Positions 1 through 57,168 of a stretch of 57,168 nucleotides of DNA are shown here, in pieces. The stretch comes from an uncultured Eubacteriales bacterium (GTDB lineage: Bacteria > Bacillota > Clostridia > Christensenellales > Aristaeellaceae): contig CADCHI010000010.1 in assembly GCA_902801165.1 (NCBI GenBank), positions 1 through 57,168 on the forward strand. The letters run 5' to 3'. The translations under genes and the position numbers were made by a program. Every line of letters starts with the position of its first letter. Within the stretch, counting starts at the first letter, position 1. The notes below the pieces were generated by a model. The model did no database searches. It saw nothing but the letters and a program-made list of their open reading frames with translations, and was not told the origin of the DNA.

Positions 1-720
1 CTCGAGGACGGGGCCGCGGCCCAGGGAGCCGTCGCCGATGTTGGCGATGACGATGCCGGGCTTGCGGTTCACGCGCTTGTACAGCGCAGCGCCCATGGCA
101 ATGGTGCCGCTGCCGCCGACGATGGCGTTGTTGGGATAGATGCCGAAGGGCGTGAAGAAGGTGTGCATGGAGCCGCCGAGGCCGCGGTTGAAGCCGGTCT
201 CGCGGGCGAAGATCTCCGCCATGGCGCCGTACAGCAGGAAGTTGATGGCGATGTCCTTCACGCTGTCGTGGGGCTCGTCCTTGATGACCTCATAGGTCTT
301 GCCGTCCAGGAAGCCCTTCATGATGTCCAGGAGCTCGTCATCGGACAACTTCTCGATGGCGGACAGGCCCTTGGCCAGGATGTCGGAGTGGGCGCGGTGG
401 GAGCCGAAGATGAAGTCGTTCACGTCCAGGTGGAAAGCCTCGCCGACGGCGGCCGCCTCCTGGCCCATGGACAGGTGCGCCGGGCCGGGATGGTTGTAGG
501 CGATGCCGCAGTATTCGCCGGTGATCTTGATGGAGTTGATCATGGACTCGAACTCGCGCAGGGTCAGCATGTCGCGATAGATGTTGACAAACTGCTCCTT
601 GGTGAAGTTGCCCAGCTCGTCCTTCACGGTCTTCTTGTACTGGTTGACCGGAATATCCTCAAAGTGGATATAGCCGGAAGCGCGCCGCTCATTCGGGTCG
701 ACGAACAGTTGCTTGGACAT
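1..720 (-). CDS. Thiamine-dependent 2-oxoacid dehydrogenase E1 component (3' truncated by window)
   Basis: The minus-strand reading frame starts at ATG 720 ([16 protein letters not shown]) and runs open to the window edge, giving 240 residues of an incomplete protein. The region with [15 protein letters not shown], the GSHRAH segment, RGLGGSMH and the beginning of the thiamine-diphosphate motif ([12 protein letters not shown]) are typical of the E1 alpha part of pyruvate/acetoin/branched-chain 2-oxoacid dehydrogenases. It lies downstream of, and codirectional with, the E2 gene, so the two are probably one operon in the unusual order E2-E1. The part seen cannot tell whether E1 beta is fused at the C-terminus or encoded separately, nor which 2-oxoacid is used. 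No E3 gene is visible in the window. Confidence 0.85.
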
Positions 721-790
721 TTGAATCTACTCTCCTTTATACATTTGATGTTTTTTCAATGCACCAGGAATATCGAAGGTGGCGTTTAGA

Positions 791-897
791 AGGTGGAGGG
801 TGGAGTTAAGGTGGAAATCCTTGCGGATTTCATTAGACAAATCCCGGCGGGATTTGAACCTGAACTCCTAACTCCTCACTCCACACTCCTAACTCTT
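791..897. repeat. Heptanucleotide-repeat element 1 (between E2 and E1 genes)
   Basis: The right arm (863-897) is five consecutive heptamers: AACTCCT, AACTCCT, CACTCCA, CACTCCT, AACTCTT. It begins two bases from the E2 stop codon. The left arm (791-813) is purine-rich and carries the same unit in reverse complement (GGTGGAG, GGTGGAG, TTAAGG). Two short hairpins fill the core: 814-831 and 839-855. It belongs to the same family as the arrays at 22586, 25963, 36192, 39061 and 44520. Confidence 0.75.
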
Positions 898-899
898 TA

Positions 900-2522
900 T
901 CAGCCCTTCGCCAGCATCAGTGTGAAGTTCTCCAGGTTGACCTTCAGGTCGCGGAGGAACTTGGAGGCCGGCGTGCCGTCCATGGCGCGGTGGTCGTAGG
1001 ACAGGCTCAGGTTCATGCTGGGATAGACCTCGATCTGGCCGTTGTTCATCCGGAAGGCGTCCTTCATGGCGCAGACGCCCAGGATGCCGGTCTGCGGCGG
1101 ATTCACGACGGGCGTGAAGCTCTCGATGCCCAGGGAGCCGATGTTGGACACGGTGAAGGAAGCGCCCTGGAGGTAATCCGGGCTGATCTTGCCCTCCTTG
1201 CACTCCTTGGCCAGCTTCTTGGCGGTGTCGGACAGCTGCTTCAGGGTCATCTTGTCGGCGTTGAAGATGGTGGGCACCATCAGGCCGCGCTCGGTATCCA
1301 CCGCCATGCCCAGGTTAACGGAGCGGAAGTACTTCATGGTCTTGCCGTCGTCGATCAGGTTGGCGTTCATGGCGCGGTGCTCGGGCTGCATCAGCGTGCG
1401 GGCCACCACGTACATGATGATGTCGTTGATGCTGATCTTGTCCATGCCGAAGGGCTCGCCCTTGGCCTTGAACATGGCGCGGGCATTCTTGACCTCGGTG
1501 GCGTCGTAGGAGATGTTGTGGGTCAGCTGCGCCATGGTGGACAGGCTGGCCACCATGCTGCGGGCGATCACCTTGCGGATGTTGGTCATCGGCTCGGTGT
1601 AGCTGTCGTCGCAGGGCACGCCCAGCTCGACCGGCGCGCTCACGGCAGCGGCTGGAGCGGCAGCGGTGGCGGCGGCGGTCGCGCCGACGATCTTGCCGGC
1701 GTCGATCAGGGCCTGGACGTCGCGCTCGATCACGCGGCCGTCGGGGCCGGTGGGCACGACCTGGCTGAGATCGGCCTTCTTCTCGTCCGCCAGCTTCTTG
1801 GCGCGGGGAGAGATCTTCAGGTCGCCAACGACCACGGGCGCTTCCGCGATCTCAGCGGTGGGCGCGGCCTCAGCGGCGGGCGCGGCGGCCACGGGCGCGG
1901 CGGCGGGAGCCTCGGCGCCGGGACGGAACACCTCGGGGTTTGCGCCGGGGGTGCCGATGACGCACACGTTGTCCAGGCAGGGCACGTCGGAGCCTTCCTC
2001 GTAGAAGATGGCCAGCAGGGTGCCGGCGAACTCGGCCTCGGCCTCGAAGGCGGCCTTGTCGGTCTCATAGCTGAACAGCTTGTCGCCCACGGCCACGGTG
2101 TCGCCAACGCTCTTGTACCACTCGGTAATCACGCAGCTCTCGACGGTGTTGCCCTGGCGGGGCATGATGACGGGATGGCAGTCTCCGGCGGACTGAGCGG
2201 CGGGCGCGGCGCCTGCGGCAGGCGCGGCGGCGGGAGCGGCCTCGGCGGAAGCGCCGGCGGCCAGGGCGGCGTCCGGGTCCTCACCGGGCTCGCCGATGAC
2301 GCAAACGTTCTCCAGGCAGGGCACGTCGTCGCCCTCCTCGTAGAGAACCTTCAGCAAAGTGCCGGCCACCTTGGCTTCCTCTTCAAAGGCAGCCTTGTCG
2401 GTCTCGTAGGAGAAAAGGATATCCCCCACCGCGACCTTGTCGCCCGGCTTCTTATTCCAACTGGTAATGATGCAGCTTTCCACGGTATTTCCCTGTCTTG
2501 GCATGATGACTGCAACGGCCAT
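900..2522 (-). CDS. Dihydrolipoamide acyltransferase (E2) with two lipoyl domains
   Basis: E2 core of a 2-oxoacid dehydrogenase complex, 540 residues. Two lipoyl domains (about 1-75 and 120-195) each carry the lipoylation motif ETDKA, separated by Ala/Pro-rich linkers. A peripheral subunit-binding domain follows (PRAKKLADEKKADLSQVVPT, about 245-280), then the catalytic acyltransferase domain with DHRAMDG near the C-terminus (histidine and aspartate as in HxxxDG). I chose ATG 2522 rather than ATG 2564. The promoter at 2581-2609 predicts transcription from about 2574, which would remove the ribosome site for 2564, while GGGAGG sits well in front of 2522 and the lipoyl domain begins directly there. 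E1 follows after a repeat element. Confidence 0.9.
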   Translation of the reverse strand: MAVAVIMPRQGNTVESCIITSWNKKPGDKVAVGDILFSYETDKAAFEEEAKVAGTLLKVLYEEGDDVPCLENVCVIGEPGEDPDAALAAGASAEAAPAAAPAAGAAPAAQSAGDCHPVIMPRQGNTVESCVITEWYKSVGDTVAVGDKLFSYETDKAAFEAEAEFAGTLLAIFYEEGSDVPCLDNVCVIGTPGANPEVFRPGAEAPAAAPVAAAPAAEAAPTAEIAEAPVVVGDLKISPRAKKLADEKKADLSQVVPTGPDGRVIERDVQALIDAGKIVGATAAATAAAPAAAVSAPVELGVPCDDSYTEPMTNIRKVIARSMVASLSTMAQLTHNISYDATEVKNARAMFKAKGEPFGMDKISINDIIMYVVARTLMQPEHRAMNANLIDDGKTMKYFRSVNLGMAVDTERGLMVPTIFNADKMTLKQLSDTAKKLAKECKEGKISPDYLQGASFTVSNIGSLGIESFTPVVNPPQTGILGVCAMKDAFRMNNGQIEVYPSMNLSLSYDHRAMDGTPASKFLRDLKVNLENFTLMLAKG

Positions 2523-2580
2523 AAGAGCATCCTCCCTGTCATATATTGCTTTCCATTCAGGCATACGCCTTCCTCCCTAT

Positions 2581-2609
2581 ATTGTAACAGCCTCGGGTGA
2601 AACAATCAA
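2581..2609 (-). promoter_or_regulatory. SigA-type promoter of the E2-E1 operon
   Basis: On the minus strand: TTGATT, 17-base spacer, TACAAT. Predicted transcription start is near 2574, about 50 bases before the chosen E2 start. Confidence 0.6.
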
Positions 2610-2741
2610 CGAAACAACACTATATTCACGCCTTCTTTACCAAATTTAACAATCCTTCCCCGGATATTCGTTCAACTTGTTGAATTTATTATTGCGCTAT
2701 GGGAGTCCACGTAAATTGCATTCGACGGGGAACAATTGGTA

Positions 2742-2770
2742 TTGCTATTTCCGGGATAAAATCGTATAAT
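2742..2770 (+). promoter_or_regulatory. SigA-type promoter of the Nudix gene
   Basis: TTGCTA, 17-base spacer, TATAAT, ending about 55 bases before the TTG start of the Nudix gene. Confidence 0.7.
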
Positions 2771-2825
2771 GGTAGCAGTATCGGCGCGGCAGGTATCCCG
2801 CCGCCCGTGGAAGGAATGAAGCCCG

Positions 2826-3275
2826 TTGTCTGTACGCAATTCCGCAAAGGCCATCGTGCTGCACGATGGCAAAATACTGGTCAACCGGTGCGTCTCCAGG
2901 TTTGGGGAGTATTACGCGCTGCCCGGCGGAGGTCAGCACACCGGCGAGATGCTCAGCGAGACCGTCCGCCGCGAGCTGCTGGAGGAGACGGGCTATTCTG
3001 TGGTACCCCTGCGCCTGTCCGGCATCTACGAGCGCATCAGCGAGGGCCGGCGGGACGGCAACAGCCACAAGATCTACTTCATCTTCCTCTGCCGCCTGGC
3101 CAGCGAGGAGCGGCTCACCCCCACCGAGACGGACCGCTTCCAGATCGGCTGCGACTGGATCGACCTGCACAGCGTGCACCGCTGCAACCTGTTCCCCCGG
3201 GCCATCCGGGACAACATCTCCGGGCTGATCGGCCACGGGGAGACCATCTTCATCGGTTCTGAGAAGGATAGATAA
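2826..3275 (+). CDS. Nudix hydrolase
   Basis: A 149-residue single-domain Nudix protein, hydrolysing a nucleoside diphosphate linked to another moiety; the substrate cannot be told from sequence. The Nudix box GX5EX7REUXEEXGU is complete (glycine, then E, then RELLEETGY, about residues 35-58), so the Mg-binding glutamates are present. The best start is TTG 2826, behind GGAAGGA; no in-frame ATG precedes the conserved N-terminal strand. It is a monocistronic gene with its own promoter and a strong terminator, separated from metV. Confidence 0.85.
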   Translation: MSVRNSAKAIVLHDGKILVNRCVSRFGEYYALPGGGQHTGEMLSETVRRELLEETGYSVVPLRLSGIYERISEGRRDGNSHKIYFIFLCRLASEERLTPTETDRFQIGCDWIDLHSVHRCNLFPRAIRDNISGLIGHGETIFIGSEKDR

Positions 3276-3300
3276 AATCGACAATTTCCGTTTTCATTTT

Positions 3301-3335
3301 CCGGCGCTGCGTCAAGGCTGCGCCGGTTTTGTTTT
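3301..3335 (+). terminator. Rho-independent terminator after the Nudix gene
   Basis: Stem CCGGCGC (3301-3307) with GCGCCGG (3320-3326), followed by TTTTGTTTT. Confidence 0.75.
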
Positions 3336-3486
3336 ACCGAACCGTAAATTTCAAATTGATCTTTCGACAACATCTTCAATCGGATATTGATTTATTTTAT
3401 TCACCGCTATATAATTGATATGTCAGCGGTCGGGCGGCTCTGCCCTCCGCAACCATTTCCAATCCTGACGCATAAGGAGAATCGCA

Positions 3487-4137
3487 ATGATCATCACTCA
3501 GAAGAAACCCATCGAAGAGCTGCTGGGCATGCTCGACGGCGCAAAGACCGTCGCGCTGGTCGGCTGCGGCAGCTGCGCCACCGCCTGCGCCACCGGCGGC
3601 GAAAAGGAAATCGCCGAGCTGACCCAGGTGCTGGCCCAGCATGGCATCAAGGTCGTGGCCACCGCCATGTCCGAGTACTGCTGCATGCACCTGAAGACCC
3701 GCACCATCCTGAAGCCCGTCAACGCGGCCAACCCGGACGCCGTGGTGGCCATGTCCTGCGGCGACGGCGTGCAGGTCATCGCGCAGTACTGCAAGTGTCC
3801 CGTGTATCCCTCCAACAACACCATGTTCCTGGGCGAGAGCGTGAAGCTGGGCCTGTTCGAGGAAGCCTGCCACATGTGCGGCGACTGCGTGCTGGGCAAG
3901 ACCGGCGGCATCTGTCCCATCTCCCGCTGCGCCAAGTCCCTGGTGAACGGCCCCTGCGGCGGCTCCCGCAACGGCAAGTGCGAGGTCAACCCCGAGAACC
4001 CCTGCGCGTGGATTGAGATCTACAACAAGCTGGTCGAGCTCGGCCAGGAGGAGAAGATCAGCATCACCCGCGAGGACAAGGGCTACGAGAAGGTCGCCTA
4101 TCCCAGAACGATCAACATCAGGGGGGACAAGAAATGA
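3487..4137 (+). CDS. metV: MetV: MTHFR-associated Fe-S/Zn protein
   Basis: A 216-residue cysteine-rich protein of the methylenetetrahydrofolate reductase C-terminal domain family (MetV). It has cysteines in CGSCATAC, MSEYCC, AMSCGDG and, near the C-terminus, CHMCGDCVLGKTGG, CPISRCAKS and CGGSRNGKCEVNPENPC, which are suited to binding Fe-S clusters or zinc. In acetogens and relatives MetV forms a complex with MetF and is thought to carry electrons to its flavin. Consistent with this, metF starts within the metV stop codon (ATGA overlap at 4134-4137), which implies translational coupling and a 1:1 complex. The AAGGAG ribosome site precedes ATG 3487. Confidence 0.9.
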   Translation: MIITQKKPIEELLGMLDGAKTVALVGCGSCATACATGGEKEIAELTQVLAQHGIKVVATAMSEYCCMHLKTRTILKPVNAANPDAVVAMSCGDGVQVIAQYCKCPVYPSNNTMFLGESVKLGLFEEACHMCGDCVLGKTGGICPISRCAKSLVNGPCGGSRNGKCEVNPENPCAWIEIYNKLVELGQEEKISITREDKGYEKVAYPRTINIRGDKK

Positions 4138-5054
4138 GCGTACTGCAGCAAGCGCTGGAAAGCGGAAAATTCGGCATCACCGCGGAGATGGCTCCGCCGA
4201 AGGGTTATGACTTCTCCGAACAGATGGAGGCGGCCGAGCTGCTCAAGGGCAAGGTCCACGCCATCAACGTCACGGACATGCAGAGCGCCTGCCTGAAGGC
4301 GTCCTCCATCGGCCTATGCGTCAAGCTGAAGCTGGCGGGCCTGGAGCCCATCATCCAGATGACCGGTCGCGACCGCAGCCGCATGGCCATCATGGGCGAC
4401 ATGCTGGCCGCCGCCGCCTTTGGCATCGACACCATGCTGGCCCTGACCGGCGACCACACCATGGTCGGCGACTGCAAGGCCTCCAAGCCCGTCTACGACC
4501 TGGACTCCGTCGGCATCCTGCGCATGCTCTCCACCATGGAGGCCACCGGCAAGGACTGCGGCGGCAACGACCTGGCCACCACCCCCACCTTCTACAAGGG
4601 CGCGGCGGTCACCCCGGTCTATGAACCCCAGATCCTGCAGATCAACAAGCTCCGCCAGAAGGTGGACGCCGGCGCGAAGTACATCCAGACCCAGGGCATC
4701 TTCGACCTGGACGCGCTGAAGCGCTTCATGGACGCCGTGGACAAGGCCGGCATCAAGGCTCACATCATGGCGGGCATCATCCCGCTGAAGGCCGCCGGCA
4801 TGGCCAAGTACATGAATGAGAACGTGCCCGGCATCGCCGTGCCCCAGGACATGATCGACCGCCTGGCCGCGGCCGCCGCCGAGGGCAAGGAAAAGGGCGT
4901 CAAGGGCCTGCCCGCCAAGCTGGGCATCGAAATGGCCGCCGAGATGATCGCCAAGATCAAGGCCGAGGGCATCTGTGACGGCGTGCACATCATGGCCATC
5001 GGCGCGGAGAAGAACGTGCCCACCATCCTGGAGAAGGCCGGCATCGCCATCTGA
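4134..5054 (+). CDS. metF: Methylenetetrahydrofolate reductase
   Basis: A 306-residue TIM-barrel flavoprotein reducing methylene-THF to methyl-THF, for methionine synthesis or for the methyl branch of the Wood-Ljungdahl pathway. Family features are the early E in FGITAEMAPPKG, NVTDMQSACLK, the LALTGDHTM segment and the late IYIQTQGIFD-like strand (AKYIQTQGIFD), in the expected order. The length matches a stand-alone catalytic domain. It is translationally coupled to metV and ends at a strong terminator, so metVF is a complete two-gene operon. Whether the organism is acetogenic cannot be decided, as no other pathway gene is in the window. Confidence 0.92.
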   Translation: MSVLQQALESGKFGITAEMAPPKGYDFSEQMEAAELLKGKVHAINVTDMQSACLKASSIGLCVKLKLAGLEPIIQMTGRDRSRMAIMGDMLAAAAFGIDTMLALTGDHTMVGDCKASKPVYDLDSVGILRMLSTMEATGKDCGGNDLATTPTFYKGAAVTPVYEPQILQINKLRQKVDAGAKYIQTQGIFDLDALKRFMDAVDKAGIKAHIMAGIIPLKAAGMAKYMNENVPGIAVPQDMIDRLAAAAAEGKEKGVKGLPAKLGIEMAAEMIAKIKAEGICDGVHIMAIGAEKNVPTILEKAGIAI

Positions 5055-5079
5055 CAAAACCTGTCAATAATAGTCAAAC

Positions 5080-5115
5080 GCGGCGCGGGGAAGCATCCCC
5101 GCGCCGCATCTGTTT
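5080..5115 (+). terminator. Rho-independent terminator after metVF
   Basis: Perfect 11-bp stem GCGGCGCGGGG / CCCCGCGCCGC with a six-base loop, followed by a T-rich run (TCTGTTTT). Confidence 0.8.
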
Positions 5116-5151
5116 TACATCAACTGATTGAACTGTGAATCTGTGCGGTTC

Positions 5152-5894
<743 letters not shown>

Positions 5895-5898
<4 letters not shown>

Positions 5899-6569
5899 GC
5901 CTTGTCACCCCCATAGCTGGCCAGCTTCTTCTCGCCGATGTGCTGCAGCCAGGTCAGCACCGTGCAGAAGGCCAGGTAGATCAGCGCCACCTCGGTGTAC
6001 AGCCCGAGGGACTCGTACACCCTGCCGTTGATCACCGTCGCCTGTCGGAACATCTCCGTGACGGTGATGGTCGCCGCCAGGGAGGTGCCCTTCAGCATGG
6101 AGATCAGCGAGTTGGACAGCGCCGGGAAGGCGGTCCTGAAAGCCTGGGGCAGCACGATGTGGGCCATGATCTGCAAATAGGAGAGCCCCACGCACTGTCC
6201 CGCCTCCATCTGTCCCCGGGACACGCTCTCCAGCGCGCCGCGGACGCTCTCGGCCATGTAGGCGCCCTCGTTGAAGCCGAACACCAGCACTGCCGTCGGG
6301 AAGGCGTCCAGCGTAATGCCCAGGCTCGGCAGCCCGTAGAACACCAGGTAAAGCTGCACCAGCAGGGGCGTGCCCCGGACGATCCAGATGTAAAAGCGGC
6401 AGACCTGCCGCAGCACCGGGACGTTGGCGTACTGTATCATCGCCACGATCACCGAGATCACCAGCGCCAGCGCAAAGGACAGTATCGTCAGCGGCACTGT
6501 GACGCGCACGCCGTAGCTCAGCAGCTTGGGAAAGGCGTCCACCAGGATGCCCCAGAGTCTTTCATTCAT
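5895..6569 (-). CDS. Polar amino-acid ABC transporter, permease subunit
   Basis: A 224-residue inner-membrane permease of the HisM/GlnP family with several hydrophobic segments (for example TVPLTILSFALALVISVIVAM and the last YLAFCTVLTWL). The EAA loop is EAGQCVGLSYLQIMAHIVLPQAF, which contacts the ATPase. One permease gene is present, so it would act as a homodimer. It is separated from the upstream binding-protein gene by about 185 bases that can fold into a stem-loop, a common way to make the binding protein in excess. Confidence 0.92.
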
Positions 6570-6598
6570 CGTATAACCTCGTAATCATCGCTCGCCTT

Positions 6599-6630
6599 GC
6601 CCGTTTCCAGACCACTGTTCCGGACCGGGC
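6599..6630 (-). other. Possible stem-loop between binding-protein and permease genes
   Basis: GCCCG (6599-6603) and CGGGC (6626-6630) flank further partly complementary bases (TCC-GAC / GTtCCGGA). No T-run follows on the minus strand. It could stabilise the upstream message or attenuate readthrough; this is inferred from position only. Confidence 0.35.
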
Positions 6631-6754
6631 AAAGCGTCGTCATCGCGCACAGAGGCGCGACGCGCCGTCCGACGTGACCCGCCCGACGAAAGCGTCGAGA
6701 GCGAATCCCGGGCAGCGCGTTCGCGCCTCCTGCCATGCCGTTGTGAAGCGTTCG

Positions 6755-7540
6755 TCAGTTCGCTCCGGTCAGGTCCTGCCCGAAGTACTTGACGGAGAGC
6801 GCCGACAGCGTGCCGTCCTGACGCGCCTGCTCCAGGATCTCGTTGATGGCGGCCACCAGGGTCTCGGTCTCCTCGCCCTTGCGGACGGGATAGGCCACCG
6901 GCTCGCCCTCGTCCAGCACCTGCACCACCTTGATGTTGGCGTCCGGGTGCTCGCCCAGGTAGTCGTCGATGGAGCCCTTGGCGTTGATCGTGGCGTCCAC
7001 GCGGCCCTGCTCCACCAGCATGATGGTCTCGGTCAGGGTGTTCACCGGCGTCACCGTGGCGCCATACCGCTTGCCGATGGCGGCGAAGGTGCTGGAGGCG
7101 GTGTTGGCCGTGGTGCGGCCCTCCAGGTCCTCCACGCTGTGGATGTCCTCGTTGTCGCCGCGCACCACCAGTACGACCTCGGTGTACACATAGGGATCAG
7201 AGAAGCTGTACTTCTCAGCTCGGGTCTTGGTGTAGCCCACGCCGTTGCAGGCGATGTCGAACCGTCCGGAATCGACGCCGGCCAGTATGGAGTCCCAGTC
7301 CGTCTCCATGAACTCGGGCTCAACGCCCAGGCCCTGGGCGATCAGGGTGCCGATCTCGATATCGAAGCCCGTCAGCACGTCGTTTTCGTCGTGATAGGTC
7401 CAGGGGGCCCAGTTGCCCTCGGTGCCGATGATCAGTGTTCCCCGTTCCCGGATCTCGGACAGCAGGTCGGCGGATTCGGCCACGGCGGCAACGGTCAACG
7501 CCAGCATCAGCGCCAGCGCAAGCGCGATCAGTTTCTTCAT
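6755..7540 (-). CDS. Polar amino-acid ABC transporter, substrate-binding protein
   Basis: A 261-residue family-3 solute-binding protein. The N-terminus is a classical secretion signal (MKKLIALALALMLALTVAAVA) followed by AES, with no cysteine lipobox, unlike most monoderm binding proteins. Mature-domain signatures are GTLIIGTEGNWAPWTYHDE, LTGFDIEIGTLIAQGLG, WDSILAGVDSGRFD and KYSFSDPY. First gene of the importer operon, behind a good promoter and a GGAGG ribosome site. The specificity is unknown. Retention at the cell could need another anchor, or the gene may lack a lipid anchor for a real reason. Confidence 0.9.
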   Translation of the reverse strand: MKKLIALALALMLALTVAAVAESADLLSEIRERGTLIIGTEGNWAPWTYHDENDVLTGFDIEIGTLIAQGLGVEPEFMETDWDSILAGVDSGRFDIACNGVGYTKTRAEKYSFSDPYVYTEVVLVVRGDNEDIHSVEDLEGRTTANTASSTFAAIGKRYGATVTPVNTLTETIMLVEQGRVDATINAKGSIDDYLGEHPDANIKVVQVLDEGEPVAYPVRKGEETETLVAAINEILEQARQDGTLSALSVKYFGQDLTGAN

Positions 7541-7594
7541 ATGGTTCCTCCTAAGTCAGCCCTTCGGCCCTGCGGTCCTCCGCAGGATGGCCCC

Positions 7595-7623
7595 ATCATA
7601 GCACACAAATCACGTTGACGCAA
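7595..7623 (-). promoter_or_regulatory. SigA-type promoter of the amino-acid importer operon
   Basis: On the minus strand: TTGCGT, 17-base spacer, TATGAT. The leader holds a small hairpin (CCTGCGG / CCGCAGG, about 7569-7587). Confidence 0.65.
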
Positions 7624-7669
7624 TAGCCCTGAGCGTTATCATTTTTCTTTAACCAACCATAGCCCAATC

Positions 7670-10084
7670 CTATTTCCCGTTCAGCCGCAGCGGAACGCTG
7701 CCATGGGTGCGGTTCTGGGAATCGGTGATCTGGAAGGACGCGCACAGGTCCTCCCCATCGCCGCCTGCGGGCACAAAGCGCAGCTGCCAGCCCTCGGAGG
7801 GCGCGGTCGCCGACGAGGTGAAGGCTTCCTCCCAGGCATCGAAGCCGGTCAGGGATTCGTCGGTGGTGGTGGGCAGCCGCCAGGACATCGGGAAGGCCAG
7901 CACCGGGTAGCTGGCGGTGTCCAGCGCGCCGCGGGTGGACCAGATGTCGTTCTCCGGGCTGTAGCACCAGGTCTCCAGCACCGTTAAGCCGCCGTCCTCC
8001 CCCACTTCGCAGCGCAGCCAGGCGTGCACCACGTCGGCCTGCTCAGGCTTCTCCCCCTCGCCGCCCTCATAGGCGCTCAGGTCCACGACCACCTGCTCCG
8101 GGGTGAAGGTGCCCACGTCAATGGTGGCAAAGGAATCCAGCGGGATCAGGGAACTGACGCTGCCCGCGTGTCCGCCGACGCCGCTCTCCATCTGGGTCGT
8201 GTTCACCTCCGCCGGCACGATCTGCACCGTATTCTGGCCCGAGGGCATCAGCAGCGTGCCGCCGGAAGCCGTGGCGGAGACCGGCGCGGCTCCGATGTCG
8301 AAGGACACCGTCTGCGGAACCGTCACCACCTCGCCGAAGTCGTACAGGTTCATCGGTGAGACGCTGCTCACCTGGGGTTTGTCCGCCGCGAGAATGTCGC
8401 TCAGCGGCTGGCTGCTGGCGCTGACCACGCCCTGCACCTCGGAGCCAACGTTCGACTGGCTTCCCTGGCTCACCACGCTGCCAGACTGGGAAGCGCCGGA
8501 ATTGTCCTCGAAGGAATAGGAACCGAAGTCTTTGCTCCTACCCAGCGTGTTCACGGCCACCAGCGCGGAGGCCTCGGCGCTGTCGACGGCGTCCGCCGCG
8601 CAGTAGTTCACGTATACCGCCACCGTGCCATCCTCCATGGGTTCAAAGGGCACGGCCTCCACCAGCGCGTTCCCGGTTTCGTCCACCGCCGCGAGGAACC
8701 GCTCGGGGATCGCCGCGTACAGCACGCCGTCCTCCAGTGTCACCCGGTTCACCGCGCACAGCCGGGCATAGGCGCGGCTTTCTGCGTCCCAGCGCAGCAC
8801 GTTCAGCATCGCGGAGGAGAGCATCTCCTGCTGCTCGTTGGACAGCGGCAGCGCCAGCACACCTTGTTCGCTGGTGGGCAGCGCCGTCAGGCTGTCCCAG
8901 GCCACCTTCGCGGTGCCGAACAGGAAGCCGGCGAAGCGGGCCACATAGTCCGCGTAGCCCTTCGAGAATCCCAGCTGCGGGTACAGCGCGCTCCAGGTCG
9001 AGGCGTAGCTCTCCATGTTGTCGAAGGGATGATAGATCGACAGGCCGCTTCCGGCATCGTCGCCGCACCGGCTGTAGACGATGATGTCGTCCAGCGCCTT
9101 CCGGGCGCTCTCCGCCGCGGCGGCATTCGCCGAGGGCTGCTCCGAGAGCTGGTCCACCAGGGAACCCAGGTCGATCAGGTCATAGCTGGAACCCCGGGCC
9201 GCGCCTTTGCCGAACCCCCGGGTGTTCCGTGCCACGTAGGAATACATGCTGTAGTTGCCACCGCTGATCTCAAGCTTTTCGAAGAAGCCGTCCATGGCCT
9301 CGCGCAGCGCGCCGACCTTCGACAGGTCCATGCAGGACAGCGTGAGCCGGGGGCTCGAGCCGGAGGCGTCGAAGTATCCGTCGATGATCCTGCGACCTGT
9401 GGCCGCGCCGTCCGCGTCGCCGTCGATGTCCGTCAGGAAGGCGTAGTCCCAGCCCTCGCCGGGCTCCGTCTCCTCGGAGGCGATCATGTACCGGGCATAG
9501 GGCTCCAGCAGCGACGCCACCTCGGCGGAGGCCATCAGGCAGGCGTCGAATCCGATCCACTCCAGGGGCTGGCTCGCCACGGGGCTGGAGGCCAGCGCCG
9601 AGGTGAGCTCCTCCATCGTCAGGTGGTCCGACTCGTACAGCTCGTCCCAGCAGACACCGTTCAGCGGCCCGCCGCCGTGGTCCCACATGATCAGCGCGTA
9701 CTTCTCGGCGGGAAAGCGCTCGTAGCCGTATGCCAGCAGGGCGTTCAGCGCCTCCGGCGCGCCCATGCTCATGGACTCGAAGGCGTCCACCATGCGCAGG
9801 CTGCCGCGCATGGGCATGTACACGCACAGGGCGTCCGTGGGCAGGCCCAGTTCCCAGCTCTGGGTGCCGCCGGTCATCACCAGCAGGTTGACCTTCTTCA
9901 TATCGTAGCCCGAGGAGGCCATCTCCAGCAGGTCCATCGTCGCCGCTGAATACTGGCTTTCGAGGTTGCTGCCGCACATGTACACCATCAGCGTCAGCTC
10001 CGCACCCTCTGCCCGCGCCGGCGGCACGGCCAGCCCGAGAAGCAGCGCCGCCGCCATCAGCAGCCCCGTCAGTCGCCTGATCAT
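7670..10084 (-). CDS. Secreted clostripain-family (C11) cysteine peptidase
   Basis: An 804-residue exported cysteine peptidase, expected to cleave after Arg or Lys as in clostripain. It has a signal peptide (MIRRLTGLLMAAALLLGLAVPPARAEG), then the C11 catalytic domain: LTLMVYMCGSNLES, the catalytic histidine in IMWDHGGG and the catalytic cysteine in IGFDACLMAS. The remaining 550 residues include a Ser/Gln-rich linker (about 515-540) and a beta-rich C-terminal half with no family I recognise. Start ATG 10084 was chosen over an upstream in-frame start because GGAGG lies eight bases before it and the signal peptide begins there. The two exported genes upstream are probably cotranscribed or coregulated. 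Confidence 0.88.
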   Translation of the reverse strand: MIRRLTGLLMAAALLLGLAVPPARAEGAELTLMVYMCGSNLESQYSAATMDLLEMASSGYDMKKVNLLVMTGGTQSWELGLPTDALCVYMPMRGSLRMVDAFESMSMGAPEALNALLAYGYERFPAEKYALIMWDHGGGPLNGVCWDELYESDHLTMEELTSALASSPVASQPLEWIGFDACLMASAEVASLLEPYARYMIASEETEPGEGWDYAFLTDIDGDADGAATGRRIIDGYFDASGSSPRLTLSCMDLSKVGALREAMDGFFEKLEISGGNYSMYSYVARNTRGFGKGAARGSSYDLIDLGSLVDQLSEQPSANAAAAESARKALDDIIVYSRCGDDAGSGLSIYHPFDNMESYASTWSALYPQLGFSKGYADYVARFAGFLFGTAKVAWDSLTALPTSEQGVLALPLSNEQQEMLSSAMLNVLRWDAESRAYARLCAVNRVTLEDGVLYAAIPERFLAAVDETGNALVEAVPFEPMEDGTVAVYVNYCAADAVDSAEASALVAVNTLGRSKDFGSYSFEDNSGASQSGSVVSQGSQSNVGSEVQGVVSASSQPLSDILAADKPQVSSVSPMNLYDFGEVVTVPQTVSFDIGAAPVSATASGGTLLMPSGQNTVQIVPAEVNTTQMESGVGGHAGSVSSLIPLDSFATIDVGTFTPEQVVVDLSAYEGGEGEKPEQADVVHAWLRCEVGEDGGLTVLETWCYSPENDIWSTRGALDTASYPVLAFPMSWRLPTTTDESLTGFDAWEEAFTSSATAPSEGWQLRFVPAGGDGEDLCASFQITDSQNRTHGSVPLRLNGK

Positions 10085-10183
10085 CGATCCTACCTCCTTC
10101 GGTTCGATATCAAGGATGCGCAGACCGCCGCCGTCCGGCTCGCACCGGGGCGGCGGCGGTCCTCCGCGCATCGTGCTTCAATA

Positions 10184-10729
10184 TCAGTCCAGTATGTGCG
10201 TGGGTGAACCCAGCGCCAGCTCCTGCCACTGCTCGTAGATCGGGTTGGTAAAGGTCTCGCCGTCGGCGGTCACCACCTGCGCCACCAGCGCCCGCGCGCC
10301 GGTAAACATCGAGTGGCTGCACGCGATGTTCAGCTGGAAGGAAGCGCCGCCGGGAGCGTTCACATCCTCAAAGGTGGACGAATAAAGCTTGCGCTTCTGC
10401 CTTACGGTGAGGACATTGCTGTTCCCTTGCAGCGGCTGGGCCTTGTTTTCCGCATCGTAGCAGACCACCATCACGGAAACCTGGGCGAGATCCTTGTCGA
10501 ATCCGTTCTCCACGTCCAGCGTGAGGATATCCGGGATCGAGAAGTTATTGCTGTTCGCGCGGTCGGTGACCGTCTTCTTGACGATCTTCACCTCGAAGGT
10601 ATCCTGCTGCTCCAGGGCCTTGAGGGCATCCACATCCAGCGAATAATTATTGAAGGCCAGCGCGGACAGCGGCAGCGCACAGGTCAGCAGCGCGCACAGC
10701 GCGAGGCAGACGTACATTCTCATCTTCAC
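10184..10729 (-). CDS. Exported protein of unknown function, paralogue of the next gene
   Basis: A 181-residue protein with a signal peptide (LCALLTCALPLSALA). It is clearly paralogous to the product of the neighbouring gene at 10751: both have a D/N-V-x-A-x-KA-x-E motif just after the signal, DTFxVKxxxKK, an aliphatic core (LTLDVENG versus VITVSNG) and a common end NPxxxxWQxLAxGxxxSxxxLD. Start is GTG 10729 behind GGAGGAATCTGAC. I do not recognise a named family. The predicted fold is a beta-sandwich-like exported domain. The gene sits between its paralogue and the clostripain-like protease gene. Confidence 0.75.
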   Translation of the reverse strand: MKMRMYVCLALCALLTCALPLSALAFNNYSLDVDALKALEQQDTFEVKIVKKTVTDRANSNNFSIPDILTLDVENGFDKDLAQVSVMVVCYDAENKAQPLQGNSNVLTVRQKRKLYSSTFEDVNAPGGASFQLNIACSHSMFTGARALVAQVVTADGETFTNPIYEQWQELALGSPTHILD

Positions 10730-10750
10730 GTCAGATTCCTCCCTCCGTAA

Positions 10751-11320
10751 TCAATCCAGCTCGGTCGAGCTGCTCGCGGCAAGGCCGAAGGCCAGGTTCT
10801 GCCAGGCGGCAAAGGTGGGGTTCGCGACCACCGTGCCGTCCGCCTTGGTGTACTCCGCCACCATGGCCCGGACGCCAACGAAGTTCTCATAGGATACCGG
10901 CATGGACAGCACGCAGCTCTGGCCGGACGCCACGTTCAGGTCCTCGCGGCTCATCGTATAGATCTCCGGGGAGGCGTTGAAAGCGGAAAACACCATGTCG
11001 CTGGTGACCTTCACGGTCTTGCTTTCGCCGTCATAGGCCACGAAGCAGACCTTCAGCGCGGTGAGGGTATCCGTCGATCCATTGCTGACGGTGATCACCA
11101 GGGCGTCGTCGTTGTATTCTCCCATATCGCAGTCGAAGCAATCCTCGACCGCCTTCTTCTCAATCACCTTGACCGGGAAGGTGTCCGCGGCCTCCTGGGC
11201 CTTCATGGCGTTCACGTCGATCTCGTAGCCGTAGGCGCTGGCGAGGGCCGCGCCGGCCAGGCTCAGCGCAAGCAGCAGCGTCAGCGCGAGCGACAGTGCG
11301 CCAAGGATCTTTGCGCGCAT
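10751..11320 (-). CDS. Exported protein of unknown function, paralogue of the downstream gene
   Basis: A 189-residue exported protein with a long leucine/alanine-rich signal peptide (ILGALSLALTLLLALSLAG, cleavage near ALAS-AYG). The mature part is paralogous to the protein encoded at 10184 and carries two extra cysteines in ECFDCDMGE. Start ATG 11320 has GGAGG eight bases upstream; an in-frame TTG at 11326 is less likely. Only 21 bases separate it from the downstream paralogue, so the pair is a tandem duplication within one transcript. Confidence 0.75.
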   Translation of the reverse strand: MRAKILGALSLALTLLLALSLAGAALASAYGYEIDVNAMKAQEAADTFPVKVIEKKAVEDCFDCDMGEYNDDALVITVSNGSTDTLTALKVCFVAYDGESKTVKVTSDMVFSAFNASPEIYTMSREDLNVASGQSCVLSMPVSYENFVGVRAMVAEYTKADGTVVANPTFAAWQNLAFGLAASSSTELD

Positions 11321-11540
11321 GGTCAATGCCTCCGTTTCATGGTTTCATATTATGTGTGTTATTTCTATGTCACCAGCCGGTTTTCCTGCATGGTGGGAAA
11401 CATTTTCCTTCAATTTGTTTCTTTGGCAAGGCCATGCGCGGTGTTTTTTCCATTCTATCTCGGATTCGGCCTATGTGATCAATACTGTCGGTATCATCCA
11501 AAGGGACCGCAAACAGATGCCGCCCCTCCGATACGCATTC

Positions 11541-11568
11541 GGCGGCGCGCAAGTATCTGCGCGCCGCC
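11541..11568 (-). terminator. GC hairpin downstream of the L,D-transpeptidase gene
   Basis: Perfect 11-bp stem GGCGGCGCGCA / TGCGCGCCGCC with a six-base loop, 22 bases after the stop codon. No clear T-run follows, so termination efficiency is uncertain. Confidence 0.45.
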
Positions 11569-11589
11569 GTTCTGCAAACATCGTTCCGG

Positions 11590-12357
11590 TCAAAAGCTCG
11601 CGTTCAGGTGCTCCATGGTGTCGATCACCACGACGCAGTCCTCGGTCACGCTCTGCATGACCAGCTTCATCAGGTTTTCCGGGATGGCCACGCAGCCACC
11701 GGTATAGGGCTTTCGCTGGCCAAAGCAATGCAGGAAGATCGCGGAGCCCCTGCCGGCCGTACCGTCTTCATTGAAGCTGATGTTCAGGCAATACTGGTAC
11801 TCATACTCGTAATCGACGATGTGCTCGCTGTCGTCCATCGCCAGCTCCGGATAGTCCCTGATGTTCATCATTTCATTGTAGTGATAATCGGGATCGCCGG
11901 ACCAGTAGATGTCCTCATCCACCTGGGTATAGGGCAGCGCGCAGCCGGGATCGGCGGCGATGCCGAAGGCCTTGTTGAAGTGGTACACGCCGATGGGGGT
12001 CTGGCCGCAGCCCTCCACGTGGTCCCCGTCCGCGCACAGGCCATTCCGGCCCACAAAGCCGGGGGTGGACATGATCTGCTTCCATGTCCCGTCCTCGCCA
12101 CGGGCATGCATCGAAATGGTCGCCGTGGTCTTGTCCATGCCCATTCCAGCCACGACGAACAGCTGGTTCACGCTCTCGTCCTGCGCCTGGGGCAGGTTCG
12201 CCACCCACTCCGGGGAATCGACCTCGCGCTGTATGGAGGCGTGCAGGCCGTTCGCGTCGGTCCCGGTGGGTTTTACCGCCCTGTACACCATCAGCGCACC
12301 GCCGCAGAGCACAGCAATCACTATCACAATCGCCAGTATCTTCTTGATCATCTTCAC
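11590..12357 (-). CDS. L,D-transpeptidase (YkuD domain), membrane-anchored
   Basis: A 255-residue peptidoglycan cross-linking enzyme. An N-terminal hydrophobic helix (IKKILAIVIVIAVLCGGALMV) anchors it outside the membrane. The YkuD catalytic motif is seen as FLHCFGQ followed by YTGGCVAIPE, with the nucleophile in GGC and the histidine in FLHC. It would form 3-3 cross-links or attach proteins to the wall. GTG 12357 is the favoured start because AGGAG is ten bases upstream; ATG 12351 is two codons further on. No obvious partner gene is near. Confidence 0.85.
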   Translation of the reverse strand: MKMIKKILAIVIVIAVLCGGALMVYRAVKPTGTDANGLHASIQREVDSPEWVANLPQAQDESVNQLFVVAGMGMDKTTATISMHARGEDGTWKQIMSTPGFVGRNGLCADGDHVEGCGQTPIGVYHFNKAFGIAADPGCALPYTQVDEDIYWSGDPDYHYNEMMNIRDYPELAMDDSEHIVDYEYEYQYCLNISFNEDGTAGRGSAIFLHCFGQRKPYTGGCVAIPENLMKLVMQSVTEDCVVVIDTMEHLNASF

Positions 12358-12568
12358 AGTATCACCGCTCCTCTTTTGTCCTCATAGGCCCGGTTCAGCC
12401 TCCGGCATCCGCCACTGGCTTCTCCTGTCGTCTTTCTGAGAGTATTCTATCACATGTAGTGCACAGAACCGTCACACACACGGTCGGATACAGCCGCCTT
12501 TGTGCTCCTCCAGCCCGCCATGTACGTCCGGGGGTATAATTTGTGGTCAAGCATACATTTCAAGCATC

Positions 12569-12602
12569 AAAAAAGCCCGAAAACTCTTCAGTTCCAGGCT
12601 TT
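12569..12602 (-). terminator. Terminator after tRNA-Ser
   Basis: AAGCC / GGCTT stem with an imperfect inner helix, followed on the minus strand by a run of six T. Confidence 0.5.
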
Positions 12603-12606
12603 CTCT

Positions 12607-12699
12607 TTGGCGGAGAAGGAGGGATTCGAACCCTCGAGACGCTTTTGACGCCTACACGATTTCCAGTCGTGCGCCCTCGACCAAGCTAGGCGACTTCTC
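12607..12699 (-). tRNA. tRNA-Ser(GGA)
   Basis: The minus strand folds as a class II tRNA. The acceptor stem is GGAGAAG (5' end at 12699) with CTTCTCC. The anticodon stem CACGA/TCGTG holds loop CTGGAAA, so the anticodon is GGA at 12661-12663, and there is a long variable arm (TAGGCGTCAAAAGCGTCT). The T-loop is GTTCGAATC. Discriminator G and CCA are encoded (12610-12607). It reads UCC/UCU serine codons. Promoter and terminator are adjacent. Confidence 0.95.
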
Positions 12700-12757
12700 C
12701 ATGATATTCAATTGTGCGATCCGGCGTGGTCAGCCCCGGACCAACTCAACGAAAGCT

Positions 12758-12786
12758 ATTATAACACAAGTCAGTGTCGAATGCAA
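12758..12786 (-). promoter_or_regulatory. SigA-type promoter of tRNA-Ser
   Basis: On the minus strand: TTGCAT, 17-base spacer, TATAAT, about 52 bases before the mature 5' end. Confidence 0.7.
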
Positions 12787-12990
12787 TACCTTTTTCAGGT
12801 AAATTTATGAGAAAGCCGAGGTAAGGTCGGGTGAAAGCGGTGTTACCTCCCCTGCCGCAATGCTCAGATCCGAAGCGATCATGGAAAGAAGGTGCCTGGA
12901 CTGAACACTCACTTCGCATCCAGTGATTATTCCAATCGAAAAATTACAAAAGCTTTAAATATGGCCGCATCCAAACACAACCGGCACAAT
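12787..12990. other. Gene-free stretch of unknown content
   Basis: About 200 bases between the tRNA-Ser and degV promoters. It is moderately GC-rich at first, AT-rich near 12940. I looked for the conserved SRP RNA, 6S RNA and T-box cores on both strands and found none. An unrecognised small RNA is possible but unsupported. Confidence 0.3.
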
Positions 12991-12993
12991 TCG

Positions 12994-13002
12994 TGTTATA
13001 AT
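12994..13002 (+). promoter_or_regulatory. Extended -10 promoter of degV
   Basis: TGTTATAAT (TGn extended -10). No good -35 hexamer. The leader to the degV start is about 120 bases. Confidence 0.5.
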
Positions 13003-13127
13003 GAGTGACGACGTGTTCCCAAGGGGGACCCGCCGACTCGGGAGCGTTTGTTCCCGGAACATCTACAATTCCGACCACCCGACATGCGGCCAGCGCCGCG
13101 TGCGGCACATACGAGGAGGAACAGACC

Positions 13128-14000
13128 ATGAGCGACTTTGTGATCATGACGGATTCATCCTGCGATCTTCCGGCTTCCCTGGCGGAGGAAATGGAGCTGA
13201 CCGTCCTTCCCCTCACATACTATATTGAGGACAAGGTTTACACCAACTACCTGGACGAGCGCGAGATCGCCTTTAGCGAAATCTACGCCAAGCTGCGCAC
13301 AAAGTGCCCGGCCAAGACCTCCGCGGTCAACATGAACGACTTCATGGCGCCCATGGAGAACCTGCTGAGCGCCGGGAAGGATGTGCTCTACATCGGCTTC
13401 TCCTCCGGCCTCAGCGGCACCTATAACGCCGGCGCCGCCGCCGCGAAGGAGTTGGCGGAGCGCTATCCGGAGCGCAAGATCTACACGGTGGACTCCCTCT
13501 GTGCCTCCCTGGGGCAGGGCCTGCTGATCTACCACGCATGGCAGGAGAAGCAGAAGGGCAAGACCATCGAAGAGGTCCGGGATTTCACCGAAAACACCAA
13601 GCTGCACCTGTGCCACTGGTTCACCATCGACGATCTGATGTTCCTCAAGCGCGGCGGTCGCATTTCCGGCACCACCGCCGTGGTGGGCAGCATGCTGAAC
13701 ATCAAGCCCGTCATGCACGTGGACAACGACGGCCACCTGATCAAGGTCGACACCGCCCGCGGACGCAAGGCCTCCATCAAGGCCCTGGCCGAGAAGGCGG
13801 GCCAGCTGGGCGTCGATCTCGACCAGCAGACCATCTTCATCTCCCACGGCGACTGCGTCGAGGAGGCCAACTATCTGGCGGACATCATGCGCACCCGCTT
13901 CAACGTCAGGAAGGTGCTGGTCAACTACGTGGGCCCGGTCATCGGCGCGCACTCCGGCCCCGGCACCATCGCCCTGTTCTTCCTGGGCAGGGAGCGCTGA
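13128..14000 (+). CDS. DegV family fatty-acid-binding protein
   Basis: A 290-residue DegV protein. Members bind a long-chain fatty acid and, as FakB, present it to the kinase FakA. Seen here are the N-terminal strand VIMTDSSCDLP, the substrate loop KTSAVNMNDF, GFSSGLSGTYNAG, the central SLGQG and the C-terminal GPVIGAHSGPGTIALFF. Start ATG 13128 follows GAGGAGGAACAGACC; the long in-frame upstream extension has no domain and is rejected. It is monocistronic with a terminator. Fatty-acid kinase FakA is not in the window. Confidence 0.9.
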   Translation: MSDFVIMTDSSCDLPASLAEEMELTVLPLTYYIEDKVYTNYLDEREIAFSEIYAKLRTKCPAKTSAVNMNDFMAPMENLLSAGKDVLYIGFSSGLSGTYNAGAAAAKELAERYPERKIYTVDSLCASLGQGLLIYHAWQEKQKGKTIEEVRDFTENTKLHLCHWFTIDDLMFLKRGGRISGTTAVVGSMLNIKPVMHVDNDGHLIKVDTARGRKASIKALAEKAGQLGVDLDQQTIFISHGDCVEEANYLADIMRTRFNVRKVLVNYVGPVIGAHSGPGTIALFFLGRER

Positions 14001-14014
14001 GCTCCCGGGAATCC

Positions 14015-14052
14015 GGCGGGATATGTCAAACGGGCATATCCCGCCTTCATTA
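14015..14052 (+). terminator. Terminator after degV
   Basis: Stem GGCGGGATATG / CATATCCCGCC with a nine-base loop, followed by TTCATT. Confidence 0.65.
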
Positions 14053-14084
14053 TCTCCTCTATCCGCGAAAGGCAGGCCGTTCCC

Positions 14085-14771
14085 ATGCAGCAGCTTGAAG
14101 TCATCGCCCGCATCCACACGGACTTCTCCTCGAAGTTCGGCATCCCGCGCCAGAGCGGCCTGGTCGACGCCCTGAAGGGGCAGATCGTGTTCGAGCCCCC
14201 CTACCGGGATCCCTCCGCCCTGCGAGGCATCGAGGGCTACAGCCACCTGTGGCTGATCTGGCAGTTCTCCGAATCGGTGATGGAGCACTGGTCTCCCACG
14301 GTCAAGCCGCCCCGGCTGGGCGGCAACCGGCGCATGGGGGTATTCGCCACCCGCTCCCCCTTCCGGCCGAACCCGCTGGGGCTGTCCTGCGTGAAGCTGG
14401 AGCGCGTGGAGCTCTCCACCCGGGAGGGGCCGGTGCTGCACGTTGCCGGCGCGGACCTGCTGGACGGCACGCCCATCTATGACATCAAGCCCTACCTGCC
14501 CTATGTGGACTGCCATCCCCAGGCCACGGGCGGCTTCACCGACAGCGTGACCTACGTCCGCCTGGAGGTGGACTTCCCCGAGGCGCTCCTTGCGGAAATC
14601 CCCGAGGACAAGCGCCGTGCCCTGATCGAGGTGCTCGCCCAGGACCCCCGCCCCGGCTATCGGCATGGAGAGAACGGACGCCGCTACGGCGTGGAGTTCG
14701 CGGGCTTCGACGTGCGCTTCACGGTGTCGGAGGACCGGCTGACCGTCTGCGAGGTCGTGCCGCTGAAATAG
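14085..14771 (+). CDS. trmO: tRNA (N6-threonylcarbamoyl-A37) methyltransferase TrmO-like
   Basis: A 228-residue TsaA/TrmO-family protein, using S-adenosylmethionine to N6-methylate t6A at position 37 of some tRNAs. The beta-barrel core shows GYSHLWLIWQF, the strongly conserved GVFATRSPFRPNPLGLS and YDIKPYLPY. A C-terminal small domain ends with the family's usual PGYRHGENGRRYGVEFAGFDVRF. Start ATG 14085 follows AAAGGCAGGCCGTTCCC. It sits between a terminator and a second shared terminator, so it appears to be transcribed alone; its promoter is not obvious. Confidence 0.88.
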   Translation: MQQLEVIARIHTDFSSKFGIPRQSGLVDALKGQIVFEPPYRDPSALRGIEGYSHLWLIWQFSESVMEHWSPTVKPPRLGGNRRMGVFATRSPFRPNPLGLSCVKLERVELSTREGPVLHVAGADLLDGTPIYDIKPYLPYVDCHPQATGGFTDSVTYVRLEVDFPEALLAEIPEDKRRALIEVLAQDPRPGYRHGENGRRYGVEFAGFDVRFTVSEDRLTVCEVVPLK

Positions 14772-14796
14772 GCAACTCCTGCGTTTCCATAGGCAT

Positions 14797-14836
14797 AAAG
14801 CGGCTGCGCCCGATGTTCGAGGCGCAGCCGCTTTTT
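14797..14836. terminator. Bidirectional terminator between trmO and deoD
   Basis: Perfect 14-bp stem AAAGCGGCTGCGCC / GGCGCAGCCGCTTT with a ten-base loop. A-run on one side and T-run on the other serve both convergent genes. Confidence 0.85.
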
Positions 14837-14851
14837 ATACTTTGGTCGGTT

Positions 14852-15565
14852 TTAGGCGATTTCCAGCGCGATCTCCATCATCCGGGTGAAGGTGGTCTGC
14901 CGATCCTCGGCGGGCAGGCTCTCGCCGGTCACCAGGCTGTCGGAGATGGTCAGCAGCGCCAGCGCGTTCTTCCCCGCTGCCGCAGCGTTCAGGTACAGCG
15001 CGTAGGCCTCCATCTCCACGCACAGCACGCTCAGCTTTTGCAGGATCGGGGTGGAGTTGTACTCGCCCTGGGTGTAGAAGCTGTCGTGGGAGCAGATCGG
15101 GCCGGGCACGATGTTCACGCCCAGCTTGTCAGCGGCCTGGATGGCGGCACTCATCAGCGGGTAGGAGCAGCAGGGAGAGAGCGTGCCCTTGTAGCCGAAC
15201 TGGGCGCCGTAGTTGGAGTCGGTGTAGGCGCTCATGCCCACCACCACGTCTCGAAGCTGCAGCTTCGGGCTCAGCGCTCCCGCGGTGCCCACGCGGATGA
15301 TGTTCTCCACGCCGTAGAAGTTGAACAGCTCGTAGGAATAGATGCCGATGGACGGCATGCCCATGCCGGAGGCCATCACGGACACCTTCTTGCCCTTGTA
15401 GTCGCCGGTGTAGCCCTGCACGCCGCGCACGTTGTTCACCAGCACGGCGTTCTCCAGGTAGTTGTCCGCGATGTACCTTGCGCGCAGCGGGTCGCCGGGC
15501 ATCAGAACGGTTCGCGCAAACGCTCCCTCAGGGGCGTTGATGTGGGGCGTAGGGATGTTCGCCAT
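14852..15565 (-). CDS. deoD: Purine-nucleoside phosphorylase, DeoD type
   Basis: A 237-residue hexameric-type PNP, cleaving purine (deoxy)nucleosides with phosphate. Signatures are TVLMPGDPLRARYIADNYL near the N-terminus, GMGMPSIGIYSYEL, IRVGTAGAL and the ribose/base-binding segment VLCVEMEAYALY. The usual D in the SD loop is present (LLTISDSLVTGE). Start ATG 15565 has GAGGAAGACAC upstream. The gene lies 29 bases after the barstar gene and may be on the same message. Confidence 0.93.
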   Translation of the reverse strand: MANIPTPHINAPEGAFARTVLMPGDPLRARYIADNYLENAVLVNNVRGVQGYTGDYKGKKVSVMASGMGMPSIGIYSYELFNFYGVENIIRVGTAGALSPKLQLRDVVVGMSAYTDSNYGAQFGYKGTLSPCCSYPLMSAAIQAADKLGVNIVPGPICSHDSFYTQGEYNSTPILQKLSVLCVEMEAYALYLNAAAAGKNALALLTISDSLVTGESLPAEDRQTTFTRMMEIALEIA

Positions 15566-15594
15566 GTGTCTTCCTCCTCATTTTTTCTCGTTGC

Positions 15595-15843
15595 TCAGTC
15601 CAGAAGCACCTGAATGCCGTTGTCTCCGAACACCTGCAGCAGCCGCAGGCCGTATTCGCCGCAGTCCTCCAGGAACTCCCCGGCGTCTTCGATCACCACG
15701 AGCTCCCGCTCCGCGCGCTCGCCCAGGCAGTCGTTCAGGGCATCCAGGTTATTGCCGTAGTAATCCGGCAGGCCCAGCTTGCGCTTCAGTTCCTCGTGCA
15801 GGCGGACCTTCCCGCCCATGCTCTTGCCGTCCAGCACAATCAT
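15595..15843 (-). CDS. Barstar-family ribonuclease inhibitor
   Basis: An 82-residue barstar-like protein. Barstar seals the active site of barnase inside the cell. Family features are VLDGKSM at the start, the helix-2 motif DYYGNNLDALNDCL (the aspartates and Tyr region that contacts barnase) and the C-terminal strand VFGDNGIQVLL. ATG 15843 is chosen because GGAGG lies seven bases upstream, overlapping the end of the barnase gene; TTG 15849 would leave no spacing. Directly downstream of the barnase-like gene, consistent with a cognate pair. Confidence 0.9.
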   Translation of the reverse strand: MIVLDGKSMGGKVRLHEELKRKLGLPDYYGNNLDALNDCLGERAERELVVIEDAGEFLEDCGEYGLRLLQVFGDNGIQVLLD

Positions 15844-15845
15844 AC

Positions 15846-16379
15846 TCAACCCTCCGGAAACATCTCAGTAAAGGTTTGATAGTGGTCCTTGGTGTAGTAG
15901 TACAGCCCGTCCGAGCTGAACAGGACCCGCTCCGCGCCGCGCTTCTTGCCCTTGTAGTTGGCGTCGCACTCGTACCAGGTCCGCCCCTTCTTCTGCGGAA
16001 GGAGCCCCTCGTAGTTGCCGAAGCGGTCGCCGCCGATGCTCTTGCCCGGGGCGACCTCGCCCACGTAGTTGTACCGGCTGTCCCAGCCCAGCGCTTTGGC
16101 CTCGTTCTTCGTGATGAAGTTCTCCGGCAGCTCGCCGTAGATGTCCAGGTAGTTGACGATCTGCTGGGGATCGGTGACCGGCAATTCAAATTCGACTTCA
16201 GTCTGTTCTTCCGATTCCCGGTCCTGCTCGCCCGGATCGTCGGCGGCGTAGTCATCCGTCAGGCCGTAGAGATCTCTCAGCAGGTCCCGCCAGTCCTCCG
16301 CCGCGGCCCAGGTCATGCCCGCCGCCGCGATCAAAAGCGCCAGCAGCAGCGCAAGCAGCCTTCCGCCCAGTCTTCGCAT
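15846..16379 (-). CDS. Secreted barnase-like ribonuclease
   Basis: A 177-residue secreted guanyl-preferring RNase. Signal peptide (LLALLLALLIAAAGMTWAAA), an acidic spacer of about 50 residues rich in D and E, then the barnase domain: ELPENFITKNEAKALGW, GKSIGGDRFGN, WYECDANY with the catalytic-glutamate region, RVLFSSDGLYYYT and DHYQTF with the catalytic histidine. ATG 16379 has AGGAG eight bases upstream. The cognate inhibitor follows immediately. The acidic spacer is longer than the propeptide of the Bacillus enzyme. Confidence 0.92.
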   Translation of the reverse strand: MRRLGGRLLALLLALLIAAAGMTWAAAEDWRDLLRDLYGLTDDYAADDPGEQDRESEEQTEVEFELPVTDPQQIVNYLDIYGELPENFITKNEAKALGWDSRYNYVGEVAPGKSIGGDRFGNYEGLLPQKKGRTWYECDANYKGKKRGAERVLFSSDGLYYYTKDHYQTFTEMFPEG

Positions 16380-16431
16380 GGTGTAATCTCCTCTCCGCGC
16401 GGCGAAGGCGGCCGTCATGCCGCGCGCCGCG

Positions 16432-16617
16432 TCATCTGTGGGTGGGCTTGTCGTCCAGCGGGTCCTTCGCCGGGTGGACGGCGTACAGCGAGGCCATCGC
16501 ATCGTCCTGCGCCTCGTTCTCCGGGAGCGCGGGCATCAGGCCCGTACACTCCGTGAAGGAGACCGCCTCCCCGCACTCCCGGGGAATCGCCTCCCGCGTC
16601 GCCTTGCCCTTCTTCAT
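16432..16617 (-). CDS. Small protein of unknown function (61 aa)
   Basis: MKKGKATREAIPRECGEAV is the start of a 61-residue protein preceded by a strong ribosome site (GGAGGTGATTGTG), which supports real translation. It has two cysteines (ECG, TECTG) and a segment GLMPALPENEAQDDAMASLY with a proline/acidic pattern. There is no signal peptide or membrane segment. It lies 52 bases upstream of the barnase gene, in the same direction, so it may be cotranscribed. I do not recognise the family. Confidence 0.6.
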   Translation of the reverse strand: MKKGKATREAIPRECGEAVSFTECTGLMPALPENEAQDDAMASLYAVHPAKDPLDDKPTHR

Positions 16618-16771
16618 CACAATCACCTCCACCGGACATTCTGCCCGGCCGGACGCGGTTGTATGTCCCTATTTTAAACCAAAGCCAGGCCGTCGTCAAG
16701 GCGCAGGCGCGGTTTTATGGCTTCATTCGCGGTTTTCGACGCGTCATCTGTTGTTTTTGTAAACACGTTAC

Positions 16772-16800
16772 TTGAATGGGGCATCCTTCTATGCTATAAT
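16772..16800 (+). promoter_or_regulatory. SigA-type promoter of the XpaC-like gene
   Basis: TTGAAT, 17-base spacer, TATAAT with an extended -10 (TGCTATAAT). Transcript leader of about 17 bases. Confidence 0.8.
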
Positions 16801-16823
16801 GGCTTCAATGAGGTGTTAAGCAA

Positions 16824-17819
16824 ATGGCAAAGTATAGAGGAAACAAAATCGTCATCCCCGGGGACCCGCCACAGAAGCCTTCGCTGATCGCAATAGGCAT
16901 TATGCTGTTCATCGCGCCGCCCATCACGACGCTGGTCGGGCTCTATCTCGGCTACAAGCGCCTGAAAAATGAATTCACCCGCAAGCAGCTGCAGAGCTTC
17001 CGCCGCTATGCCTATGCCATCGGCGACCGCACCGACGTCAGCATCCGGGAGCTGGCCGCCAGCCTCGGCAAGCCCACCGCCAACGTGGTCAGCGAGCTGC
17101 AGGCCATGATCGACCAGGGCATGATCCAGGGCAGCGCCTACATCGACCGCAGCCACATGATCCTCCATCTGGACAGCGACTACGTCGAGACCGAGTTTGC
17201 CACCCCCGTGGTGAACGTCTATGTCAACGCGGAGGATCGCGCCAAGACGGTGGCCCAGGCCCGTGAAAAGGCGGCCCAGGCCCGCGCCCAGGAGCCGGCG
17301 CCCCGCCGGGAGGAGCCTACGCAGCAGCAGTCCGCCAAGCGCCAGCAGGCGGAAAAGCGCACCAGCCCCACCGACAGCGAGAATTTCGAGGCCAAGCTGC
17401 GGGAGATCCGCCAGCTGAACGACGACATCGCCGACGAGGCCGTGTCCCGCCGCATCGACCGCATCGGCGAACTGACCGCCAGCATCTTCCGCGTCGTGCG
17501 GGAGAAGCCCGAGCGCGCCGAGGAGGTCCGCAAGTTCATGAACTACTACCTCCCCACCACGCTGAAGCTGCTGAAGTCCTACAGCCTTATGGAGAAGCAG
17601 AGCTACCAGGGCGAGCACATCGTCGCCTCCCGCAAGAAGATCGAGGAATCCCTGGACACCCTGATCCACGGCTTCGAGCAGCAGCAGGACCGCCTGTTCC
17701 GCACCGAGGCGCTGGACGTGGAAACCGACATCAGCGTGCTGGAGACCATGATGGCCAGCGACGGCCTGCTGGAAAACGAGGGCGGCCTGCGGGCCACGTC
17801 GGGCTCAGGAAAGAATTAG
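16824..17819 (+). CDS. XpaC-like (5-bromo-4-chloroindolyl phosphate hydrolysis) family protein
   Basis: A 331-residue protein. Near the N-terminus is one hydrophobic stretch (SLIAIGIMLFIAPPITTLVGLYLGY), then a winged-helix-like segment (TDVSIRELAASLGKPTANVVSELQAMIDQGMI), a charged Gln/Arg-rich linker (about 135-195) and a helical XpaC domain containing FMNYYLPTTLKLLKSYSLME and ISVLETMMASDGL. In other Firmicutes such proteins often travel with TelA-type toxic-anion resistance proteins; none is here. The combination of N-terminal membrane hairpin and helix-turn-helix-like segment suggests a membrane-tethered scaffold. The biochemical role is unknown. Confidence 0.8.
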   Translation: MAKYRGNKIVIPGDPPQKPSLIAIGIMLFIAPPITTLVGLYLGYKRLKNEFTRKQLQSFRRYAYAIGDRTDVSIRELAASLGKPTANVVSELQAMIDQGMIQGSAYIDRSHMILHLDSDYVETEFATPVVNVYVNAEDRAKTVAQAREKAAQARAQEPAPRREEPTQQQSAKRQQAEKRTSPTDSENFEAKLREIRQLNDDIADEAVSRRIDRIGELTASIFRVVREKPERAEEVRKFMNYYLPTTLKLLKSYSLMEKQSYQGEHIVASRKKIEESLDTLIHGFEQQQDRLFRTEALDVETDISVLETMMASDGLLENEGGLRATSGSGKN

Positions 17820-17849
17820 ACTTTGGTCTGTATATCGAAACGCACAAAT

Positions 17850-17885
17850 AATCCCGGCATCCAAGAGGGTGTCGGGGTTATTTTG
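17850..17885 (+). terminator. Terminator after the XpaC-like gene
   Basis: Near-perfect stem AATCCCGGCA / TGTCGGGGTT with a ten-base loop, followed by ATTTTGT. Confidence 0.65.
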
Positions 17886-17914
17886 TCGTCAATTAGGCGC
17901 AGGAAATCTTTTCG

Positions 17915-18096
17915 GGTCTTCACGGAAAGTTGTGGGTTAGCGACTCCCTCTGTCTCGGCTGAGCCGAGCCACCTCCCTCAAAGAGGGAGGCCCAGTTGCC
18001 TGCTTTCGCTACCAAAAGGCTCCCTCACCGAGGGAGCTGGCACGCGTAGCGTGACTGAGGGAGTTTAACGTAATCTCACAACTTTCCGTGAAGAAC
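17915..18096. mobile_element. MITE-like element with terminal inverted repeats
   Basis: The ends form an inverted repeat: TCTTCACGGAAAGTTGTG (left) and CACAACTTTCCGTGAAGA (right). Inside are nested inverted repeats: GACTCCCTC/GAGGGAGTT, CTCGGCTGAGCCGAG, CCTCCCTCAAAGAGGGAGG and GGCTCCCTCACCGAGGGAGCT. No ORF is present. It fits a nonautonomous miniature element moved by a transposase elsewhere in the genome. No clear target-site duplication was found. It occupies most of the 320-base gap between the XpaC-like gene and the M1-like gene. Confidence 0.7.
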
Positions 18097-18139
18097 CATC
18101 TTTTCTCGCAGGTTTGCCGCCATGCCTATGCACGACTCA

Positions 18140-19657
18140 TCATTCAAACCAGTCGATGGTCTGGTTCACATAGTCTCCCACGTTGAACACCCAGTCAGTC
18201 AGGAAGTCCTCCCACGACCCGCCGTCAGCTGCGTCCATGGCGGCCACGAAGTCCATCTCCGTCAGCACGTCCTTTTCACCGCCCATGCGGCAAAAGTTGG
18301 AAAGCCCCGCCAGCAGGGCCTCCAGGCCCATGGCCTCCCGCAGCTCGTGGAGCACCACCGCGCCGCGCCTGCGCACCACGATGTCGTAGGTCTTCTCATC
18401 GAAGAGCGCCGCGTCACTGGTCACGGTCAGGCCGCCGGGGACGGTCTGCTGCAGCGCGCTGACCCACTCCCGGTTGACCGCCGCCAGAAAGCTCTCATGC
18501 CCCTCCGCCGCCTCCCGAAGGAGCATTGCCACATAGGCGGACACCGAATCCGACAGCCAGGCGTCGGCGACGGGCTCCACATAGGCGGACAGCCCGAAAT
18601 ACTGCTGGGCGACGCAGAAGCGGATCGCGTCCTTCAAATCCTCCTCCCGGGCGGGCTCCAGCAGCGCCTCCGGGACCCACACCGCGCCGGGAAAGTTCAG
18701 CGCCCCGACGGGGTAGTCGGACTGCGCAAGGTCCAGTTCCGATGCCGGGAACGGCCCGAACCACGCCTCGCACTGCTCGACCGCCTCCACGGCGGCGTCC
18801 AGGGCCCGCTTTGCGCCGCCCCGCACGTTAGTCAAGGCGCGAATCCGCACCCCGGAATCCGTCAGTCTCTCCGCCACCCGGTAGCGCTTCCCGAAGGACA
18901 GGGCGAACTCCCTGACGCTTTCCGCCGTGATGCGCCAAGCGAGGCCATCGCTTCCGTCATCCTCCGCCGCGCCTTCGCCGGTGGAGGCAACCTCCCAGCC
19001 CTCGGCCAGCGCCAGGCGGATGTCGAAGTCTGCAGCGGCGCTGTACAGCCAGCGGGTAAATGCCAGCGGCTTCTTGATGGCGAACTCTCCCAGCGCCTCG
19101 TCGTAGGGTACCGGCGCGAAGTAGAAGGCGCTGAGGCGCACGTCCGTGTCCCCGACGCCCTGGAACGCGCCGCAGCGCATCAGCAGCAGGTAGTAGTCAA
19201 ATTCAAAGGCGCAGCTCTCCCCGGGCGCAACGTCGCAGTCCACCCGCAGGTAAAGCTCATCCTCGCCCTGAAAGCCGAAATCGGTCGGTTCTCCATCGCA
19301 GGTCGCCGTCCGCAGGTCGATGCCCGCCGGGGCGTAGCCGTCGACGAACACCTGCTCCAGCGCGTCCGGGCCATACATCAGCGCGCTCTCCCGGCGGAAC
19401 ATGTTCCCGGCGGCGTAGAACACCACCGAGCGCAGTTCGATCCCCGTTTCGTTGATATAGATGAGGCGCTGCGTGATGTGCAGCGCCTGTTCATCTTCAA
19501 GGTACTCCAGGGTGATCTCGTGCCGGTTGCGTTCAGCATTACCGACCACGGTCTGTTCTTCCGCCAACGCACTCACCAGCGCGCTGAACACCACGCCGCC
19601 CACCAGCAGCGCGACCAGCACGATGGCCAGTATGCGGATCAGCTTTTTTCTGTTCAT
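18140..19657 (-). CDS. M1-peptidase-like extracytoplasmic protein lacking the zinc motif
   Basis: A 505-residue protein with an N-terminal membrane anchor or signal (LIRILAIVLVALLVGGVVFSALVSALA). The body follows the layout of an M1 (gluzincin) aminopeptidase: beta-rich N-terminal domain, then a catalytic-type domain. Where HExxHxWFG should be, it reads AIRFCVAQQYFG, and the usual WLNEG region reads WLSDSVSAYV. Thus the zinc ligands and the catalytic glutamate are gone, and a peptidase activity is unlikely. It may bind peptides or act as a scaffold. It is located between the signal peptidase genes and the MITE-like element. Confidence 0.65.
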   Translation of the reverse strand: MNRKKLIRILAIVLVALLVGGVVFSALVSALAEEQTVVGNAERNRHEITLEYLEDEQALHITQRLIYINETGIELRSVVFYAAGNMFRRESALMYGPDALEQVFVDGYAPAGIDLRTATCDGEPTDFGFQGEDELYLRVDCDVAPGESCAFEFDYYLLLMRCGAFQGVGDTDVRLSAFYFAPVPYDEALGEFAIKKPLAFTRWLYSAAADFDIRLALAEGWEVASTGEGAAEDDGSDGLAWRITAESVREFALSFGKRYRVAERLTDSGVRIRALTNVRGGAKRALDAAVEAVEQCEAWFGPFPASELDLAQSDYPVGALNFPGAVWVPEALLEPAREEDLKDAIRFCVAQQYFGLSAYVEPVADAWLSDSVSAYVAMLLREAAEGHESFLAAVNREWVSALQQTVPGGLTVTSDAALFDEKTYDIVVRRRGAVVLHELREAMGLEALLAGLSNFCRMGGEKDVLTEMDFVAAMDAADGGSWEDFLTDWVFNVGDYVNQTIDWFE

Positions 19658-19667
19658 ACGGCCTCCA

Positions 19668-20393
19668 TCAGTGCACGGCGCGGATGTCGCCCAGCGGCCA
19701 GATGACCTCGCGGACGTGGCCGACGATCATGCTCTTGCTGATCGGGCCCACGTTGTTTTCCGCGCTGACGTCGTTGCCGGTGGCATTTCCCTGGCCGTTG
19801 CCGTCCCAGTCACGGGAGTCGTGGCTGTTGTAGCGGTTGTCGCCCACCACGAAGTACTCGTCCTCGCCCAGCTGGTAGGCGTCATAGTCGTAGGGGCAGC
19901 CGTAGGTGAAGTACTGGGCGTAGTTCTCGTCCAGGGCCACGTCCACGACCTCGCCGTCCTGATCGTACATCACGTGAGTCACGCCGTTGGCGCAGTACAC
20001 GGTGTCGCCCGGCACGCCCACCACGCGCTTGACGAAGAAGGTCTCGTAGTTGAAGATTCCCAGAAACTTGGTCTCGCGGTTGGGGTAGTGGCAGATCACC
20101 ACATCGCCCCGCTCCACGTCGCCGAAGCGCACATCCGTCACGGTGACGAACAGCCGCTCGCCGTTATGCAGCGTGGTCTCCATGGACTGGCCGTCCACGC
20201 GGATGATCCTGAACAGGAAGGACTGTATGACCACCACGATCACCACGGCGGCCGCCAGGGCGATGATCCACTCCTTGATCTCCTTGCCGACCTTCTTCTT
20301 CCTCGCGGCGACCTTGTCCTCGATCTCCTTGATCTGCTCCGCTTCTTCCTTGACCTCCTGATTCAGGCCATTGTTCCCGTTGTTGCCGTCCAT
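19668..20393 (-). CDS. lepB: Signal peptidase I (long form)
   Basis: A 241-residue type I signal peptidase, cleaving signal peptides at the outer membrane face. N-terminal cytoplasmic charged region (about 1-43), one membrane helix (WIIALAAAVVIVVVIQSFLF), the catalytic serine in VDGQSMETTL, the catalytic lysine in FFVKRVVGVPGD and the box-E segment FVVGDNRYNSHDSRDW. An insertion of about 25 residues between the catalytic lysine and box E makes it longer than the neighbouring copy. It is ten bases upstream of the M1-like gene and 25 bases downstream of the second lepB. Confidence 0.93.
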   Translation of the reverse strand: MDGNNGNNGLNQEVKEEAEQIKEIEDKVAARKKKVGKEIKEWIIALAAAVVIVVVIQSFLFRIIRVDGQSMETTLHNGERLFVTVTDVRFGDVERGDVVICHYPNRETKFLGIFNYETFFVKRVVGVPGDTVYCANGVTHVMYDQDGEVVDVALDENYAQYFTYGCPYDYDAYQLGEDEYFVVGDNRYNSHDSRDWDGNGQGNATGNDVSAENNVGPISKSMIVGHVREVIWPLGDIRAVH

Positions 20394-20418
20394 TGCAATT
20401 CTCCTTGTCCAGTTGTTC

Positions 20419-20919
20419 TCATTTCACAAACCCGATGCGGCTCAGGGGCCACAGCACCCAGCGCACCCGGCCCAGGAAGGCCTCCGCGCCGATGGGGCCC
20501 ATGTCCGCCATGCGGCTGTCGTAGCTGTCCGCGCGGTTGTCGCCCAACACAAGGTATTCATCCTCGCCCAGGGTGACGGCGTAGTCCTCGGTGGCGCTGG
20601 AGACGTAGCTCTCCCGCACGGGCTGGCCGTTCAGCGTCAGCGCGCCGCCGAAGAAGGAAATCTCGTCCCCGGGCAGCCCGATCACCCGCTTGATGTAGGT
20701 GTCGCTGCGTCCCGGGAAGCGGCACTCCACCACGTCACCCCGCTCCGGGGCGGAATGGCGGTAGTCGAAGCGCGTCACCAGCGCGATGTCGCCGCCATAG
20801 AGCGTGCGCTGCATGGAGGTCCCCGCCACGCGCACGGTGCCCACGACCCACTGCCGCAGGCAGAAGCCCAGCGCCAGGGCCGCCAGCACGGCCAGCGGCG
20901 CGATCAGCCACTTCCTCAC
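20419..20919 (-). CDS. lepB: Signal peptidase I (short form)
   Basis: A 166-residue second signal peptidase I. Membrane helix LIAPLAVLAALALGF, catalytic serine in VAGTSMQRTL, catalytic lysine in YIKRVIGLPGD and box E (LVLGDNRADSYDSR). All catalytic residues are present. It has no N-terminal charged tail. The start overlaps the DUF951 gene end by four bases (ATGA). Two adjacent paralogues suggest a division of substrates, as seen with multiple signal peptidases in other Firmicutes. Confidence 0.92.
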   Translation of the reverse strand: MRKWLIAPLAVLAALALGFCLRQWVVGTVRVAGTSMQRTLYGGDIALVTRFDYRHSAPERGDVVECRFPGRSDTYIKRVIGLPGDEISFFGGALTLNGQPVRESYVSSATEDYAVTLGEDEYLVLGDNRADSYDSRMADMGPIGAEAFLGRVRWVLWPLSRIGFVK

Positions 20920-21113
20920 GCCTCGGCCTCCGCGGCACTCTCCAGCAGCTTCTTCATCCGCTTTTCAAACACCGGGCGCTCCAGCATCACGATCCGCTGG
21001 CACTTCTCGCAGCGCATCTTGATGTCCGCGCCGACGTAGGTGATCCGCCAGACGTCGTTGCCGCAGGGATGGGCCTTGCGCATCTTCACCAGGTCCCCAA
21101 CATGCAGAAGCAT
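20916..21113 (-). CDS. DUF951 family protein
   Basis: A 65-residue member of the DUF951 (YyzM-type) family. Begins LHVGDLVKMRKAHPCGNDVW, followed by ITYVGADIKMRCEKCQRIVML with a CxxC pair and C-terminal arginine/lysine-rich helix. The three cysteines (C17-like, CEKC) suggest a small zinc- or nucleic-acid-binding module. The function is unknown. The start is ATG 21113 with a GCGGGAGGCGAGGAA ribosome region. First gene of the operon with the two lepB genes. Confidence 0.85.
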   Translation of the reverse strand: MLLHVGDLVKMRKAHPCGNDVWRITYVGADIKMRCEKCQRIVMLERPVFEKRMKKLLESAAEAEA

Positions 21114-21131
21114 TTCCTCGCCTCCCGCGCT

Positions 21132-21137
21132 ATTATA
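21132..21137 (-). promoter_or_regulatory. -10 box of the DUF951-lepB operon
   Basis: TATAAT on the minus strand, about 18 bases before the DUF951 start. No convincing -35 at the usual spacing. Confidence 0.4.
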
Positions 21138-21232
21138 GGTTATAAATATTGTCTCAATATGAATTTTTCAATAACGATTCTAAACGAAGGACGTTCACCG
21201 GCCTGTCGCGACGGATGGAAGTCCCTCACGGA

Positions 21233-22489
21233 TCATTGTTCCCGGTCCAGGGCGAAGTAATGGCAGCGCCCGAGGATATCGCTGACGCACATGGCCAGCT
21301 CCCCTGCGTAGGCCGGCGCGGCCAGCTCGCGCCTCAGCGCGCCCTCCTTGCGGCTGCGGGCGAACTCCGCCATCACCTGGTAGCCCTCGGGCCGCAGGTA
21401 GCCCACGGACCAGTTGTCCACAACGTCCAGCGGCTCGGCGCCCTCCGGCATGCCCTCGACCTGCGCCTGGAAGTCCTCCAGGTATACGTGATAGAAGCCC
21501 ACTCCGGGCCGCACGCTGGCGGAACAGACCGGCGTCGGTTCAAATTCCGGCTGCCCGTCCAGCAGGATGCGGTAATCCGCCCCCGCCAATCGCCTGCGGG
21601 CGATGTTCAAGGTCAGCGGGCACCGCTCGATGCCGATGAAGTTGCGTCCGTTGAGCTTGGCGGCCTCCAGCGTCGTGGCGCTGCCGGCGAAGGGGTCCAG
21701 CACCCAGTCCCCCGGGCGGGACGCACACTTCACAATCCTGTCCAGCAGCGCCAGCGGCTTCTGCACGTCGTAGCCCGTGCGCTCCGGGTCCTTCTGCTGG
21801 AGGTGGTTCAGGTCCTGCCAGACATCCGTCGGCGCGACGGGATCGTCGTCATAATAGGTGTACACCCGCCCGTTGCTGCGAATGGACCGGTACACCCGGC
21901 CGTCCGGGTCCACGTGGCGGCGCATGTGGCTGGTGCGGGGCTTGTCCCGGGGCGCCTTGACCGCCTCGATGTTGAAGTCATACTGCTCCGTCTTGCGGTA
22001 GAACAGTATCACGTCGTGCTTGCGGCTGAAGTGGTGGATGCTCCGCCCGCCGCTCTGGTAGACCCAGATGATCTCGTTGAGCAGGTTCTCCTCGCCGAAG
22101 ATCTCGTCCATCAGCAGGCGCACGTGGGGGTGGGCCCGGTAGTCGATGTGCACGAAGATCATGCCCTCGTCGCTGAGCAGGCGCTTGCTGAGCTCCAGCA
22201 CCCGGCGGATCATGGCCAGGTATGCGGGGCGCTCCATCTGGTCGGAAAAGGTTTCGATCGCCATGGAGCCCTTGCCGGTCCGCCATTCCTTTTCGCCCAC
22301 GCGCACGCGCATGTAGAAGCGGTCGCCGGTCATGAAGGGCGGGTCCATGTAGATCAGCTTGATCCTGCCCTCGTACTCCGGTATCAGCGCCTCCATCCTG
22401 CCGATGGCGTCGCCATAGCAAAACAGTCCCTTGACGCCGTTCTGCGCCGGATGCCACTCCGTCGCCATCTCGATCCGCCTGAGCGCCAT
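21233..22489 (-). CDS. Orphan DNA methyltransferase (N6-adenine/N4-cytosine, beta class)
   Basis: A 418-residue DNA methylase. Motif IV (YMDPPF, near residue 45) comes before the target-recognition region and motif I (WVLDPFAGSATTLEAA, about 265-280), the order of beta-class methylases such as Type III Mod proteins. No restriction subunit is adjacent, so it may be an orphan regulatory or epigenetic enzyme. The promoter at 22536-22564 predicts transcription from about 22529, so the in-frame ATG 22528 would be leaderless. ATG 22489 (MALRRIEMATEW) is the more likely start. Confidence 0.85.
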   Translation of the reverse strand: MALRRIEMATEWHPAQNGVKGLFCYGDAIGRMEALIPEYEGRIKLIYMDPPFMTGDRFYMRVRVGEKEWRTGKGSMAIETFSDQMERPAYLAMIRRVLELSKRLLSDEGMIFVHIDYRAHPHVRLLMDEIFGEENLLNEIIWVYQSGGRSIHHFSRKHDVILFYRKTEQYDFNIEAVKAPRDKPRTSHMRRHVDPDGRVYRSIRSNGRVYTYYDDDPVAPTDVWQDLNHLQQKDPERTGYDVQKPLALLDRIVKCASRPGDWVLDPFAGSATTLEAAKLNGRNFIGIERCPLTLNIARRRLAGADYRILLDGQPEFEPTPVCSASVRPGVGFYHVYLEDFQAQVEGMPEGAEPLDVVDNWSVGYLRPEGYQVMAEFARSRKEGALRRELAAPAYAGELAMCVSDILGRCHYFALDREQ

Positions 22490-22535
22490 CGCAACCACCC
22501 TTTCGACCCGTCGGGGCAAAGCCCCCATTTTCTAC

Positions 22536-22564
22536 ATTATACTATCATCCGGCAAAAACGGCAA
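22536..22564 (-). promoter_or_regulatory. SigA-type promoter of the orphan methylase
   Basis: On the minus strand: TTGCCG, 17-base spacer, TATAAT. Confidence 0.7.
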
Positions 22565-22585
22565 GCCTCAAACGTGTCGACCCAA

Positions 22586-22627
22586 CTCAATTCTCAATTC
22601 CCAATTCCCAATTCCCAATTCTCAATT
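22586..22627. repeat. Heptanucleotide-repeat element 2
   Basis: Six perfect tandem units: CTCAATT, CTCAATT, CCCAATT three times, CTCAATT. It starts two bases after the stop codon of the cell-wall hydrolase gene (minus strand) and lies just upstream of the methylase promoter. No reverse-complement arm is present here. Confidence 0.85.
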
Positions 22628-22629
22628 CC

Positions 22630-23631
22630 TCAAACCAGCCTCCCGTACTTCCCCGACACCCATCCGCTTCTTCCCTCGTAATCCACGCTGAGCCAGCCCG
22701 TGTCCTCGTCGATCTGCCCCAGCCACGTCAGCCTGTCTCCGGCATGAGCGACGCCCAGCCGCTTCCCGGAGGTGTTCGGCGCGTCCCGCACGTAGCAATT
22801 GCCTCCGACGATCTCCACCAGCCGGGGCTTTGCGGCGGGCTGCTCCAGCTTCGCCAGCGCCTTTTGCAGCGCCGCGCAGGTCTTTGGACCGCATTCTCCA
22901 TCGACGTCGAGGCCGTGGTCCCGCTGGAAGGCCCGGACCGCCAGCTCGGTGCCGTCTCCGAAGTCGCCATCCGCGCCCCAGCGCCCGCAGTCGTAGCCCA
23001 GGCGGATCAGGTCGGTCTGCAGCTCCCGCACGTCCTCGCCCTCACAGCCCTGCTTGAGCAGCCGGTCGCCCAGTTTGATGCCCTGGGCCTCTGCGCCTTC
23101 ATAGCTGAAATACTTGGTCATCAGGCCCCAGAAATCCGGCTTGCGGGTGTTCAGCCGGGTCTCTACCACACCGGACATCACGCCCCGCGCCTCGATCAGG
23201 TACCAGTCCCCCCGGGGCTTGTCCGCATCCACCGGCTTGTACAGGAACGCCACATGGTGGATGTCCGAGGCCGAATCTCCCCAGAACACCGCCGCGCCGG
23301 GAAGCCGGTACTTCGCCGGGATCATCCCCGTCCCCTTCGGGTCGCACCAATGGGCATAGTTGTACCGCGCCTTCGTGTCGATGCTAACCCCGGCGTAGTC
23401 CCGGTACAGGCCCTCGGCCAGGCCGTTGCAGTCCCACACCCGCTGGGCGTGCGAGCGCCAGTACAGCGCCTTCTCCCGCTGTGCGCCGGAGTACTGGGTG
23501 AACCAGTGGCTGTTCACCGACCACTTTGCCGGGTCCTGCCCCGTCGCGCCCATGATATAGCCGTCCTTACGGGCCAGCGCCTGGCCCAGCTGCTCCGCGA
23601 ACAGGCTCGCGGGCATCCTCTTGATCGCCAT
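22630..23631 (-). CDS. NlpC/P60-type cell-wall hydrolase with peptidoglycan-binding and SH3 domains
   Basis: A 333-residue wall hydrolase. The N-terminal NlpC/P60-like peptidase domain (about 1-170) has the nucleophile in VWDCNGLAEG and a histidine in SDIHHVAFLY. Next is a peptidoglycan-binding domain (about 190-255: GCEGEDVRELQTDLIRLGY, GDGTELAVRAFQRDHGLDVDG), then a C-terminal bacterial SH3 domain (YVRDAPNTSGKRLG to SGWVSGKYGRLV). There is no signal peptide, so it resembles a phage endolysin released by lysis, but no other phage gene is near. ATG 23631 (MAIKRMPAS) with GGAGG eight bases upstream is preferred over 23652. Confidence 0.8.
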   Translation of the reverse strand: MAIKRMPASLFAEQLGQALARKDGYIMGATGQDPAKWSVNSHWFTQYSGAQREKALYWRSHAQRVWDCNGLAEGLYRDYAGVSIDTKARYNYAHWCDPKGTGMIPAKYRLPGAAVFWGDSASDIHHVAFLYKPVDADKPRGDWYLIEARGVMSGVVETRLNTRKPDFWGLMTKYFSYEGAEAQGIKLGDRLLKQGCEGEDVRELQTDLIRLGYDCGRWGADGDFGDGTELAVRAFQRDHGLDVDGECGPKTCAALQKALAKLEQPAAKPRLVEIVGGNCYVRDAPNTSGKRLGVAHAGDRLTWLGQIDEDTGWLSVDYEGRSGWVSGKYGRLV

Positions 23632-23688
23632 TTCCTCATCCTCCCCCTTCATGGCAGGCTATGCGTCGGGGCCGGTTTCGGTTCGATT

Positions 23689-23710
23689 CGAACATATGTT
23701 TAAATGTTCG
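23689..23710. promoter_or_regulatory. LexA (SOS) box, probably controlling uvrB
   Basis: CGAACATATGTTTA (23689-23702) matches the Bacillus LexA consensus CGAAC-RNRY-GTTY at all but the last base. A second half-site, ATGTTCG (23704-23710), follows. It lies upstream of the uvrB -10 (23742) and also downstream of a possible divergent -10 (23724-23729, minus strand), so it could act on both genes. Confidence 0.6.
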
Positions 23711-23738
23711 TCAGAAGGTTTTCATTATAAAATATCGG

Positions 23739-23747
23739 TGCTATAAT
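23739..23747 (+). promoter_or_regulatory. Extended -10 promoter of uvrB
   Basis: TGCTATAAT, 35 bases before the uvrB start. The -35 hexamer is poor (TTTTCA). Confidence 0.55.
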
Positions 23748-23781
23748 ACAGTCATCGAGATATGACTGCGAGGGTTTGCGC

Positions 23782-25803
23782 ATGTTTCAGCTGCACTCCG
23801 ATTACGCCCCCACCGGCGACCAGCCCCAGGCCATCCAGAAGCTGACCGAGGGCCTGGAAAAGGGCATGAAGCACCAGGTCCTGCTGGGCGTCACCGGCTC
23901 CGGCAAGACCTTTACGATGGCAAACATCATCAAGAACGCCAATCGCCCGGCGCTGATCATCGCCCACAACAAGACGCTGGCGGCTCAGCTGGCGGCGGAG
24001 TTCCGGGAGTTCTTCCCGGAGAACGCCGTGGGCTATTTCGTGTCCTACTACGACTACTACCAGCCGGAGGCGTACATTCCCTCCACGGACACCTTCATCG
24101 AGAAGGATTCCTCCATCAACGACGAGATCGACCGCATGCGCCACAGCGCCACCTCCTGGCTGGCAGAGCGCCGGGACGTGGTCATCGTCGCCTCGGTCAG
24201 CTGCATCTACGGCCTGGGCGACCCGGAGGAATACGAGGGGCTGTCCGTGTCCCTTCGCGAGGGACAGGAGCTGGACCGGGACGAGCTGATCCGCCAGTTG
24301 ATCGACATACAGTTCACCCGCAACGACTTCGAGTCCGAGCGTGGCAGCTTCCGCGTGCGCGGCGAGGTCATCGAGATCATCCCCGCCGCGTCGGAGAAAC
24401 GGGCCGTGCGGGTGGAATACTTCGGGGACGAGATCGAGCGCATCAGCGAGGTGGACACCGTCACCGGCAAGGTGCTGCGCTACATGAACCACGTGCTCAT
24501 CTTCCCCGCCAGCCACTATGCCACCAGCAAGGACAAGCTGGACCGCTGCATCGCCCAGATCGAGGAGGACCTGGAGGCGCGGCTGAAGGATTTCCGGGAC
24601 AACGACCGTCTGCTGGAGGCCCAGCGCCTGGAGCAGCGCGTCCACTACGACATCGAAATGATGCGGGAGATCGGCTATTGCAGCGGCATCGAGAACTACT
24701 CCCGCTACTTCGACGGCCGGCAGCCTGGGGAGGCCCCCTTCACGCTGCTGGACTACTTCCCCAAGGACTTCCTGATCTTCATCGACGAGGCTCACGTGAC
24801 CGTGCCCCAGATCCGCGCCATGTACAACGGCGACTATGCCCGCAAGCGCACCCTGGTGGACTACGGCTTCCGCCTGCCCGCCGCCTACGACAACCGGCCC
24901 CTGAAGTTCCATGAGTTCGAGGAACGCGCCGGGCAGACCATCTACGTCTCCGCCACGCCGGGGCCCTACGAGCTGGAGCGGGCCGAGCAGGTGGTGGAGC
25001 AGATCATCCGCCCCACCGGCCTGATCGACCCGGAGATCGTCGTCCGGCCCGCCACCGGCCAGGTGGACGACCTGCTGGGCGAGATCCACAAGGTCACCGA
25101 AGCCGGCGGCCGCGTGCTGGTCACCACGCTGACCAAGCGCATGGCCGAGAGCCTGACCCAGTATTTGAAGGAGATGGACGTGCGGGTGGAATACCTGCAC
25201 TCCGACATCGAGACGCTGGAGCGCATCAAGCTGATCCACGGCCTGCGCAGCGGCGAGTTCGACGTGCTGGTGGGCATCAACCTGCTGCGCGAGGGCCTGG
25301 ACATGCCCGAGGTGTCCCTGGTGTGCATCCTGGACGCGGACAAGGAGGGCTTTTTGCGCAGCGAGACCAGCCTGATCCAGACCATCGGCCGCGCCGCGCG
25401 CAACGTAGACGGCCGGGTGATCATGTACGCCGACGAGATCACCGACTCCATGCAGCGGGCCATCTCCGAGACCAACCGCCGCCGGGAGATCCAGCAGGCC
25501 TACAACGAGGAACACCACATCGAGCCCAGGACCATCCGCAGCGCCATCCGGGGGCTGATGGAGGTCGCCCGCAAGCCGGATGCCTCCGCCGCCGACGGGC
25601 TGGACGAAGAGGAAAAGCGCATGGCCATCGAGCGCCTGGAGGAGCTGATGCTCCAGGCCGCCAACAACCTCGACTTCGAAAAGGCCGCCAAGTACCGCGA
25701 CGAAATGCTGGCGCTGAAGGGCGAGAAGGTAATGACCTCCGGCGAACAGTCGAGGCAGAAACGCCGTCGGCGTGAGAAAATGACCCATCGCAATCCGGGC
25801 TGA
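23782..25803 (+). CDS. uvrB: Excinuclease ABC subunit B
   Basis: A 673-residue UvrB, the damage-verifying helicase of nucleotide excision repair. Walker A (GVTGSGKTF), the beta-hairpin region [16 protein letters not shown] ([10 protein letters not shown]) and helicase motif VI (QTIGRAARN) are intact. A UVR domain near the C-terminus (about 610-660) should contact UvrC. ATG 23782 with GAGGG seven bases upstream is preferred to TTG 23776. The tail [12 protein letters not shown] before the TGA stop is unusual (see findings). Downstream codirectional uvrA; SOS control by LexA is likely. Confidence 0.95.
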
Positions 25804-25962
25804 CCCGGAGGGAGGCGCTTGCGCCGACTAGCGGCGTGCACACCGGCTGTGCCGCCGCGTAGCTGCGACGGCCCATGCGGCCGGGGCAGCCGAAGGGAGA
25901 AGATGACGCACAGGAATCCGGGATGAGCCAAAATAGAATTTGCCAGGCAAATTCCATTTCGA
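25804..25962 (+). other. In-frame open extension after the uvrB stop, repeating the UvrB tail
   Basis: Reading on in the uvrB frame after TGA 25801-25803, there is no stop until TGA 25924-25926. The last ten codons of this stretch encode [10 protein letters not shown], the same decapeptide as the UvrB C-terminus, with only synonymous base changes. The second copy also begins with ATG (MTHRNPG) behind AAGGGAG. After it, 25938-25954 is a perfect inverted repeat, AATTTGCCAGGCAAATT. No gene is called here. Confidence 0.45.
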
Positions 25963-26090
25963 GGGAACAGGCAACAGGCAACAGGCAAATTGCGGCTGCC
26001 GCCCTGTATCACAGAATTGCCTGTCAGCGCGGCAGCAGCATCCCCTTTTCCCTTTTCCCTTTTCCCTTTTCCCTTTTCCCTGTTGCCTGA
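25963..26090. repeat. Heptanucleotide-repeat element 3 (between uvrB and uvrA)
   Basis: Left arm 25963-25990: GGGAACA, GGCAACA, GGCAACA, GGCAAAT. Right arm 26046-26087: TTTTCCC five times, then TGTTGCC. The arms are reverse complements by unit type. The core holds the stem GCTGCCGC / GCGGCAGC (25995-26002 and 26029-26036). The element ends 38 bases before uvrA. Confidence 0.8.
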
Positions 26091-26125
26091 CCAAACACAC
26101 AACTCTCTGAACGAGGTAATATATC

Positions 26126-28981
<2,856 letters not shown>

Positions 28982-29035
28982 AGGACCCTTCATTCCCAAG
29001 GAAACTGCTCCTCAAAAGAATCATACAGCAGGATT

Positions 29036-29067
29036 GCGGGGACGCCGACCAGCGTCCCCGCATTTTA
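29036..29067 (+). terminator. Terminator after uvrA
   Basis: Perfect 10-bp stem GCGGGGACGC / GCGTCCCCGC with a six-base loop, followed by ATTTTAT. Confidence 0.75.
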
Positions 29068-29121
29068 TGGGTCCTTCACGGAAAGCCACAGGATGAATGA
29101 CAGGCAATAAGCGGACATATA

Positions 29122-29214
29122 AAGATCCTTCACTTCATTCGGGATGACGGCAAATCGCAATCCCTGTCATCCTGATCGAAGTGTTCGCGCAAGCATTGCG
29201 AAGCAAAGGATCTT
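29122..29214. repeat. Palindromic GATCCTTC/GGATGACA repeat, copy A
   Basis: Begins AAGATCCTTCACTTC and ends AAAGGATCTT, with GGGATGACGG facing CCTGTCATCC across a short loop. The right arm carries an insertion TTCGCGCAAGCATTGCGAAGC that is also found (in reverse) in copy C at 57007. Just upstream, 29069-29088 (GGTCCTTCACGGAAAG) resembles the end of the MITE-like element at 17915. Confidence 0.75.
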
Positions 29215-29269
29215 CTTTTGACATGCCGCGCTGCAATCGTTTCGCACTCTCATCGCGCCTCCTCGTCGT

Positions 29270-30289
29270 TCACCTCCAGGCACTCAGAACAGGCGCGCCG
29301 GTTTCGTCCACCAGCCATTGCAGGCACACCGTGTCGTTATCCGCCCTCGTAAAGGTCATGCTCCAGCTGACGACGCGGCTCTGATCCGGGGTTAAGATTG
29401 CGCTGATCCAATCGATATCCGCCACCCCGACCTTCGTCACACCCTCGGACCTCAGCAGCGCAAGCTTTTCCGTCGCCTCGATCGCCAGCTCCGGCAGCGG
29501 CGACGGCAGATCCAGCAGCGACGGCATGTTTTCCGCTTCGCAGAAGGACGCCCACAGCACCCAGTAGTCGTCGTCCACGCCTGCGGGCCGAGGCATTCCA
29601 AAGATCAAGGCCGCGCTCTTTTCCAGTCCATAGCCGTAGGTGCAAAACGCTATGGGCGTAAACCCGGCATCCTGGCCGTCGGACATCGTCCATTGGAAGT
29701 ACTCCGCCTCGGGGCTTCCATCGGTGTAGGCGTACTTCCAGCCTGGATACAATTCGGAAGGCTCCATGCCAAAGGCCCGCCGGAACAGTTCGATCATGTT
29801 CAGCTCCCCAGGCTGGCACTGCGGGCAGCGCAGCTTCCCCGCTGCTACCGCCTCCGCCGTCGTGTGGGGGTGGGCGTTCCTCATCCCCATGCAGTACATG
29901 TTGCCGTGATAATATACGCCGCCTTCGGTGTAGTAGACTGTGGGCTCCTCCTCCACAGAAAGCGCTGACGCCTCCTCCTCGATAATATCTTCATCTGTGG
30001 AAGCCTCCGGAAGACCTGATCCATTCCCGTCAGATTCTCTTCCCGGCCCCATGCCCTGGGAGGCGACGACCCGGTCCACCCGGGGCCGAATCAGGCTGCT
30101 GGAAGCCAGTGCCAGCGCCGCGAGCAACAGCGCCAGCGCCGCCGCCGCGACGGCATATCGCGCCCGACTGCGTCGGCGCACCGAGGCTCCCCTGCCCCGG
30201 GCAAAGGCTCGTTCCACGGCGCTGGAGAGCTTCGGCGGCGGCGGGGTGAACGCTCCGTCGAGCCTTGGCACATCGTTCGTTCGCTTCAC
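29270..30289 (-). CDS. Membrane anti-sigma/sensor protein with an extracellular Cys/His domain
   Basis: A 339-residue single-pass protein. The N-terminal 44 residues are cytoplasmic and basic and would hold the sigma factor. A membrane helix follows (YAVAAAALALLLAALALASS, about 45-68). The outside part begins with a linker rich in E/D/S and then a small metal-binding-like module: VYYHGNMYCMGMRNAHPHTT and EAVAAGKLRCPQCQPG, with one Cys and two His followed by a CxxC pair. The rest is unknown. GTG 30289 overlaps the sigma stop (GTGA), so the two are translationally coupled. The gene is called as anti-sigma by context, not by a recognised family. Confidence 0.6.
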   Translation of the reverse strand: MKRTNDVPRLDGAFTPPPPKLSSAVERAFARGRGASVRRRSRARYAVAAAALALLLAALALASSSLIRPRVDRVVASQGMGPGRESDGNGSGLPEASTDEDIIEEEASALSVEEEPTVYYTEGGVYYHGNMYCMGMRNAHPHTTAEAVAAGKLRCPQCQPGELNMIELFRRAFGMEPSELYPGWKYAYTDGSPEAEYFQWTMSDGQDAGFTPIAFCTYGYGLEKSAALIFGMPRPAGVDDDYWVLWASFCEAENMPSLLDLPSPLPELAIEATEKLALLRSEGVTKVGVADIDWISAILTPDQSRVVSWSMTFTRADNDTVCLQWLVDETGAPVLSAWR

Positions 30290-30759
30290 TGCCCGTCGCC
30301 TCCCTCCAGCAGTTGCTTCAAAGCACCCCGTGCCTGATGCAGCCGGGAACTGACCAGCCCCTGGGGCAGCTTCATCATCTCCGCCACCTCCCGCACCTGG
30401 TATCCCTCCAGGTAGTGCAGCACCAGCGGCAGCCGGTACTTCTCCGGCAGGCGCTTCAACGCCAGGCGAAGCTGCAAATCCTCGCAAAGCCGATCCTCCG
30501 CGGCCACTTCCTCGTCCAGGGGCACAGGCTCGCGCTTGCGCCGGCGCAGCGTGTCCCGGCATTGGTTCACCAGTATGCTCACCAGCCAGGCCTCCAGCTT
30601 CTCCGGGGCTTTCAGCCTGTCCTTCTTCATCCATCCCCGGAAAACGGCCTCCTGCACTGCGTCCACGGAGTCGGCTTCCCGCCAGAGTATAGCCTGGGCG
30701 ATGCGATACAGGCGTCCCTCCATGCCGCGCACACGCTGCATGTATTCCAAGTCGCTCAT
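30286..30759 (-). CDS. ECF-type RNA polymerase sigma factor
   Basis: A 157-residue sigma-70 family protein of ECF type. Region 2 covers LYRIAQAILWREADSVDAVQEAVFRGW; region 4 covers LQLRLALKRLPEKYRLPLVLHYLEGYQVREVAEMMKLPQGLVSSRLHQAR, a helix-turn-helix for the -35 box. Regions 1 and 3 are absent, as expected. ATG 30759 (MSDLEYMQ) is preferred over an in-frame start ten codons earlier. It overlaps the membrane protein gene, giving the classical sigma/anti-sigma arrangement. Confidence 0.88.
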   Translation of the reverse strand: MSDLEYMQRVRGMEGRLYRIAQAILWREADSVDAVQEAVFRGWMKKDRLKAPEKLEAWLVSILVNQCRDTLRRRKREPVPLDEEVAAEDRLCEDLQLRLALKRLPEKYRLPLVLHYLEGYQVREVAEMMKLPQGLVSSRLHQARGALKQLLEGGDGQ

Positions 30760-30893
30760 CGTCACCCCGCCTCGCCTGCGCGGCGTCACTTCGCCGCGTT
30801 GTTCTACACCTGGTAGACGTTCGGGAAGGGTGAAAGATTGAACGTTACTACAAATTTAACATTTCACAACGACAAGAAATACCTGGAAAAAGA

Positions 30894-30961
30894 GAAGATC
30901 CTCCCCTTCGCCCGGGACGACAAGCATGTGATTGTCGTCCTGAACGAAGTGAAGGATCTTC
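30894..30961. repeat. Palindromic GATCCTTC/GGATGACA repeat, copy B
   Basis: GAAGATCCTCCCCTTCG with GGACGACA faces TGTCGTCC and CGAAGTGAAGGATCTTC. It forms a long imperfect hairpin between the sigma gene and putP. Confidence 0.75.
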
Positions 30962-31004
30962 TTGCCGGGAATTATTTGAAGTTTCCCGCGCCGCCCTTGG
31001 GCCG

Positions 31005-32456
31005 TCAGTTCGCTTCCGGTTTGGAGGCCCGATCGAACAGGGCGTCGATCTCGGGATCGTGCTTGTAGGTCACCATGGAGACCACCGCCGCCGCCAGCAA
31101 GCCGGTGAAGAAGCCGGGGATGATCTCGTAGAGACCGGTACCGCTCAGGAAGGCCAGCCAGAGGATATCCACTGCCGCGCCGGAGATGATGCCCGCCACC
31201 GCGCCACTGAAGGTCAGGCAGCGGGAGAACAGGCTCAACAGGATGACCGGGCCGAAGGCCGCGCCGAACACGCCCCATGCGTTTTCGACCAGGCCCATGA
31301 TGGTGCCGCTGTTGGGGTTGGAGGCGATCATCAGCGCAATGATGGCGATCACGATCACCACCGCGCGGCCCGCCCAGAGCATCTCCCGGTCGGAGGCGTT
31401 CTTGCGGAACACCGGCTTGTACACGTCGCTGGCGAAGGCCGAGGCGGAGGCCAGCAGCTGGGAGTCCGCCGTGGACATGGATGCGGCCAGTATGGCCGAC
31501 AGCAGCACGCCGGAGATCACCGCGGGGAAAATGCGGCGGGTCATCTGGATGAACACCGTGGAGGAGTCGGCGATCTCGCCCATGAACACGCGGCCCACCG
31601 CGCCGGCGACGACGGACATGGTCAGTATGATCACCGTCCAGGTGATGCCGATGACGCTGGATTTGCGCAGCTCCTTCTCAGAGCGCACCGACATGAAGCG
31701 GATGATGATGTGGGGCATGCCGAAGTAGCCGAGGCCCCAGCCCAAGCCGGAGGCGACCTCCTTCCAGTCCCGCGCGAAGCTCCAGTAGTGCTCCGGGAAC
31801 TGGGCCGCCGTCTCCACCGTGCCGCTGTTCACCAGCGCCAGGGCGAAGATCGGGGCGATCAGCAGCGCCGCCAGCATCAGCAGGCCCTGGAAGAAGTCCG
31901 TCCAGCAAACCGCCGAGAATCCACCCAGGAACGTGTAGCCGATGATGATCGCCGCCGCCAGGTACATGGCCACCGTGGCGTTCATGCCGATGACGGTGTT
32001 GAACAGCGTGCCGCAGGCCTTGATGCTGGAGGCCGCGTAGATCGTATACGCGATGATGAAGATCACCGCGCAGATGATCTGCAGCACCCTGCTGGAGGAC
32101 AGGAAGCGGTTGGTCAGGTACTGGGGAATGGTGATGGAGTCGTTGGCCTCGATGGAGAAGCGGCGCAGGCGCGGCGCTTCAAAGATCCAGCTCAGCGCGT
32201 AGCCTATGGCCAGGCCAATGGCGATCCAGGTCTGCCCCATGCCCGCCGCGTACACCGACGCCGGCAGGCCCATCAGCACCCAGGCGCTCATGTCCGAAGC
32301 GCCGGCGGACAGCGCGGAGACCCACGCGCCCATCTTGCGCCCGCCCAGGAAGTAGTCCTTCTCGTTGCCGCCCTTGGAGCGCACGAAGAAGTAGAGTCCT
32401 ATGCCGATCATAAACACCAGGTAGAGGATAAACACAACCAGCTCTGCCGCGTTCAT
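31005..32456 (-). CDS. putP: Sodium/proline symporter
   Basis: A 483-residue sodium:solute symporter of the PutP branch, with about 13 membrane helices. It begins LVVFILYLVFMIGIGLYFFVRSK; the PutP-like segments are DYFLGGRKMGAWVSALSAGASDMSAWVLMGLPASVYAAG and LLSAILAASMSTADSQLLASASAFASD, including the sodium-site serines in STADSQLL. Proline is the most likely substrate; other amino acids cannot be excluded. Codes alone between the sigma operon and the TIGR04086 gene. Confidence 0.92.
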   Translation of the reverse strand: MNAAELVVFILYLVFMIGIGLYFFVRSKGGNEKDYFLGGRKMGAWVSALSAGASDMSAWVLMGLPASVYAAGMGQTWIAIGLAIGYALSWIFEAPRLRRFSIEANDSITIPQYLTNRFLSSSRVLQIICAVIFIIAYTIYAASSIKACGTLFNTVIGMNATVAMYLAAAIIIGYTFLGGFSAVCWTDFFQGLLMLAALLIAPIFALALVNSGTVETAAQFPEHYWSFARDWKEVASGLGWGLGYFGMPHIIIRFMSVRSEKELRKSSVIGITWTVIILTMSVVAGAVGRVFMGEIADSSTVFIQMTRRIFPAVISGVLLSAILAASMSTADSQLLASASAFASDVYKPVFRKNASDREMLWAGRAVVIVIAIIALMIASNPNSGTIMGLVENAWGVFGAAFGPVILLSLFSRCLTFSGAVAGIISGAAVDILWLAFLSGTGLYEIIPGFFTGLLAAAVVSMVTYKHDPEIDALFDRASKPEAN

Positions 32457-32489
32457 GCAATCGCCTCGCTTTTATGGTTATAATGTCTT

Positions 32490-32517
32490 TTTATAACACG
32501 TTCCTCCGATTAATCAA
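32490..32517 (-). promoter_or_regulatory. Candidate promoter of putP
   Basis: On the minus strand: TTGATT, 16-base spacer, TATAAA. Leader of about 25 bases. Confidence 0.5.
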
Positions 32518-32727
32518 CGCTTTAGCAGACTACTACTGTAAATTGTCAATTAAATCGAAGCGCACAGCTGGCGAAAATGGTTTGTCGCGCCAGGAGGTTC
32601 TATCACGTAAAGCCGCCGCTCAAACACGGCTCATGACGCCGAAGGTGCGTTCTGGCGAATTTGGGAACACGCTCTAATCCCGCTTTCTCCCGCATAGGCT
32701 GTATCAAAAACCAGGGAGGCGCGTCAC

Positions 32728-33123
32728 ATGGCTCGAACTCGCACGCAAACACTGCTCTCACTGTCAAAGGGGCTCGCCGGAGCGATCCTTCTCACGCTGC
32801 TGCTGATGGCCATCGTGGCGGCGCTGGCAGCGATGGGCCGCATCTCCGACGGCCTGCTGATGGTCCTTAACCAGCTGATGAAGCTGGCCGCCCTGCTGCT
32901 GGGCGTCACACTGGCCGTGGGCCGGGGCGGCCGCCGGGGCTTTTTGACCGGCATGACCCTCGCCATGCTCTACATGGCCCTGGGCTACGGATGCTGCGCC
33001 GCGCTGGGCGGCAGCGCCTTCTCCACGTCGGAATTCCTCGGGGAGGTGATGATCGGCGCCGCCGTCGGGGCCATCGCCGGCGCGGTGCTGTCCAACCTGC
33101 CCGCGCGGCGGCGGGCGACGTAG
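32728..33123 (+). CDS. TIGR04086-family membrane protein
   Basis: A 131-residue integral membrane protein with four predicted helices: AGAILLTLLLMAIVAALAAMG, MVLNQLMKLAALLLGVTLAV, FLTGMTLAMLYMALGYGCCAAL and VMIGAAVGAIAGAVL. The short basic turn GRGGRRGF between helices 2 and 3 is typical of the family. The function is unknown. ATG 32728 has GGGAGG upstream. It is alone and convergent with the flavoprotein operon behind it. Confidence 0.8.
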   Translation: MARTRTQTLLSLSKGLAGAILLTLLLMAIVAALAAMGRISDGLLMVLNQLMKLAALLLGVTLAVGRGGRRGFLTGMTLAMLYMALGYGCCAALGGSAFSTSEFLGEVMIGAAVGAIAGAVLSNLPARRRAT

Positions 33124-33125
33124 CG

Positions 33126-33160
33126 CAAAGGGGCGAGGTGCTGAACGCGCCCCGCCCCTT
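33126..33160 (-). terminator. Candidate terminator after the 33181-35994 gene
   Basis: Stem AAGGGGCG / CGCCCCTT with an 18-base loop, followed on the minus strand by TTTG. Weak T-run. Confidence 0.4.
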
Positions 33161-33180
33161 CAAGTATGGTTACTCGTGTT

Positions 33181-35994
33181 TTACTGCTCCGTGGGATAGT
33201 CGCTCTTGCCGGTGATCTTCCGCTTGATGATCTTCCCCATGCGCTTGAGGGCGTAGGGACCCACCAGCTTCATCATCTCCTCGGCGGTGTGCATGTCGCT
33301 GGCCGCGGGCAAATCGCGGGACAGGTGGATGGCGTCGAACTCGCACCGGGTGGTGCACAGGCCGCAGCCCACGCACTGGTTCAGGTCCACGATGCTCCGG
33401 CCACACTTCAGGCAGCGGCCCGCCTCCTTCTTGATCTGCGCCTCCGTCAGCGGCAGCCGCAGGTCGCTGAAGGTCTCCCGGGCCTCGCCGGGCTTCAGGC
33501 CGGGGGCCTGCCGCGGGGCGTTGTCGTAGCCCTCCACGCGGATGTCATCCCGGTTCAGCTCGATGAACTGGCGCAGGTCGCGGCCGATGGTCATGGACTG
33601 CCCCGGATGGACAAAGCGGTTGATGGAGGTCATGGCGGCCTTGCCCTCGGCGATGGCGTCGATGGCGAAGCGCGCGCCGTGGAAGATGTCGCCGCCCACG
33701 AACACGTCCGGCTCGGCGGTCTGCAGCGTCACCGGGTCCGCCTCGGCGGTGCCGTTGCGGCGCACGACCACCTTGCTGCCCTCCAGGAGCTTCCCCCACT
33801 GGGCGGACTGGCCGATGGCCATCAGCACATGGGAGCAGGCGATGGTCTTAGTGTCGTTCTCGTCATACTGGGGCGCGAAGCGGTGCTGGTCGTCGAACAC
33901 GCGGGTGCAGCGCTTGAACACGATGCCGGTCACTTTGCCGTTCTCGGTCAGGATCTCCTTGGGGCCCCAGCCGTTCTCCACGGCGATGCCCTCGTGCAGG
34001 ATCTCGGCCACCTCGTCCTTTGCGGCGGGCATCTCGTCCCGCTGCTCCAGGCACAGCATGGTCACGCTGCCCTTGGTGCAGCGCAGCGCCGTGCGGGCCA
34101 CGTCAGCGGCCACGTTGCCGCCGCCGACGACCACCACGTCGCCGTCCAACTGCACATTGCCCTTCAGGTTCACGTCCTTCAGGAAGGCCACGCCGGAGGA
34201 CACGCCCTCGGCGTCCTCGCCGGGCACGCCAGCCATGCGGCCGCCCTGCATGCCGATGGCGATGTAGAAGGCCTTGTAGCCCTGGGCCCGCAGCTGATCG
34301 AGGGTGACGTCCTTGCCCACCTCGACGCCGCAGCGGATCTCGGCCCCGGCCTTTTCGATGATCTCGATCTCCCGCTGGAGCACTTCCTTCTCCAGGCGGA
34401 AGCTGGGTATGCCGTTGAGCAGCATGCCGCCCGGGCGGGCTTCCTTTTCAAACACGGTGACGGGATAGCCCTCCTGCCGCAGGTACCAGGCGGCGGAGAG
34501 GCCGGCGGGGCCGGCGCCGATGATGGCGATCTTGTAGTCGTCCCACTGGTTGCCGTCGCCGTTCTCGCTGATCATGCCGAAGTTCTCCGGGTGGGCCAGC
34601 TCCCACTGGGCCAGGAACTTCTTGATCTCGTCGATGGCCACGGGCGCGTCGACCAGCCCGCGGGTGCAGCGGTCCTCGCAGCGGCGATTGCACACCGCGC
34701 CGCAGACCGCCGGGAAGGGATTGTCCTGGCGAATGAGGCGCACCGCGTCCTCGTAGCGCCCCTCGCCGGCCATTTTGATGTAGCCCTGCACGGCGATGTG
34801 GGCCGGGCAGGCGGTCTTGCAGGGAGAGGTGCCGGTGTCGTAGCAGTTCAGCTTGTTGTGGTCGCGGTAGTCCCGGTCCCACTTGTCCTGGCCCCAGACG
34901 TGGTCGTCCGGCAGGTCGTGCATCGGATACTTCACCTGACTGCCGTCGGCCCTGCACAGCTTCTGGCCCAGGCGCGCGGCGCCGGCGGGACAGACCTCCA
35001 CGCACTTGCCGCAGGCCACGCACTTCTCGGGGTCCACGTGGGCCCGGTAGGCGCTGCGGGACATGTTGGGCGTGTTGAACAGCTGGGAGGTGCGCAGGCC
35101 GTAGCAGCTGCCCGCCGAGCAGTTGCAGATGCCCACGATGCGGTTGGGGCCGTCCAGGTTGGTGATCTGGTGGACGTAGCCCTTGCGCTCGGCCCGCTGG
35201 ATGATCTCCAGGGCCTCCTCGCGGGTGATGTAGTGGGCGTCCTTGCCGCTCTCCACCAGGTATTCGGCGATGTCGCCCACGCCGATGCACATATAGCCCT
35301 CGATGTCGCCCACGCCCTCGCCGCGGATGCGCTGGGCCTTGCGGCAGGCGCAGACCATCTTGCAGAACTTGTCGTTCTTGTTCAGCCAGTGGGAGAGGTG
35401 CTCCACGCTGACGCTCTGCACCTTCGGGTCGATGGCCTTCTCCACGGGAATCACGTGCATGCCGATGCCCGCGCCGCCCGGCGGCACCAGCTTGGCCGCC
35501 AGCTCCAGCGGCTCCTGGGGCGCCAGATTGAACATCGTGGCCACCTCGGGATGCTCGTCCGGCAGGGTGGGATGCTCCACCATGTACTCGCCGGAGCCCA
35601 CCACCCACTTGGGGATCCAATATTGGATGTGCTGGTCGGCGTTGTCCCGGTTCTGCTCCAGTATGCCGATCCACAGCAGGTGGTCGATCACCTTCTGGGC
35701 TTCCGCCTCGCTCAAGTTGTTGCGCTGGGCCAGCTCCGGCGTGGTCAGGCCGGTGCGCCGCTTCTTGAAGGACAGCAAAAAGCGCACTTCGTCCTTGGTG
35801 AGCAGCCGGTCCAGGATCCAGAAATCCATGTGGTTTTCCTTCATGCCGCCCGGCAGCTTGCGGGGAATGTTGTCCGTGATCATCACGGCCAGCTTCTTGA
35901 CGAGCTTTTTCTTCTCGGGATCGTCGCAGTGGTGGCCGTTCACGGGGTAGTCCCTCTCGTTGACGTGGATCATCGGGTTGACTTCGTTGACCAC
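33181..35994 (-). CDS. Multidomain Fe-S flavoprotein, GltD-like (937 aa), copy 1
   Basis: A 937-residue redox protein. Residues 55-125 form a winged-helix-like region (LLTKDEVRFLLSFKKRRTGL, TPELAQRNNLSEAEAQKVIDHLLWIGILE). The next part has Cys in CKMVCACRK and GICNCSAGSC and a 4Fe-4S motif CVACGKCVEVCP. Then comes the GltD-type module: CKTACPAHIAVQGYI, CGAVCNRRCEDRCTRG, the FAD site IIGAGPAGLSAAWYLR and NADPH site VVVGGGNVAADVARTA. The C-terminus has a second ferredoxin pair: CLKCGRSIVDLNQCVGCGLCTTRCEFDAIHL. It would pass electrons between NAD(P)H and ferredoxin-like centres. GTG start 35994 with GGAGG seven bases upstream. A close paralogue lies at 54094. Confidence 0.85.
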   Translation of the reverse strand: MVNEVNPMIHVNERDYPVNGHHCDDPEKKKLVKKLAVMITDNIPRKLPGGMKENHMDFWILDRLLTKDEVRFLLSFKKRRTGLTTPELAQRNNLSEAEAQKVIDHLLWIGILEQNRDNADQHIQYWIPKWVVGSGEYMVEHPTLPDEHPEVATMFNLAPQEPLELAAKLVPPGGAGIGMHVIPVEKAIDPKVQSVSVEHLSHWLNKNDKFCKMVCACRKAQRIRGEGVGDIEGYMCIGVGDIAEYLVESGKDAHYITREEALEIIQRAERKGYVHQITNLDGPNRIVGICNCSAGSCYGLRTSQLFNTPNMSRSAYRAHVDPEKCVACGKCVEVCPAGAARLGQKLCRADGSQVKYPMHDLPDDHVWGQDKWDRDYRDHNKLNCYDTGTSPCKTACPAHIAVQGYIKMAGEGRYEDAVRLIRQDNPFPAVCGAVCNRRCEDRCTRGLVDAPVAIDEIKKFLAQWELAHPENFGMISENGDGNQWDDYKIAIIGAGPAGLSAAWYLRQEGYPVTVFEKEARPGGMLLNGIPSFRLEKEVLQREIEIIEKAGAEIRCGVEVGKDVTLDQLRAQGYKAFYIAIGMQGGRMAGVPGEDAEGVSSGVAFLKDVNLKGNVQLDGDVVVVGGGNVAADVARTALRCTKGSVTMLCLEQRDEMPAAKDEVAEILHEGIAVENGWGPKEILTENGKVTGIVFKRCTRVFDDQHRFAPQYDENDTKTIACSHVLMAIGQSAQWGKLLEGSKVVVRRNGTAEADPVTLQTAEPDVFVGGDIFHGARFAIDAIAEGKAAMTSINRFVHPGQSMTIGRDLRQFIELNRDDIRVEGYDNAPRQAPGLKPGEARETFSDLRLPLTEAQIKKEAGRCLKCGRSIVDLNQCVGCGLCTTRCEFDAIHLSRDLPAASDMHTAEEMMKLVGPYALKRMGKIIKRKITGKSDYPTEQ

Positions 35995-36043
35995 GGCATT
36001 TCCTCCTTCTATAGAGCCATCTCAAAATACAACATCGAGCAAT

Positions 36044-36095
36044 CCGTCCGCAGGGACGGCGGAAACACCTTCCCCGGGCGCCAATTATGGCGCCC
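36044..36095. repeat. Two-hairpin repeat-like element in the flavoprotein operon
   Basis: Hairpin CCGTCC / GGACGG (36044-36059) and a perfect hairpin GGGCGCCA / TGGCGCCC (36076-36095, loop ATTA), followed by CCTACGGCGG. The sequence GTAGGGGCGCC reads out on the minus strand, resembling a common interspersed motif of gut Firmicutes; I cannot confirm copy number from one window. Confidence 0.45.
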
Positions 36096-36191
36096 CTACG
36101 GCGGTTTTCTGTATCATCAATCAATGATTCCTTCGCATGTTGTTATTCTGAGGCAGCCCATGCTTTCGTCGTTTTCAGGCATCCCGCGCCA

Positions 36192-36319
36192 GGCAACAAC
36201 CCAAGCCGCCGTCTCTCGGCAATCTGACTGTTGCCTGATGCCTGTTGCCTGTTGCCTTTTCCCTTTTCCCTTTTCCCTTTTCCCTTTTCCCTGTTCCCTT
36301 TTCCCTGTTCCCTTTTCCC
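36192..36319. repeat. Heptanucleotide-repeat element 4, longest array
   Basis: Thirteen consecutive units from 36229 to 36319: TGTTGCC, TGATGCC, TGTTGCC, TGTTGCC, TTTTCCC five times, TGTTCCC, TTTTCCC, TGTTCCC, TTTTCCC. The last base is part of the stop codon of the 36319-37503 gene. A short reverse-complement unit GGCAACA lies at 36192-36198. Confidence 0.88.
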
Positions 36320-37503
36320 TACTCAATCGGTATCTTGATCGTCAAATCGCTGGTCGGGTACGCGGCGCAGGCGTGAACATAGCCGAAATCCCGGTCGGCG
36401 GCGCGGCGGCCGTCATTCTCCGGGCACACGTACACACTGCCGGAGAGCACCTTGGTGCGGCAGAAGCCGCACTCGCCGCTGCGGCAGCCGGTCTCGATGC
36501 GGATGCCCGCCCGCTCCAGCGCCACCACCAGGCTCTCGGTGGCCTTGGCGTCGATCACGTCCTCGTGGATGCCCCGGCGCACGGTCAGCTTGAAGGTCCT
36601 GTCCTTCAGTTCCATCGGGTAGCCCTCGAAGGTGGTGATGTCCTTCGCCTGGCCGAACACCTCGAAGCGCACGCGCCGGGCGGGGATGTCCAGCTTCTTG
36701 AGCTCCTCCCGCAGGAAGCGGTACATCACCTGCGGGCCGCAGATGAAGTAGGTGGTGTCGGGCGCGGAATACTTCTTGATGATCTCGGCGGAGAGGAAGC
36801 CCCTCTCCCCCTTCCAGTCGGGCTCGTCGCCCGAAAGCACGTGTACCACGTGCACGCGGTCGCCCTGGAGCGCCTCCAGCTCGTCCTTCAGGATGATGTC
36901 TGTGGAAACCACAGAGCCGTAGAGGATCGTCAGGTCCATGTCCAGCCTGCCCGCGGCGACCTCCCGCGCCATGGAGGCGAAGGGCGTGATGCCCACGCCG
37001 CCCGCCAGGGCCACGACGTGCTTCGCGTCGCGCAGGGGCTCATAGTAGAACTGGCCCAGGCCGATCTGGGCCGTGAACACGTCTCCGACCTTGACGTTGT
37101 CGTTCAGGTGGTCGCAGATGAAGCCGTCGCCCCTCGACCTGCGCACGGTGATCTCCACGAAGCCCTCCTTCCCCCTTGCCTGGCTGGGCGCGGAGGAGAT
37201 GGAATACGGGCGGGAGATGACGCTCTTGCCGATCTCGAAGTCGATGACCATGTACTGCCCCGCGTAGAAGAAGGGCAGTTCTCCGCCGTCCTCCCGGACG
37301 AAGCGGAAGGACTTCGCCGTGGGGCTCGCGGTCTTGATCCCGTCGACCTTCACGCGCAGGCGGCCCGGATGCCAGGCCCGGGCGACATCGCCGATGGGGT
37401 CCTCGCGCACAGGCGCAGCGGAAGCGGACTCAAAGGCCTCCAGGCGGGCCTTGGTGACGCGGGACGCGCCGCCCACGTCCTTCAAAAATCCCTTGACCTT
37501 CAT
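36319..37503 (-). CDS. FNR-type reductase with a C-terminal 2Fe-2S ferredoxin domain
   Basis: A 394-residue electron-transfer protein. The FAD domain shows GQYMVIDFEIGKSVISRPYSISSAP (RxYS flavin motif); the NAD(P) domain shows LAGGVGITPFASMAREV, and CGPQVMYRFL lies near the end of the reductase part. The C-terminal domain (about 305-394) is a plant-type 2Fe-2S ferredoxin: CRSGECGFCRTKVLSG and a fourth cysteine in VYVCPEN. It takes electrons from NAD(P)H to the 2Fe-2S centre. Its start overlaps the end of the CrtI-like gene (ATGA), so it is the likely reductase partner of that flavoprotein. Confidence 0.88.
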   Translation of the reverse strand: MKVKGFLKDVGGASRVTKARLEAFESASAAPVREDPIGDVARAWHPGRLRVKVDGIKTASPTAKSFRFVREDGGELPFFYAGQYMVIDFEIGKSVISRPYSISSAPSQARGKEGFVEITVRRSRGDGFICDHLNDNVKVGDVFTAQIGLGQFYYEPLRDAKHVVALAGGVGITPFASMAREVAAGRLDMDLTILYGSVVSTDIILKDELEALQGDRVHVVHVLSGDEPDWKGERGFLSAEIIKKYSAPDTTYFICGPQVMYRFLREELKKLDIPARRVRFEVFGQAKDITTFEGYPMELKDRTFKLTVRRGIHEDVIDAKATESLVVALERAGIRIETGCRSGECGFCRTKVLSGSVYVCPENDGRRAADRDFGYVHACAAYPTSDLTIKIPIE

Positions 37504-39029
37504 TTCGCCGCCTCCTCTGCCATGGTATCCAGCACGTTCTTAGCCGCCTTGCGGCCGTTGGTCACCGCCGGGCCCATGCCGTCGCCGGAGATGGCGTGGG
37601 CACCCGAGAACTCCAGGTGTTTGATGAAGCGCTCCGCCTCGGCGGTCTGCAGGCGGGCGATGATGTGGTCCTCCATCGTGTGGGCGTAGCCGTAGATGCA
37701 GCCGTTCCACGCGCCGGTGTAACGGGCCACGGTCATGGGCGTCTCGATCACCAGCTCCAGCACGTGGTCCAGCAGGTTCACGCCGAAGTAGGCCGACATG
37801 TCATCGATCAGCTGCTTGGCCACCCGGTGCTTCACTGCGTCGTAGTCCTCCGCCTTCACCGTCTTCCAGCCGTCCACCCGGGGCAGCACGGTGATGGAGA
37901 AGGAGCAGGTGCCCTCCGGCGTGCAGTCGGGGTTGCCGTAGTTGTGGCAGATGCAGGTCAGGTAGCGATAGGGTCCCAGGCCGGCCAGGTTCTTGTAGAG
38001 GGCGTCGGTGTCCATGGTGTCGCCCCGGAAGATGCTGTAGTCCCGGATGTTCAGCTTTTCTGCGGGCTGGTCCAGAATCATGATCACCGAGAAGGCGGTC
38101 AGGCTGAGCCTGCGCCCGTTGACCATCTTGACGGCTCCCGCGGGCACGGCGCTCGCCGGCTCGATCATCGAGGTGTACACCTTGTTTGGATAGGCGGAGC
38201 AGATCACGTAGTCCGCGTGGATCTCGTCGCCCCTTGCGGTGCGCACGCCGTAGGCTGTGCCGTCCTTCACGAGGATCTTGTCCACCTGCTGGCGGTACTC
38301 GATCTGCACGCCCATGGCCTCGGCGCGCTCCGCCATCTTCAGGGACATCTCGTGGCTGAACTTACGGGGAATGAAGGAGCCGTAGCCGATGTAGTCCGCC
38401 ATCAGCACGGAGAAGATGGTGAAGGGCAGGTCCGAGAAGCCGCTGCCCACGTAGATCCAGTAGGGCGCCAGCAGGTCCAGCGCCTTCTGGGGCAGCTGGA
38501 AGGTGTCCAGCACCTCCTTGGTGGAGTAGCCCGCGGTCTTGACGAAGGCCTCGTGCTTGAGCAGCATCATGGGCTTGCTCATGGGGTGGATGGACAGCTC
38601 GTTCACGCTGTCGAACACGGTGTGGCACAGGTTCAGCAGCCGCAGCACCTTGTCATAGGTGCCGGGAACCGCGGCGTCCACTTCCTTGGCGAAGCGCTCC
38701 AGGCCCGGGTGCAGCGTGACCTCCAGCCCCGGCAGCGAGGCGTGATAGGCCTCCGGCACCTTTAGCCAGTCGACATCCACGCCCATGTCGTCGAAGAACT
38801 TGCCCACCTTCAGGCGGTTGTCCTTGTCGCCGATGCTCATCATCTCGTGGAGCGCGGCCTCGATTTCGATGCCGCCGCGCACGAAGCTGGTGGCGATGCC
38901 GCCGGGCAGGTTGTGGCGCTCCAGCACCAGCACGTCCTTGCCCTTGTCGGCCAGCATCAGCGCTGCGGACAAGCCCGCCAGCGCGCCGCCCACGACGATG
39001 ACGTCGTAATGATCCTTATAGAATTTCAT
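37500..39029 (-). CDS. Phytoene-desaturase/carotenoid-isomerase-like flavoprotein
   Basis: A 509-residue FAD protein of the CrtI/CrtISO/retinol-saturase superfamily. The N-terminal dinucleotide motif is DVIVVGGALAGLSAALMLADKG with E in LVLERHNLPGGIATSF; the C-terminal FAD segment includes GAHAISGDGMGPAVTNGRKAA. Superfamily members desaturate, isomerise or saturate C=C bonds in polyenes. No carotenoid genes are near, and the neighbours are a fatty-acid isomerase-like protein and a reductase, so a fatty-acid or polyene substrate is likely (inference). ATG 39029 with GGAG seven bases upstream is preferred to GTG 39035. Confidence 0.8.
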   Translation of the reverse strand: MKFYKDHYDVIVVGGALAGLSAALMLADKGKDVLVLERHNLPGGIATSFVRGGIEIEAALHEMMSIGDKDNRLKVGKFFDDMGVDVDWLKVPEAYHASLPGLEVTLHPGLERFAKEVDAAVPGTYDKVLRLLNLCHTVFDSVNELSIHPMSKPMMLLKHEAFVKTAGYSTKEVLDTFQLPQKALDLLAPYWIYVGSGFSDLPFTIFSVLMADYIGYGSFIPRKFSHEMSLKMAERAEAMGVQIEYRQQVDKILVKDGTAYGVRTARGDEIHADYVICSAYPNKVYTSMIEPASAVPAGAVKMVNGRRLSLTAFSVIMILDQPAEKLNIRDYSIFRGDTMDTDALYKNLAGLGPYRYLTCICHNYGNPDCTPEGTCSFSITVLPRVDGWKTVKAEDYDAVKHRVAKQLIDDMSAYFGVNLLDHVLELVIETPMTVARYTGAWNGCIYGYAHTMEDHIIARLQTAEAERFIKHLEFSGAHAISGDGMGPAVTNGRKAAKNVLDTMAEEAAK

Positions 39030-39060
39030 AAACACACTCCAATTCAGGGCAAAGGGAACG

Positions 39061-39147
39061 GGAATTGAGAAGGAGCGGCCCCAATCGGGGCCCTGTCGTT
39101 TCGACGGACTCGATTCTCAATTCCCAATTCTCAATTCCCAATTATCA
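39061..39147. repeat. Heptanucleotide-repeat element 5
   Basis: Right arm 39113-39147: ATTCTCA, ATTCCCA, ATTCTCA, ATTCCCA, ATTATCA; the last unit contains the stop codon of the 39145-40533 gene. Left arm, 39054-39071: GGGAACG, GGAATTG, AGAA (reverse complement). The core is a perfect hairpin GGCCCC / GGGGCC (39077-39092). Confidence 0.82.
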
Positions 39148-40533
39148 GAAGAACCGTTCCACCAGCTCGCGGCTGTACTCGGCGGTCTCGTCCATGTCGC
39201 CGAAGCTCATGATCTCGCCGGCATAGAAGGTGTCGTACTTGCCCTGCATGGCCTCGACCTTGTCATACCAGCCCGCGGCATAGTCCTCGCTGAACACATG
39301 CGGGAAGTAATAGACGCTCCACTCGTTGACCACCTTGGAGGCCGGGTTGTTCATGACCTTCAGGTCCTCCAGCACCATGCTGCGGCACTTGTCGTAGGGG
39401 ATCTCCTTGCTGTCCTTGTGCTTGCGCAGGGAATAGGTGGTGATGACCTGGTCCTTGGTGTCGCGCCAGCGGCGATAGTACACCATCAGGTGGCCCAGGC
39501 GCTCCGGCACCATGTTGTCAAACACATAGTAGGAGATCTCCGGGTGATCCTCGGGCTTGGTTTCGCAGGCCAGCACGTCGTAGCGCTCGTAGTCGATCTT
39601 GCTGAACAGCGCGCGCTCGTCCTCGCGGGCGTCGAAGTAGTCCACCATGCCCACCTGGCCGTCCTTGCGCTTGTTGGGGATGTACAGCGGCGCGGTGACG
39701 ATGATTTTGTCGTACTCCTCCACCTTGCCGTTCACGGTGACGTACACCTTGCCGTCCTTGCGCTCGACCTTGTCGATCTTGCTGTTCAGGCGAGCGGGAT
39801 GCGCCAGGTGATCGTTCAGCTGCTCCCAGATGTACTGGGTGCCGTTCTTCCAGGTCCACAGGTTGATCTTCACGAAGTTCATGCAGGTCTGGAAGTCCAG
39901 GTACTTCAGCACGTAGGCCGCGGGGATCTCGTCAAAGTAGCCGTAGCCGAAGGAGGTGAAGGGCCCGATCCAGATGTCCTGCACCAGGTCGACGCCGTTG
40001 ATCTCGCAGAACTTCTTGAAGGGCAGGGCCAGATCCTTCAGGTTCGGGTTCTCGCCGCTGACGGGCTGGCGCTTGGCGCTGGCGGCGGAGAAGCCCTCGT
40101 AGCGACCCTCGGCAACGCCGCGATGGCCGTTCAGGTCATAGCCCTTGTACTTGGTCTCCAGCAGCTCGCCGAAGCGCTTCAGCTGCTTCTTCATCTTCAG
40201 AAGGCGGGGGATCTTCAGGATGTTCTTCTTCGGCTCGAAGGGCTCGATCACCTTGCCCTGGCCGTTCTTGTAGTTGCGGTTCAGCTTCGGGCCGTCGTGG
40301 GTGATGCCGCAGAACTCCTCCACGTCGTGCACGGCGTAATAGGAGGGCACGCCCATGATGGCGCCCATCTCGTAGCGGCGGCCGTTGTAGGTCGGGGACC
40401 AGCACTTGCCGCCGACGCGGTCCAGGCGCTCGAGGATGGTGTAATTGTTGTAACCCTTCTTTTCAAGGTACATGCCCGCGGACAGGCCGGCAGGGCCGCC
40501 GCCGACGATGCAGATGCGCGTATTCTTATCCAT
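39145..40533 (-). CDS. Polyenoic fatty acid (linoleate) isomerase-like flavoprotein
   Basis: A 462-residue FAD amine-oxidase-fold protein. From memory of the family, its conserved segments match the Cutibacterium acnes polyunsaturated fatty acid isomerase (PAI, makes trans-10,cis-12 conjugated linoleate): GGGPAGLSAGMYLEKKGY, GGKCWSPTYNGRRYEMGAIM, YVLKYLDFQTCMNF, ERLGHLMVYYRRW, YYFPHVFSEDYAAGWY and FYAGEIMSFG near the end. The protein is about 40 residues longer than that enzyme, with an insert around 95-140. ATG 40533 follows AGGAGGAATTCACC. First gene of the minus-strand redox operon. Activity must be tested; a close relative with other lipid substrates is possible. Confidence 0.75.
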   Translation of the reverse strand: MDKNTRICIVGGGPAGLSAGMYLEKKGYNNYTILERLDRVGGKCWSPTYNGRRYEMGAIMGVPSYYAVHDVEEFCGITHDGPKLNRNYKNGQGKVIEPFEPKKNILKIPRLLKMKKQLKRFGELLETKYKGYDLNGHRGVAEGRYEGFSAASAKRQPVSGENPNLKDLALPFKKFCEINGVDLVQDIWIGPFTSFGYGYFDEIPAAYVLKYLDFQTCMNFVKINLWTWKNGTQYIWEQLNDHLAHPARLNSKIDKVERKDGKVYVTVNGKVEEYDKIIVTAPLYIPNKRKDGQVGMVDYFDAREDERALFSKIDYERYDVLACETKPEDHPEISYYVFDNMVPERLGHLMVYYRRWRDTKDQVITTYSLRKHKDSKEIPYDKCRSMVLEDLKVMNNPASKVVNEWSVYYFPHVFSEDYAAGWYDKVEAMQGKYDTFYAGEIMSFGDMDETAEYSRELVERFF

Positions 40534-40572
40534 GGTGAATTCCTCCTGACATATTTGCAGATACCTGACGAT

Positions 40573-40581
40573 ATTATAACA
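40573..40581 (-). promoter_or_regulatory. Extended -10 promoter of the isomerase-like redox operon
   Basis: TGTTATAAT on the minus strand, about 40 bases before the start; the -35 region is T-rich. Confidence 0.5.
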
Positions 40582-40713
40582 CAGATGCGCCAAAAAAGAA
40601 GCGTCCAAAGGGCGCTTTGGCAAAAATTCAACACATTTCTTTCTGACTTTGCCATTTATTTGCCGAATATTTCGTTTTTTCAGCCGCAGCACCTTCCTCA
40701 TCAGGAGAAAACA

Positions 40714-40722
40714 TGCTATAAT
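40714..40722 (+). promoter_or_regulatory. Extended -10 promoter of the acyl ligase-ACP-thioesterase operon
   Basis: TGCTATAAT. Predicted transcription start near 40729. It is about 135 bases from the divergent isomerase promoter. Confidence 0.55.
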
Positions 40723-40731
40723 TGACTTGTG

Positions 40732-40747
40732 TGTGCCGCGCGGCACA
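40732..40747. promoter_or_regulatory. Perfect 16-bp palindrome at the acyl ligase transcription start
   Basis: TGTGCCGC followed by GCGGCACA, at about +3 to +18. It may be an operator for a dimeric repressor or a leader hairpin. No match to a named operator was recognised. Confidence 0.45.
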
Positions 40748-40764
40748 GAAGGAAGGTGTCATCC

Positions 40765-42120
40765 TTGCGCCATACCGATTTCCTGTCCATGCTGGACGCA
40801 TGGGCTTCGAAAAAAACCGCCCTCCCGGCCCTGCGATATGCCGGGGCGAAGGGGCTCGAGACGTTGACCTACGCTGCCCTGGCCGAGGCCGTACGCGCCC
40901 GAGCGGAGGCGCTGCGCTCAAGTGCGACCGGCTGCCTGGGCGTGCTGTGCGATGGAAGCGCCGCCTGCGTGATCGAGATCCTCGCCGCGGCGGCCGCAGG
41001 CCTCCAGACTGCGCTGCTGGACGGCCTCGCCAACGAGGGCCTGCTTGCCGAGCAGATCGCCGCCGCGGATGTGGACACCCTCTGGGGCGACGATGAGCTC
41101 CGAGAGATCCTCTCCCCCGCCCTGCGACCCGAACCCATCGGGCGCACCGGAAACATTCTGTTCTTCACCTCCGGCACGGCCCAGGCGGCCCGGGCGGTGG
41201 CACTCACAGAGAAGAGCCTGTGCGCCAGCGCCTGGAACGGCGGCACGTTGCTGCCGCTGGCCCCCGGGGACGTATTGCTGTGCATGCTGCCGCTGAACCA
41301 CGTGTTCGGCTTCGTCTGCGGGCTGCTGTGGGGACTGTCCTGCGGTGCCTGCGTGGCCCTGGGCCGGGGCCCGCGCCACTACGCGGACGACTGCGCCTGC
41401 TTCAAGCCCACCGCCCTGCCCGCGGTGACGATGCTGCTGGATTTCCTGACGCGGGCCAACGCGCTGAACCCGGAATTGAAGCTGATCCTCGTGGGCGCGG
41501 GCCCCTGCCCCGCCCCGCTGCTGGAGTCGGTGAAGGCCCGGGGCATCCACGTGTCCTTCGGCTACGGCCTCACGGAGACCAGCTCCGGCGTGGCCCTGTC
41601 CCTGGGCGACGACCCCTACGCCATGACCGTCTGCCCTGACGACCGCGTTACAATCGCGCCGGACGGGGAGATCCTCATAGAAGCCCCCACCTGCATGATG
41701 CGCGGGTACTACAACGCGCCGGAGGCCACCGCCGCCGTCCTGTTGGAAGGCGTGCTCCACACCGGCGACCTCGGCTCCCTGGACGACGAAGGCAGGCTGC
41801 ATGTCACCGGTCGCAAGAAGGACATGCTGGTCCTGAGGGACGGCACGAAGCTGTTCCTGCCGGAATACGAGGCCCGGCTCGCCCAGGTTCTTCCGGGAAG
41901 GGACTTCGCCGTGCTGGAGATCGACGGACGGCCCGCGCTCATCCTGCGGGGCCGGGAGGAGGAGCGGGAAGCCGTCTCCGCCGCCCTTGCGCCGGCCATG
42001 GCCGAACAGTCCCGGGGACGCCAGCTGAGCAAAATCATATTTGTATCCGAACCCCTGCCCCGGTCCGCCACCGGGAAGATCAAGCGCTGGGAGCTCCAGC
42101 AGAAAGTGGTGAACGCATGA
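40765..42120 (+). CDS. AMP-forming acyl ligase (acyl-ACP/CoA synthetase-like)
   Basis: A 451-residue ANL-superfamily enzyme, activating a carboxylic acid with ATP as acyl-AMP. The P-loop reads FFTSGTAQAARAV (a loose form of TSGTTGxPK). Adenine and Mg motifs are GYGLTETSSG and LHTGDLG; the hinge is GRKKDML; the A10 lysine is in SATGKIKRWEL. The following gene encodes an ACP with a four-base overlap, so the acceptor is probably ACP rather than CoA. Start TTG 40765 has GGAAGG eight bases upstream; the alternative ATG 40789 would truncate the N-terminus. Substrate, by context, a fatty acid. Confidence 0.8.
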   Translation: MRHTDFLSMLDAWASKKTALPALRYAGAKGLETLTYAALAEAVRARAEALRSSATGCLGVLCDGSAACVIEILAAAAAGLQTALLDGLANEGLLAEQIAAADVDTLWGDDELREILSPALRPEPIGRTGNILFFTSGTAQAARAVALTEKSLCASAWNGGTLLPLAPGDVLLCMLPLNHVFGFVCGLLWGLSCGACVALGRGPRHYADDCACFKPTALPAVTMLLDFLTRANALNPELKLILVGAGPCPAPLLESVKARGIHVSFGYGLTETSSGVALSLGDDPYAMTVCPDDRVTIAPDGEILIEAPTCMMRGYYNAPEATAAVLLEGVLHTGDLGSLDDEGRLHVTGRKKDMLVLRDGTKLFLPEYEARLAQVLPGRDFAVLEIDGRPALILRGREEEREAVSAALAPAMAEQSRGRQLSKIIFVSEPLPRSATGKIKRWELQQKVVNA

Positions 42121-42368
42121 CGCGCAACGAGATTCTGGAAGCCGCGAAGGAGATCATCTACGAGAGCGTGCCCGAGCTGGAGGGCAAGCCGCTGGACGAA
42201 TCCACCGTCATCAACACCGACACCGGCATCGACTCCATGGGCTTCACGCTGATCATGTGCCGCCTGGAGGCCCGGTTCGACACCAAGGTCCCCGACCGCC
42301 AGTGGCAGAAGCTGGCCACGCTGGGCGACGTCGTCTCCGCCTTTGAGAAGCGGATGCCGAAGGCATGA
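42117..42368 (+). CDS. Acyl carrier protein
   Basis: An 83-residue ACP. The phosphopantetheine site is TGIDSMGF with Ser40. The four-helix pattern is right and the sequence is acidic in the first half. It diverges from AcpP of fatty-acid synthesis (TGIDSMGF instead of GADSLD), as expected for a dedicated carrier. It overlaps the ligase upstream and the thioesterase downstream by four bases each (ATGA), a tight three-gene unit. It needs a 4'-phosphopantetheinyl transferase from elsewhere. Confidence 0.88.
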   Translation: MTRNEILEAAKEIIYESVPELEGKPLDESTVINTDTGIDSMGFTLIMCRLEARFDTKVPDRQWQKLATLGDVVSAFEKRMPKA

Positions 42369-43081
42369 TCTACCGCCAGAGCTTGAAGCTGCTCAGCAGC
42401 GACGTGGACATGTACCGCCGCCTGCGCCTGAGCCGCCTGTTCACGCTGTTCCAGGAGGCCGCCATCGCCCACACCGAGGCGCTGGGCATGGGCCGGGAAA
42501 AGACGCTGGACAAGGGCGTACTGTGGGCGCTGACGATGCAGCGGGTGATCGTGCGCCGCCTGCCGGAGTACGACGAGGCCATCGAGCTGTCCTCCTGGCC
42601 CGGTGAGACGATGCACGTGCTCTTTCCCCGCTACTATCGCCTGACGGACAGCCGGGGCGAGACCCTGGTGGACAGCTCCGCGCTGTGGGTGCTGATGGAC
42701 GCCCAGACCCGTGGGCGCGTATACCCCGACGACTACGGCATCGCGGTCCCCGGCGTGAAGCTGGGCGGCGAGCCGCCCCTGCCGCGGGTGCTGGGCATGC
42801 CCGGTGCCGGAGAGGTGCCCTTCACGGTGCCCTACAGCTACGTGGACCTGAACGGCCACATGAACAACGCCCGCCTGCTGGACCTGGCCGAGGACCTGAT
42901 GCCGCCTGCGCTGCGCGCGCAGCCCGTGGGGTCCATCGAGGCCGAGTACCGCGCCGAGGCGAAGCCCGGGGAGACGCTGATGCTGCGCGCCCAGCAGGAC
43001 GGCAGCCTGTTCAACCTCGCCGGGGACGGCGACGGCAGGCGCGTCTTCAACCTGCGGCTGGAGTACGCCGACGAAGCATAG
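42365..43081 (+). CDS. Acyl-ACP thioesterase-like hydrolase
   Basis: A 238-residue double hot-dog protein resembling bacterial acyl-ACP thioesterases of the FatA/FatB family. It hydrolyses acyl-ACP to the free fatty acid. Repeat 1 holds YRRLRLSRLFTLFQEAAIAH and WALTMQRVIVRRLP; repeat 2 holds SYVDLNGHMNNARLLDLAEDLMP, with the Asn/His pair typical of the active site (DLNGHMNN). It would release chains from the neighbouring ACP. Probably the third gene of the same operon as the ligase. Confidence 0.83.
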   Translation: MIYRQSLKLLSSDVDMYRRLRLSRLFTLFQEAAIAHTEALGMGREKTLDKGVLWALTMQRVIVRRLPEYDEAIELSSWPGETMHVLFPRYYRLTDSRGETLVDSSALWVLMDAQTRGRVYPDDYGIAVPGVKLGGEPPLPRVLGMPGAGEVPFTVPYSYVDLNGHMNNARLLDLAEDLMPPALRAQPVGSIEAEYRAEAKPGETLMLRAQQDGSLFNLAGDGDGRRVFNLRLEYADEA

Positions 43082-43110
43082 GCATTCCAATTATCTAACA
43101 GGGGAAAAGC

Positions 43111-43773
43111 ATGGATTACGAAATCTTTGAGACCAAGACCCGGGCGCTGGCGGACAACGACGCCGCCGCGGAGCAGACCCGGGCATTGATGCGCGAGAAG
43201 GGCGCGAAGCTCGTCAACCTGATGGGCTCCCCCGGCGCGGGCAAGACTTCTGTGCTGCTGCGGCTCATCGAGGGGCTGAAGCCGCTGCGCGTGGGCGTGA
43301 TGGAGGCCGACGTGGATTCCGACGTGGACGCGCGGACCGTCTCCTCTACCGGCGCGCGGGTGATCCAGCTGCACACGGCGGGGCTGTGCCACATGGACGC
43401 GGACATGACCCGCCGAGGCCTGGAGCGCATGGGCGTGGAGGGCCTGGACGTCGTGTTCCTGGAGAACATCGGCAACCTGGTCTGCCCCGCGGAGTTCGAG
43501 GTCGGCGCGGACCTGCGCGTCGCCATACTCTCCGTGCCCGAGGGGGACGACAAGCCCCTCAAGTATCCGCTGATGTTCAGGACCGTCGACTGCCTGGTCG
43601 TGAACAAGCTGGACACGCTGCCCATCTTCGACTTCGACCTGGACAGGCTGCGCGGCCACATGGCGCGGCTGCGGCCGGAAGTGCCGGTGTTCCCCGTCTC
43701 CGCCCGCACCGGCGAGGGCGTGGCGGCGCTGGCGGGCTGGCTGAGGAACAGGCTGGGAGGCGAACAGGCATGA
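43111..43773 (+). CDS. hypB: HypB-type nickel-insertion GTPase, copy 1
   Basis: A 220-residue SIMIBI-class GTPase. P-loop GSPGAGKTS; switch-like EADVDSDVD; metal-site segment LCHMDADM with the Cys-His pair at the dimer interface; guanine motif NKLD. It lacks the N-terminal CxxGC and histidine-rich stretch of some HypB proteins. It works with HypA to deliver Ni to a nickel enzyme. A paralogue follows with a four-base overlap (ATGA). No hydrogenase or other Hyp gene is in the window. Confidence 0.88.
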   Translation: MDYEIFETKTRALADNDAAAEQTRALMREKGAKLVNLMGSPGAGKTSVLLRLIEGLKPLRVGVMEADVDSDVDARTVSSTGARVIQLHTAGLCHMDADMTRRGLERMGVEGLDVVFLENIGNLVCPAEFEVGADLRVAILSVPEGDDKPLKYPLMFRTVDCLVVNKLDTLPIFDFDLDRLRGHMARLRPEVPVFPVSARTGEGVAALAGWLRNRLGGEQA

Positions 43774-44432
43774 AGGTCATCGAATTGAAGGCGTCTGTCA
43801 CCGCCTCCAACGACCGGGACGCGGATGAACTGAGGCGGGAAATGCGGGAAAAGGGCGTGCTGCTGGTCAACCTGATGAGCGCTCCCGGCGCGGGCAAGAC
43901 CACCCTCCTCTCCCGGCTGATCCGGGATATGGACGGGACCCGCATCGCCGTCATGGAGGCCGACATCGAATCCGCCGTGGACGCGGAGCACATCGAGGCC
44001 CTGGGGGCCCAGGCCATCCAGGTACACACCGACGGCATGTGCCACATGGACGCGGGCATGACCGCCCGGGCCTGGCACGCCATGGACCCGGACGCCATCG
44101 ACCTGGCGGTGCTGGAGAACGTGGGCAATCTGATCTGCCCCGCCGAGTATGACACCGGCGCGGGCTGCAACATCATGATCCTGTCCGTGCCCGAGGGGGA
44201 CGACAAGCCCCTCAAGTACCCGCTGATGTTCTCCCGGTGCGACGCGCTGGTGATCTCCAAGCTGGACGCCCTGCCCTACTTCGGCTTCGACGTCGAGACC
44301 TGCGCCGCGCGGGCCCGGAAGCTGAACCCCGAAATCCGGGTGTTCCCCCTCTCCGCCAGGACGGGCGAGGGCATGGCCGAATTCGAGGCGTGGCTGCTGG
44401 ACCGCCTGGACGCCTGGCGCAGACGGCCCTGA
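43770..44432 (+). CDS. hypB: HypB-type nickel-insertion GTPase, copy 2
   Basis: A 220-residue second HypB. It has P-loop SAPGAGKTT, EADIESAVD, MCHMDAGM with the Cys-His metal site, and guanine motif SKLD. It is paralogous to the preceding gene over its full length, with shared segments such as PEGDDKPLKYPLMF. Both copies keep the catalytic motifs, so neither looks dead. Coupling of the two genes suggests a heterodimer, or dimers with different partners. The two probably arose by tandem duplication; HypB normally works as a homodimer. Confidence 0.88.
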   Translation: MKVIELKASVTASNDRDADELRREMREKGVLLVNLMSAPGAGKTTLLSRLIRDMDGTRIAVMEADIESAVDAEHIEALGAQAIQVHTDGMCHMDAGMTARAWHAMDPDAIDLAVLENVGNLICPAEYDTGAGCNIMILSVPEGDDKPLKYPLMFSRCDALVISKLDALPYFGFDVETCAARARKLNPEIRVFPLSARTGEGMAEFEAWLLDRLDAWRRRP

Positions 44433-44519
44433 CAAGTGCGTCCATCCGGAGGTGGATAGCCAATCCTGATCGCCCGAACACTGGGCGCACCCACCCCTGA
44501 CACAAGGCGCTCAACCACT

Positions 44520-44568
44520 CTCTCCACACTCCAAACTCCACACTCTCAACTTCAAACTCTCAACTTTC
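44520..44568. repeat. Heptanucleotide-repeat element 6 (between hypB copy 2 and hypA)
   Basis: Seven units in register: CTCTCCA, CACTCCA, AACTCCA, CACTCTC, AACTTCA, AACTCTC, AACTTTC. It ends just before the hypA ribosome site. No clear reverse-complement arm; a short hairpin (GCCCGAACACTGGGC, about 44472-44486) lies upstream. Confidence 0.78.
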
Positions 44569-44589
44569 AAAGGAACGGTGTTGTCGCAC

Positions 44590-44934
44590 ATGCACGAAAT
44601 GGGCATCATTCTGCACCTGGCCAAGACGCTGGACGAGACCGCCGAGCAGGAACAGCTGAAAACCATCAGCGAGGTCACGCTCCAGGTCGGCGAGGTCTCC
44701 GGCATCATGACGGACCTGTTCATTGACTGCTGGAACTACTTCCGCAAGAAGCATCCCGTGCTGACAGACTGCGAACTGGTGCTGGAGACCATCCCCGCCG
44801 TCACCTGGTGCGACAGCTGCAAGCGCACCTACGAGACCGTGAAGTACGGCCGGGAGTGCCCCTACTGCCACTCCCCGGAGACCTGGCTGCTGCGGGGCAA
44901 CGAATGCGTGATCAAGGAGATCGTGGCGGAGTAG
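44590..44934 (+). CDS. hypA: HypA nickel/zinc metallochaperone
   Basis: A 114-residue nickel chaperone. It begins MHEMGI, where the N-terminal Met and His2 bind Ni in this family. The zinc site is two CxxC pairs: CDSC and CPYC. ATG 44590 gives the correct MHE terminus, but the ribosome site AAAGGA lies closer to in-frame TTG 44581 or GTG 44578, which would add four or five residues and block Ni binding by the N-terminus. Codirectional with the two hypB copies. Confidence 0.88.
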   Translation: MHEMGIILHLAKTLDETAEQEQLKTISEVTLQVGEVSGIMTDLFIDCWNYFRKKHPVLTDCELVLETIPAVTWCDSCKRTYETVKYGRECPYCHSPETWLLRGNECVIKEIVAE

Positions 44935-44993
44935 GCGCGCTTCCTCGAAACACGCCGACATGGAATAACAGTCCGTTTTCCATTACTCATACG

Positions 44994-45036
44994 ACAGGAG
45001 CGTACCCGTCAAAATACGGGCACGCTCCTGTTGTTT
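44994..45036 (+). terminator. Terminator after hypA
   Basis: Long stem ACAGGAGCGTACCCGT / ACGGGCACGCTCCTGT with a loop of six bases (one internal mismatch), followed by TGTTT. Confidence 0.75.
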
Positions 45037-45061
45037 CAACCATCATCATGGGCGTCCTGAT

Positions 45062-46018
45062 TCACTTGTTCGGGTCCACCCGTCGCTTCAGCGGCTCCCC
45101 CTTGCAGTAGCGGGCGAAGTCCTCCAGGAACAGCGCCACGACCTTGTCCACCGTGTAGGGCAGGGTCAGGTTGCCGGCTGCGTGGGGCGTGATCAGCAGG
45201 TTCGGGCACGTCCACAGCGGGGAATCCTGGGGCAGCGGCTCGGTCTCAAACACGTCCAGGCCGGCCCTGATCCGCCCCGAGCGCAGCTCGGGCAACAGCG
45301 CTTCCTCGTCGATGCTGGTGCCACGGCCCACATTGATGACGATTGCGCCGTCCGGCAGCAGTGCCAGCCTGCGCCCGTCCAGGATGTGGCGGGTCTCCGG
45401 CGCGCCGGGAAGGCACATGATCAACAGGTCGCACCCGGGCAGCACCGCGTCCAGCTCCGCGATGGGCCGCGCCTCGTCGAACAGGTTCCCGGGGTTGCGT
45501 CCGCTGCGGTTGACGCCCACGATGCGCGCGGGATCAAAGCCCCTCAGGCGGCGGGCGATCGTCTGGCCCAGGTCGCCAGTGCCCAGCACCGCTACTCGGC
45601 TGCCGCAGATGGAGCGCACGGGCAGGCCTCGGAGCCATTCCCGCCGTTCCACCGCGCCGCTGTATTCCCGCTGTCGGCGCATCAGCTCCAGCGCCATCAT
45701 GACCACGTGCTCGGAAATGGTGACGCCGTAGGCCCCCGAGGAGTTGCTCAGCATCGCCTCAGGCGAGGCGAACACGCCGGGGCCGGCGTACTGGTTATAG
45801 CCCGCCGAGGGCGTGCAGAGCCAGCGCAGCTTCGGCGCGACCCGGGCCAGCTCCGGCGCATTGCCGAAGATGATCTCCGCGTCGGCGGCATCGGGCATCG
45901 CCTCCGCGGGGCTCCCGCGGAAGGTCACGTCGAAGCCCTCCGGCTCCGCCGCGGAAAGTATGGCTTCCCTGTGGGCGGGCAGCAGCCCGCCGATGGCGAC
46001 AATCAGCTTTCTGCTCAT
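45062..46018 (-). CDS. D-isomer-specific 2-hydroxyacid dehydrogenase
   Basis: A 318-residue NAD-dependent reductase of 2-oxoacids. The nucleotide motif is VAVLGTGDLGQTIARRL; the catalytic arginine lies in NVGRGTSIDEEAL, the glutamate in AGLDVFETEPLP and the histidine in ITPHAAG. A segment SNSSGAYGVTISEHVVMM marks the substrate-binding side. The substrate is not determined. It is the last of a run of minus-strand genes with the deformylase and the ABC pair. Confidence 0.88.
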   Translation of the reverse strand: MSRKLIVAIGGLLPAHREAILSAAEPEGFDVTFRGSPAEAMPDAADAEIIFGNAPELARVAPKLRWLCTPSAGYNQYAGPGVFASPEAMLSNSSGAYGVTISEHVVMMALELMRRQREYSGAVERREWLRGLPVRSICGSRVAVLGTGDLGQTIARRLRGFDPARIVGVNRSGRNPGNLFDEARPIAELDAVLPGCDLLIMCLPGAPETRHILDGRRLALLPDGAIVINVGRGTSIDEEALLPELRSGRIRAGLDVFETEPLPQDSPLWTCPNLLITPHAAGNLTLPYTVDKVVALFLEDFARYCKGEPLKRRVDPNK

Positions 46019-46103
46019 CGTTATTTCCCCCGTCTGTAGTCGTCGTATCCCGTCCCGTGGCGTGCCCGGTTCCTTGTAATGTTTTCGCTTTTCAAAGCAG
46101 GTT

Positions 46104-46514
46104 TCAGATGATGATGCCGTCCAGGTGATCCAGCTCGTGCTGGATGATCTGGGCGATCCAGCCAGAGTACCGCTGTCGGCGCTTCTTCCAGCCTTCGTCC
46201 CGGTACTCCACCTCGATGTTCCGATATCGGGTGGCCTTGCGGGTGCCGTCCAGGGACAGGCAGCCCTCCTCCGCCTCGTAGGGCGAATCCTTACTGAGCA
46301 CGACGGGGTTGACCATCACGACGCTGCCGAGGCCAAGGTCGACGATGATGATCCGCTTTTTCACGCCGATCATGTTCGCCGCCATGCCCACGCACGCCTG
46401 GCGATGGGCCGCCAATGTGTCCCGCAGGTCGCGGCCGACGGCGGTGTCCCCCTGGACGGCGGGATCAGACTTCTGACCGAGAAAGAACACGTCCCGAACG
46501 ATGGGCCTTATCAT
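46104..46514 (-). CDS. def: Short peptide deformylase homologue with divergent motif I
   Basis: A 136-residue deformylase-family protein, removing N-formyl groups from new proteins. Motif II (EEGCLSLDG) and motif III (IIQHELDHLDG) give the Cys and two His that bind the metal, and the catalytic Glu. Motif I reads CVGMAANMIGV; canonical deformylases have GΦGΦAAxQ, so the catalytic-site Gln is replaced by Met. This short divergent form occurs widely in Clostridia and may be an active variant, perhaps with another canonical copy elsewhere. It lies 16 bases downstream of the ABC pair. Confidence 0.78.
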   Translation of the reverse strand: MIRPIVRDVFFLGQKSDPAVQGDTAVGRDLRDTLAAHRQACVGMAANMIGVKKRIIIVDLGLGSVVMVNPVVLSKDSPYEAEEGCLSLDGTRKATRYRNIEVEYRDEGWKKRRQRYSGWIAQIIQHELDHLDGIII

Positions 46515-46529
46515 ATCCGCACCTCCGCG

Positions 46530-48299
46530 TTACTGGAACTGGGCGCTGTAGAGCTGGTAGTAAAAGCCCTTCGAGCGCATCAGCGATTCATGGGTGCCCT
46601 GCTCCACCACGTCGCCGTGGTTCAGCACGAGGATCAAATCGGCATTCTGGATGGTGGACAGCCGGTGGGCGATGACGAAGCAGGTCTTGTTCTCCATGAG
46701 GCTGCGCATGGCCCGCTGGATCTCCCGCTCGGTGCTGGTGTCCACGTTGGAGGTGGCCTCGTCCAGAATCAGCATGTGGGTGTTGTACAGCATGGCCCGG
46801 GCGATGGTCAGCAGCTGCTTCTGTCCCTTGGAGATGTTGCCGCCGTCCTCGCTGATCACCGTCTGGTAGCCCTCGGGCAGGCGCATGATGAAGGGATGGA
46901 TGTGGGCGGCCTTCGCCGCCGCCACCACCTCCTCCAGGGTGGCGTTCTCCTTGCCGTAGACGATGTTGTCGAAGATCGTGCCCTGGAATACCCAGGTATC
47001 CTGGAGCACCATGGCGTAGGCCCCGCGCAGGCTGGCCCGGGTGAGGTCTCGCACGTCGTGGCCGTCCAGCAGTATGCGCCCCTCGTCCACGTCATAGAAG
47101 CGCATCAGCAGGTTGATGATGGTGGTCTTGCCCGCGCCGGTGGGCCCGACGATGGCGATCATCCGGCCCGCGTCCACCCTCAGGCTCAGATCGTGGATGA
47201 TCCGCTTGCCCGGGTCATAGCCAAAGGCCACGCGCTCCATGGCCACGTCGCCCCGAACGTCCTCCAGCGCCAGGGCGTCCTCCCGGTCCGCCGTCTCCTC
47301 CTCCTCGTCCAGCAGCGCGAACACCCGCTCCGCCGCGGACAGGGCCGAGAACAGCTCGTTGATGATGTTGGCGATCTCGTTGATCGGGCCGGAGAACTTC
47401 CTCGAATAGAGCACAAAGGACGAGATCTGCCCCAGGGAGATCATGCCGCCCATGTACAGCAGCGACCCCACGATGGCGATCAGCGACAGGCCCAGGTTGT
47501 TGATGGAGCCCACGGAGGGCCCGATGGTGATGCCGTAGTAGTCGGCGTCATAGTAGGCCGCGGCGGCGTCGCCGTTGATGCCGTCAAAGCGCTCCTCCAC
47601 CCCGTTTTCATAGGTGTAGGCCAGTATCGTCTTCTGCCCGGTGAGCATCTCCTCGACGAAGCCGTTCATCACGCCGTACATCTTCGAGCGCTTCGAAAAC
47701 CGGGGCTGGGTGATCTTCCGCATCTTGGTGGTGTAGAATATGGCCACCGGCACCGGAATGAGGGCCACCACCGCCAGCGGCGGGGAGAGGACGATCATCA
47801 TGGCCACGGAGCCGACCACGGTCACGACGCTCGTGAGTATGGCGGTGATGTCCGAGGACATGCAGGTGCTGATGACATCGATGTCATAGGACACCCGGCT
47901 GATGATGTCGCCCGCCTGGTTGTGGTCGAAGAAGCCCACCTTCATCCGCATCAGCTTGTCAAACACGTCCTGCCGCATGCGCCGGGCCACCCGCTTGCTG
48001 ATCCTCGTCATCATCACGCTGATGGAGATGGTCAGCAGCGAGGACACGCCGTAGCAGGCCAGCATCCGCAGGGCGTAGGCGTAGACCCTGTCGAAGTTCA
48101 CCTTTCCCGGTCCCGCGGCGGCCTCGTTGATGGCGGAGCCCGCGAGGCTGGGGCCGAGCAGCGAGAGCACGTTGCTCGCCAGGCACAGCAGGAACACCAG
48201 CGCCAACAGGGGCCGGAAGGCGCCCAGATAGGCGACCAGCCTGCGCAGCGCGCCCCTGGCGTCCTTCGGCTTCTTCATCACCGAATCCCGCGCCGCCAT
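46530..48299 (-). CDS. Heterodimeric ABC exporter, subunit with degenerate signature
   Basis: A 589-residue half-transporter: six membrane helices (about 25-320), then an ATPase. Walker A is GPTGAGKTT, Walker B is MLILDEATSNVD with a catalytic Glu, and the switch His is in VIAHRLST. The signature reads NISKGQKQ instead of LSGGQ, so it can form only one of the two good ATP sites in a dimer. The ATG start overlaps the partner stop (TAATG). Exporters of this BmrCD/LmrCD type often carry drugs or lipids. Confidence 0.9.
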   Translation of the reverse strand: MAARDSVMKKPKDARGALRRLVAYLGAFRPLLALVFLLCLASNVLSLLGPSLAGSAINEAAAGPGKVNFDRVYAYALRMLACYGVSSLLTISISVMMTRISKRVARRMRQDVFDKLMRMKVGFFDHNQAGDIISRVSYDIDVISTCMSSDITAILTSVVTVVGSVAMMIVLSPPLAVVALIPVPVAIFYTTKMRKITQPRFSKRSKMYGVMNGFVEEMLTGQKTILAYTYENGVEERFDGINGDAAAAYYDADYYGITIGPSVGSINNLGLSLIAIVGSLLYMGGMISLGQISSFVLYSRKFSGPINEIANIINELFSALSAAERVFALLDEEEETADREDALALEDVRGDVAMERVAFGYDPGKRIIHDLSLRVDAGRMIAIVGPTGAGKTTIINLLMRFYDVDEGRILLDGHDVRDLTRASLRGAYAMVLQDTWVFQGTIFDNIVYGKENATLEEVVAAAKAAHIHPFIMRLPEGYQTVISEDGGNISKGQKQLLTIARAMLYNTHMLILDEATSNVDTSTEREIQRAMRSLMENKTCFVIAHRLSTIQNADLILVLNHGDVVEQGTHESLMRSKGFYYQLYSAQFQ

Positions 48300-50074
48300 T
48301 ACGCAACCTCCCCCATCTGCGACTGGTAGATGTCCCGGTAGACGGGGCAGGTCTCCAGCAGCTGCTCGTGGGTGCCGCAGCCAATCATGCGGCCCTCGTC
48401 CAGCACGAGGATGCTGTCCAGCGCCATGATGGAGCTGACGCGCTGGGCGATGACCAGCGTCGTGGCGCGGCTGTGGTGCTCGCGGATGGCCCTGCGCAGC
48501 GCCGCGTCGGTGCGGTAGTCCAGCGCGCTGGAGGCGTCGTCCAGGATCAGGATCTCCGGGTCGGCGGCGAGGGCCCGGGCGATCAACAGGCGCTGGCGCT
48601 GGCCGCCGGAGAAGTTCGCGCCCTGTATGGCGGCGCGGTGGTCGTAGCCGTCCTCATAGGCCTCCACGAACTCCGCGGCCATGGCGTCCCCGGCGGCGCG
48701 GCACACCGCGTCCTCGGAAACGTTTCTGCCGAAGTCGATGTTCCCCCGAACGGAGTCCACGAACACCACGTCGTTCTGGAACACCACGCCGAACTTGCGG
48801 TGCAGTTCGTCCTTTTCGTAGGTGCGCACATCCCTGCCGTCCACGAACACGTGGCCCTGCTGGGGATCGTAGAAGCGCATCAGCAGGTTGACGATGGTGG
48901 TCTTGCCGCTGCCGGTCGCGCCGATGATGCCCAGGGAGCCGCCCTTCTTCACGGCAAAGTCGATGTCATTCAGGGCCTTCTGGCGGCTGGAGCCGGCAAA
49001 TCGCGTGGTGTCGTCCGATCCCTGGCCGCCCTGCCCGGCGTCCCCGTCGTAGTTGAAGCTGACGTGGTCGAACACCAGGAAGCCCTCCCGGTCGGTGTGT
49101 GCCGCCTCGACCTCGGGGATCGGCGGCAGCGCCTCCGGCGCGTCGATGACGGCGGCGATGCGCTTGGCGGAGGCGTTGGCCTTGGACATCATCATGAAGA
49201 TGCGGTTCAGGCCCATGACGCCCATCATAATCATGTTGAAATAGGTCAAAAAGGCGAGTATGACGCCGGGCTGGGTGACGCCGGCGTTCACCCGGCGCGC
49301 GCCGAACACCACCACCAGCGTAAGCCCGACGTTCAGAAACAGCGTCACGATGGGCCCGGGCAGCGCCATGACGATGCCGGCGCGGATATCCCGGGCAGCG
49401 GCGGTCTCGTTGACAGCCCTGAAGCGGCGCATCTCGTAGTCCTCCTTGGACAGCGCCTTCACCACGCGGATGCCGGTGATGTTCTCCCGCATCACGCGCA
49501 CCATGTCGTCCAGCCCCTGCTGGACCTTGTCATACAGCGGGATGCCCCGCATGGAGATGCCGATGACCAGCGCGATCAGCACCGGGGCCATGACGCACAG
49601 TATGGCGGCGAGGCCCCGGTCCATCAGCAGGGTGATCAGTATGCCGCCCATCAGCATGAATGGTGCGCGGATGCCGATGGTCTGGCTGGCCTGTATGAAG
49701 CTCTGCACGTTGTAGGAATCGGAGGTCATCCGGGAGGTGATCGACGGCAGGCCGAAGGCGTCCATCTGCCCGCCGGACAGGTTCAGCGAGGCGTGGAACA
49801 GGTCCCTGCGGATCTCAAAGGTGCTCTCCCGGGCAACGCGCACGCTCATCCGGTTGGCGGTGACGTTCACGGCGCGCACGAACACCGCCAGGGCGATCAT
49901 CGCGCCGCCCCACAGGAACACCAGCCCCCGCTGCCGCGTCGGCGCGACGGTGTCGATCAGGTATTCCAGCACGGACGGGATCAACAGCTCGCCCAGCGTG
50001 CCGATGAGCTTGACGAGCATTACGGCGGCGATCAGCCACCGGCGCTTTTTCAAATAGGGCAGTATCGCTTTCAA
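48299..50074 (-). CDS. Heterodimeric ABC exporter, subunit with degenerate catalytic glutamate
   Basis: A 591-residue half-transporter with an N-terminal membrane domain and a C-terminal ATPase. Walker A is GATGSGKTT, and the signature NFSGGQRQR is close to normal. Walker B is ILILDDASSALD with Asp in place of the catalytic Glu. This is complementary to the downstream partner, so the pair should have one working and one degenerate site. The ATPase linker has an extra Gly/Gln/Asp-rich stretch (about 355-370). Confidence 0.9.
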   Translation of the reverse strand: MKAILPYLKKRRWLIAAVMLVKLIGTLGELLIPSVLEYLIDTVAPTRQRGLVFLWGGAMIALAVFVRAVNVTANRMSVRVARESTFEIRRDLFHASLNLSGGQMDAFGLPSITSRMTSDSYNVQSFIQASQTIGIRAPFMLMGGILITLLMDRGLAAILCVMAPVLIALVIGISMRGIPLYDKVQQGLDDMVRVMRENITGIRVVKALSKEDYEMRRFRAVNETAAARDIRAGIVMALPGPIVTLFLNVGLTLVVVFGARRVNAGVTQPGVILAFLTYFNMIMMGVMGLNRIFMMMSKANASAKRIAAVIDAPEALPPIPEVEAAHTDREGFLVFDHVSFNYDGDAGQGGQGSDDTTRFAGSSRQKALNDIDFAVKKGGSLGIIGATGSGKTTIVNLLMRFYDPQQGHVFVDGRDVRTYEKDELHRKFGVVFQNDVVFVDSVRGNIDFGRNVSEDAVCRAAGDAMAAEFVEAYEDGYDHRAAIQGANFSGGQRQRLLIARALAADPEILILDDASSALDYRTDAALRRAIREHHSRATTLVIAQRVSSIMALDSILVLDEGRMIGCGTHEQLLETCPVYRDIYQSQMGEVA

Positions 50075-50101
50075 GGCTGCGTCATCTCACAAATCTGTAT
50101 T

Positions 50102-50116
50102 GCGGCAAATTGCCGC
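50102..50116. promoter_or_regulatory. Palindrome upstream of the ABC exporter
   Basis: GCGGCAA-A-TTGCCGC, 28 bases before the first ABC start and just downstream of a possible minus-strand -10 (TATACT, 50126-50131). A candidate operator for a regulator of the MarR or TetR type, or a leader hairpin. Confidence 0.4.
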
Positions 50117-50145
50117 TTCATTTTGAGTATAATTTGGCTTTGAAA

Positions 50146-50211
50146 AGCGCTTCCAGCGTCAAATGTTAAAAAACTCGATCTTTTCGCGGCTTGAAGGCGC
50201 TGGAAAAGCGC
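50146..50211 (-). terminator. Large inverted repeat, possible terminator after the nitroreductase gene
   Basis: GCGCTTCCAGCG (50148-50158 region) and CGCTGGAAAAGCGC (50198-50211) are complementary with a loop of about 40 bases. On the minus strand a short T-run (CTTTTC) follows. Confidence 0.4.
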
Positions 50212-50254
50212 CCACGGAGATGCCGAAGCCTGCGCGGGCGGAGTACCAAATCCC

Positions 50255-50923
50255 TCACGCCCAGGTGAAGTTCTCCTCGCCGGCGGCGAGGGCGAAGTGA
50301 CACTTGACGATGCCCAGGTCGATCTTCAGGCACGTTCCAATCAGGCCGGCCCTGGCCGTCACCCGGTCGCCGCTGAGCTCAAAGCGGAACTTCTGCTGGT
50401 TGACCGCCGTCGGCGCGAGCAGCGCCGCCTCGACGCCCCGTCGGAACCACTCCGGGGCATCCGTGGACGCGCCGCTGACCTCGGCGGCAGACTTGCTCTT
50501 GCGGGGGCTGCCCTGGGTCTTTCCGTAGCCGAGGGAGATGATGATGACCTCCCGCTCCCCCGGCGCGACGACCGCCTTGCTCTTTCCGTGGGTCAGCGCC
50601 ACCCAGCAGGTGTTCAGCCCCAGCTCCTGGGCCCTGAGCACCAGCTTTTCGCCGTAATAGCCGCAGCGCTCCTCCAGGCCGTCGCCCTTCCTGCCGACCA
50701 GGGCGATGTAGTTCTTCGCGTTTTCGAACTTCCCGTAGTGCGCCATCCGGGAGTTGAAGCACTCCGGCTCGTCGTACAGGATCTGCATGTTCAGCCCGCC
50801 CTCGCGGTTCAGCTCCGCCGCGCAGGCGTCCAGCTGCGCCCGCAGTTCCCGCGGAATGGGCTTGTCCAGGTACTGCCGCACGCTGTGGCGGCGGCGCATG
50901 ATCTCCATGATCCCTTCGTTCAA
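50255..50923 (-). CDS. Nitroreductase-family FMN protein
   Basis: A 222-residue member of the nitroreductase superfamily (TM1586-like). The N-terminal FMN loop reads RRRHSVRQYLDKPI; the second conserved region is CGYYGEKLVLRAQELGLNTCWVAL; the C-terminal half repeats the family's AALLAPTAVNQQKFRFEL. The physiological substrate is not evident. The start ATG 50923 follows AGAGAGGACGGTGTGAACCTTG. It lies between the tag gene and a large inverted repeat. Confidence 0.82.
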   Translation of the reverse strand: MNEGIMEIMRRRHSVRQYLDKPIPRELRAQLDACAAELNREGGLNMQILYDEPECFNSRMAHYGKFENAKNYIALVGRKGDGLEERCGYYGEKLVLRAQELGLNTCWVALTHGKSKAVVAPGEREVIIISLGYGKTQGSPRKSKSAAEVSGASTDAPEWFRRGVEAALLAPTAVNQQKFRFELSGDRVTARAGLIGTCLKIDLGIVKCHFALAAGEENFTWA

Positions 50924-50946
50924 GGTTCACACCGTCCTCTCTGTCG

Positions 50947-51510
50947 TCAGTCGTTCCCCCGTCGGCACGGACAGTCCGCCAGGTGGTCGTTCACCATGCC
51001 GATGGCCTGCATGAACGAGTAGGTGATCACCGGGCCGACGAAGCCGATGCCCCGCTTCTTCAAGTCCGCCGCCAGCTTCGTCGAGATCTCCGAGGCCGTC
51101 GGCACCTCCCGCACGGTCCTCCAGCGCCCGTCGATCGTCCTTCCCTCCGTGAAGCGCCACAGGTAGGCGTCGAAGCTGTCCCATTCCGCCTGGATCTTCT
51201 GCACGGCCCGGGCGTTCTTGCGCACGCTGAAGATCTTGCTCCGGTTGCGGATCAGCCCGGGGTCGCCCATCAGCGCCTCCAGCTCTTCGTCGGTCATTGC
51301 CGCGCAGGCGTCGATGTCGAAGCCGTGGAAGGCGGCGCGGTAGGCCTCGCGCTTGTGCATGATGATCCTCCAGGACAGCCCGACGCTCGCTCCCTCCAGG
51401 CACAGCATCTCAAACTGGAACCGGTCGTCGTGGCTGACCGCGCACCACTCATGATCGTGGTACGCCTCCAGGATCGGGTCGCCCTCCGCCCAGGCACGGC
51501 ATTCGCTCAT
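50947..51510 (-). CDS. tag: DNA-3-methyladenine glycosylase I
   Basis: A 187-residue Tag protein, removing 3-methyladenine from alkylated DNA. Conserved items are CRAWAEGDPILEAYHDHEW at the start (zinc Cys near the N-terminus), FEMLCLEGASVGLSWRIIMHKREAYR with the active Glu, and the C-terminal zinc ligands in NDHLADCPC. ATG 51510 is chosen; the in-frame upstream ATG 51540 adds ten residues with no family match. Probably an operon with the nitroreductase downstream. Confidence 0.92.
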   Translation of the reverse strand: MSECRAWAEGDPILEAYHDHEWCAVSHDDRFQFEMLCLEGASVGLSWRIIMHKREAYRAAFHGFDIDACAAMTDEELEALMGDPGLIRNRSKIFSVRKNARAVQKIQAEWDSFDAYLWRFTEGRTIDGRWRTVREVPTASEISTKLAADLKKRGIGFVGPVITYSFMQAIGMVNDHLADCPCRRGND

Positions 51511-51563
51511 GGCATCCTCGCTTTCCGGCCGCCGACGCACGCCCGCGGCCCTGTTTTGTGACC

Positions 51564-51572
51564 ATTATAGCA
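51564..51572 (-). promoter_or_regulatory. Extended -10 promoter of tag
   Basis: TGCTATAAT on the minus strand. A -35 is not evident. Leader of about 45 bases. Confidence 0.45.
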
Positions 51573-51892
51573 CACGCGGATGCCCCGCGCCATCCCCTGC
51601 CCTGTCATATGCCGCCTGCGGGTGAAAAACGTTCCCCGATTTCGCCCTCTCCGGCGCCGTCTATCACGCTCGTCCCGGTTTTTGTCCCATGTGCCGGGCC
51701 GCATTGCGAACGCGCGGTTTTTTTTCGCAAAGGGTAGCAATTTCCCGCGATTTATGCTATATTCCTATTGTTATTATTCTTATCTTTTGGTGCCGCCCGA
51801 GAGCTGCCGCAGCGGCATGCCCAGGCAGCGAAGGGAAGCGGCGCCCGCCCCCTGCCCGCGGACAAACGGTTCACCATCCTGGAGGTAATCCA

Positions 51893-54025
51893 ATGCCCAG
51901 TAATATTTCCCGCATCGCTATGGTCCTGCTGATCGACTATTCCAGCGTCTACTATATCGACCTCAAGACCAACCACTACGAGTGCTACAGCACCAACGCG
52001 GGCTATCAGAAACTGGAGCTTCAATCCTCCGGCACCGACTTCTTCGCCGACTGCCAGCGCGACCTGCGGATCGTCGCCTTCGAGGAAGACTGGGAGATGC
52101 TCTCCTCCGCCATGACCCGGGAGGCGCTGCTGCGCAAGTTCAGGGAAAACGAGGCCCTGTCGATACTGTACCGCCTGTTGATCGACGGCAAGCCGGTCTA
52201 TCACACCATGCGCATACTGCACGTCGCCGCCGAGGAGGACGACTGCATGATCCTCGGCGTGCTGAACGTGGACGAGAAGGTGCGCGCGCAGCACGCCACC
52301 AAGACCTACGACGCCATCGCCAAGACTCTGGCCAACCGCTACGCCACCATCTACTACGTCAGCCTCAAGACCAACCACTACGTGGAATACTCCTCCAGCA
52401 ACGACTACAAGGACCTGGAGGTCCCGCCCGAGGGCAGCGACTTCTTCTCCGAGACCCGGAAGAACGTCCTCAGGGTCATCCACCCCGACGACCAGCAGCG
52501 GGTGATCGGCGTATTCGACAAGGAAAACGTGATGGCCCTGACGGAGAACGGCCGCAAATACCTGATGGAGTACAAGCTGATGATGAACGGCGAGGCCCAC
52601 CACGTCCGGTTGACGGCGGTGCGCACCGCAGACGGGGAAAACCTGATCATCGCCCTGGACAACATCGACGAGGAGATCAAGCGACAGGCAGAGATGAAGG
52701 CCATCTCCGAAAAGAGCGTCATATTCACCCACATCGCGGAGAGCCTGGCCCGCCAGTACGGGATGATCTACTACATCGACACGGAGACGGACGAATACGT
52801 CGAGTTCACCTCCACCGACGAATACAAGGACTTCAACATCAGCCCCGTGGGCAGCGACTTCTTCGGCACCTCCCAGCGCAACGTCAGCCTCATCGCCCAT
52901 CCGGCGGACCGGGAGCGCCTGTTCAACATGCTGGACAAGCAGACGATGCTGAAGCAGCTCCAGGAGAAGGGCTCCCTCACCCTCACCTACCAGCTGCTGC
53001 TCACCTCCGGGAGCAGCTACACCCGCATGACGGTGTTCTGGGCCAACGACCGGAAGCACCTGATCATGTGCGTCATGAACATCGACAACGAGATCCAGCG
53101 GGAGAACACCTTCAAGAAGATGGCCGCGGAAAACGCCATCTTCTCCCAGATCGCGGAGAGCCTGGCCAAGCAGTACGACACCATCTACTACGTGGACATG
53201 CTCACCGATCACTACCTGGAGTTCTCCTCCACGGACGTGTACAAGAGCCTGGAGGTGCGGCCCTCCGGCGACAACTTCTTCGAGGAGTCGCTGCGCAACA
53301 TCGACCGCGTCATCTACCCGGAGGACCGGCAGGAATTCCATCGCATCCTGAACAAGCGCAACATGGTGCAGATGCTGCACGGCAAGCACATGATCACCCA
53401 CACCTACCGGCTGCTCGTCGGCGGCGGCATCATGTACGCCCGGCTCTCCATCATCTGGGCCACGGACAACAAGCACCTGATCGTCGGCGTCATGAACATC
53501 GACCAGGAGGTCCGCAAGGAGCAGCAGGTCAAGGAACAGCTGCTCGTCGCCAACGAAAGAGCCTATCGGGACGGCCTGACCGGCGTCAAGAACAAGGCCG
53601 CCTACAAGGAGTTTGAAAGCCGGCTCCAGACGGCCGTCCAGCGGGGCGAGACGAAGGCCTACGCCGTCGTGGTCTGCGACGTGAACGGCCTCAAGGAGGT
53701 CAACGACCGGCTGGGCCACATTCAGGGCGACGCCTACATCCGCAGCGCTTGCTCGATCATCTGCCATATCTGGTCCCACAGCCCGGTGTTCCGCATCGGC
53801 GGCGACGAATTCTGCGTCCTGCTGCAGGGCAGCGACTACGAGAACCGCCGCGAGCTGATGGACAAGATGCGGGCCCAGGTCCTCGAAAACCAGAAGAACG
53901 GCGAGGTGGTGATCGCCTCCGGCATCTCGGATTACATCCCCGGCACCGACACCAGCGTATCCCAGGTCTTTGAAAGGGCGGACGGCCTGATGTATGAGGA
54001 CAAGTCCGCGCTGAAAGCTCTATAG
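51893..54025 (+). CDS. GGDEF diguanylate cyclase with four tandem sensor repeats
   Basis: A 710-residue protein. Four homologous domains of about 138 residues start near residues 20, 152, 289 and 428. Each has IYYVDLxTxHYxEYSS, a PxGxDFF segment, an RVIxPxD segment, and ends LIVGVxNIDxExR. They look PAS-like, but I do not recognise a named sensor. The GGDEF domain covers about 545-710; the active site RIGGDEFCVL is intact, and the segment VVCDVNGLKEVND carries the metal-binding Asp. No membrane segment is present, so it is a soluble c-di-GMP synthase sensing a cytoplasmic signal. ATG 51893 follows GGAGGTAATCCA. Confidence 0.9.
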   Translation: MPSNISRIAMVLLIDYSSVYYIDLKTNHYECYSTNAGYQKLELQSSGTDFFADCQRDLRIVAFEEDWEMLSSAMTREALLRKFRENEALSILYRLLIDGKPVYHTMRILHVAAEEDDCMILGVLNVDEKVRAQHATKTYDAIAKTLANRYATIYYVSLKTNHYVEYSSSNDYKDLEVPPEGSDFFSETRKNVLRVIHPDDQQRVIGVFDKENVMALTENGRKYLMEYKLMMNGEAHHVRLTAVRTADGENLIIALDNIDEEIKRQAEMKAISEKSVIFTHIAESLARQYGMIYYIDTETDEYVEFTSTDEYKDFNISPVGSDFFGTSQRNVSLIAHPADRERLFNMLDKQTMLKQLQEKGSLTLTYQLLLTSGSSYTRMTVFWANDRKHLIMCVMNIDNEIQRENTFKKMAAENAIFSQIAESLAKQYDTIYYVDMLTDHYLEFSSTDVYKSLEVRPSGDNFFEESLRNIDRVIYPEDRQEFHRILNKRNMVQMLHGKHMITHTYRLLVGGGIMYARLSIIWATDNKHLIVGVMNIDQEVRKEQQVKEQLLVANERAYRDGLTGVKNKAAYKEFESRLQTAVQRGETKAYAVVVCDVNGLKEVNDRLGHIQGDAYIRSACSIICHIWSHSPVFRIGGDEFCVLLQGSDYENRRELMDKMRAQVLENQKNGEVVIASGISDYIPGTDTSVSQVFERADGLMYEDKSALKAL

Positions 54026-54093
54026 CGCCGCGGTCCCGACGCCGCCGGCACGCACGAACCGCAATCACACACGACATTCAGGGGGAGAAAGCA

Positions 54094-56898
54094 ATGAAGG
54101 AACAAAAGAACCGCATGACCAATGCCTCCGACTTCCGGCAGTCCCCGAACTATTCGGCTCCGGACAAGGAGAAGGAGGCCCTCATCCTCAAGCTCGGCAT
54201 GATGATCACCGACCGCTACCTGGTCAAGTACACCCGCAGCATGAAGACCGACGACCCGGAGTACTGGGCGCTGGACGCGGTCATCACCAAGGAAGAGGCG
54301 AAGTTCCTGCTGAACTTCAAGAAGACCCGCGTGCCCTATGACGTCGAGACCCTGGCCCAGATGAACAACATGTCCGTGAAGGACTGCCAGAAGATGGTCG
54401 ATCACCTGGTCTGGGTGGGCCTGATCGAGATGAACCGCGAGAACGCCGACCACCACAAGCAGTACAACGTGCCCATCTTCGTGCCCGGCTCGGCGGAGTT
54501 CATGATGATGAACGACAAGCTGACCGAGGAGCACCCCCAGCTGGCCACGTTCTTCAACCTGATGACCCAGATGCCCCTGGAGAACATCACCCAGATGGTG
54601 CCCCCGGGAGGCAGCGGCGTGGGCATGCACGTGATCCCCGTGGAGAAGGCCATCGAGCACGAGAACCAGTCCGTCTCCGTGGAGCACATCTCCCACTGGC
54701 TGAGCAAGTATGACAAGTACAGCGTGGGCCAGTGCACCTGCCGCAAGCAGCAGACCATGCGCGGCGAGGGCAGCGGCCAGATCAACGGCGAGTTCTGCAT
54801 GGGCGTGGGCGACATGGCCGAATACTGCGTGGACAGGGGCATGGGCCGATACATCAGCTACGAGGAGGCCCTGGAGCTGCTGGAGCGCGCCGAGCGCCAT
54901 GGCTTCGTGCACCAGATCACCAACATCGACGGCGAGGACAAGATCGTCGCCATCTGCAACTGCGCCGCCGGCGTGTGCAACGCGCTGCGCACCTCCCAGC
55001 TGTACAATACCCCCAACATGTCCGCCTCCGCCTACCGGGCCCACGTGCAGACCGACAAGTGCGTGGCCTGCGGCAAGTGCGTGGAGGTCTGTCCCGTAGG
55101 CGCGGCGAAGCTGGGCCAGAAGCTGTGCAAAAAGAACGGCGAGAAGGTCCTCTACCCCCTCAGCGAGCTGCCCGACGCCGCCAAGTGGGGCGCGGACAAG
55201 TGGAACCCCAACTACCGCGAGGACGCCAAGATCAACTGCTACGAAACCGGCACCGCCCCCTGCAAGACCGCCTGTCCCGCCCACCTGGCCATCCAGGGCT
55301 ATGTGAAGATGGCGAAGGAGGGCCGCTACGCCGAGGCGCTGCGGCTGATCAAGCAGGACAACCCGCTGCCCGCGGTCTGCGGCGCGATCTGCAACCGCCG
55401 CTGCGAGGACGCCTGCACCCGCGGCACCGTGGACGACCCGGTGGCCATCGACGAGATCAAGAAGTTCATCGCCGCCCAGGAACTGCACGCCGACAAGCGC
55501 TTCATCCCCGTCTGCGAAAAGGACGACGGCGGCATGTGGGGCCCGGACTACAAGATGGCCGTGATCGGCGCGGGCCCCGCCGGCCTGTCCTGCGCCTACT
55601 ACCTGCGCACCCGGGGCTACGACGTGACCGTGTTTGAAAAGGAGCAGCGACCCGGCGGCATGCTGCTGAACGGCATTCCCAACTTCCGCCTGGAGAAGGA
55701 CGTGCTGGAGGCGGAGATCGACGTGCTGCGCCAGATGGGCGTCGAGTTCAAGTGCGGCGTGGATGTGGGCAGGGACGTCTCCATCCCCCAGCTGCGCAAG
55801 CAGGGCTACAAGGCCTTCTACCTGGCCATCGGCCTGCAGGACGGCCGCAAGGCCGGCGTGCCCGGCGAGGACGCCGCGGGCGTGGAATCCGGCGTATCCT
55901 TCCTGCGCAGGCTGGCCCTGGACAACACCGCGAAGCTGGAGGGCGACGTGGTGGTGGTCGGCGGCGGCAACGTGGCCGTGGACGTGGCCCGCAGCGCCGT
56001 GCGCGCGACCACTGGCAAGGTAACCATGCTGTGCCTGGAGGGCGAGAAGGAAATGCCCGCCGCGGACGACGAGGTGGCCGAGGCCAGGGCCGAGGGCATC
56101 CAGGTGATGAACGGCTGGGGCCCGAAGGAGATCCTCACCGAAAATGGCAAAGTCACCGGCATCGTGTTCAAGCGCTGCACCCGCGTCTATGACGAGAACC
56201 ACCGCTTCGCGCCGCAGTATGATGAAAACGACACCATCACCCTGTCCTGTGCCAACGTGCTGCAGGCCATCGGCCAGTCCGCCGTCTGGGGCGACCTGCT
56301 GAAGGGCACCAAGGTGGAGCTGCGGCCCAACGGCGGCGTCATCGCCGACCCGGTCACCTTCCAGACCGCCGACCCGGACATCTTCGCCGGTGGCGACATC
56401 TACCACGGCGCGCGCTTCGCCATCGACGCCATCGCCGAGGGCAAGCAGGGCTGCGAGTCCATGCACCGCTTCGTGCATCCCGGCCAGTCGCTGACCATCG
56501 CCCGCGACCTGCGGCAGTTCGTGGAGCTGGATAAGGACGACATCACCCTCCCCTCCTACGACAACGCCAAGCGCCAGGTGCCCGGCAGCACCGGCGTGGA
56601 GCCCAAGACCACCTTCTCCGACACGCGGCTGCCGCTGACGGAGGCGCAGGTCAAGGCCGAGGCCGCCCGCTGCCTCAGCTGCGGCGCGACCATCGTGGAC
56701 CAGAACCGCTGCATCGGCTGCGGCCTGTGCACCACCCGCTGCGAGTTCGACGCCATCCACCTGACCCGGGACTTCCCCCACGCCAGCGACATGGTGCGCT
56801 GCGAGGACAAGCTGCCCAAGGTAGGCGCCTACGCCATCAAGCGGGCGTTCAAGATCGCCTTCGGCAAGAAGGGGCCGACCAACCACACGGCGGAATAA
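54094..56898 (+). CDS. Multidomain Fe-S flavoprotein, GltD-like (934 aa), copy 2
   Basis: A 934-residue paralogue of the protein encoded at 33181. Same domain order: winged-helix-like N-terminal part (VITKEEAKFLLNFKKTRVPY), Cys in VGQCTCRKQQ and AICNCAAGVC, 4Fe-4S motif CVACGKCVEVCP, GltD-type module (CKTACPAHLAIQGYV, CGAICNRRCEDACTRG, VIGAGPAGLSCAYYLR, VVVGGGNVAVDVARSA) and the C-terminal ferredoxin pair CLSCGATIVDQNRCIGCGLCTTRC. ATG 54094 follows a GGGGGAGAAAGCA ribosome region. Single gene with a strong terminator, apart from any redox neighbour; the upstream gene is the diguanylate cyclase. Confidence 0.87.
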   Translation: MKEQKNRMTNASDFRQSPNYSAPDKEKEALILKLGMMITDRYLVKYTRSMKTDDPEYWALDAVITKEEAKFLLNFKKTRVPYDVETLAQMNNMSVKDCQKMVDHLVWVGLIEMNRENADHHKQYNVPIFVPGSAEFMMMNDKLTEEHPQLATFFNLMTQMPLENITQMVPPGGSGVGMHVIPVEKAIEHENQSVSVEHISHWLSKYDKYSVGQCTCRKQQTMRGEGSGQINGEFCMGVGDMAEYCVDRGMGRYISYEEALELLERAERHGFVHQITNIDGEDKIVAICNCAAGVCNALRTSQLYNTPNMSASAYRAHVQTDKCVACGKCVEVCPVGAAKLGQKLCKKNGEKVLYPLSELPDAAKWGADKWNPNYREDAKINCYETGTAPCKTACPAHLAIQGYVKMAKEGRYAEALRLIKQDNPLPAVCGAICNRRCEDACTRGTVDDPVAIDEIKKFIAAQELHADKRFIPVCEKDDGGMWGPDYKMAVIGAGPAGLSCAYYLRTRGYDVTVFEKEQRPGGMLLNGIPNFRLEKDVLEAEIDVLRQMGVEFKCGVDVGRDVSIPQLRKQGYKAFYLAIGLQDGRKAGVPGEDAAGVESGVSFLRRLALDNTAKLEGDVVVVGGGNVAVDVARSAVRATTGKVTMLCLEGEKEMPAADDEVAEARAEGIQVMNGWGPKEILTENGKVTGIVFKRCTRVYDENHRFAPQYDENDTITLSCANVLQAIGQSAVWGDLLKGTKVELRPNGGVIADPVTFQTADPDIFAGGDIYHGARFAIDAIAEGKQGCESMHRFVHPGQSLTIARDLRQFVELDKDDITLPSYDNAKRQVPGSTGVEPKTTFSDTRLPLTEAQVKAEAARCLSCGATIVDQNRCIGCGLCTTRCEFDAIHLTRDFPHASDMVRCEDKLPKVGAYAIKRAFKIAFGKKGPTNHTAE

Positions 56899-56916
56899 GG
56901 TTCAAGGCAGATAAAA

Positions 56917-56951
56917 GCGGCGCCGCGCAGAAATGCGCGGCGCCGTTATTT
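56917..56951 (+). terminator. Terminator after the second Fe-S flavoprotein
   Basis: Perfect 12-bp stem CGGCGCCGCGCA / TGCGCGGCGCCG with a four-base loop, followed by TTATTTGTT. Confidence 0.8.
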
Positions 56952-57006
56952 GTTCTTCACGAATACTTTTGACAATGAACACTGCATCCTCTGTCCACAA
57001 ATGGAC

Positions 57007-57087
57007 AGATCCTTCGCTTCGCAACGCTTGCGCGAATGCTCCGCTCAGGATGACAGGGCTTCGAATCCATGTCATCCTGAGCGGAGG
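57007..57087. repeat. Palindromic GATCCTTC/GGATGACA repeat, copy C
   Basis: Contains a perfect 17-bp inverted repeat, CTCCGCTCAGGATGACA (57039-57055) and TGTCATCCTGAGCGGAG (57070-57086). The left flank AGATCCTTCGCTTCGCAA matches the insertion in copy A. The right arm ends eight bases before the -10 of the next gene. Confidence 0.8.
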
Positions 57088-57091
57088 AAAG

Positions 57092-57100
57092 TGGTATAAT
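57092..57100 (+). promoter_or_regulatory. Extended -10 promoter of the last gene
   Basis: TGGTATAAT. The -35 position falls within the right arm of palindrome copy C. Confidence 0.5.
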
Positions 57101-57141
57101 AAACTTGGACAAAGCTGAAATGACAAAAGGAGAGAAGAGCA

Positions 57142-57168
57142 ATGCCCAAGGGAGAGCGAAAGGAATAC
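57142..57168 (+). CDS. Start of an unidentified gene (cut by window end)
   Basis: ATG 57142 follows AAAGGAGAGAAGAGCA, an excellent ribosome site. Only MPKGERKEY is visible. It is too short for any assignment. The promoter and palindrome lie just upstream. Confidence 0.55.

Follow-up and report, generated by a model that had tools for sequence, protein, structure and literature searches.

A group of neighbouring genes, here called A to G, in the DNA of an uncultured Eubacteriales bacterium probably forms a self-contained cassette with which Clostridia of the ruminant gut isomerise and hydrogenate exogenous polyunsaturated fatty acids (PUFA) under anaerobic conditions. This reading is drawn from the protein families, their invariant catalytic residues, the repeated co-occurrence of the genes and the paired swapping of C and B. 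All coordinates refer to the window, that is, the whole analysed stretch of 57,168 nucleotides, in which the following features were recorded.

33181-35994, minus strand: A, accessory protein for electron supply, a large 4Fe-4S flavoprotein that contains an NfnL/GltD-type module (937 aa, GTG start)
36319-37503, minus strand: B, FAD/NAD(P)H reductase whose C-terminal part is a plant-type 2Fe-2S domain and which is proposed to pass electrons to C
37500-39035, minus strand: C, FAD oxidoreductase of CrtI/CrtISO-like type, proposed to reduce (saturate) the conjugated fatty acid (GTG start)
39145-40533, minus strand: D, putative PAI-type fatty-acid isomerase (462 aa, ATG start)
40534-40728, no strand: divergent D/E intergenic promoter region, compared in 75 sequences
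40729-42120, plus strand: E, AMP-forming acyl ligase, proposed acyl-ACP synthetase
42117-42368, plus strand: F, dedicated acyl carrier protein
42365-43081, plus strand: G, FatA/FatB-type acyl-ACP thioesterase
43111-44934, plus strand: HypB, HypB and HypA, nickel chaperone genes 3' of G, optional members of the neighbourhood
54094-56898, plus strand: A', second copy of A within the window

All seven genes described in the sequence-only reading are present in the arrangement it gave and belong to the families it had named (D PAI-like, C CrtI-like, B FNR/2Fe-2S, A multi-Fe-S, E ligase, F ACP, G thioesterase). The four-base overlaps it had seen in the E-F-G operon lie at 42117-42120 (E/F) and 42365-42368 (F/G), both with ATGA, and the coupling of the reductase B to C corresponds to a further overlap of 4 bases (37500-37503). 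C is given from GTG at 39035, with ATG at 39029, the start used earlier, as the alternative. A divergence of about 230 bases between D and E is compatible with the gap of 195 to 255 bases, which depends on the start codon of E (GTG 40729 to ATG 40789). The minus-strand run of A, B, C and D was correct in strand and order, but A does not adjoin B, the gap of 324 bases between them containing a 7-base tandem repeat.

D was searched against PDB proteins with phmmer, where PAI of Propionibacterium acnes (2b9w) gave 470 bits and the next proteins at most 41 bits among the matches listed. An unrelated amine-oxidase group had been set beforehand as the placement that would refute the pathway; PAI was found to be closest. 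On sequence comparison, D is a true, full-length PAI homologue, standing above other flavin amine oxidases. It shares with PAI (Cutibacterium acnes) the FAD-binding fold family, 226 of 416 aligned residues (54% identity) and the residues R88 and F193, which reportedly form the substrate gate (Liavonchanka 2006); the corresponding R86 and F220 of D are kept in 82 of 82 alignment rows other than PAI. PAI is described as a lone enzyme, with t10,c12-CLA as its product (PMC2885616, as excerpted), whereas D is embedded among genes for two reductase proteins and for an acyl-ACP cycle. The idea that D is a gene common to its family or phylum was rejected (2 of 150 and 1 of 398 genomes, the window's own counted in each). 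Three further genomes (G118, G665 and G677) carry a D of 50–53% identity adjoining A and HypA or HypA/HypB; C was not found in them, G gave weak matches only, and neither B nor E was present in the sequence stretches around D. D can therefore work without C, which counts against the cassette reading.

C lies above Pfam's broad Amino_oxidase cut-off and reached no NCBIfam cut-off among the matches listed. The best of these, carotenoid isomerase TIGR02730 (5e-32), scored 111.3 against a cut-off of 586.9 bits, and TIGR02734 scored 84.8 against 238.1 bits, both matches being near full-length. The AlphaFold model (pLDDT 83) was nearest to the carotenoid desaturase 4rep (TM 0.80/0.83; the other 49 matches listed 0.54–0.64 by query length), and C, as modelled, has the CrtI/CrtISO superfamily fold. 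Carotenoid desaturases act on long polyenes, and the nearness of C to one of them in fold was counted for fatty-acid hydrogenation; retinol saturase is a further flavoprotein for comparison. Although C has its fold and near full-length matches in common with the carotenoid desaturase/CrtISO flavoproteins, it falls below their family cut-offs and has its own NAD(P)H/2Fe-2S reductase partner; the missed cut-offs count against the cassette reading. C is proposed to reduce (saturate) a conjugated fatty acid. That C is common in the family was likewise rejected (1 of 150 genomes, the window's own counted). One genome, G671, has C and lacks D, which counts against the cassette reading.

B is made up of PF00970, PF00175 and PF00111 (FNR, NAD-binding and plant-type 2Fe-2S); it is FNR-like, with oxygenase and NADH-oxidoreductase reductases as nearest families, and its Fer2 cysteines are conserved in 74–75 of 75 sequences. 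C and B each fall into two types or clades, and in all loci compared (76 of 76) the type of one gene matches that of the other. The boundary between C1 and C2, at 68% identity, was chosen after the gap was visible, and the trees then placed each type in one clade. The type of C changes 9 times on the D tree, a quick tree with SH-aLRT only and 35 of 78 inner branches open, and 4 of these changes are forced by starred branches. Since the types swap repeatedly and always as a pair, B is very probably the electron donor of C. The dedicated electron carriers of the sequence-only reading are supported for B; A, which follows B at a distance of no more than 3 kb in 52 of 76 loci (count from aligned starts), is an accessory.

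The same proteins could serve detoxification by isomerisation only, D conjugating free PUFA, C with reduced flavin from B acting as a CrtISO-like cis/trans isomerase, and E-F-G shuttling the safer acid into or out of membrane lipid synthesis, with no hydrogenation. CrtISO-like enzymes require reduced FAD without net reduction, which was counted for this explanation together with the carotenoid isomerase TIGR02730 as best NCBIfam match of C among those listed, and biohydrogenation is termed detoxification in PMC9853040 (in part). We regard it as rather unlikely, because the electron supply is large for a redox-neutral reaction, a dedicated NAD(P)H reductase accompanying C throughout (76 of 76 loci) and another electron protein following at a distance of at most 3 kb in 52 of these 76.

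E matched PF00501 (5e-29), and its AMP-ligase core (TSGT, YxxTE, D347 and the A10 lysine) is present in 70 of 70 sequences. Its top NCBIfam matches among those listed are o-succinylbenzoate-CoA ligases, followed by long-chain-fatty-acid-CoA ligases, all below cut-off, which counts against the cassette reading; E is proposed to be an acyl-ACP synthetase, its overlap with F being what suggests transfer to ACP. F matched PF00550, with the phosphopantetheine serine in 71 of 71 sequences and DSM in 70. G matched PF01643 (3e-20) and PF20791, both above cut-off, as well as structure 2own (1.6e-13), and has D161, N163, H165, N168 and E198 in 70 of 70 sequences; these residues correspond to the D-N-H-N/E motif of acyl-ACP thioesterases. 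No ketosynthase family match was obtained for any cassette gene in Pfam or NCBIfam, so the cassette would process acids rather than build them. The substrate of PAI is free fatty acids, and an ACP-loading operon is therefore unexpected here, which counts against the cassette reading.

D and C might also act on another substrate, a plant isoprenoid, phytol, a carotenoid or a hydroxy fatty acid, with E-F-G acting on the derived acid. This would fit carotenoid desaturases as the neighbours of C in fold and sequence, and E, which reached no fatty-acid-specific cut-off; it is improbable given the 470 bits between D and PAI, against at most 41 bits for the other PDB proteins listed, and G, a thioesterase of the fatty acyl-ACP type whose motif residues are invariant.

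For comparison across genomes, 302 relatives of D were found in 84,980 species genomes and the best 80 of the 302 by D were kept, so that weaker relatives are under-sampled and the 86–98% identity of D is partly a selection effect. The conserved neighbourhood expected in relatives was found: the divergent G-F-E/D-C-B arrangement is complete and in strict order in 67 of 80 loci, contig ends interrupt it in 9, and E-F-G lies at another genomic site in 4. Five genomes in which E-F-G is not beside D each have an E-F-G set elsewhere, E being incomplete in one. The flanks of the 80 loci are largely unrelated, and only A, HypA and HypB recur in at least 10 loci. A ruminant tag is present in 67 of the 80 record titles, and all 80 are titles of uncultured or MAG records. 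The cassette is a conserved gene set common to many uncultured ruminant-gut bacteria. Two more distant D loci, outside the best 80, came from separate genome samples: L103 keeps the divergent layout at 69% (D), 50% (C), 41% (E) and 36% (G) identity, and in L104 (D 62%) the six genes form a single run on one strand. In a sample of 200 genomes of the family, the 4 genomes with a close G were exactly the 4 with both D and C (hypergeometric 1.5e-8, kinship ignored), at cut-offs of 1e-32 (G), 1e-40 (D) and 1e-60 (C), the value for G having been set after weak generic thioesterases appeared.

E-F-G as an ordinary operon for the uptake of exogenous fatty acids, placed beside D by chance, would agree with the different strands of E-F-G and D-C-B in the window and with E and G being often 45–60% identical to the window's where D is 86–98% identical (a range that is partly a selection effect). 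However, E-F-G adjoins D in 67 of 80 loci and in L103, shares its run in L104 and is found elsewhere in the 5 exceptions, and a close G (E 1e-32 or better) is absent from 196 of 200 family members; separate functions are highly improbable.

Residues about 390–866 of A match the NfnL-type subunits 9bov/8oh5 in sequence and fold, A as a whole combining an NfnL/GltD-type module with 4Fe-4S, and residues 1–315 gave no Pfam best stretch. The matching part is shared with the large subunit of the Nfn/Stn bifurcating transhydrogenases, from which A differs by its N-terminal extra part of ~315 residues, more 4Fe-4S motifs and frequent HypA/HypB neighbours. A' is 64–65% identical to A, with identical Pfam architecture. 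A family-wide housekeeping gene was rejected for A (4 of 100 family members, the window's own genome counted); A is accessory to the cassette and often accompanies nickel chaperones.

The HypB, HypB and HypA genes lie outside the stretch covered by the sequence-only reading, adjoin G and recur in relatives. HypB matched TIGR00073 above cut-off twice, and HypA matched PF01155 above and TIGR00100 (HypA) below cut-off; HypB occurs in 23 and HypA in 24 of the 80 loci, and both also in L087. Hydrogenase maturation was rejected as their role in these genomes: profile searches covered 51 carriers, made up of the window's genome and the genomes of 50 of the 80 loci, and the NiFe hydrogenase large subunit (PF00374) was absent from the window's genome and matched in 2 of the 51, over just 69 of 508 positions. 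A further reading of the cassette, which we hold to be quite unlikely, would be an energy-conserving module for fatty-acid respiration. In it, NfnL-like A and B would make up a flavin-based device, confurcating or bifurcating, through which the carrier-bound conjugated fatty acid is reduced (by C, on F) in a reaction coupled to ferredoxin, and the orphan HypA/HypB would serve an unrecognised nickel-dependent partner of A. Biohydrogenation would then be an energy-yielding electron sink and not detoxification alone.

The D/E intergenic region contains TATAAT-like words and the word GTGCATTT in 19 of 75 sequences; a k-mer search of the 75 gave promoter-like words only and no shared operator. A flanking ABC gene was compared across 20 genus mates: its identity reaches 97% in G808 and 86% in G016, the others having just 36–45% paralogues. 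G808 is probably the genome of L006, hence sharing the cassette; D is absent from G016, whose contig stops at the ABC gene. In GC3 the cassette (0.87–0.95) resembles its flanking genes (0.90–0.95), and a misbinned contig is unlikely. Plasmid carriage was rejected, with two weak matches (28.6% and 24.3%) in 72,556 plasmids.

In the cassette as proposed, D would act on free linoleic or linolenic acid and, by analogy with PAI, use FAD to shift one cis double bond so that it becomes conjugated. C would then hydrogenate the conjugated product, yielding a trans monoene or an acid of higher saturation, and would receive electrons that pass from NAD(P)H through the FAD and 2Fe-2S of B. Where present, A may supply electrons, taken either from NAD(P)H or from ferredoxin. 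E would load a fatty acid onto its private ACP F and G would release it, so that one of the reactions may take place on the carrier, or the acid may be stored on it and recycled. We infer the substrate and products, the sequence of the reactions, which double bond is shifted, saturation by C and the carrier step. The earlier idea of an isomerising and saturating pathway is partly supported by the neighbourhood, the identity of D, the reductase pairing and the route without hydratase, and is amended in that A is only accessory.

Oleate hydratase (MCRA, PF06100) was found neither among the 10 proteins of the cassette region nor in the window's genome (88.6% complete), and was above cut-off in just 3 of the 51 carriers, which agrees with the claimed distinction from the Lactobacillus hydratase pathway. 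The CLA-HY/DH/DC/ER system of Lactobacillus plantarum yields conjugated as well as partly saturated acids from free PUFA (PMC13365329, in part), as proposed here, but proceeds via hydration, whereas the cassette is without a hydratase. Linoleate isomerase and CLA-R of Butyrivibrio fibrisolvens, compared here by chemistry, have the same proposed chemistry, to isomerise and then reduce (excerpts of PMC2654759 and PMC12254105), and according to the portion of PMC6249431 cited here no gene for the classical isomerase turned up in the genomes of Butyrivibrio. PAI homologues in rumen genomes are already published: excerpts of PMC10019597 give 7 of 228 dairy-cow rumen MAGs (Lachnospiraceae, Oscillospiraceae and unclassified), one Lachnospiraceae MAG being correlated with milk t10,c12-CLA. 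In these excerpts the isomerase gene is treated alone, without the reductase, ACP, ligase and thioesterase neighbourhood, and the cow groups differed in isomerase type BBI, not reportedly PAI, which counts against the cassette reading. Milk-fat depression has been linked to the t10,c12-CLA side branch of biohydrogenation, and the microbes responsible for this branch are called controversial (PMC9853040, in part). No published description of the whole cassette was found among the literature matches listed.

Rumen biohydrogenation turns plant PUFA into the saturated and trans fats of milk and meat, and to our knowledge its genes are largely missing so far. The cassette most likely isomerises and hydrogenates unsaturated dietary fats, and an alternative biohydrogenation route is plausible, gaining weight from the ruminant origin. 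A compact six-gene cassette across uncultured rumen Clostridia would be a direct genetic handle on biohydrogenation, usable for assay in E. coli and for counting in metagenomes and metatranscriptomes of oil-fed cows, and could tell which populations hydrogenate fat.

The sequence-only reading had claimed seven genes of a putative fatty-acid isomerisation/hydrogenation cassette (A–G), and all seven were found in the window at the positions listed here, with families named as given by the Pfam and NCBIfam profile searches.

Features of the window
33181–35994, A, large 4Fe-4S flavoprotein with an NfnL-type module
36228–36320, 7-base tandem repeat (score 118), taking up some of the 324 bases that separate B from A
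36319–37503, B, FNR/2Fe-2S reductase
37500–39035, C, CrtI/CrtISO-like flavoprotein
39145–40533, D, PAI-like isomerase
40729–42120, E, AMP-forming acyl ligase
42117–42368, F, acyl carrier protein
42365–43081, G, acyl-ACP thioesterase
43111–44934, HypB, HypB and HypA (nickel chaperones), directly after G
54094–56898, plus strand, A', a second A paralogue, 64–65% identical, some 10 kb away from the cassette

The four-base overlaps of E with F and of F with G were borne out, and C and B likewise share four bases. The B-to-A gap of 324 bases compares with a median of 12 bases (62 loci compared). Elsewhere in the window, a Clostripain-family peptidase (PF03415) lies at 7670–10171 on the minus strand.

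D is a genuine homologue of the Propionibacterium acnes fatty-acid isomerase (PAI). Against all PDB chains it scored 470 bits with PAI (2b9w) and at most 41 bits with every other protein listed, which places it outside unrelated amine-oxidase groups, as the sequence-only reading had required, and 226 of 416 aligned residues were identical to PAI. Arginine and phenylalanine at the positions of PAI R88 and F193, which we take to be the carboxylate and gate residues, were kept in all 82 rows (the window, 80 relatives and the distant locus L087). PAI is reported to convert linoleic acid (PMC2885616).

Among 84,980 species genomes scanned, 302 stretches with D relatives were found; the best 80 (D 86–98% identical) were compared with flanks of up to 10 kb. 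A conserved neighbourhood was recovered: C, B, D, E, F and G were all present in 67 of the 80 loci, and in every one of these (67/67) they kept strictly to the order G-F-E / D-C-B, on the same strands as in the window and within a median span of 6.7 kb (maximum 8.1 kb). The other 13 comprised nine loci cut by contig ends and four without E-F-G beside D (L034, L074, L078, L080). When open frames of at least 90 aa from 81 loci (the 80 plus L087) were compared all against all, the only families reaching at least 10 loci were D, C, E, B, G, A, HypA, HypB and F; because any other family reached at most six of the 81, the surroundings of the cassette are largely unrelated. F was undercounted there (15), since short frames were dropped, and direct search found it in 70 of 80 loci (71 rows including the window). 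Of 76 loci, 52 had A within 3 kb after B and on B's strand, 20 had none there and four ended within 600 bases; the order HypB-HypB-A-HypA after G, with an A homologue, occurred in nine of 80. Of 75 divergent intergenic regions compared (40534–40728 and homologous regions), 19 contained the word GTGCATTT or its complement, upstream of a TATAAT-like box in some of the printed examples; it could serve as an operator, or be a -35 element of unusual type.

The C and B genes form matched pairs. When C was split into two groups at 68% identity to the C of the window, all 54 loci at or above this value carried a B of 63–98% identity and all 22 below it a B of 49–54%, with mixed types in none of the 76 loci in which both genes were long enough. 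The C tree and the B tree each recovered both groups as single clades, fully supported by SH-aLRT. Type changes numbered at least nine on the weakly resolved D tree, four of them forced by starred branches, and 10 on the E tree, three of them forced. The repeated changes and the lack of mixed pairs indicate that C and B were swapped as a unit while the locus itself stayed in place, which is what one would predict for a reductase B with C as its sole partner; the four-base C/B overlap was seen in 54 of the 76 loci.

More distant relatives were sought in 200 genomes from the family of G584, the carrier of locus L060. D was found in six, at 87, 83, 71, 64, 56 and 55% identity, and the identities at the five new loci (L102–L106) are tblastn values. 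L103 kept the divergent layout (D 69%, C 50%, B 54%, E 41%, F 40%, G 36%), L104 had a single same-strand run D-C-B-E-F-G, and L102 had D-C-B; the cassette thus stays together at greater sequence distance. At L105 (D 53%) D adjoined A, and HypA and two HypB genes lay close by. L106 (D 52%) had HypA, D and A; C, B and E-F-G were not seen in either neighbourhood. L087, from the family of the window (D 50%), read HypB-D-HypB-A-HypA. Two architectures thus exist. In one, the six genes D+C+B+E+F+G may or may not be joined by A and HypAB; in the other, D+A is accompanied by HypA or HypAB.

E and G were often only 45–60% identical to those of the window, while D was 86–98% identical across the 80 loci, a range that is partly a selection effect of picking loci by D. 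The same trend was present at L103 and L104, where D was closer to the window's than E and G, which points to stronger constraint on D, or to a more recent spread of D, than for its partner genes.

Co-occurrence extended beyond the neighbourhood. All five genomes without E-F-G beside D (those of L034, L074, L078, L080 and L102) carried a close G elsewhere. F adjoined this G in every case. E did so in four of the genomes; the E of G726 matched in pieces only, with a gap before F. In G594, E-F-G seem to be located some 10 kb from D on the same contig. Genome search did not find C in the three D+A genomes, where thioesterase matches were weak (29–33%). Within the 200-genome sample C was present in five genomes and close G (E 1e-32 or better) in four, and all four close-G genomes carried D and C (hypergeometric 1.5e-8, kinship ignored). 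Counting against a strict set, G671, which lacks D and close G, has two C genes: one is paired with B (L148, G671:C16:21500-37432) and the other comes last in a HypB-HypB-A-HypA-C run (L147, G671:C2:20500-40400). The L148 pair adjoins a frame resembling glutathione peroxidase by eye.

The structure model of C (pLDDT 83) was closest to the carotenoid desaturase 4rep (TM 0.80), and C fell below every NCBIfam cut-off shown. The 2Fe-2S cysteines of B were kept in 75, 75, 75 and 74 of 75 rows, the ligase core of E in 70/70, the phosphopantetheine serine of F in 71/71 and the residue set D, N, H, N, E of G in 70/70. The NfnL-like module of A matched electron-bifurcating Nfn/Stn complexes best; the structure model of A was weaker (pLDDT 69.7). 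HypA/HypB genes go with A, be it with D, with C or alone (43111–44934, L087, L105, L106, L147, L094, L095), and the NiFe hydrogenase large subunit was nearly absent, with a partial match in two of 51 carriers. No cassette gene matched a ketosynthase in Pfam or NCBIfam, which argues for a cassette without chain building.

In the most likely scheme, exogenous polyunsaturated fatty acids would enter the cell, D would turn them into a conjugated isomer, and C would reduce this with NAD(P)H electrons delivered via B, while E would load acids onto the private carrier F and G would take them off. If nothing happened to the acid on the carrier, an operon that both loads and releases it would drive a futile cycle, which favours a tethered step; this is more likely that of C, since the substrates of PAI itself are free acids. 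This order of steps is inferred. The proposed difference from the hydratase route was supported: the genome of the window (88.6% complete) yielded no oleate hydratase (PF06100), a family above cut-off in three of 51 carriers. Of the earlier proposal, the observation stood and the shared function is far better supported than its maker could know; the chemistry is put forward as a strong hypothesis, not a result.

A ruminant tag (a host or organ name, or the series names RUG, RGIG or RUI, taken as ruminant) was present in 67 of 80 record titles, the remaining 13 being silent on host. Gut fatty-acid isomerisation is reportedly the subject of a 2023 Nature paper by Song et al. Published work reports PAI homologues in seven of 228 dairy rumen MAGs, with cow groups differing in another isomerase type (PMC10019597), no linoleate isomerase gene found in Butyrivibrio (PMC6249431), t10,c12 producers termed controversial (PMC9853040) and conjugated linoleic acid reductase activity of B. 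fibrisolvens (PMC2654759, PMC12254105), and discusses electron supply in butyrivibrios (PMC4478896). No description of the cassette was found among the top-listed matches in open-licence PMC papers.

The binning of the window contig looks sound, resting on two of 20 genus mates, and composition was even. A transfer vehicle for the cassette was looked for and not found. D matches occurred in two of 150 family members and one of 398 phylum members, both figures counting the genome of the window itself, and this patchy occurrence, together with the unrelated flanks, suggests that the cassette spread horizontally among gut bacteria.
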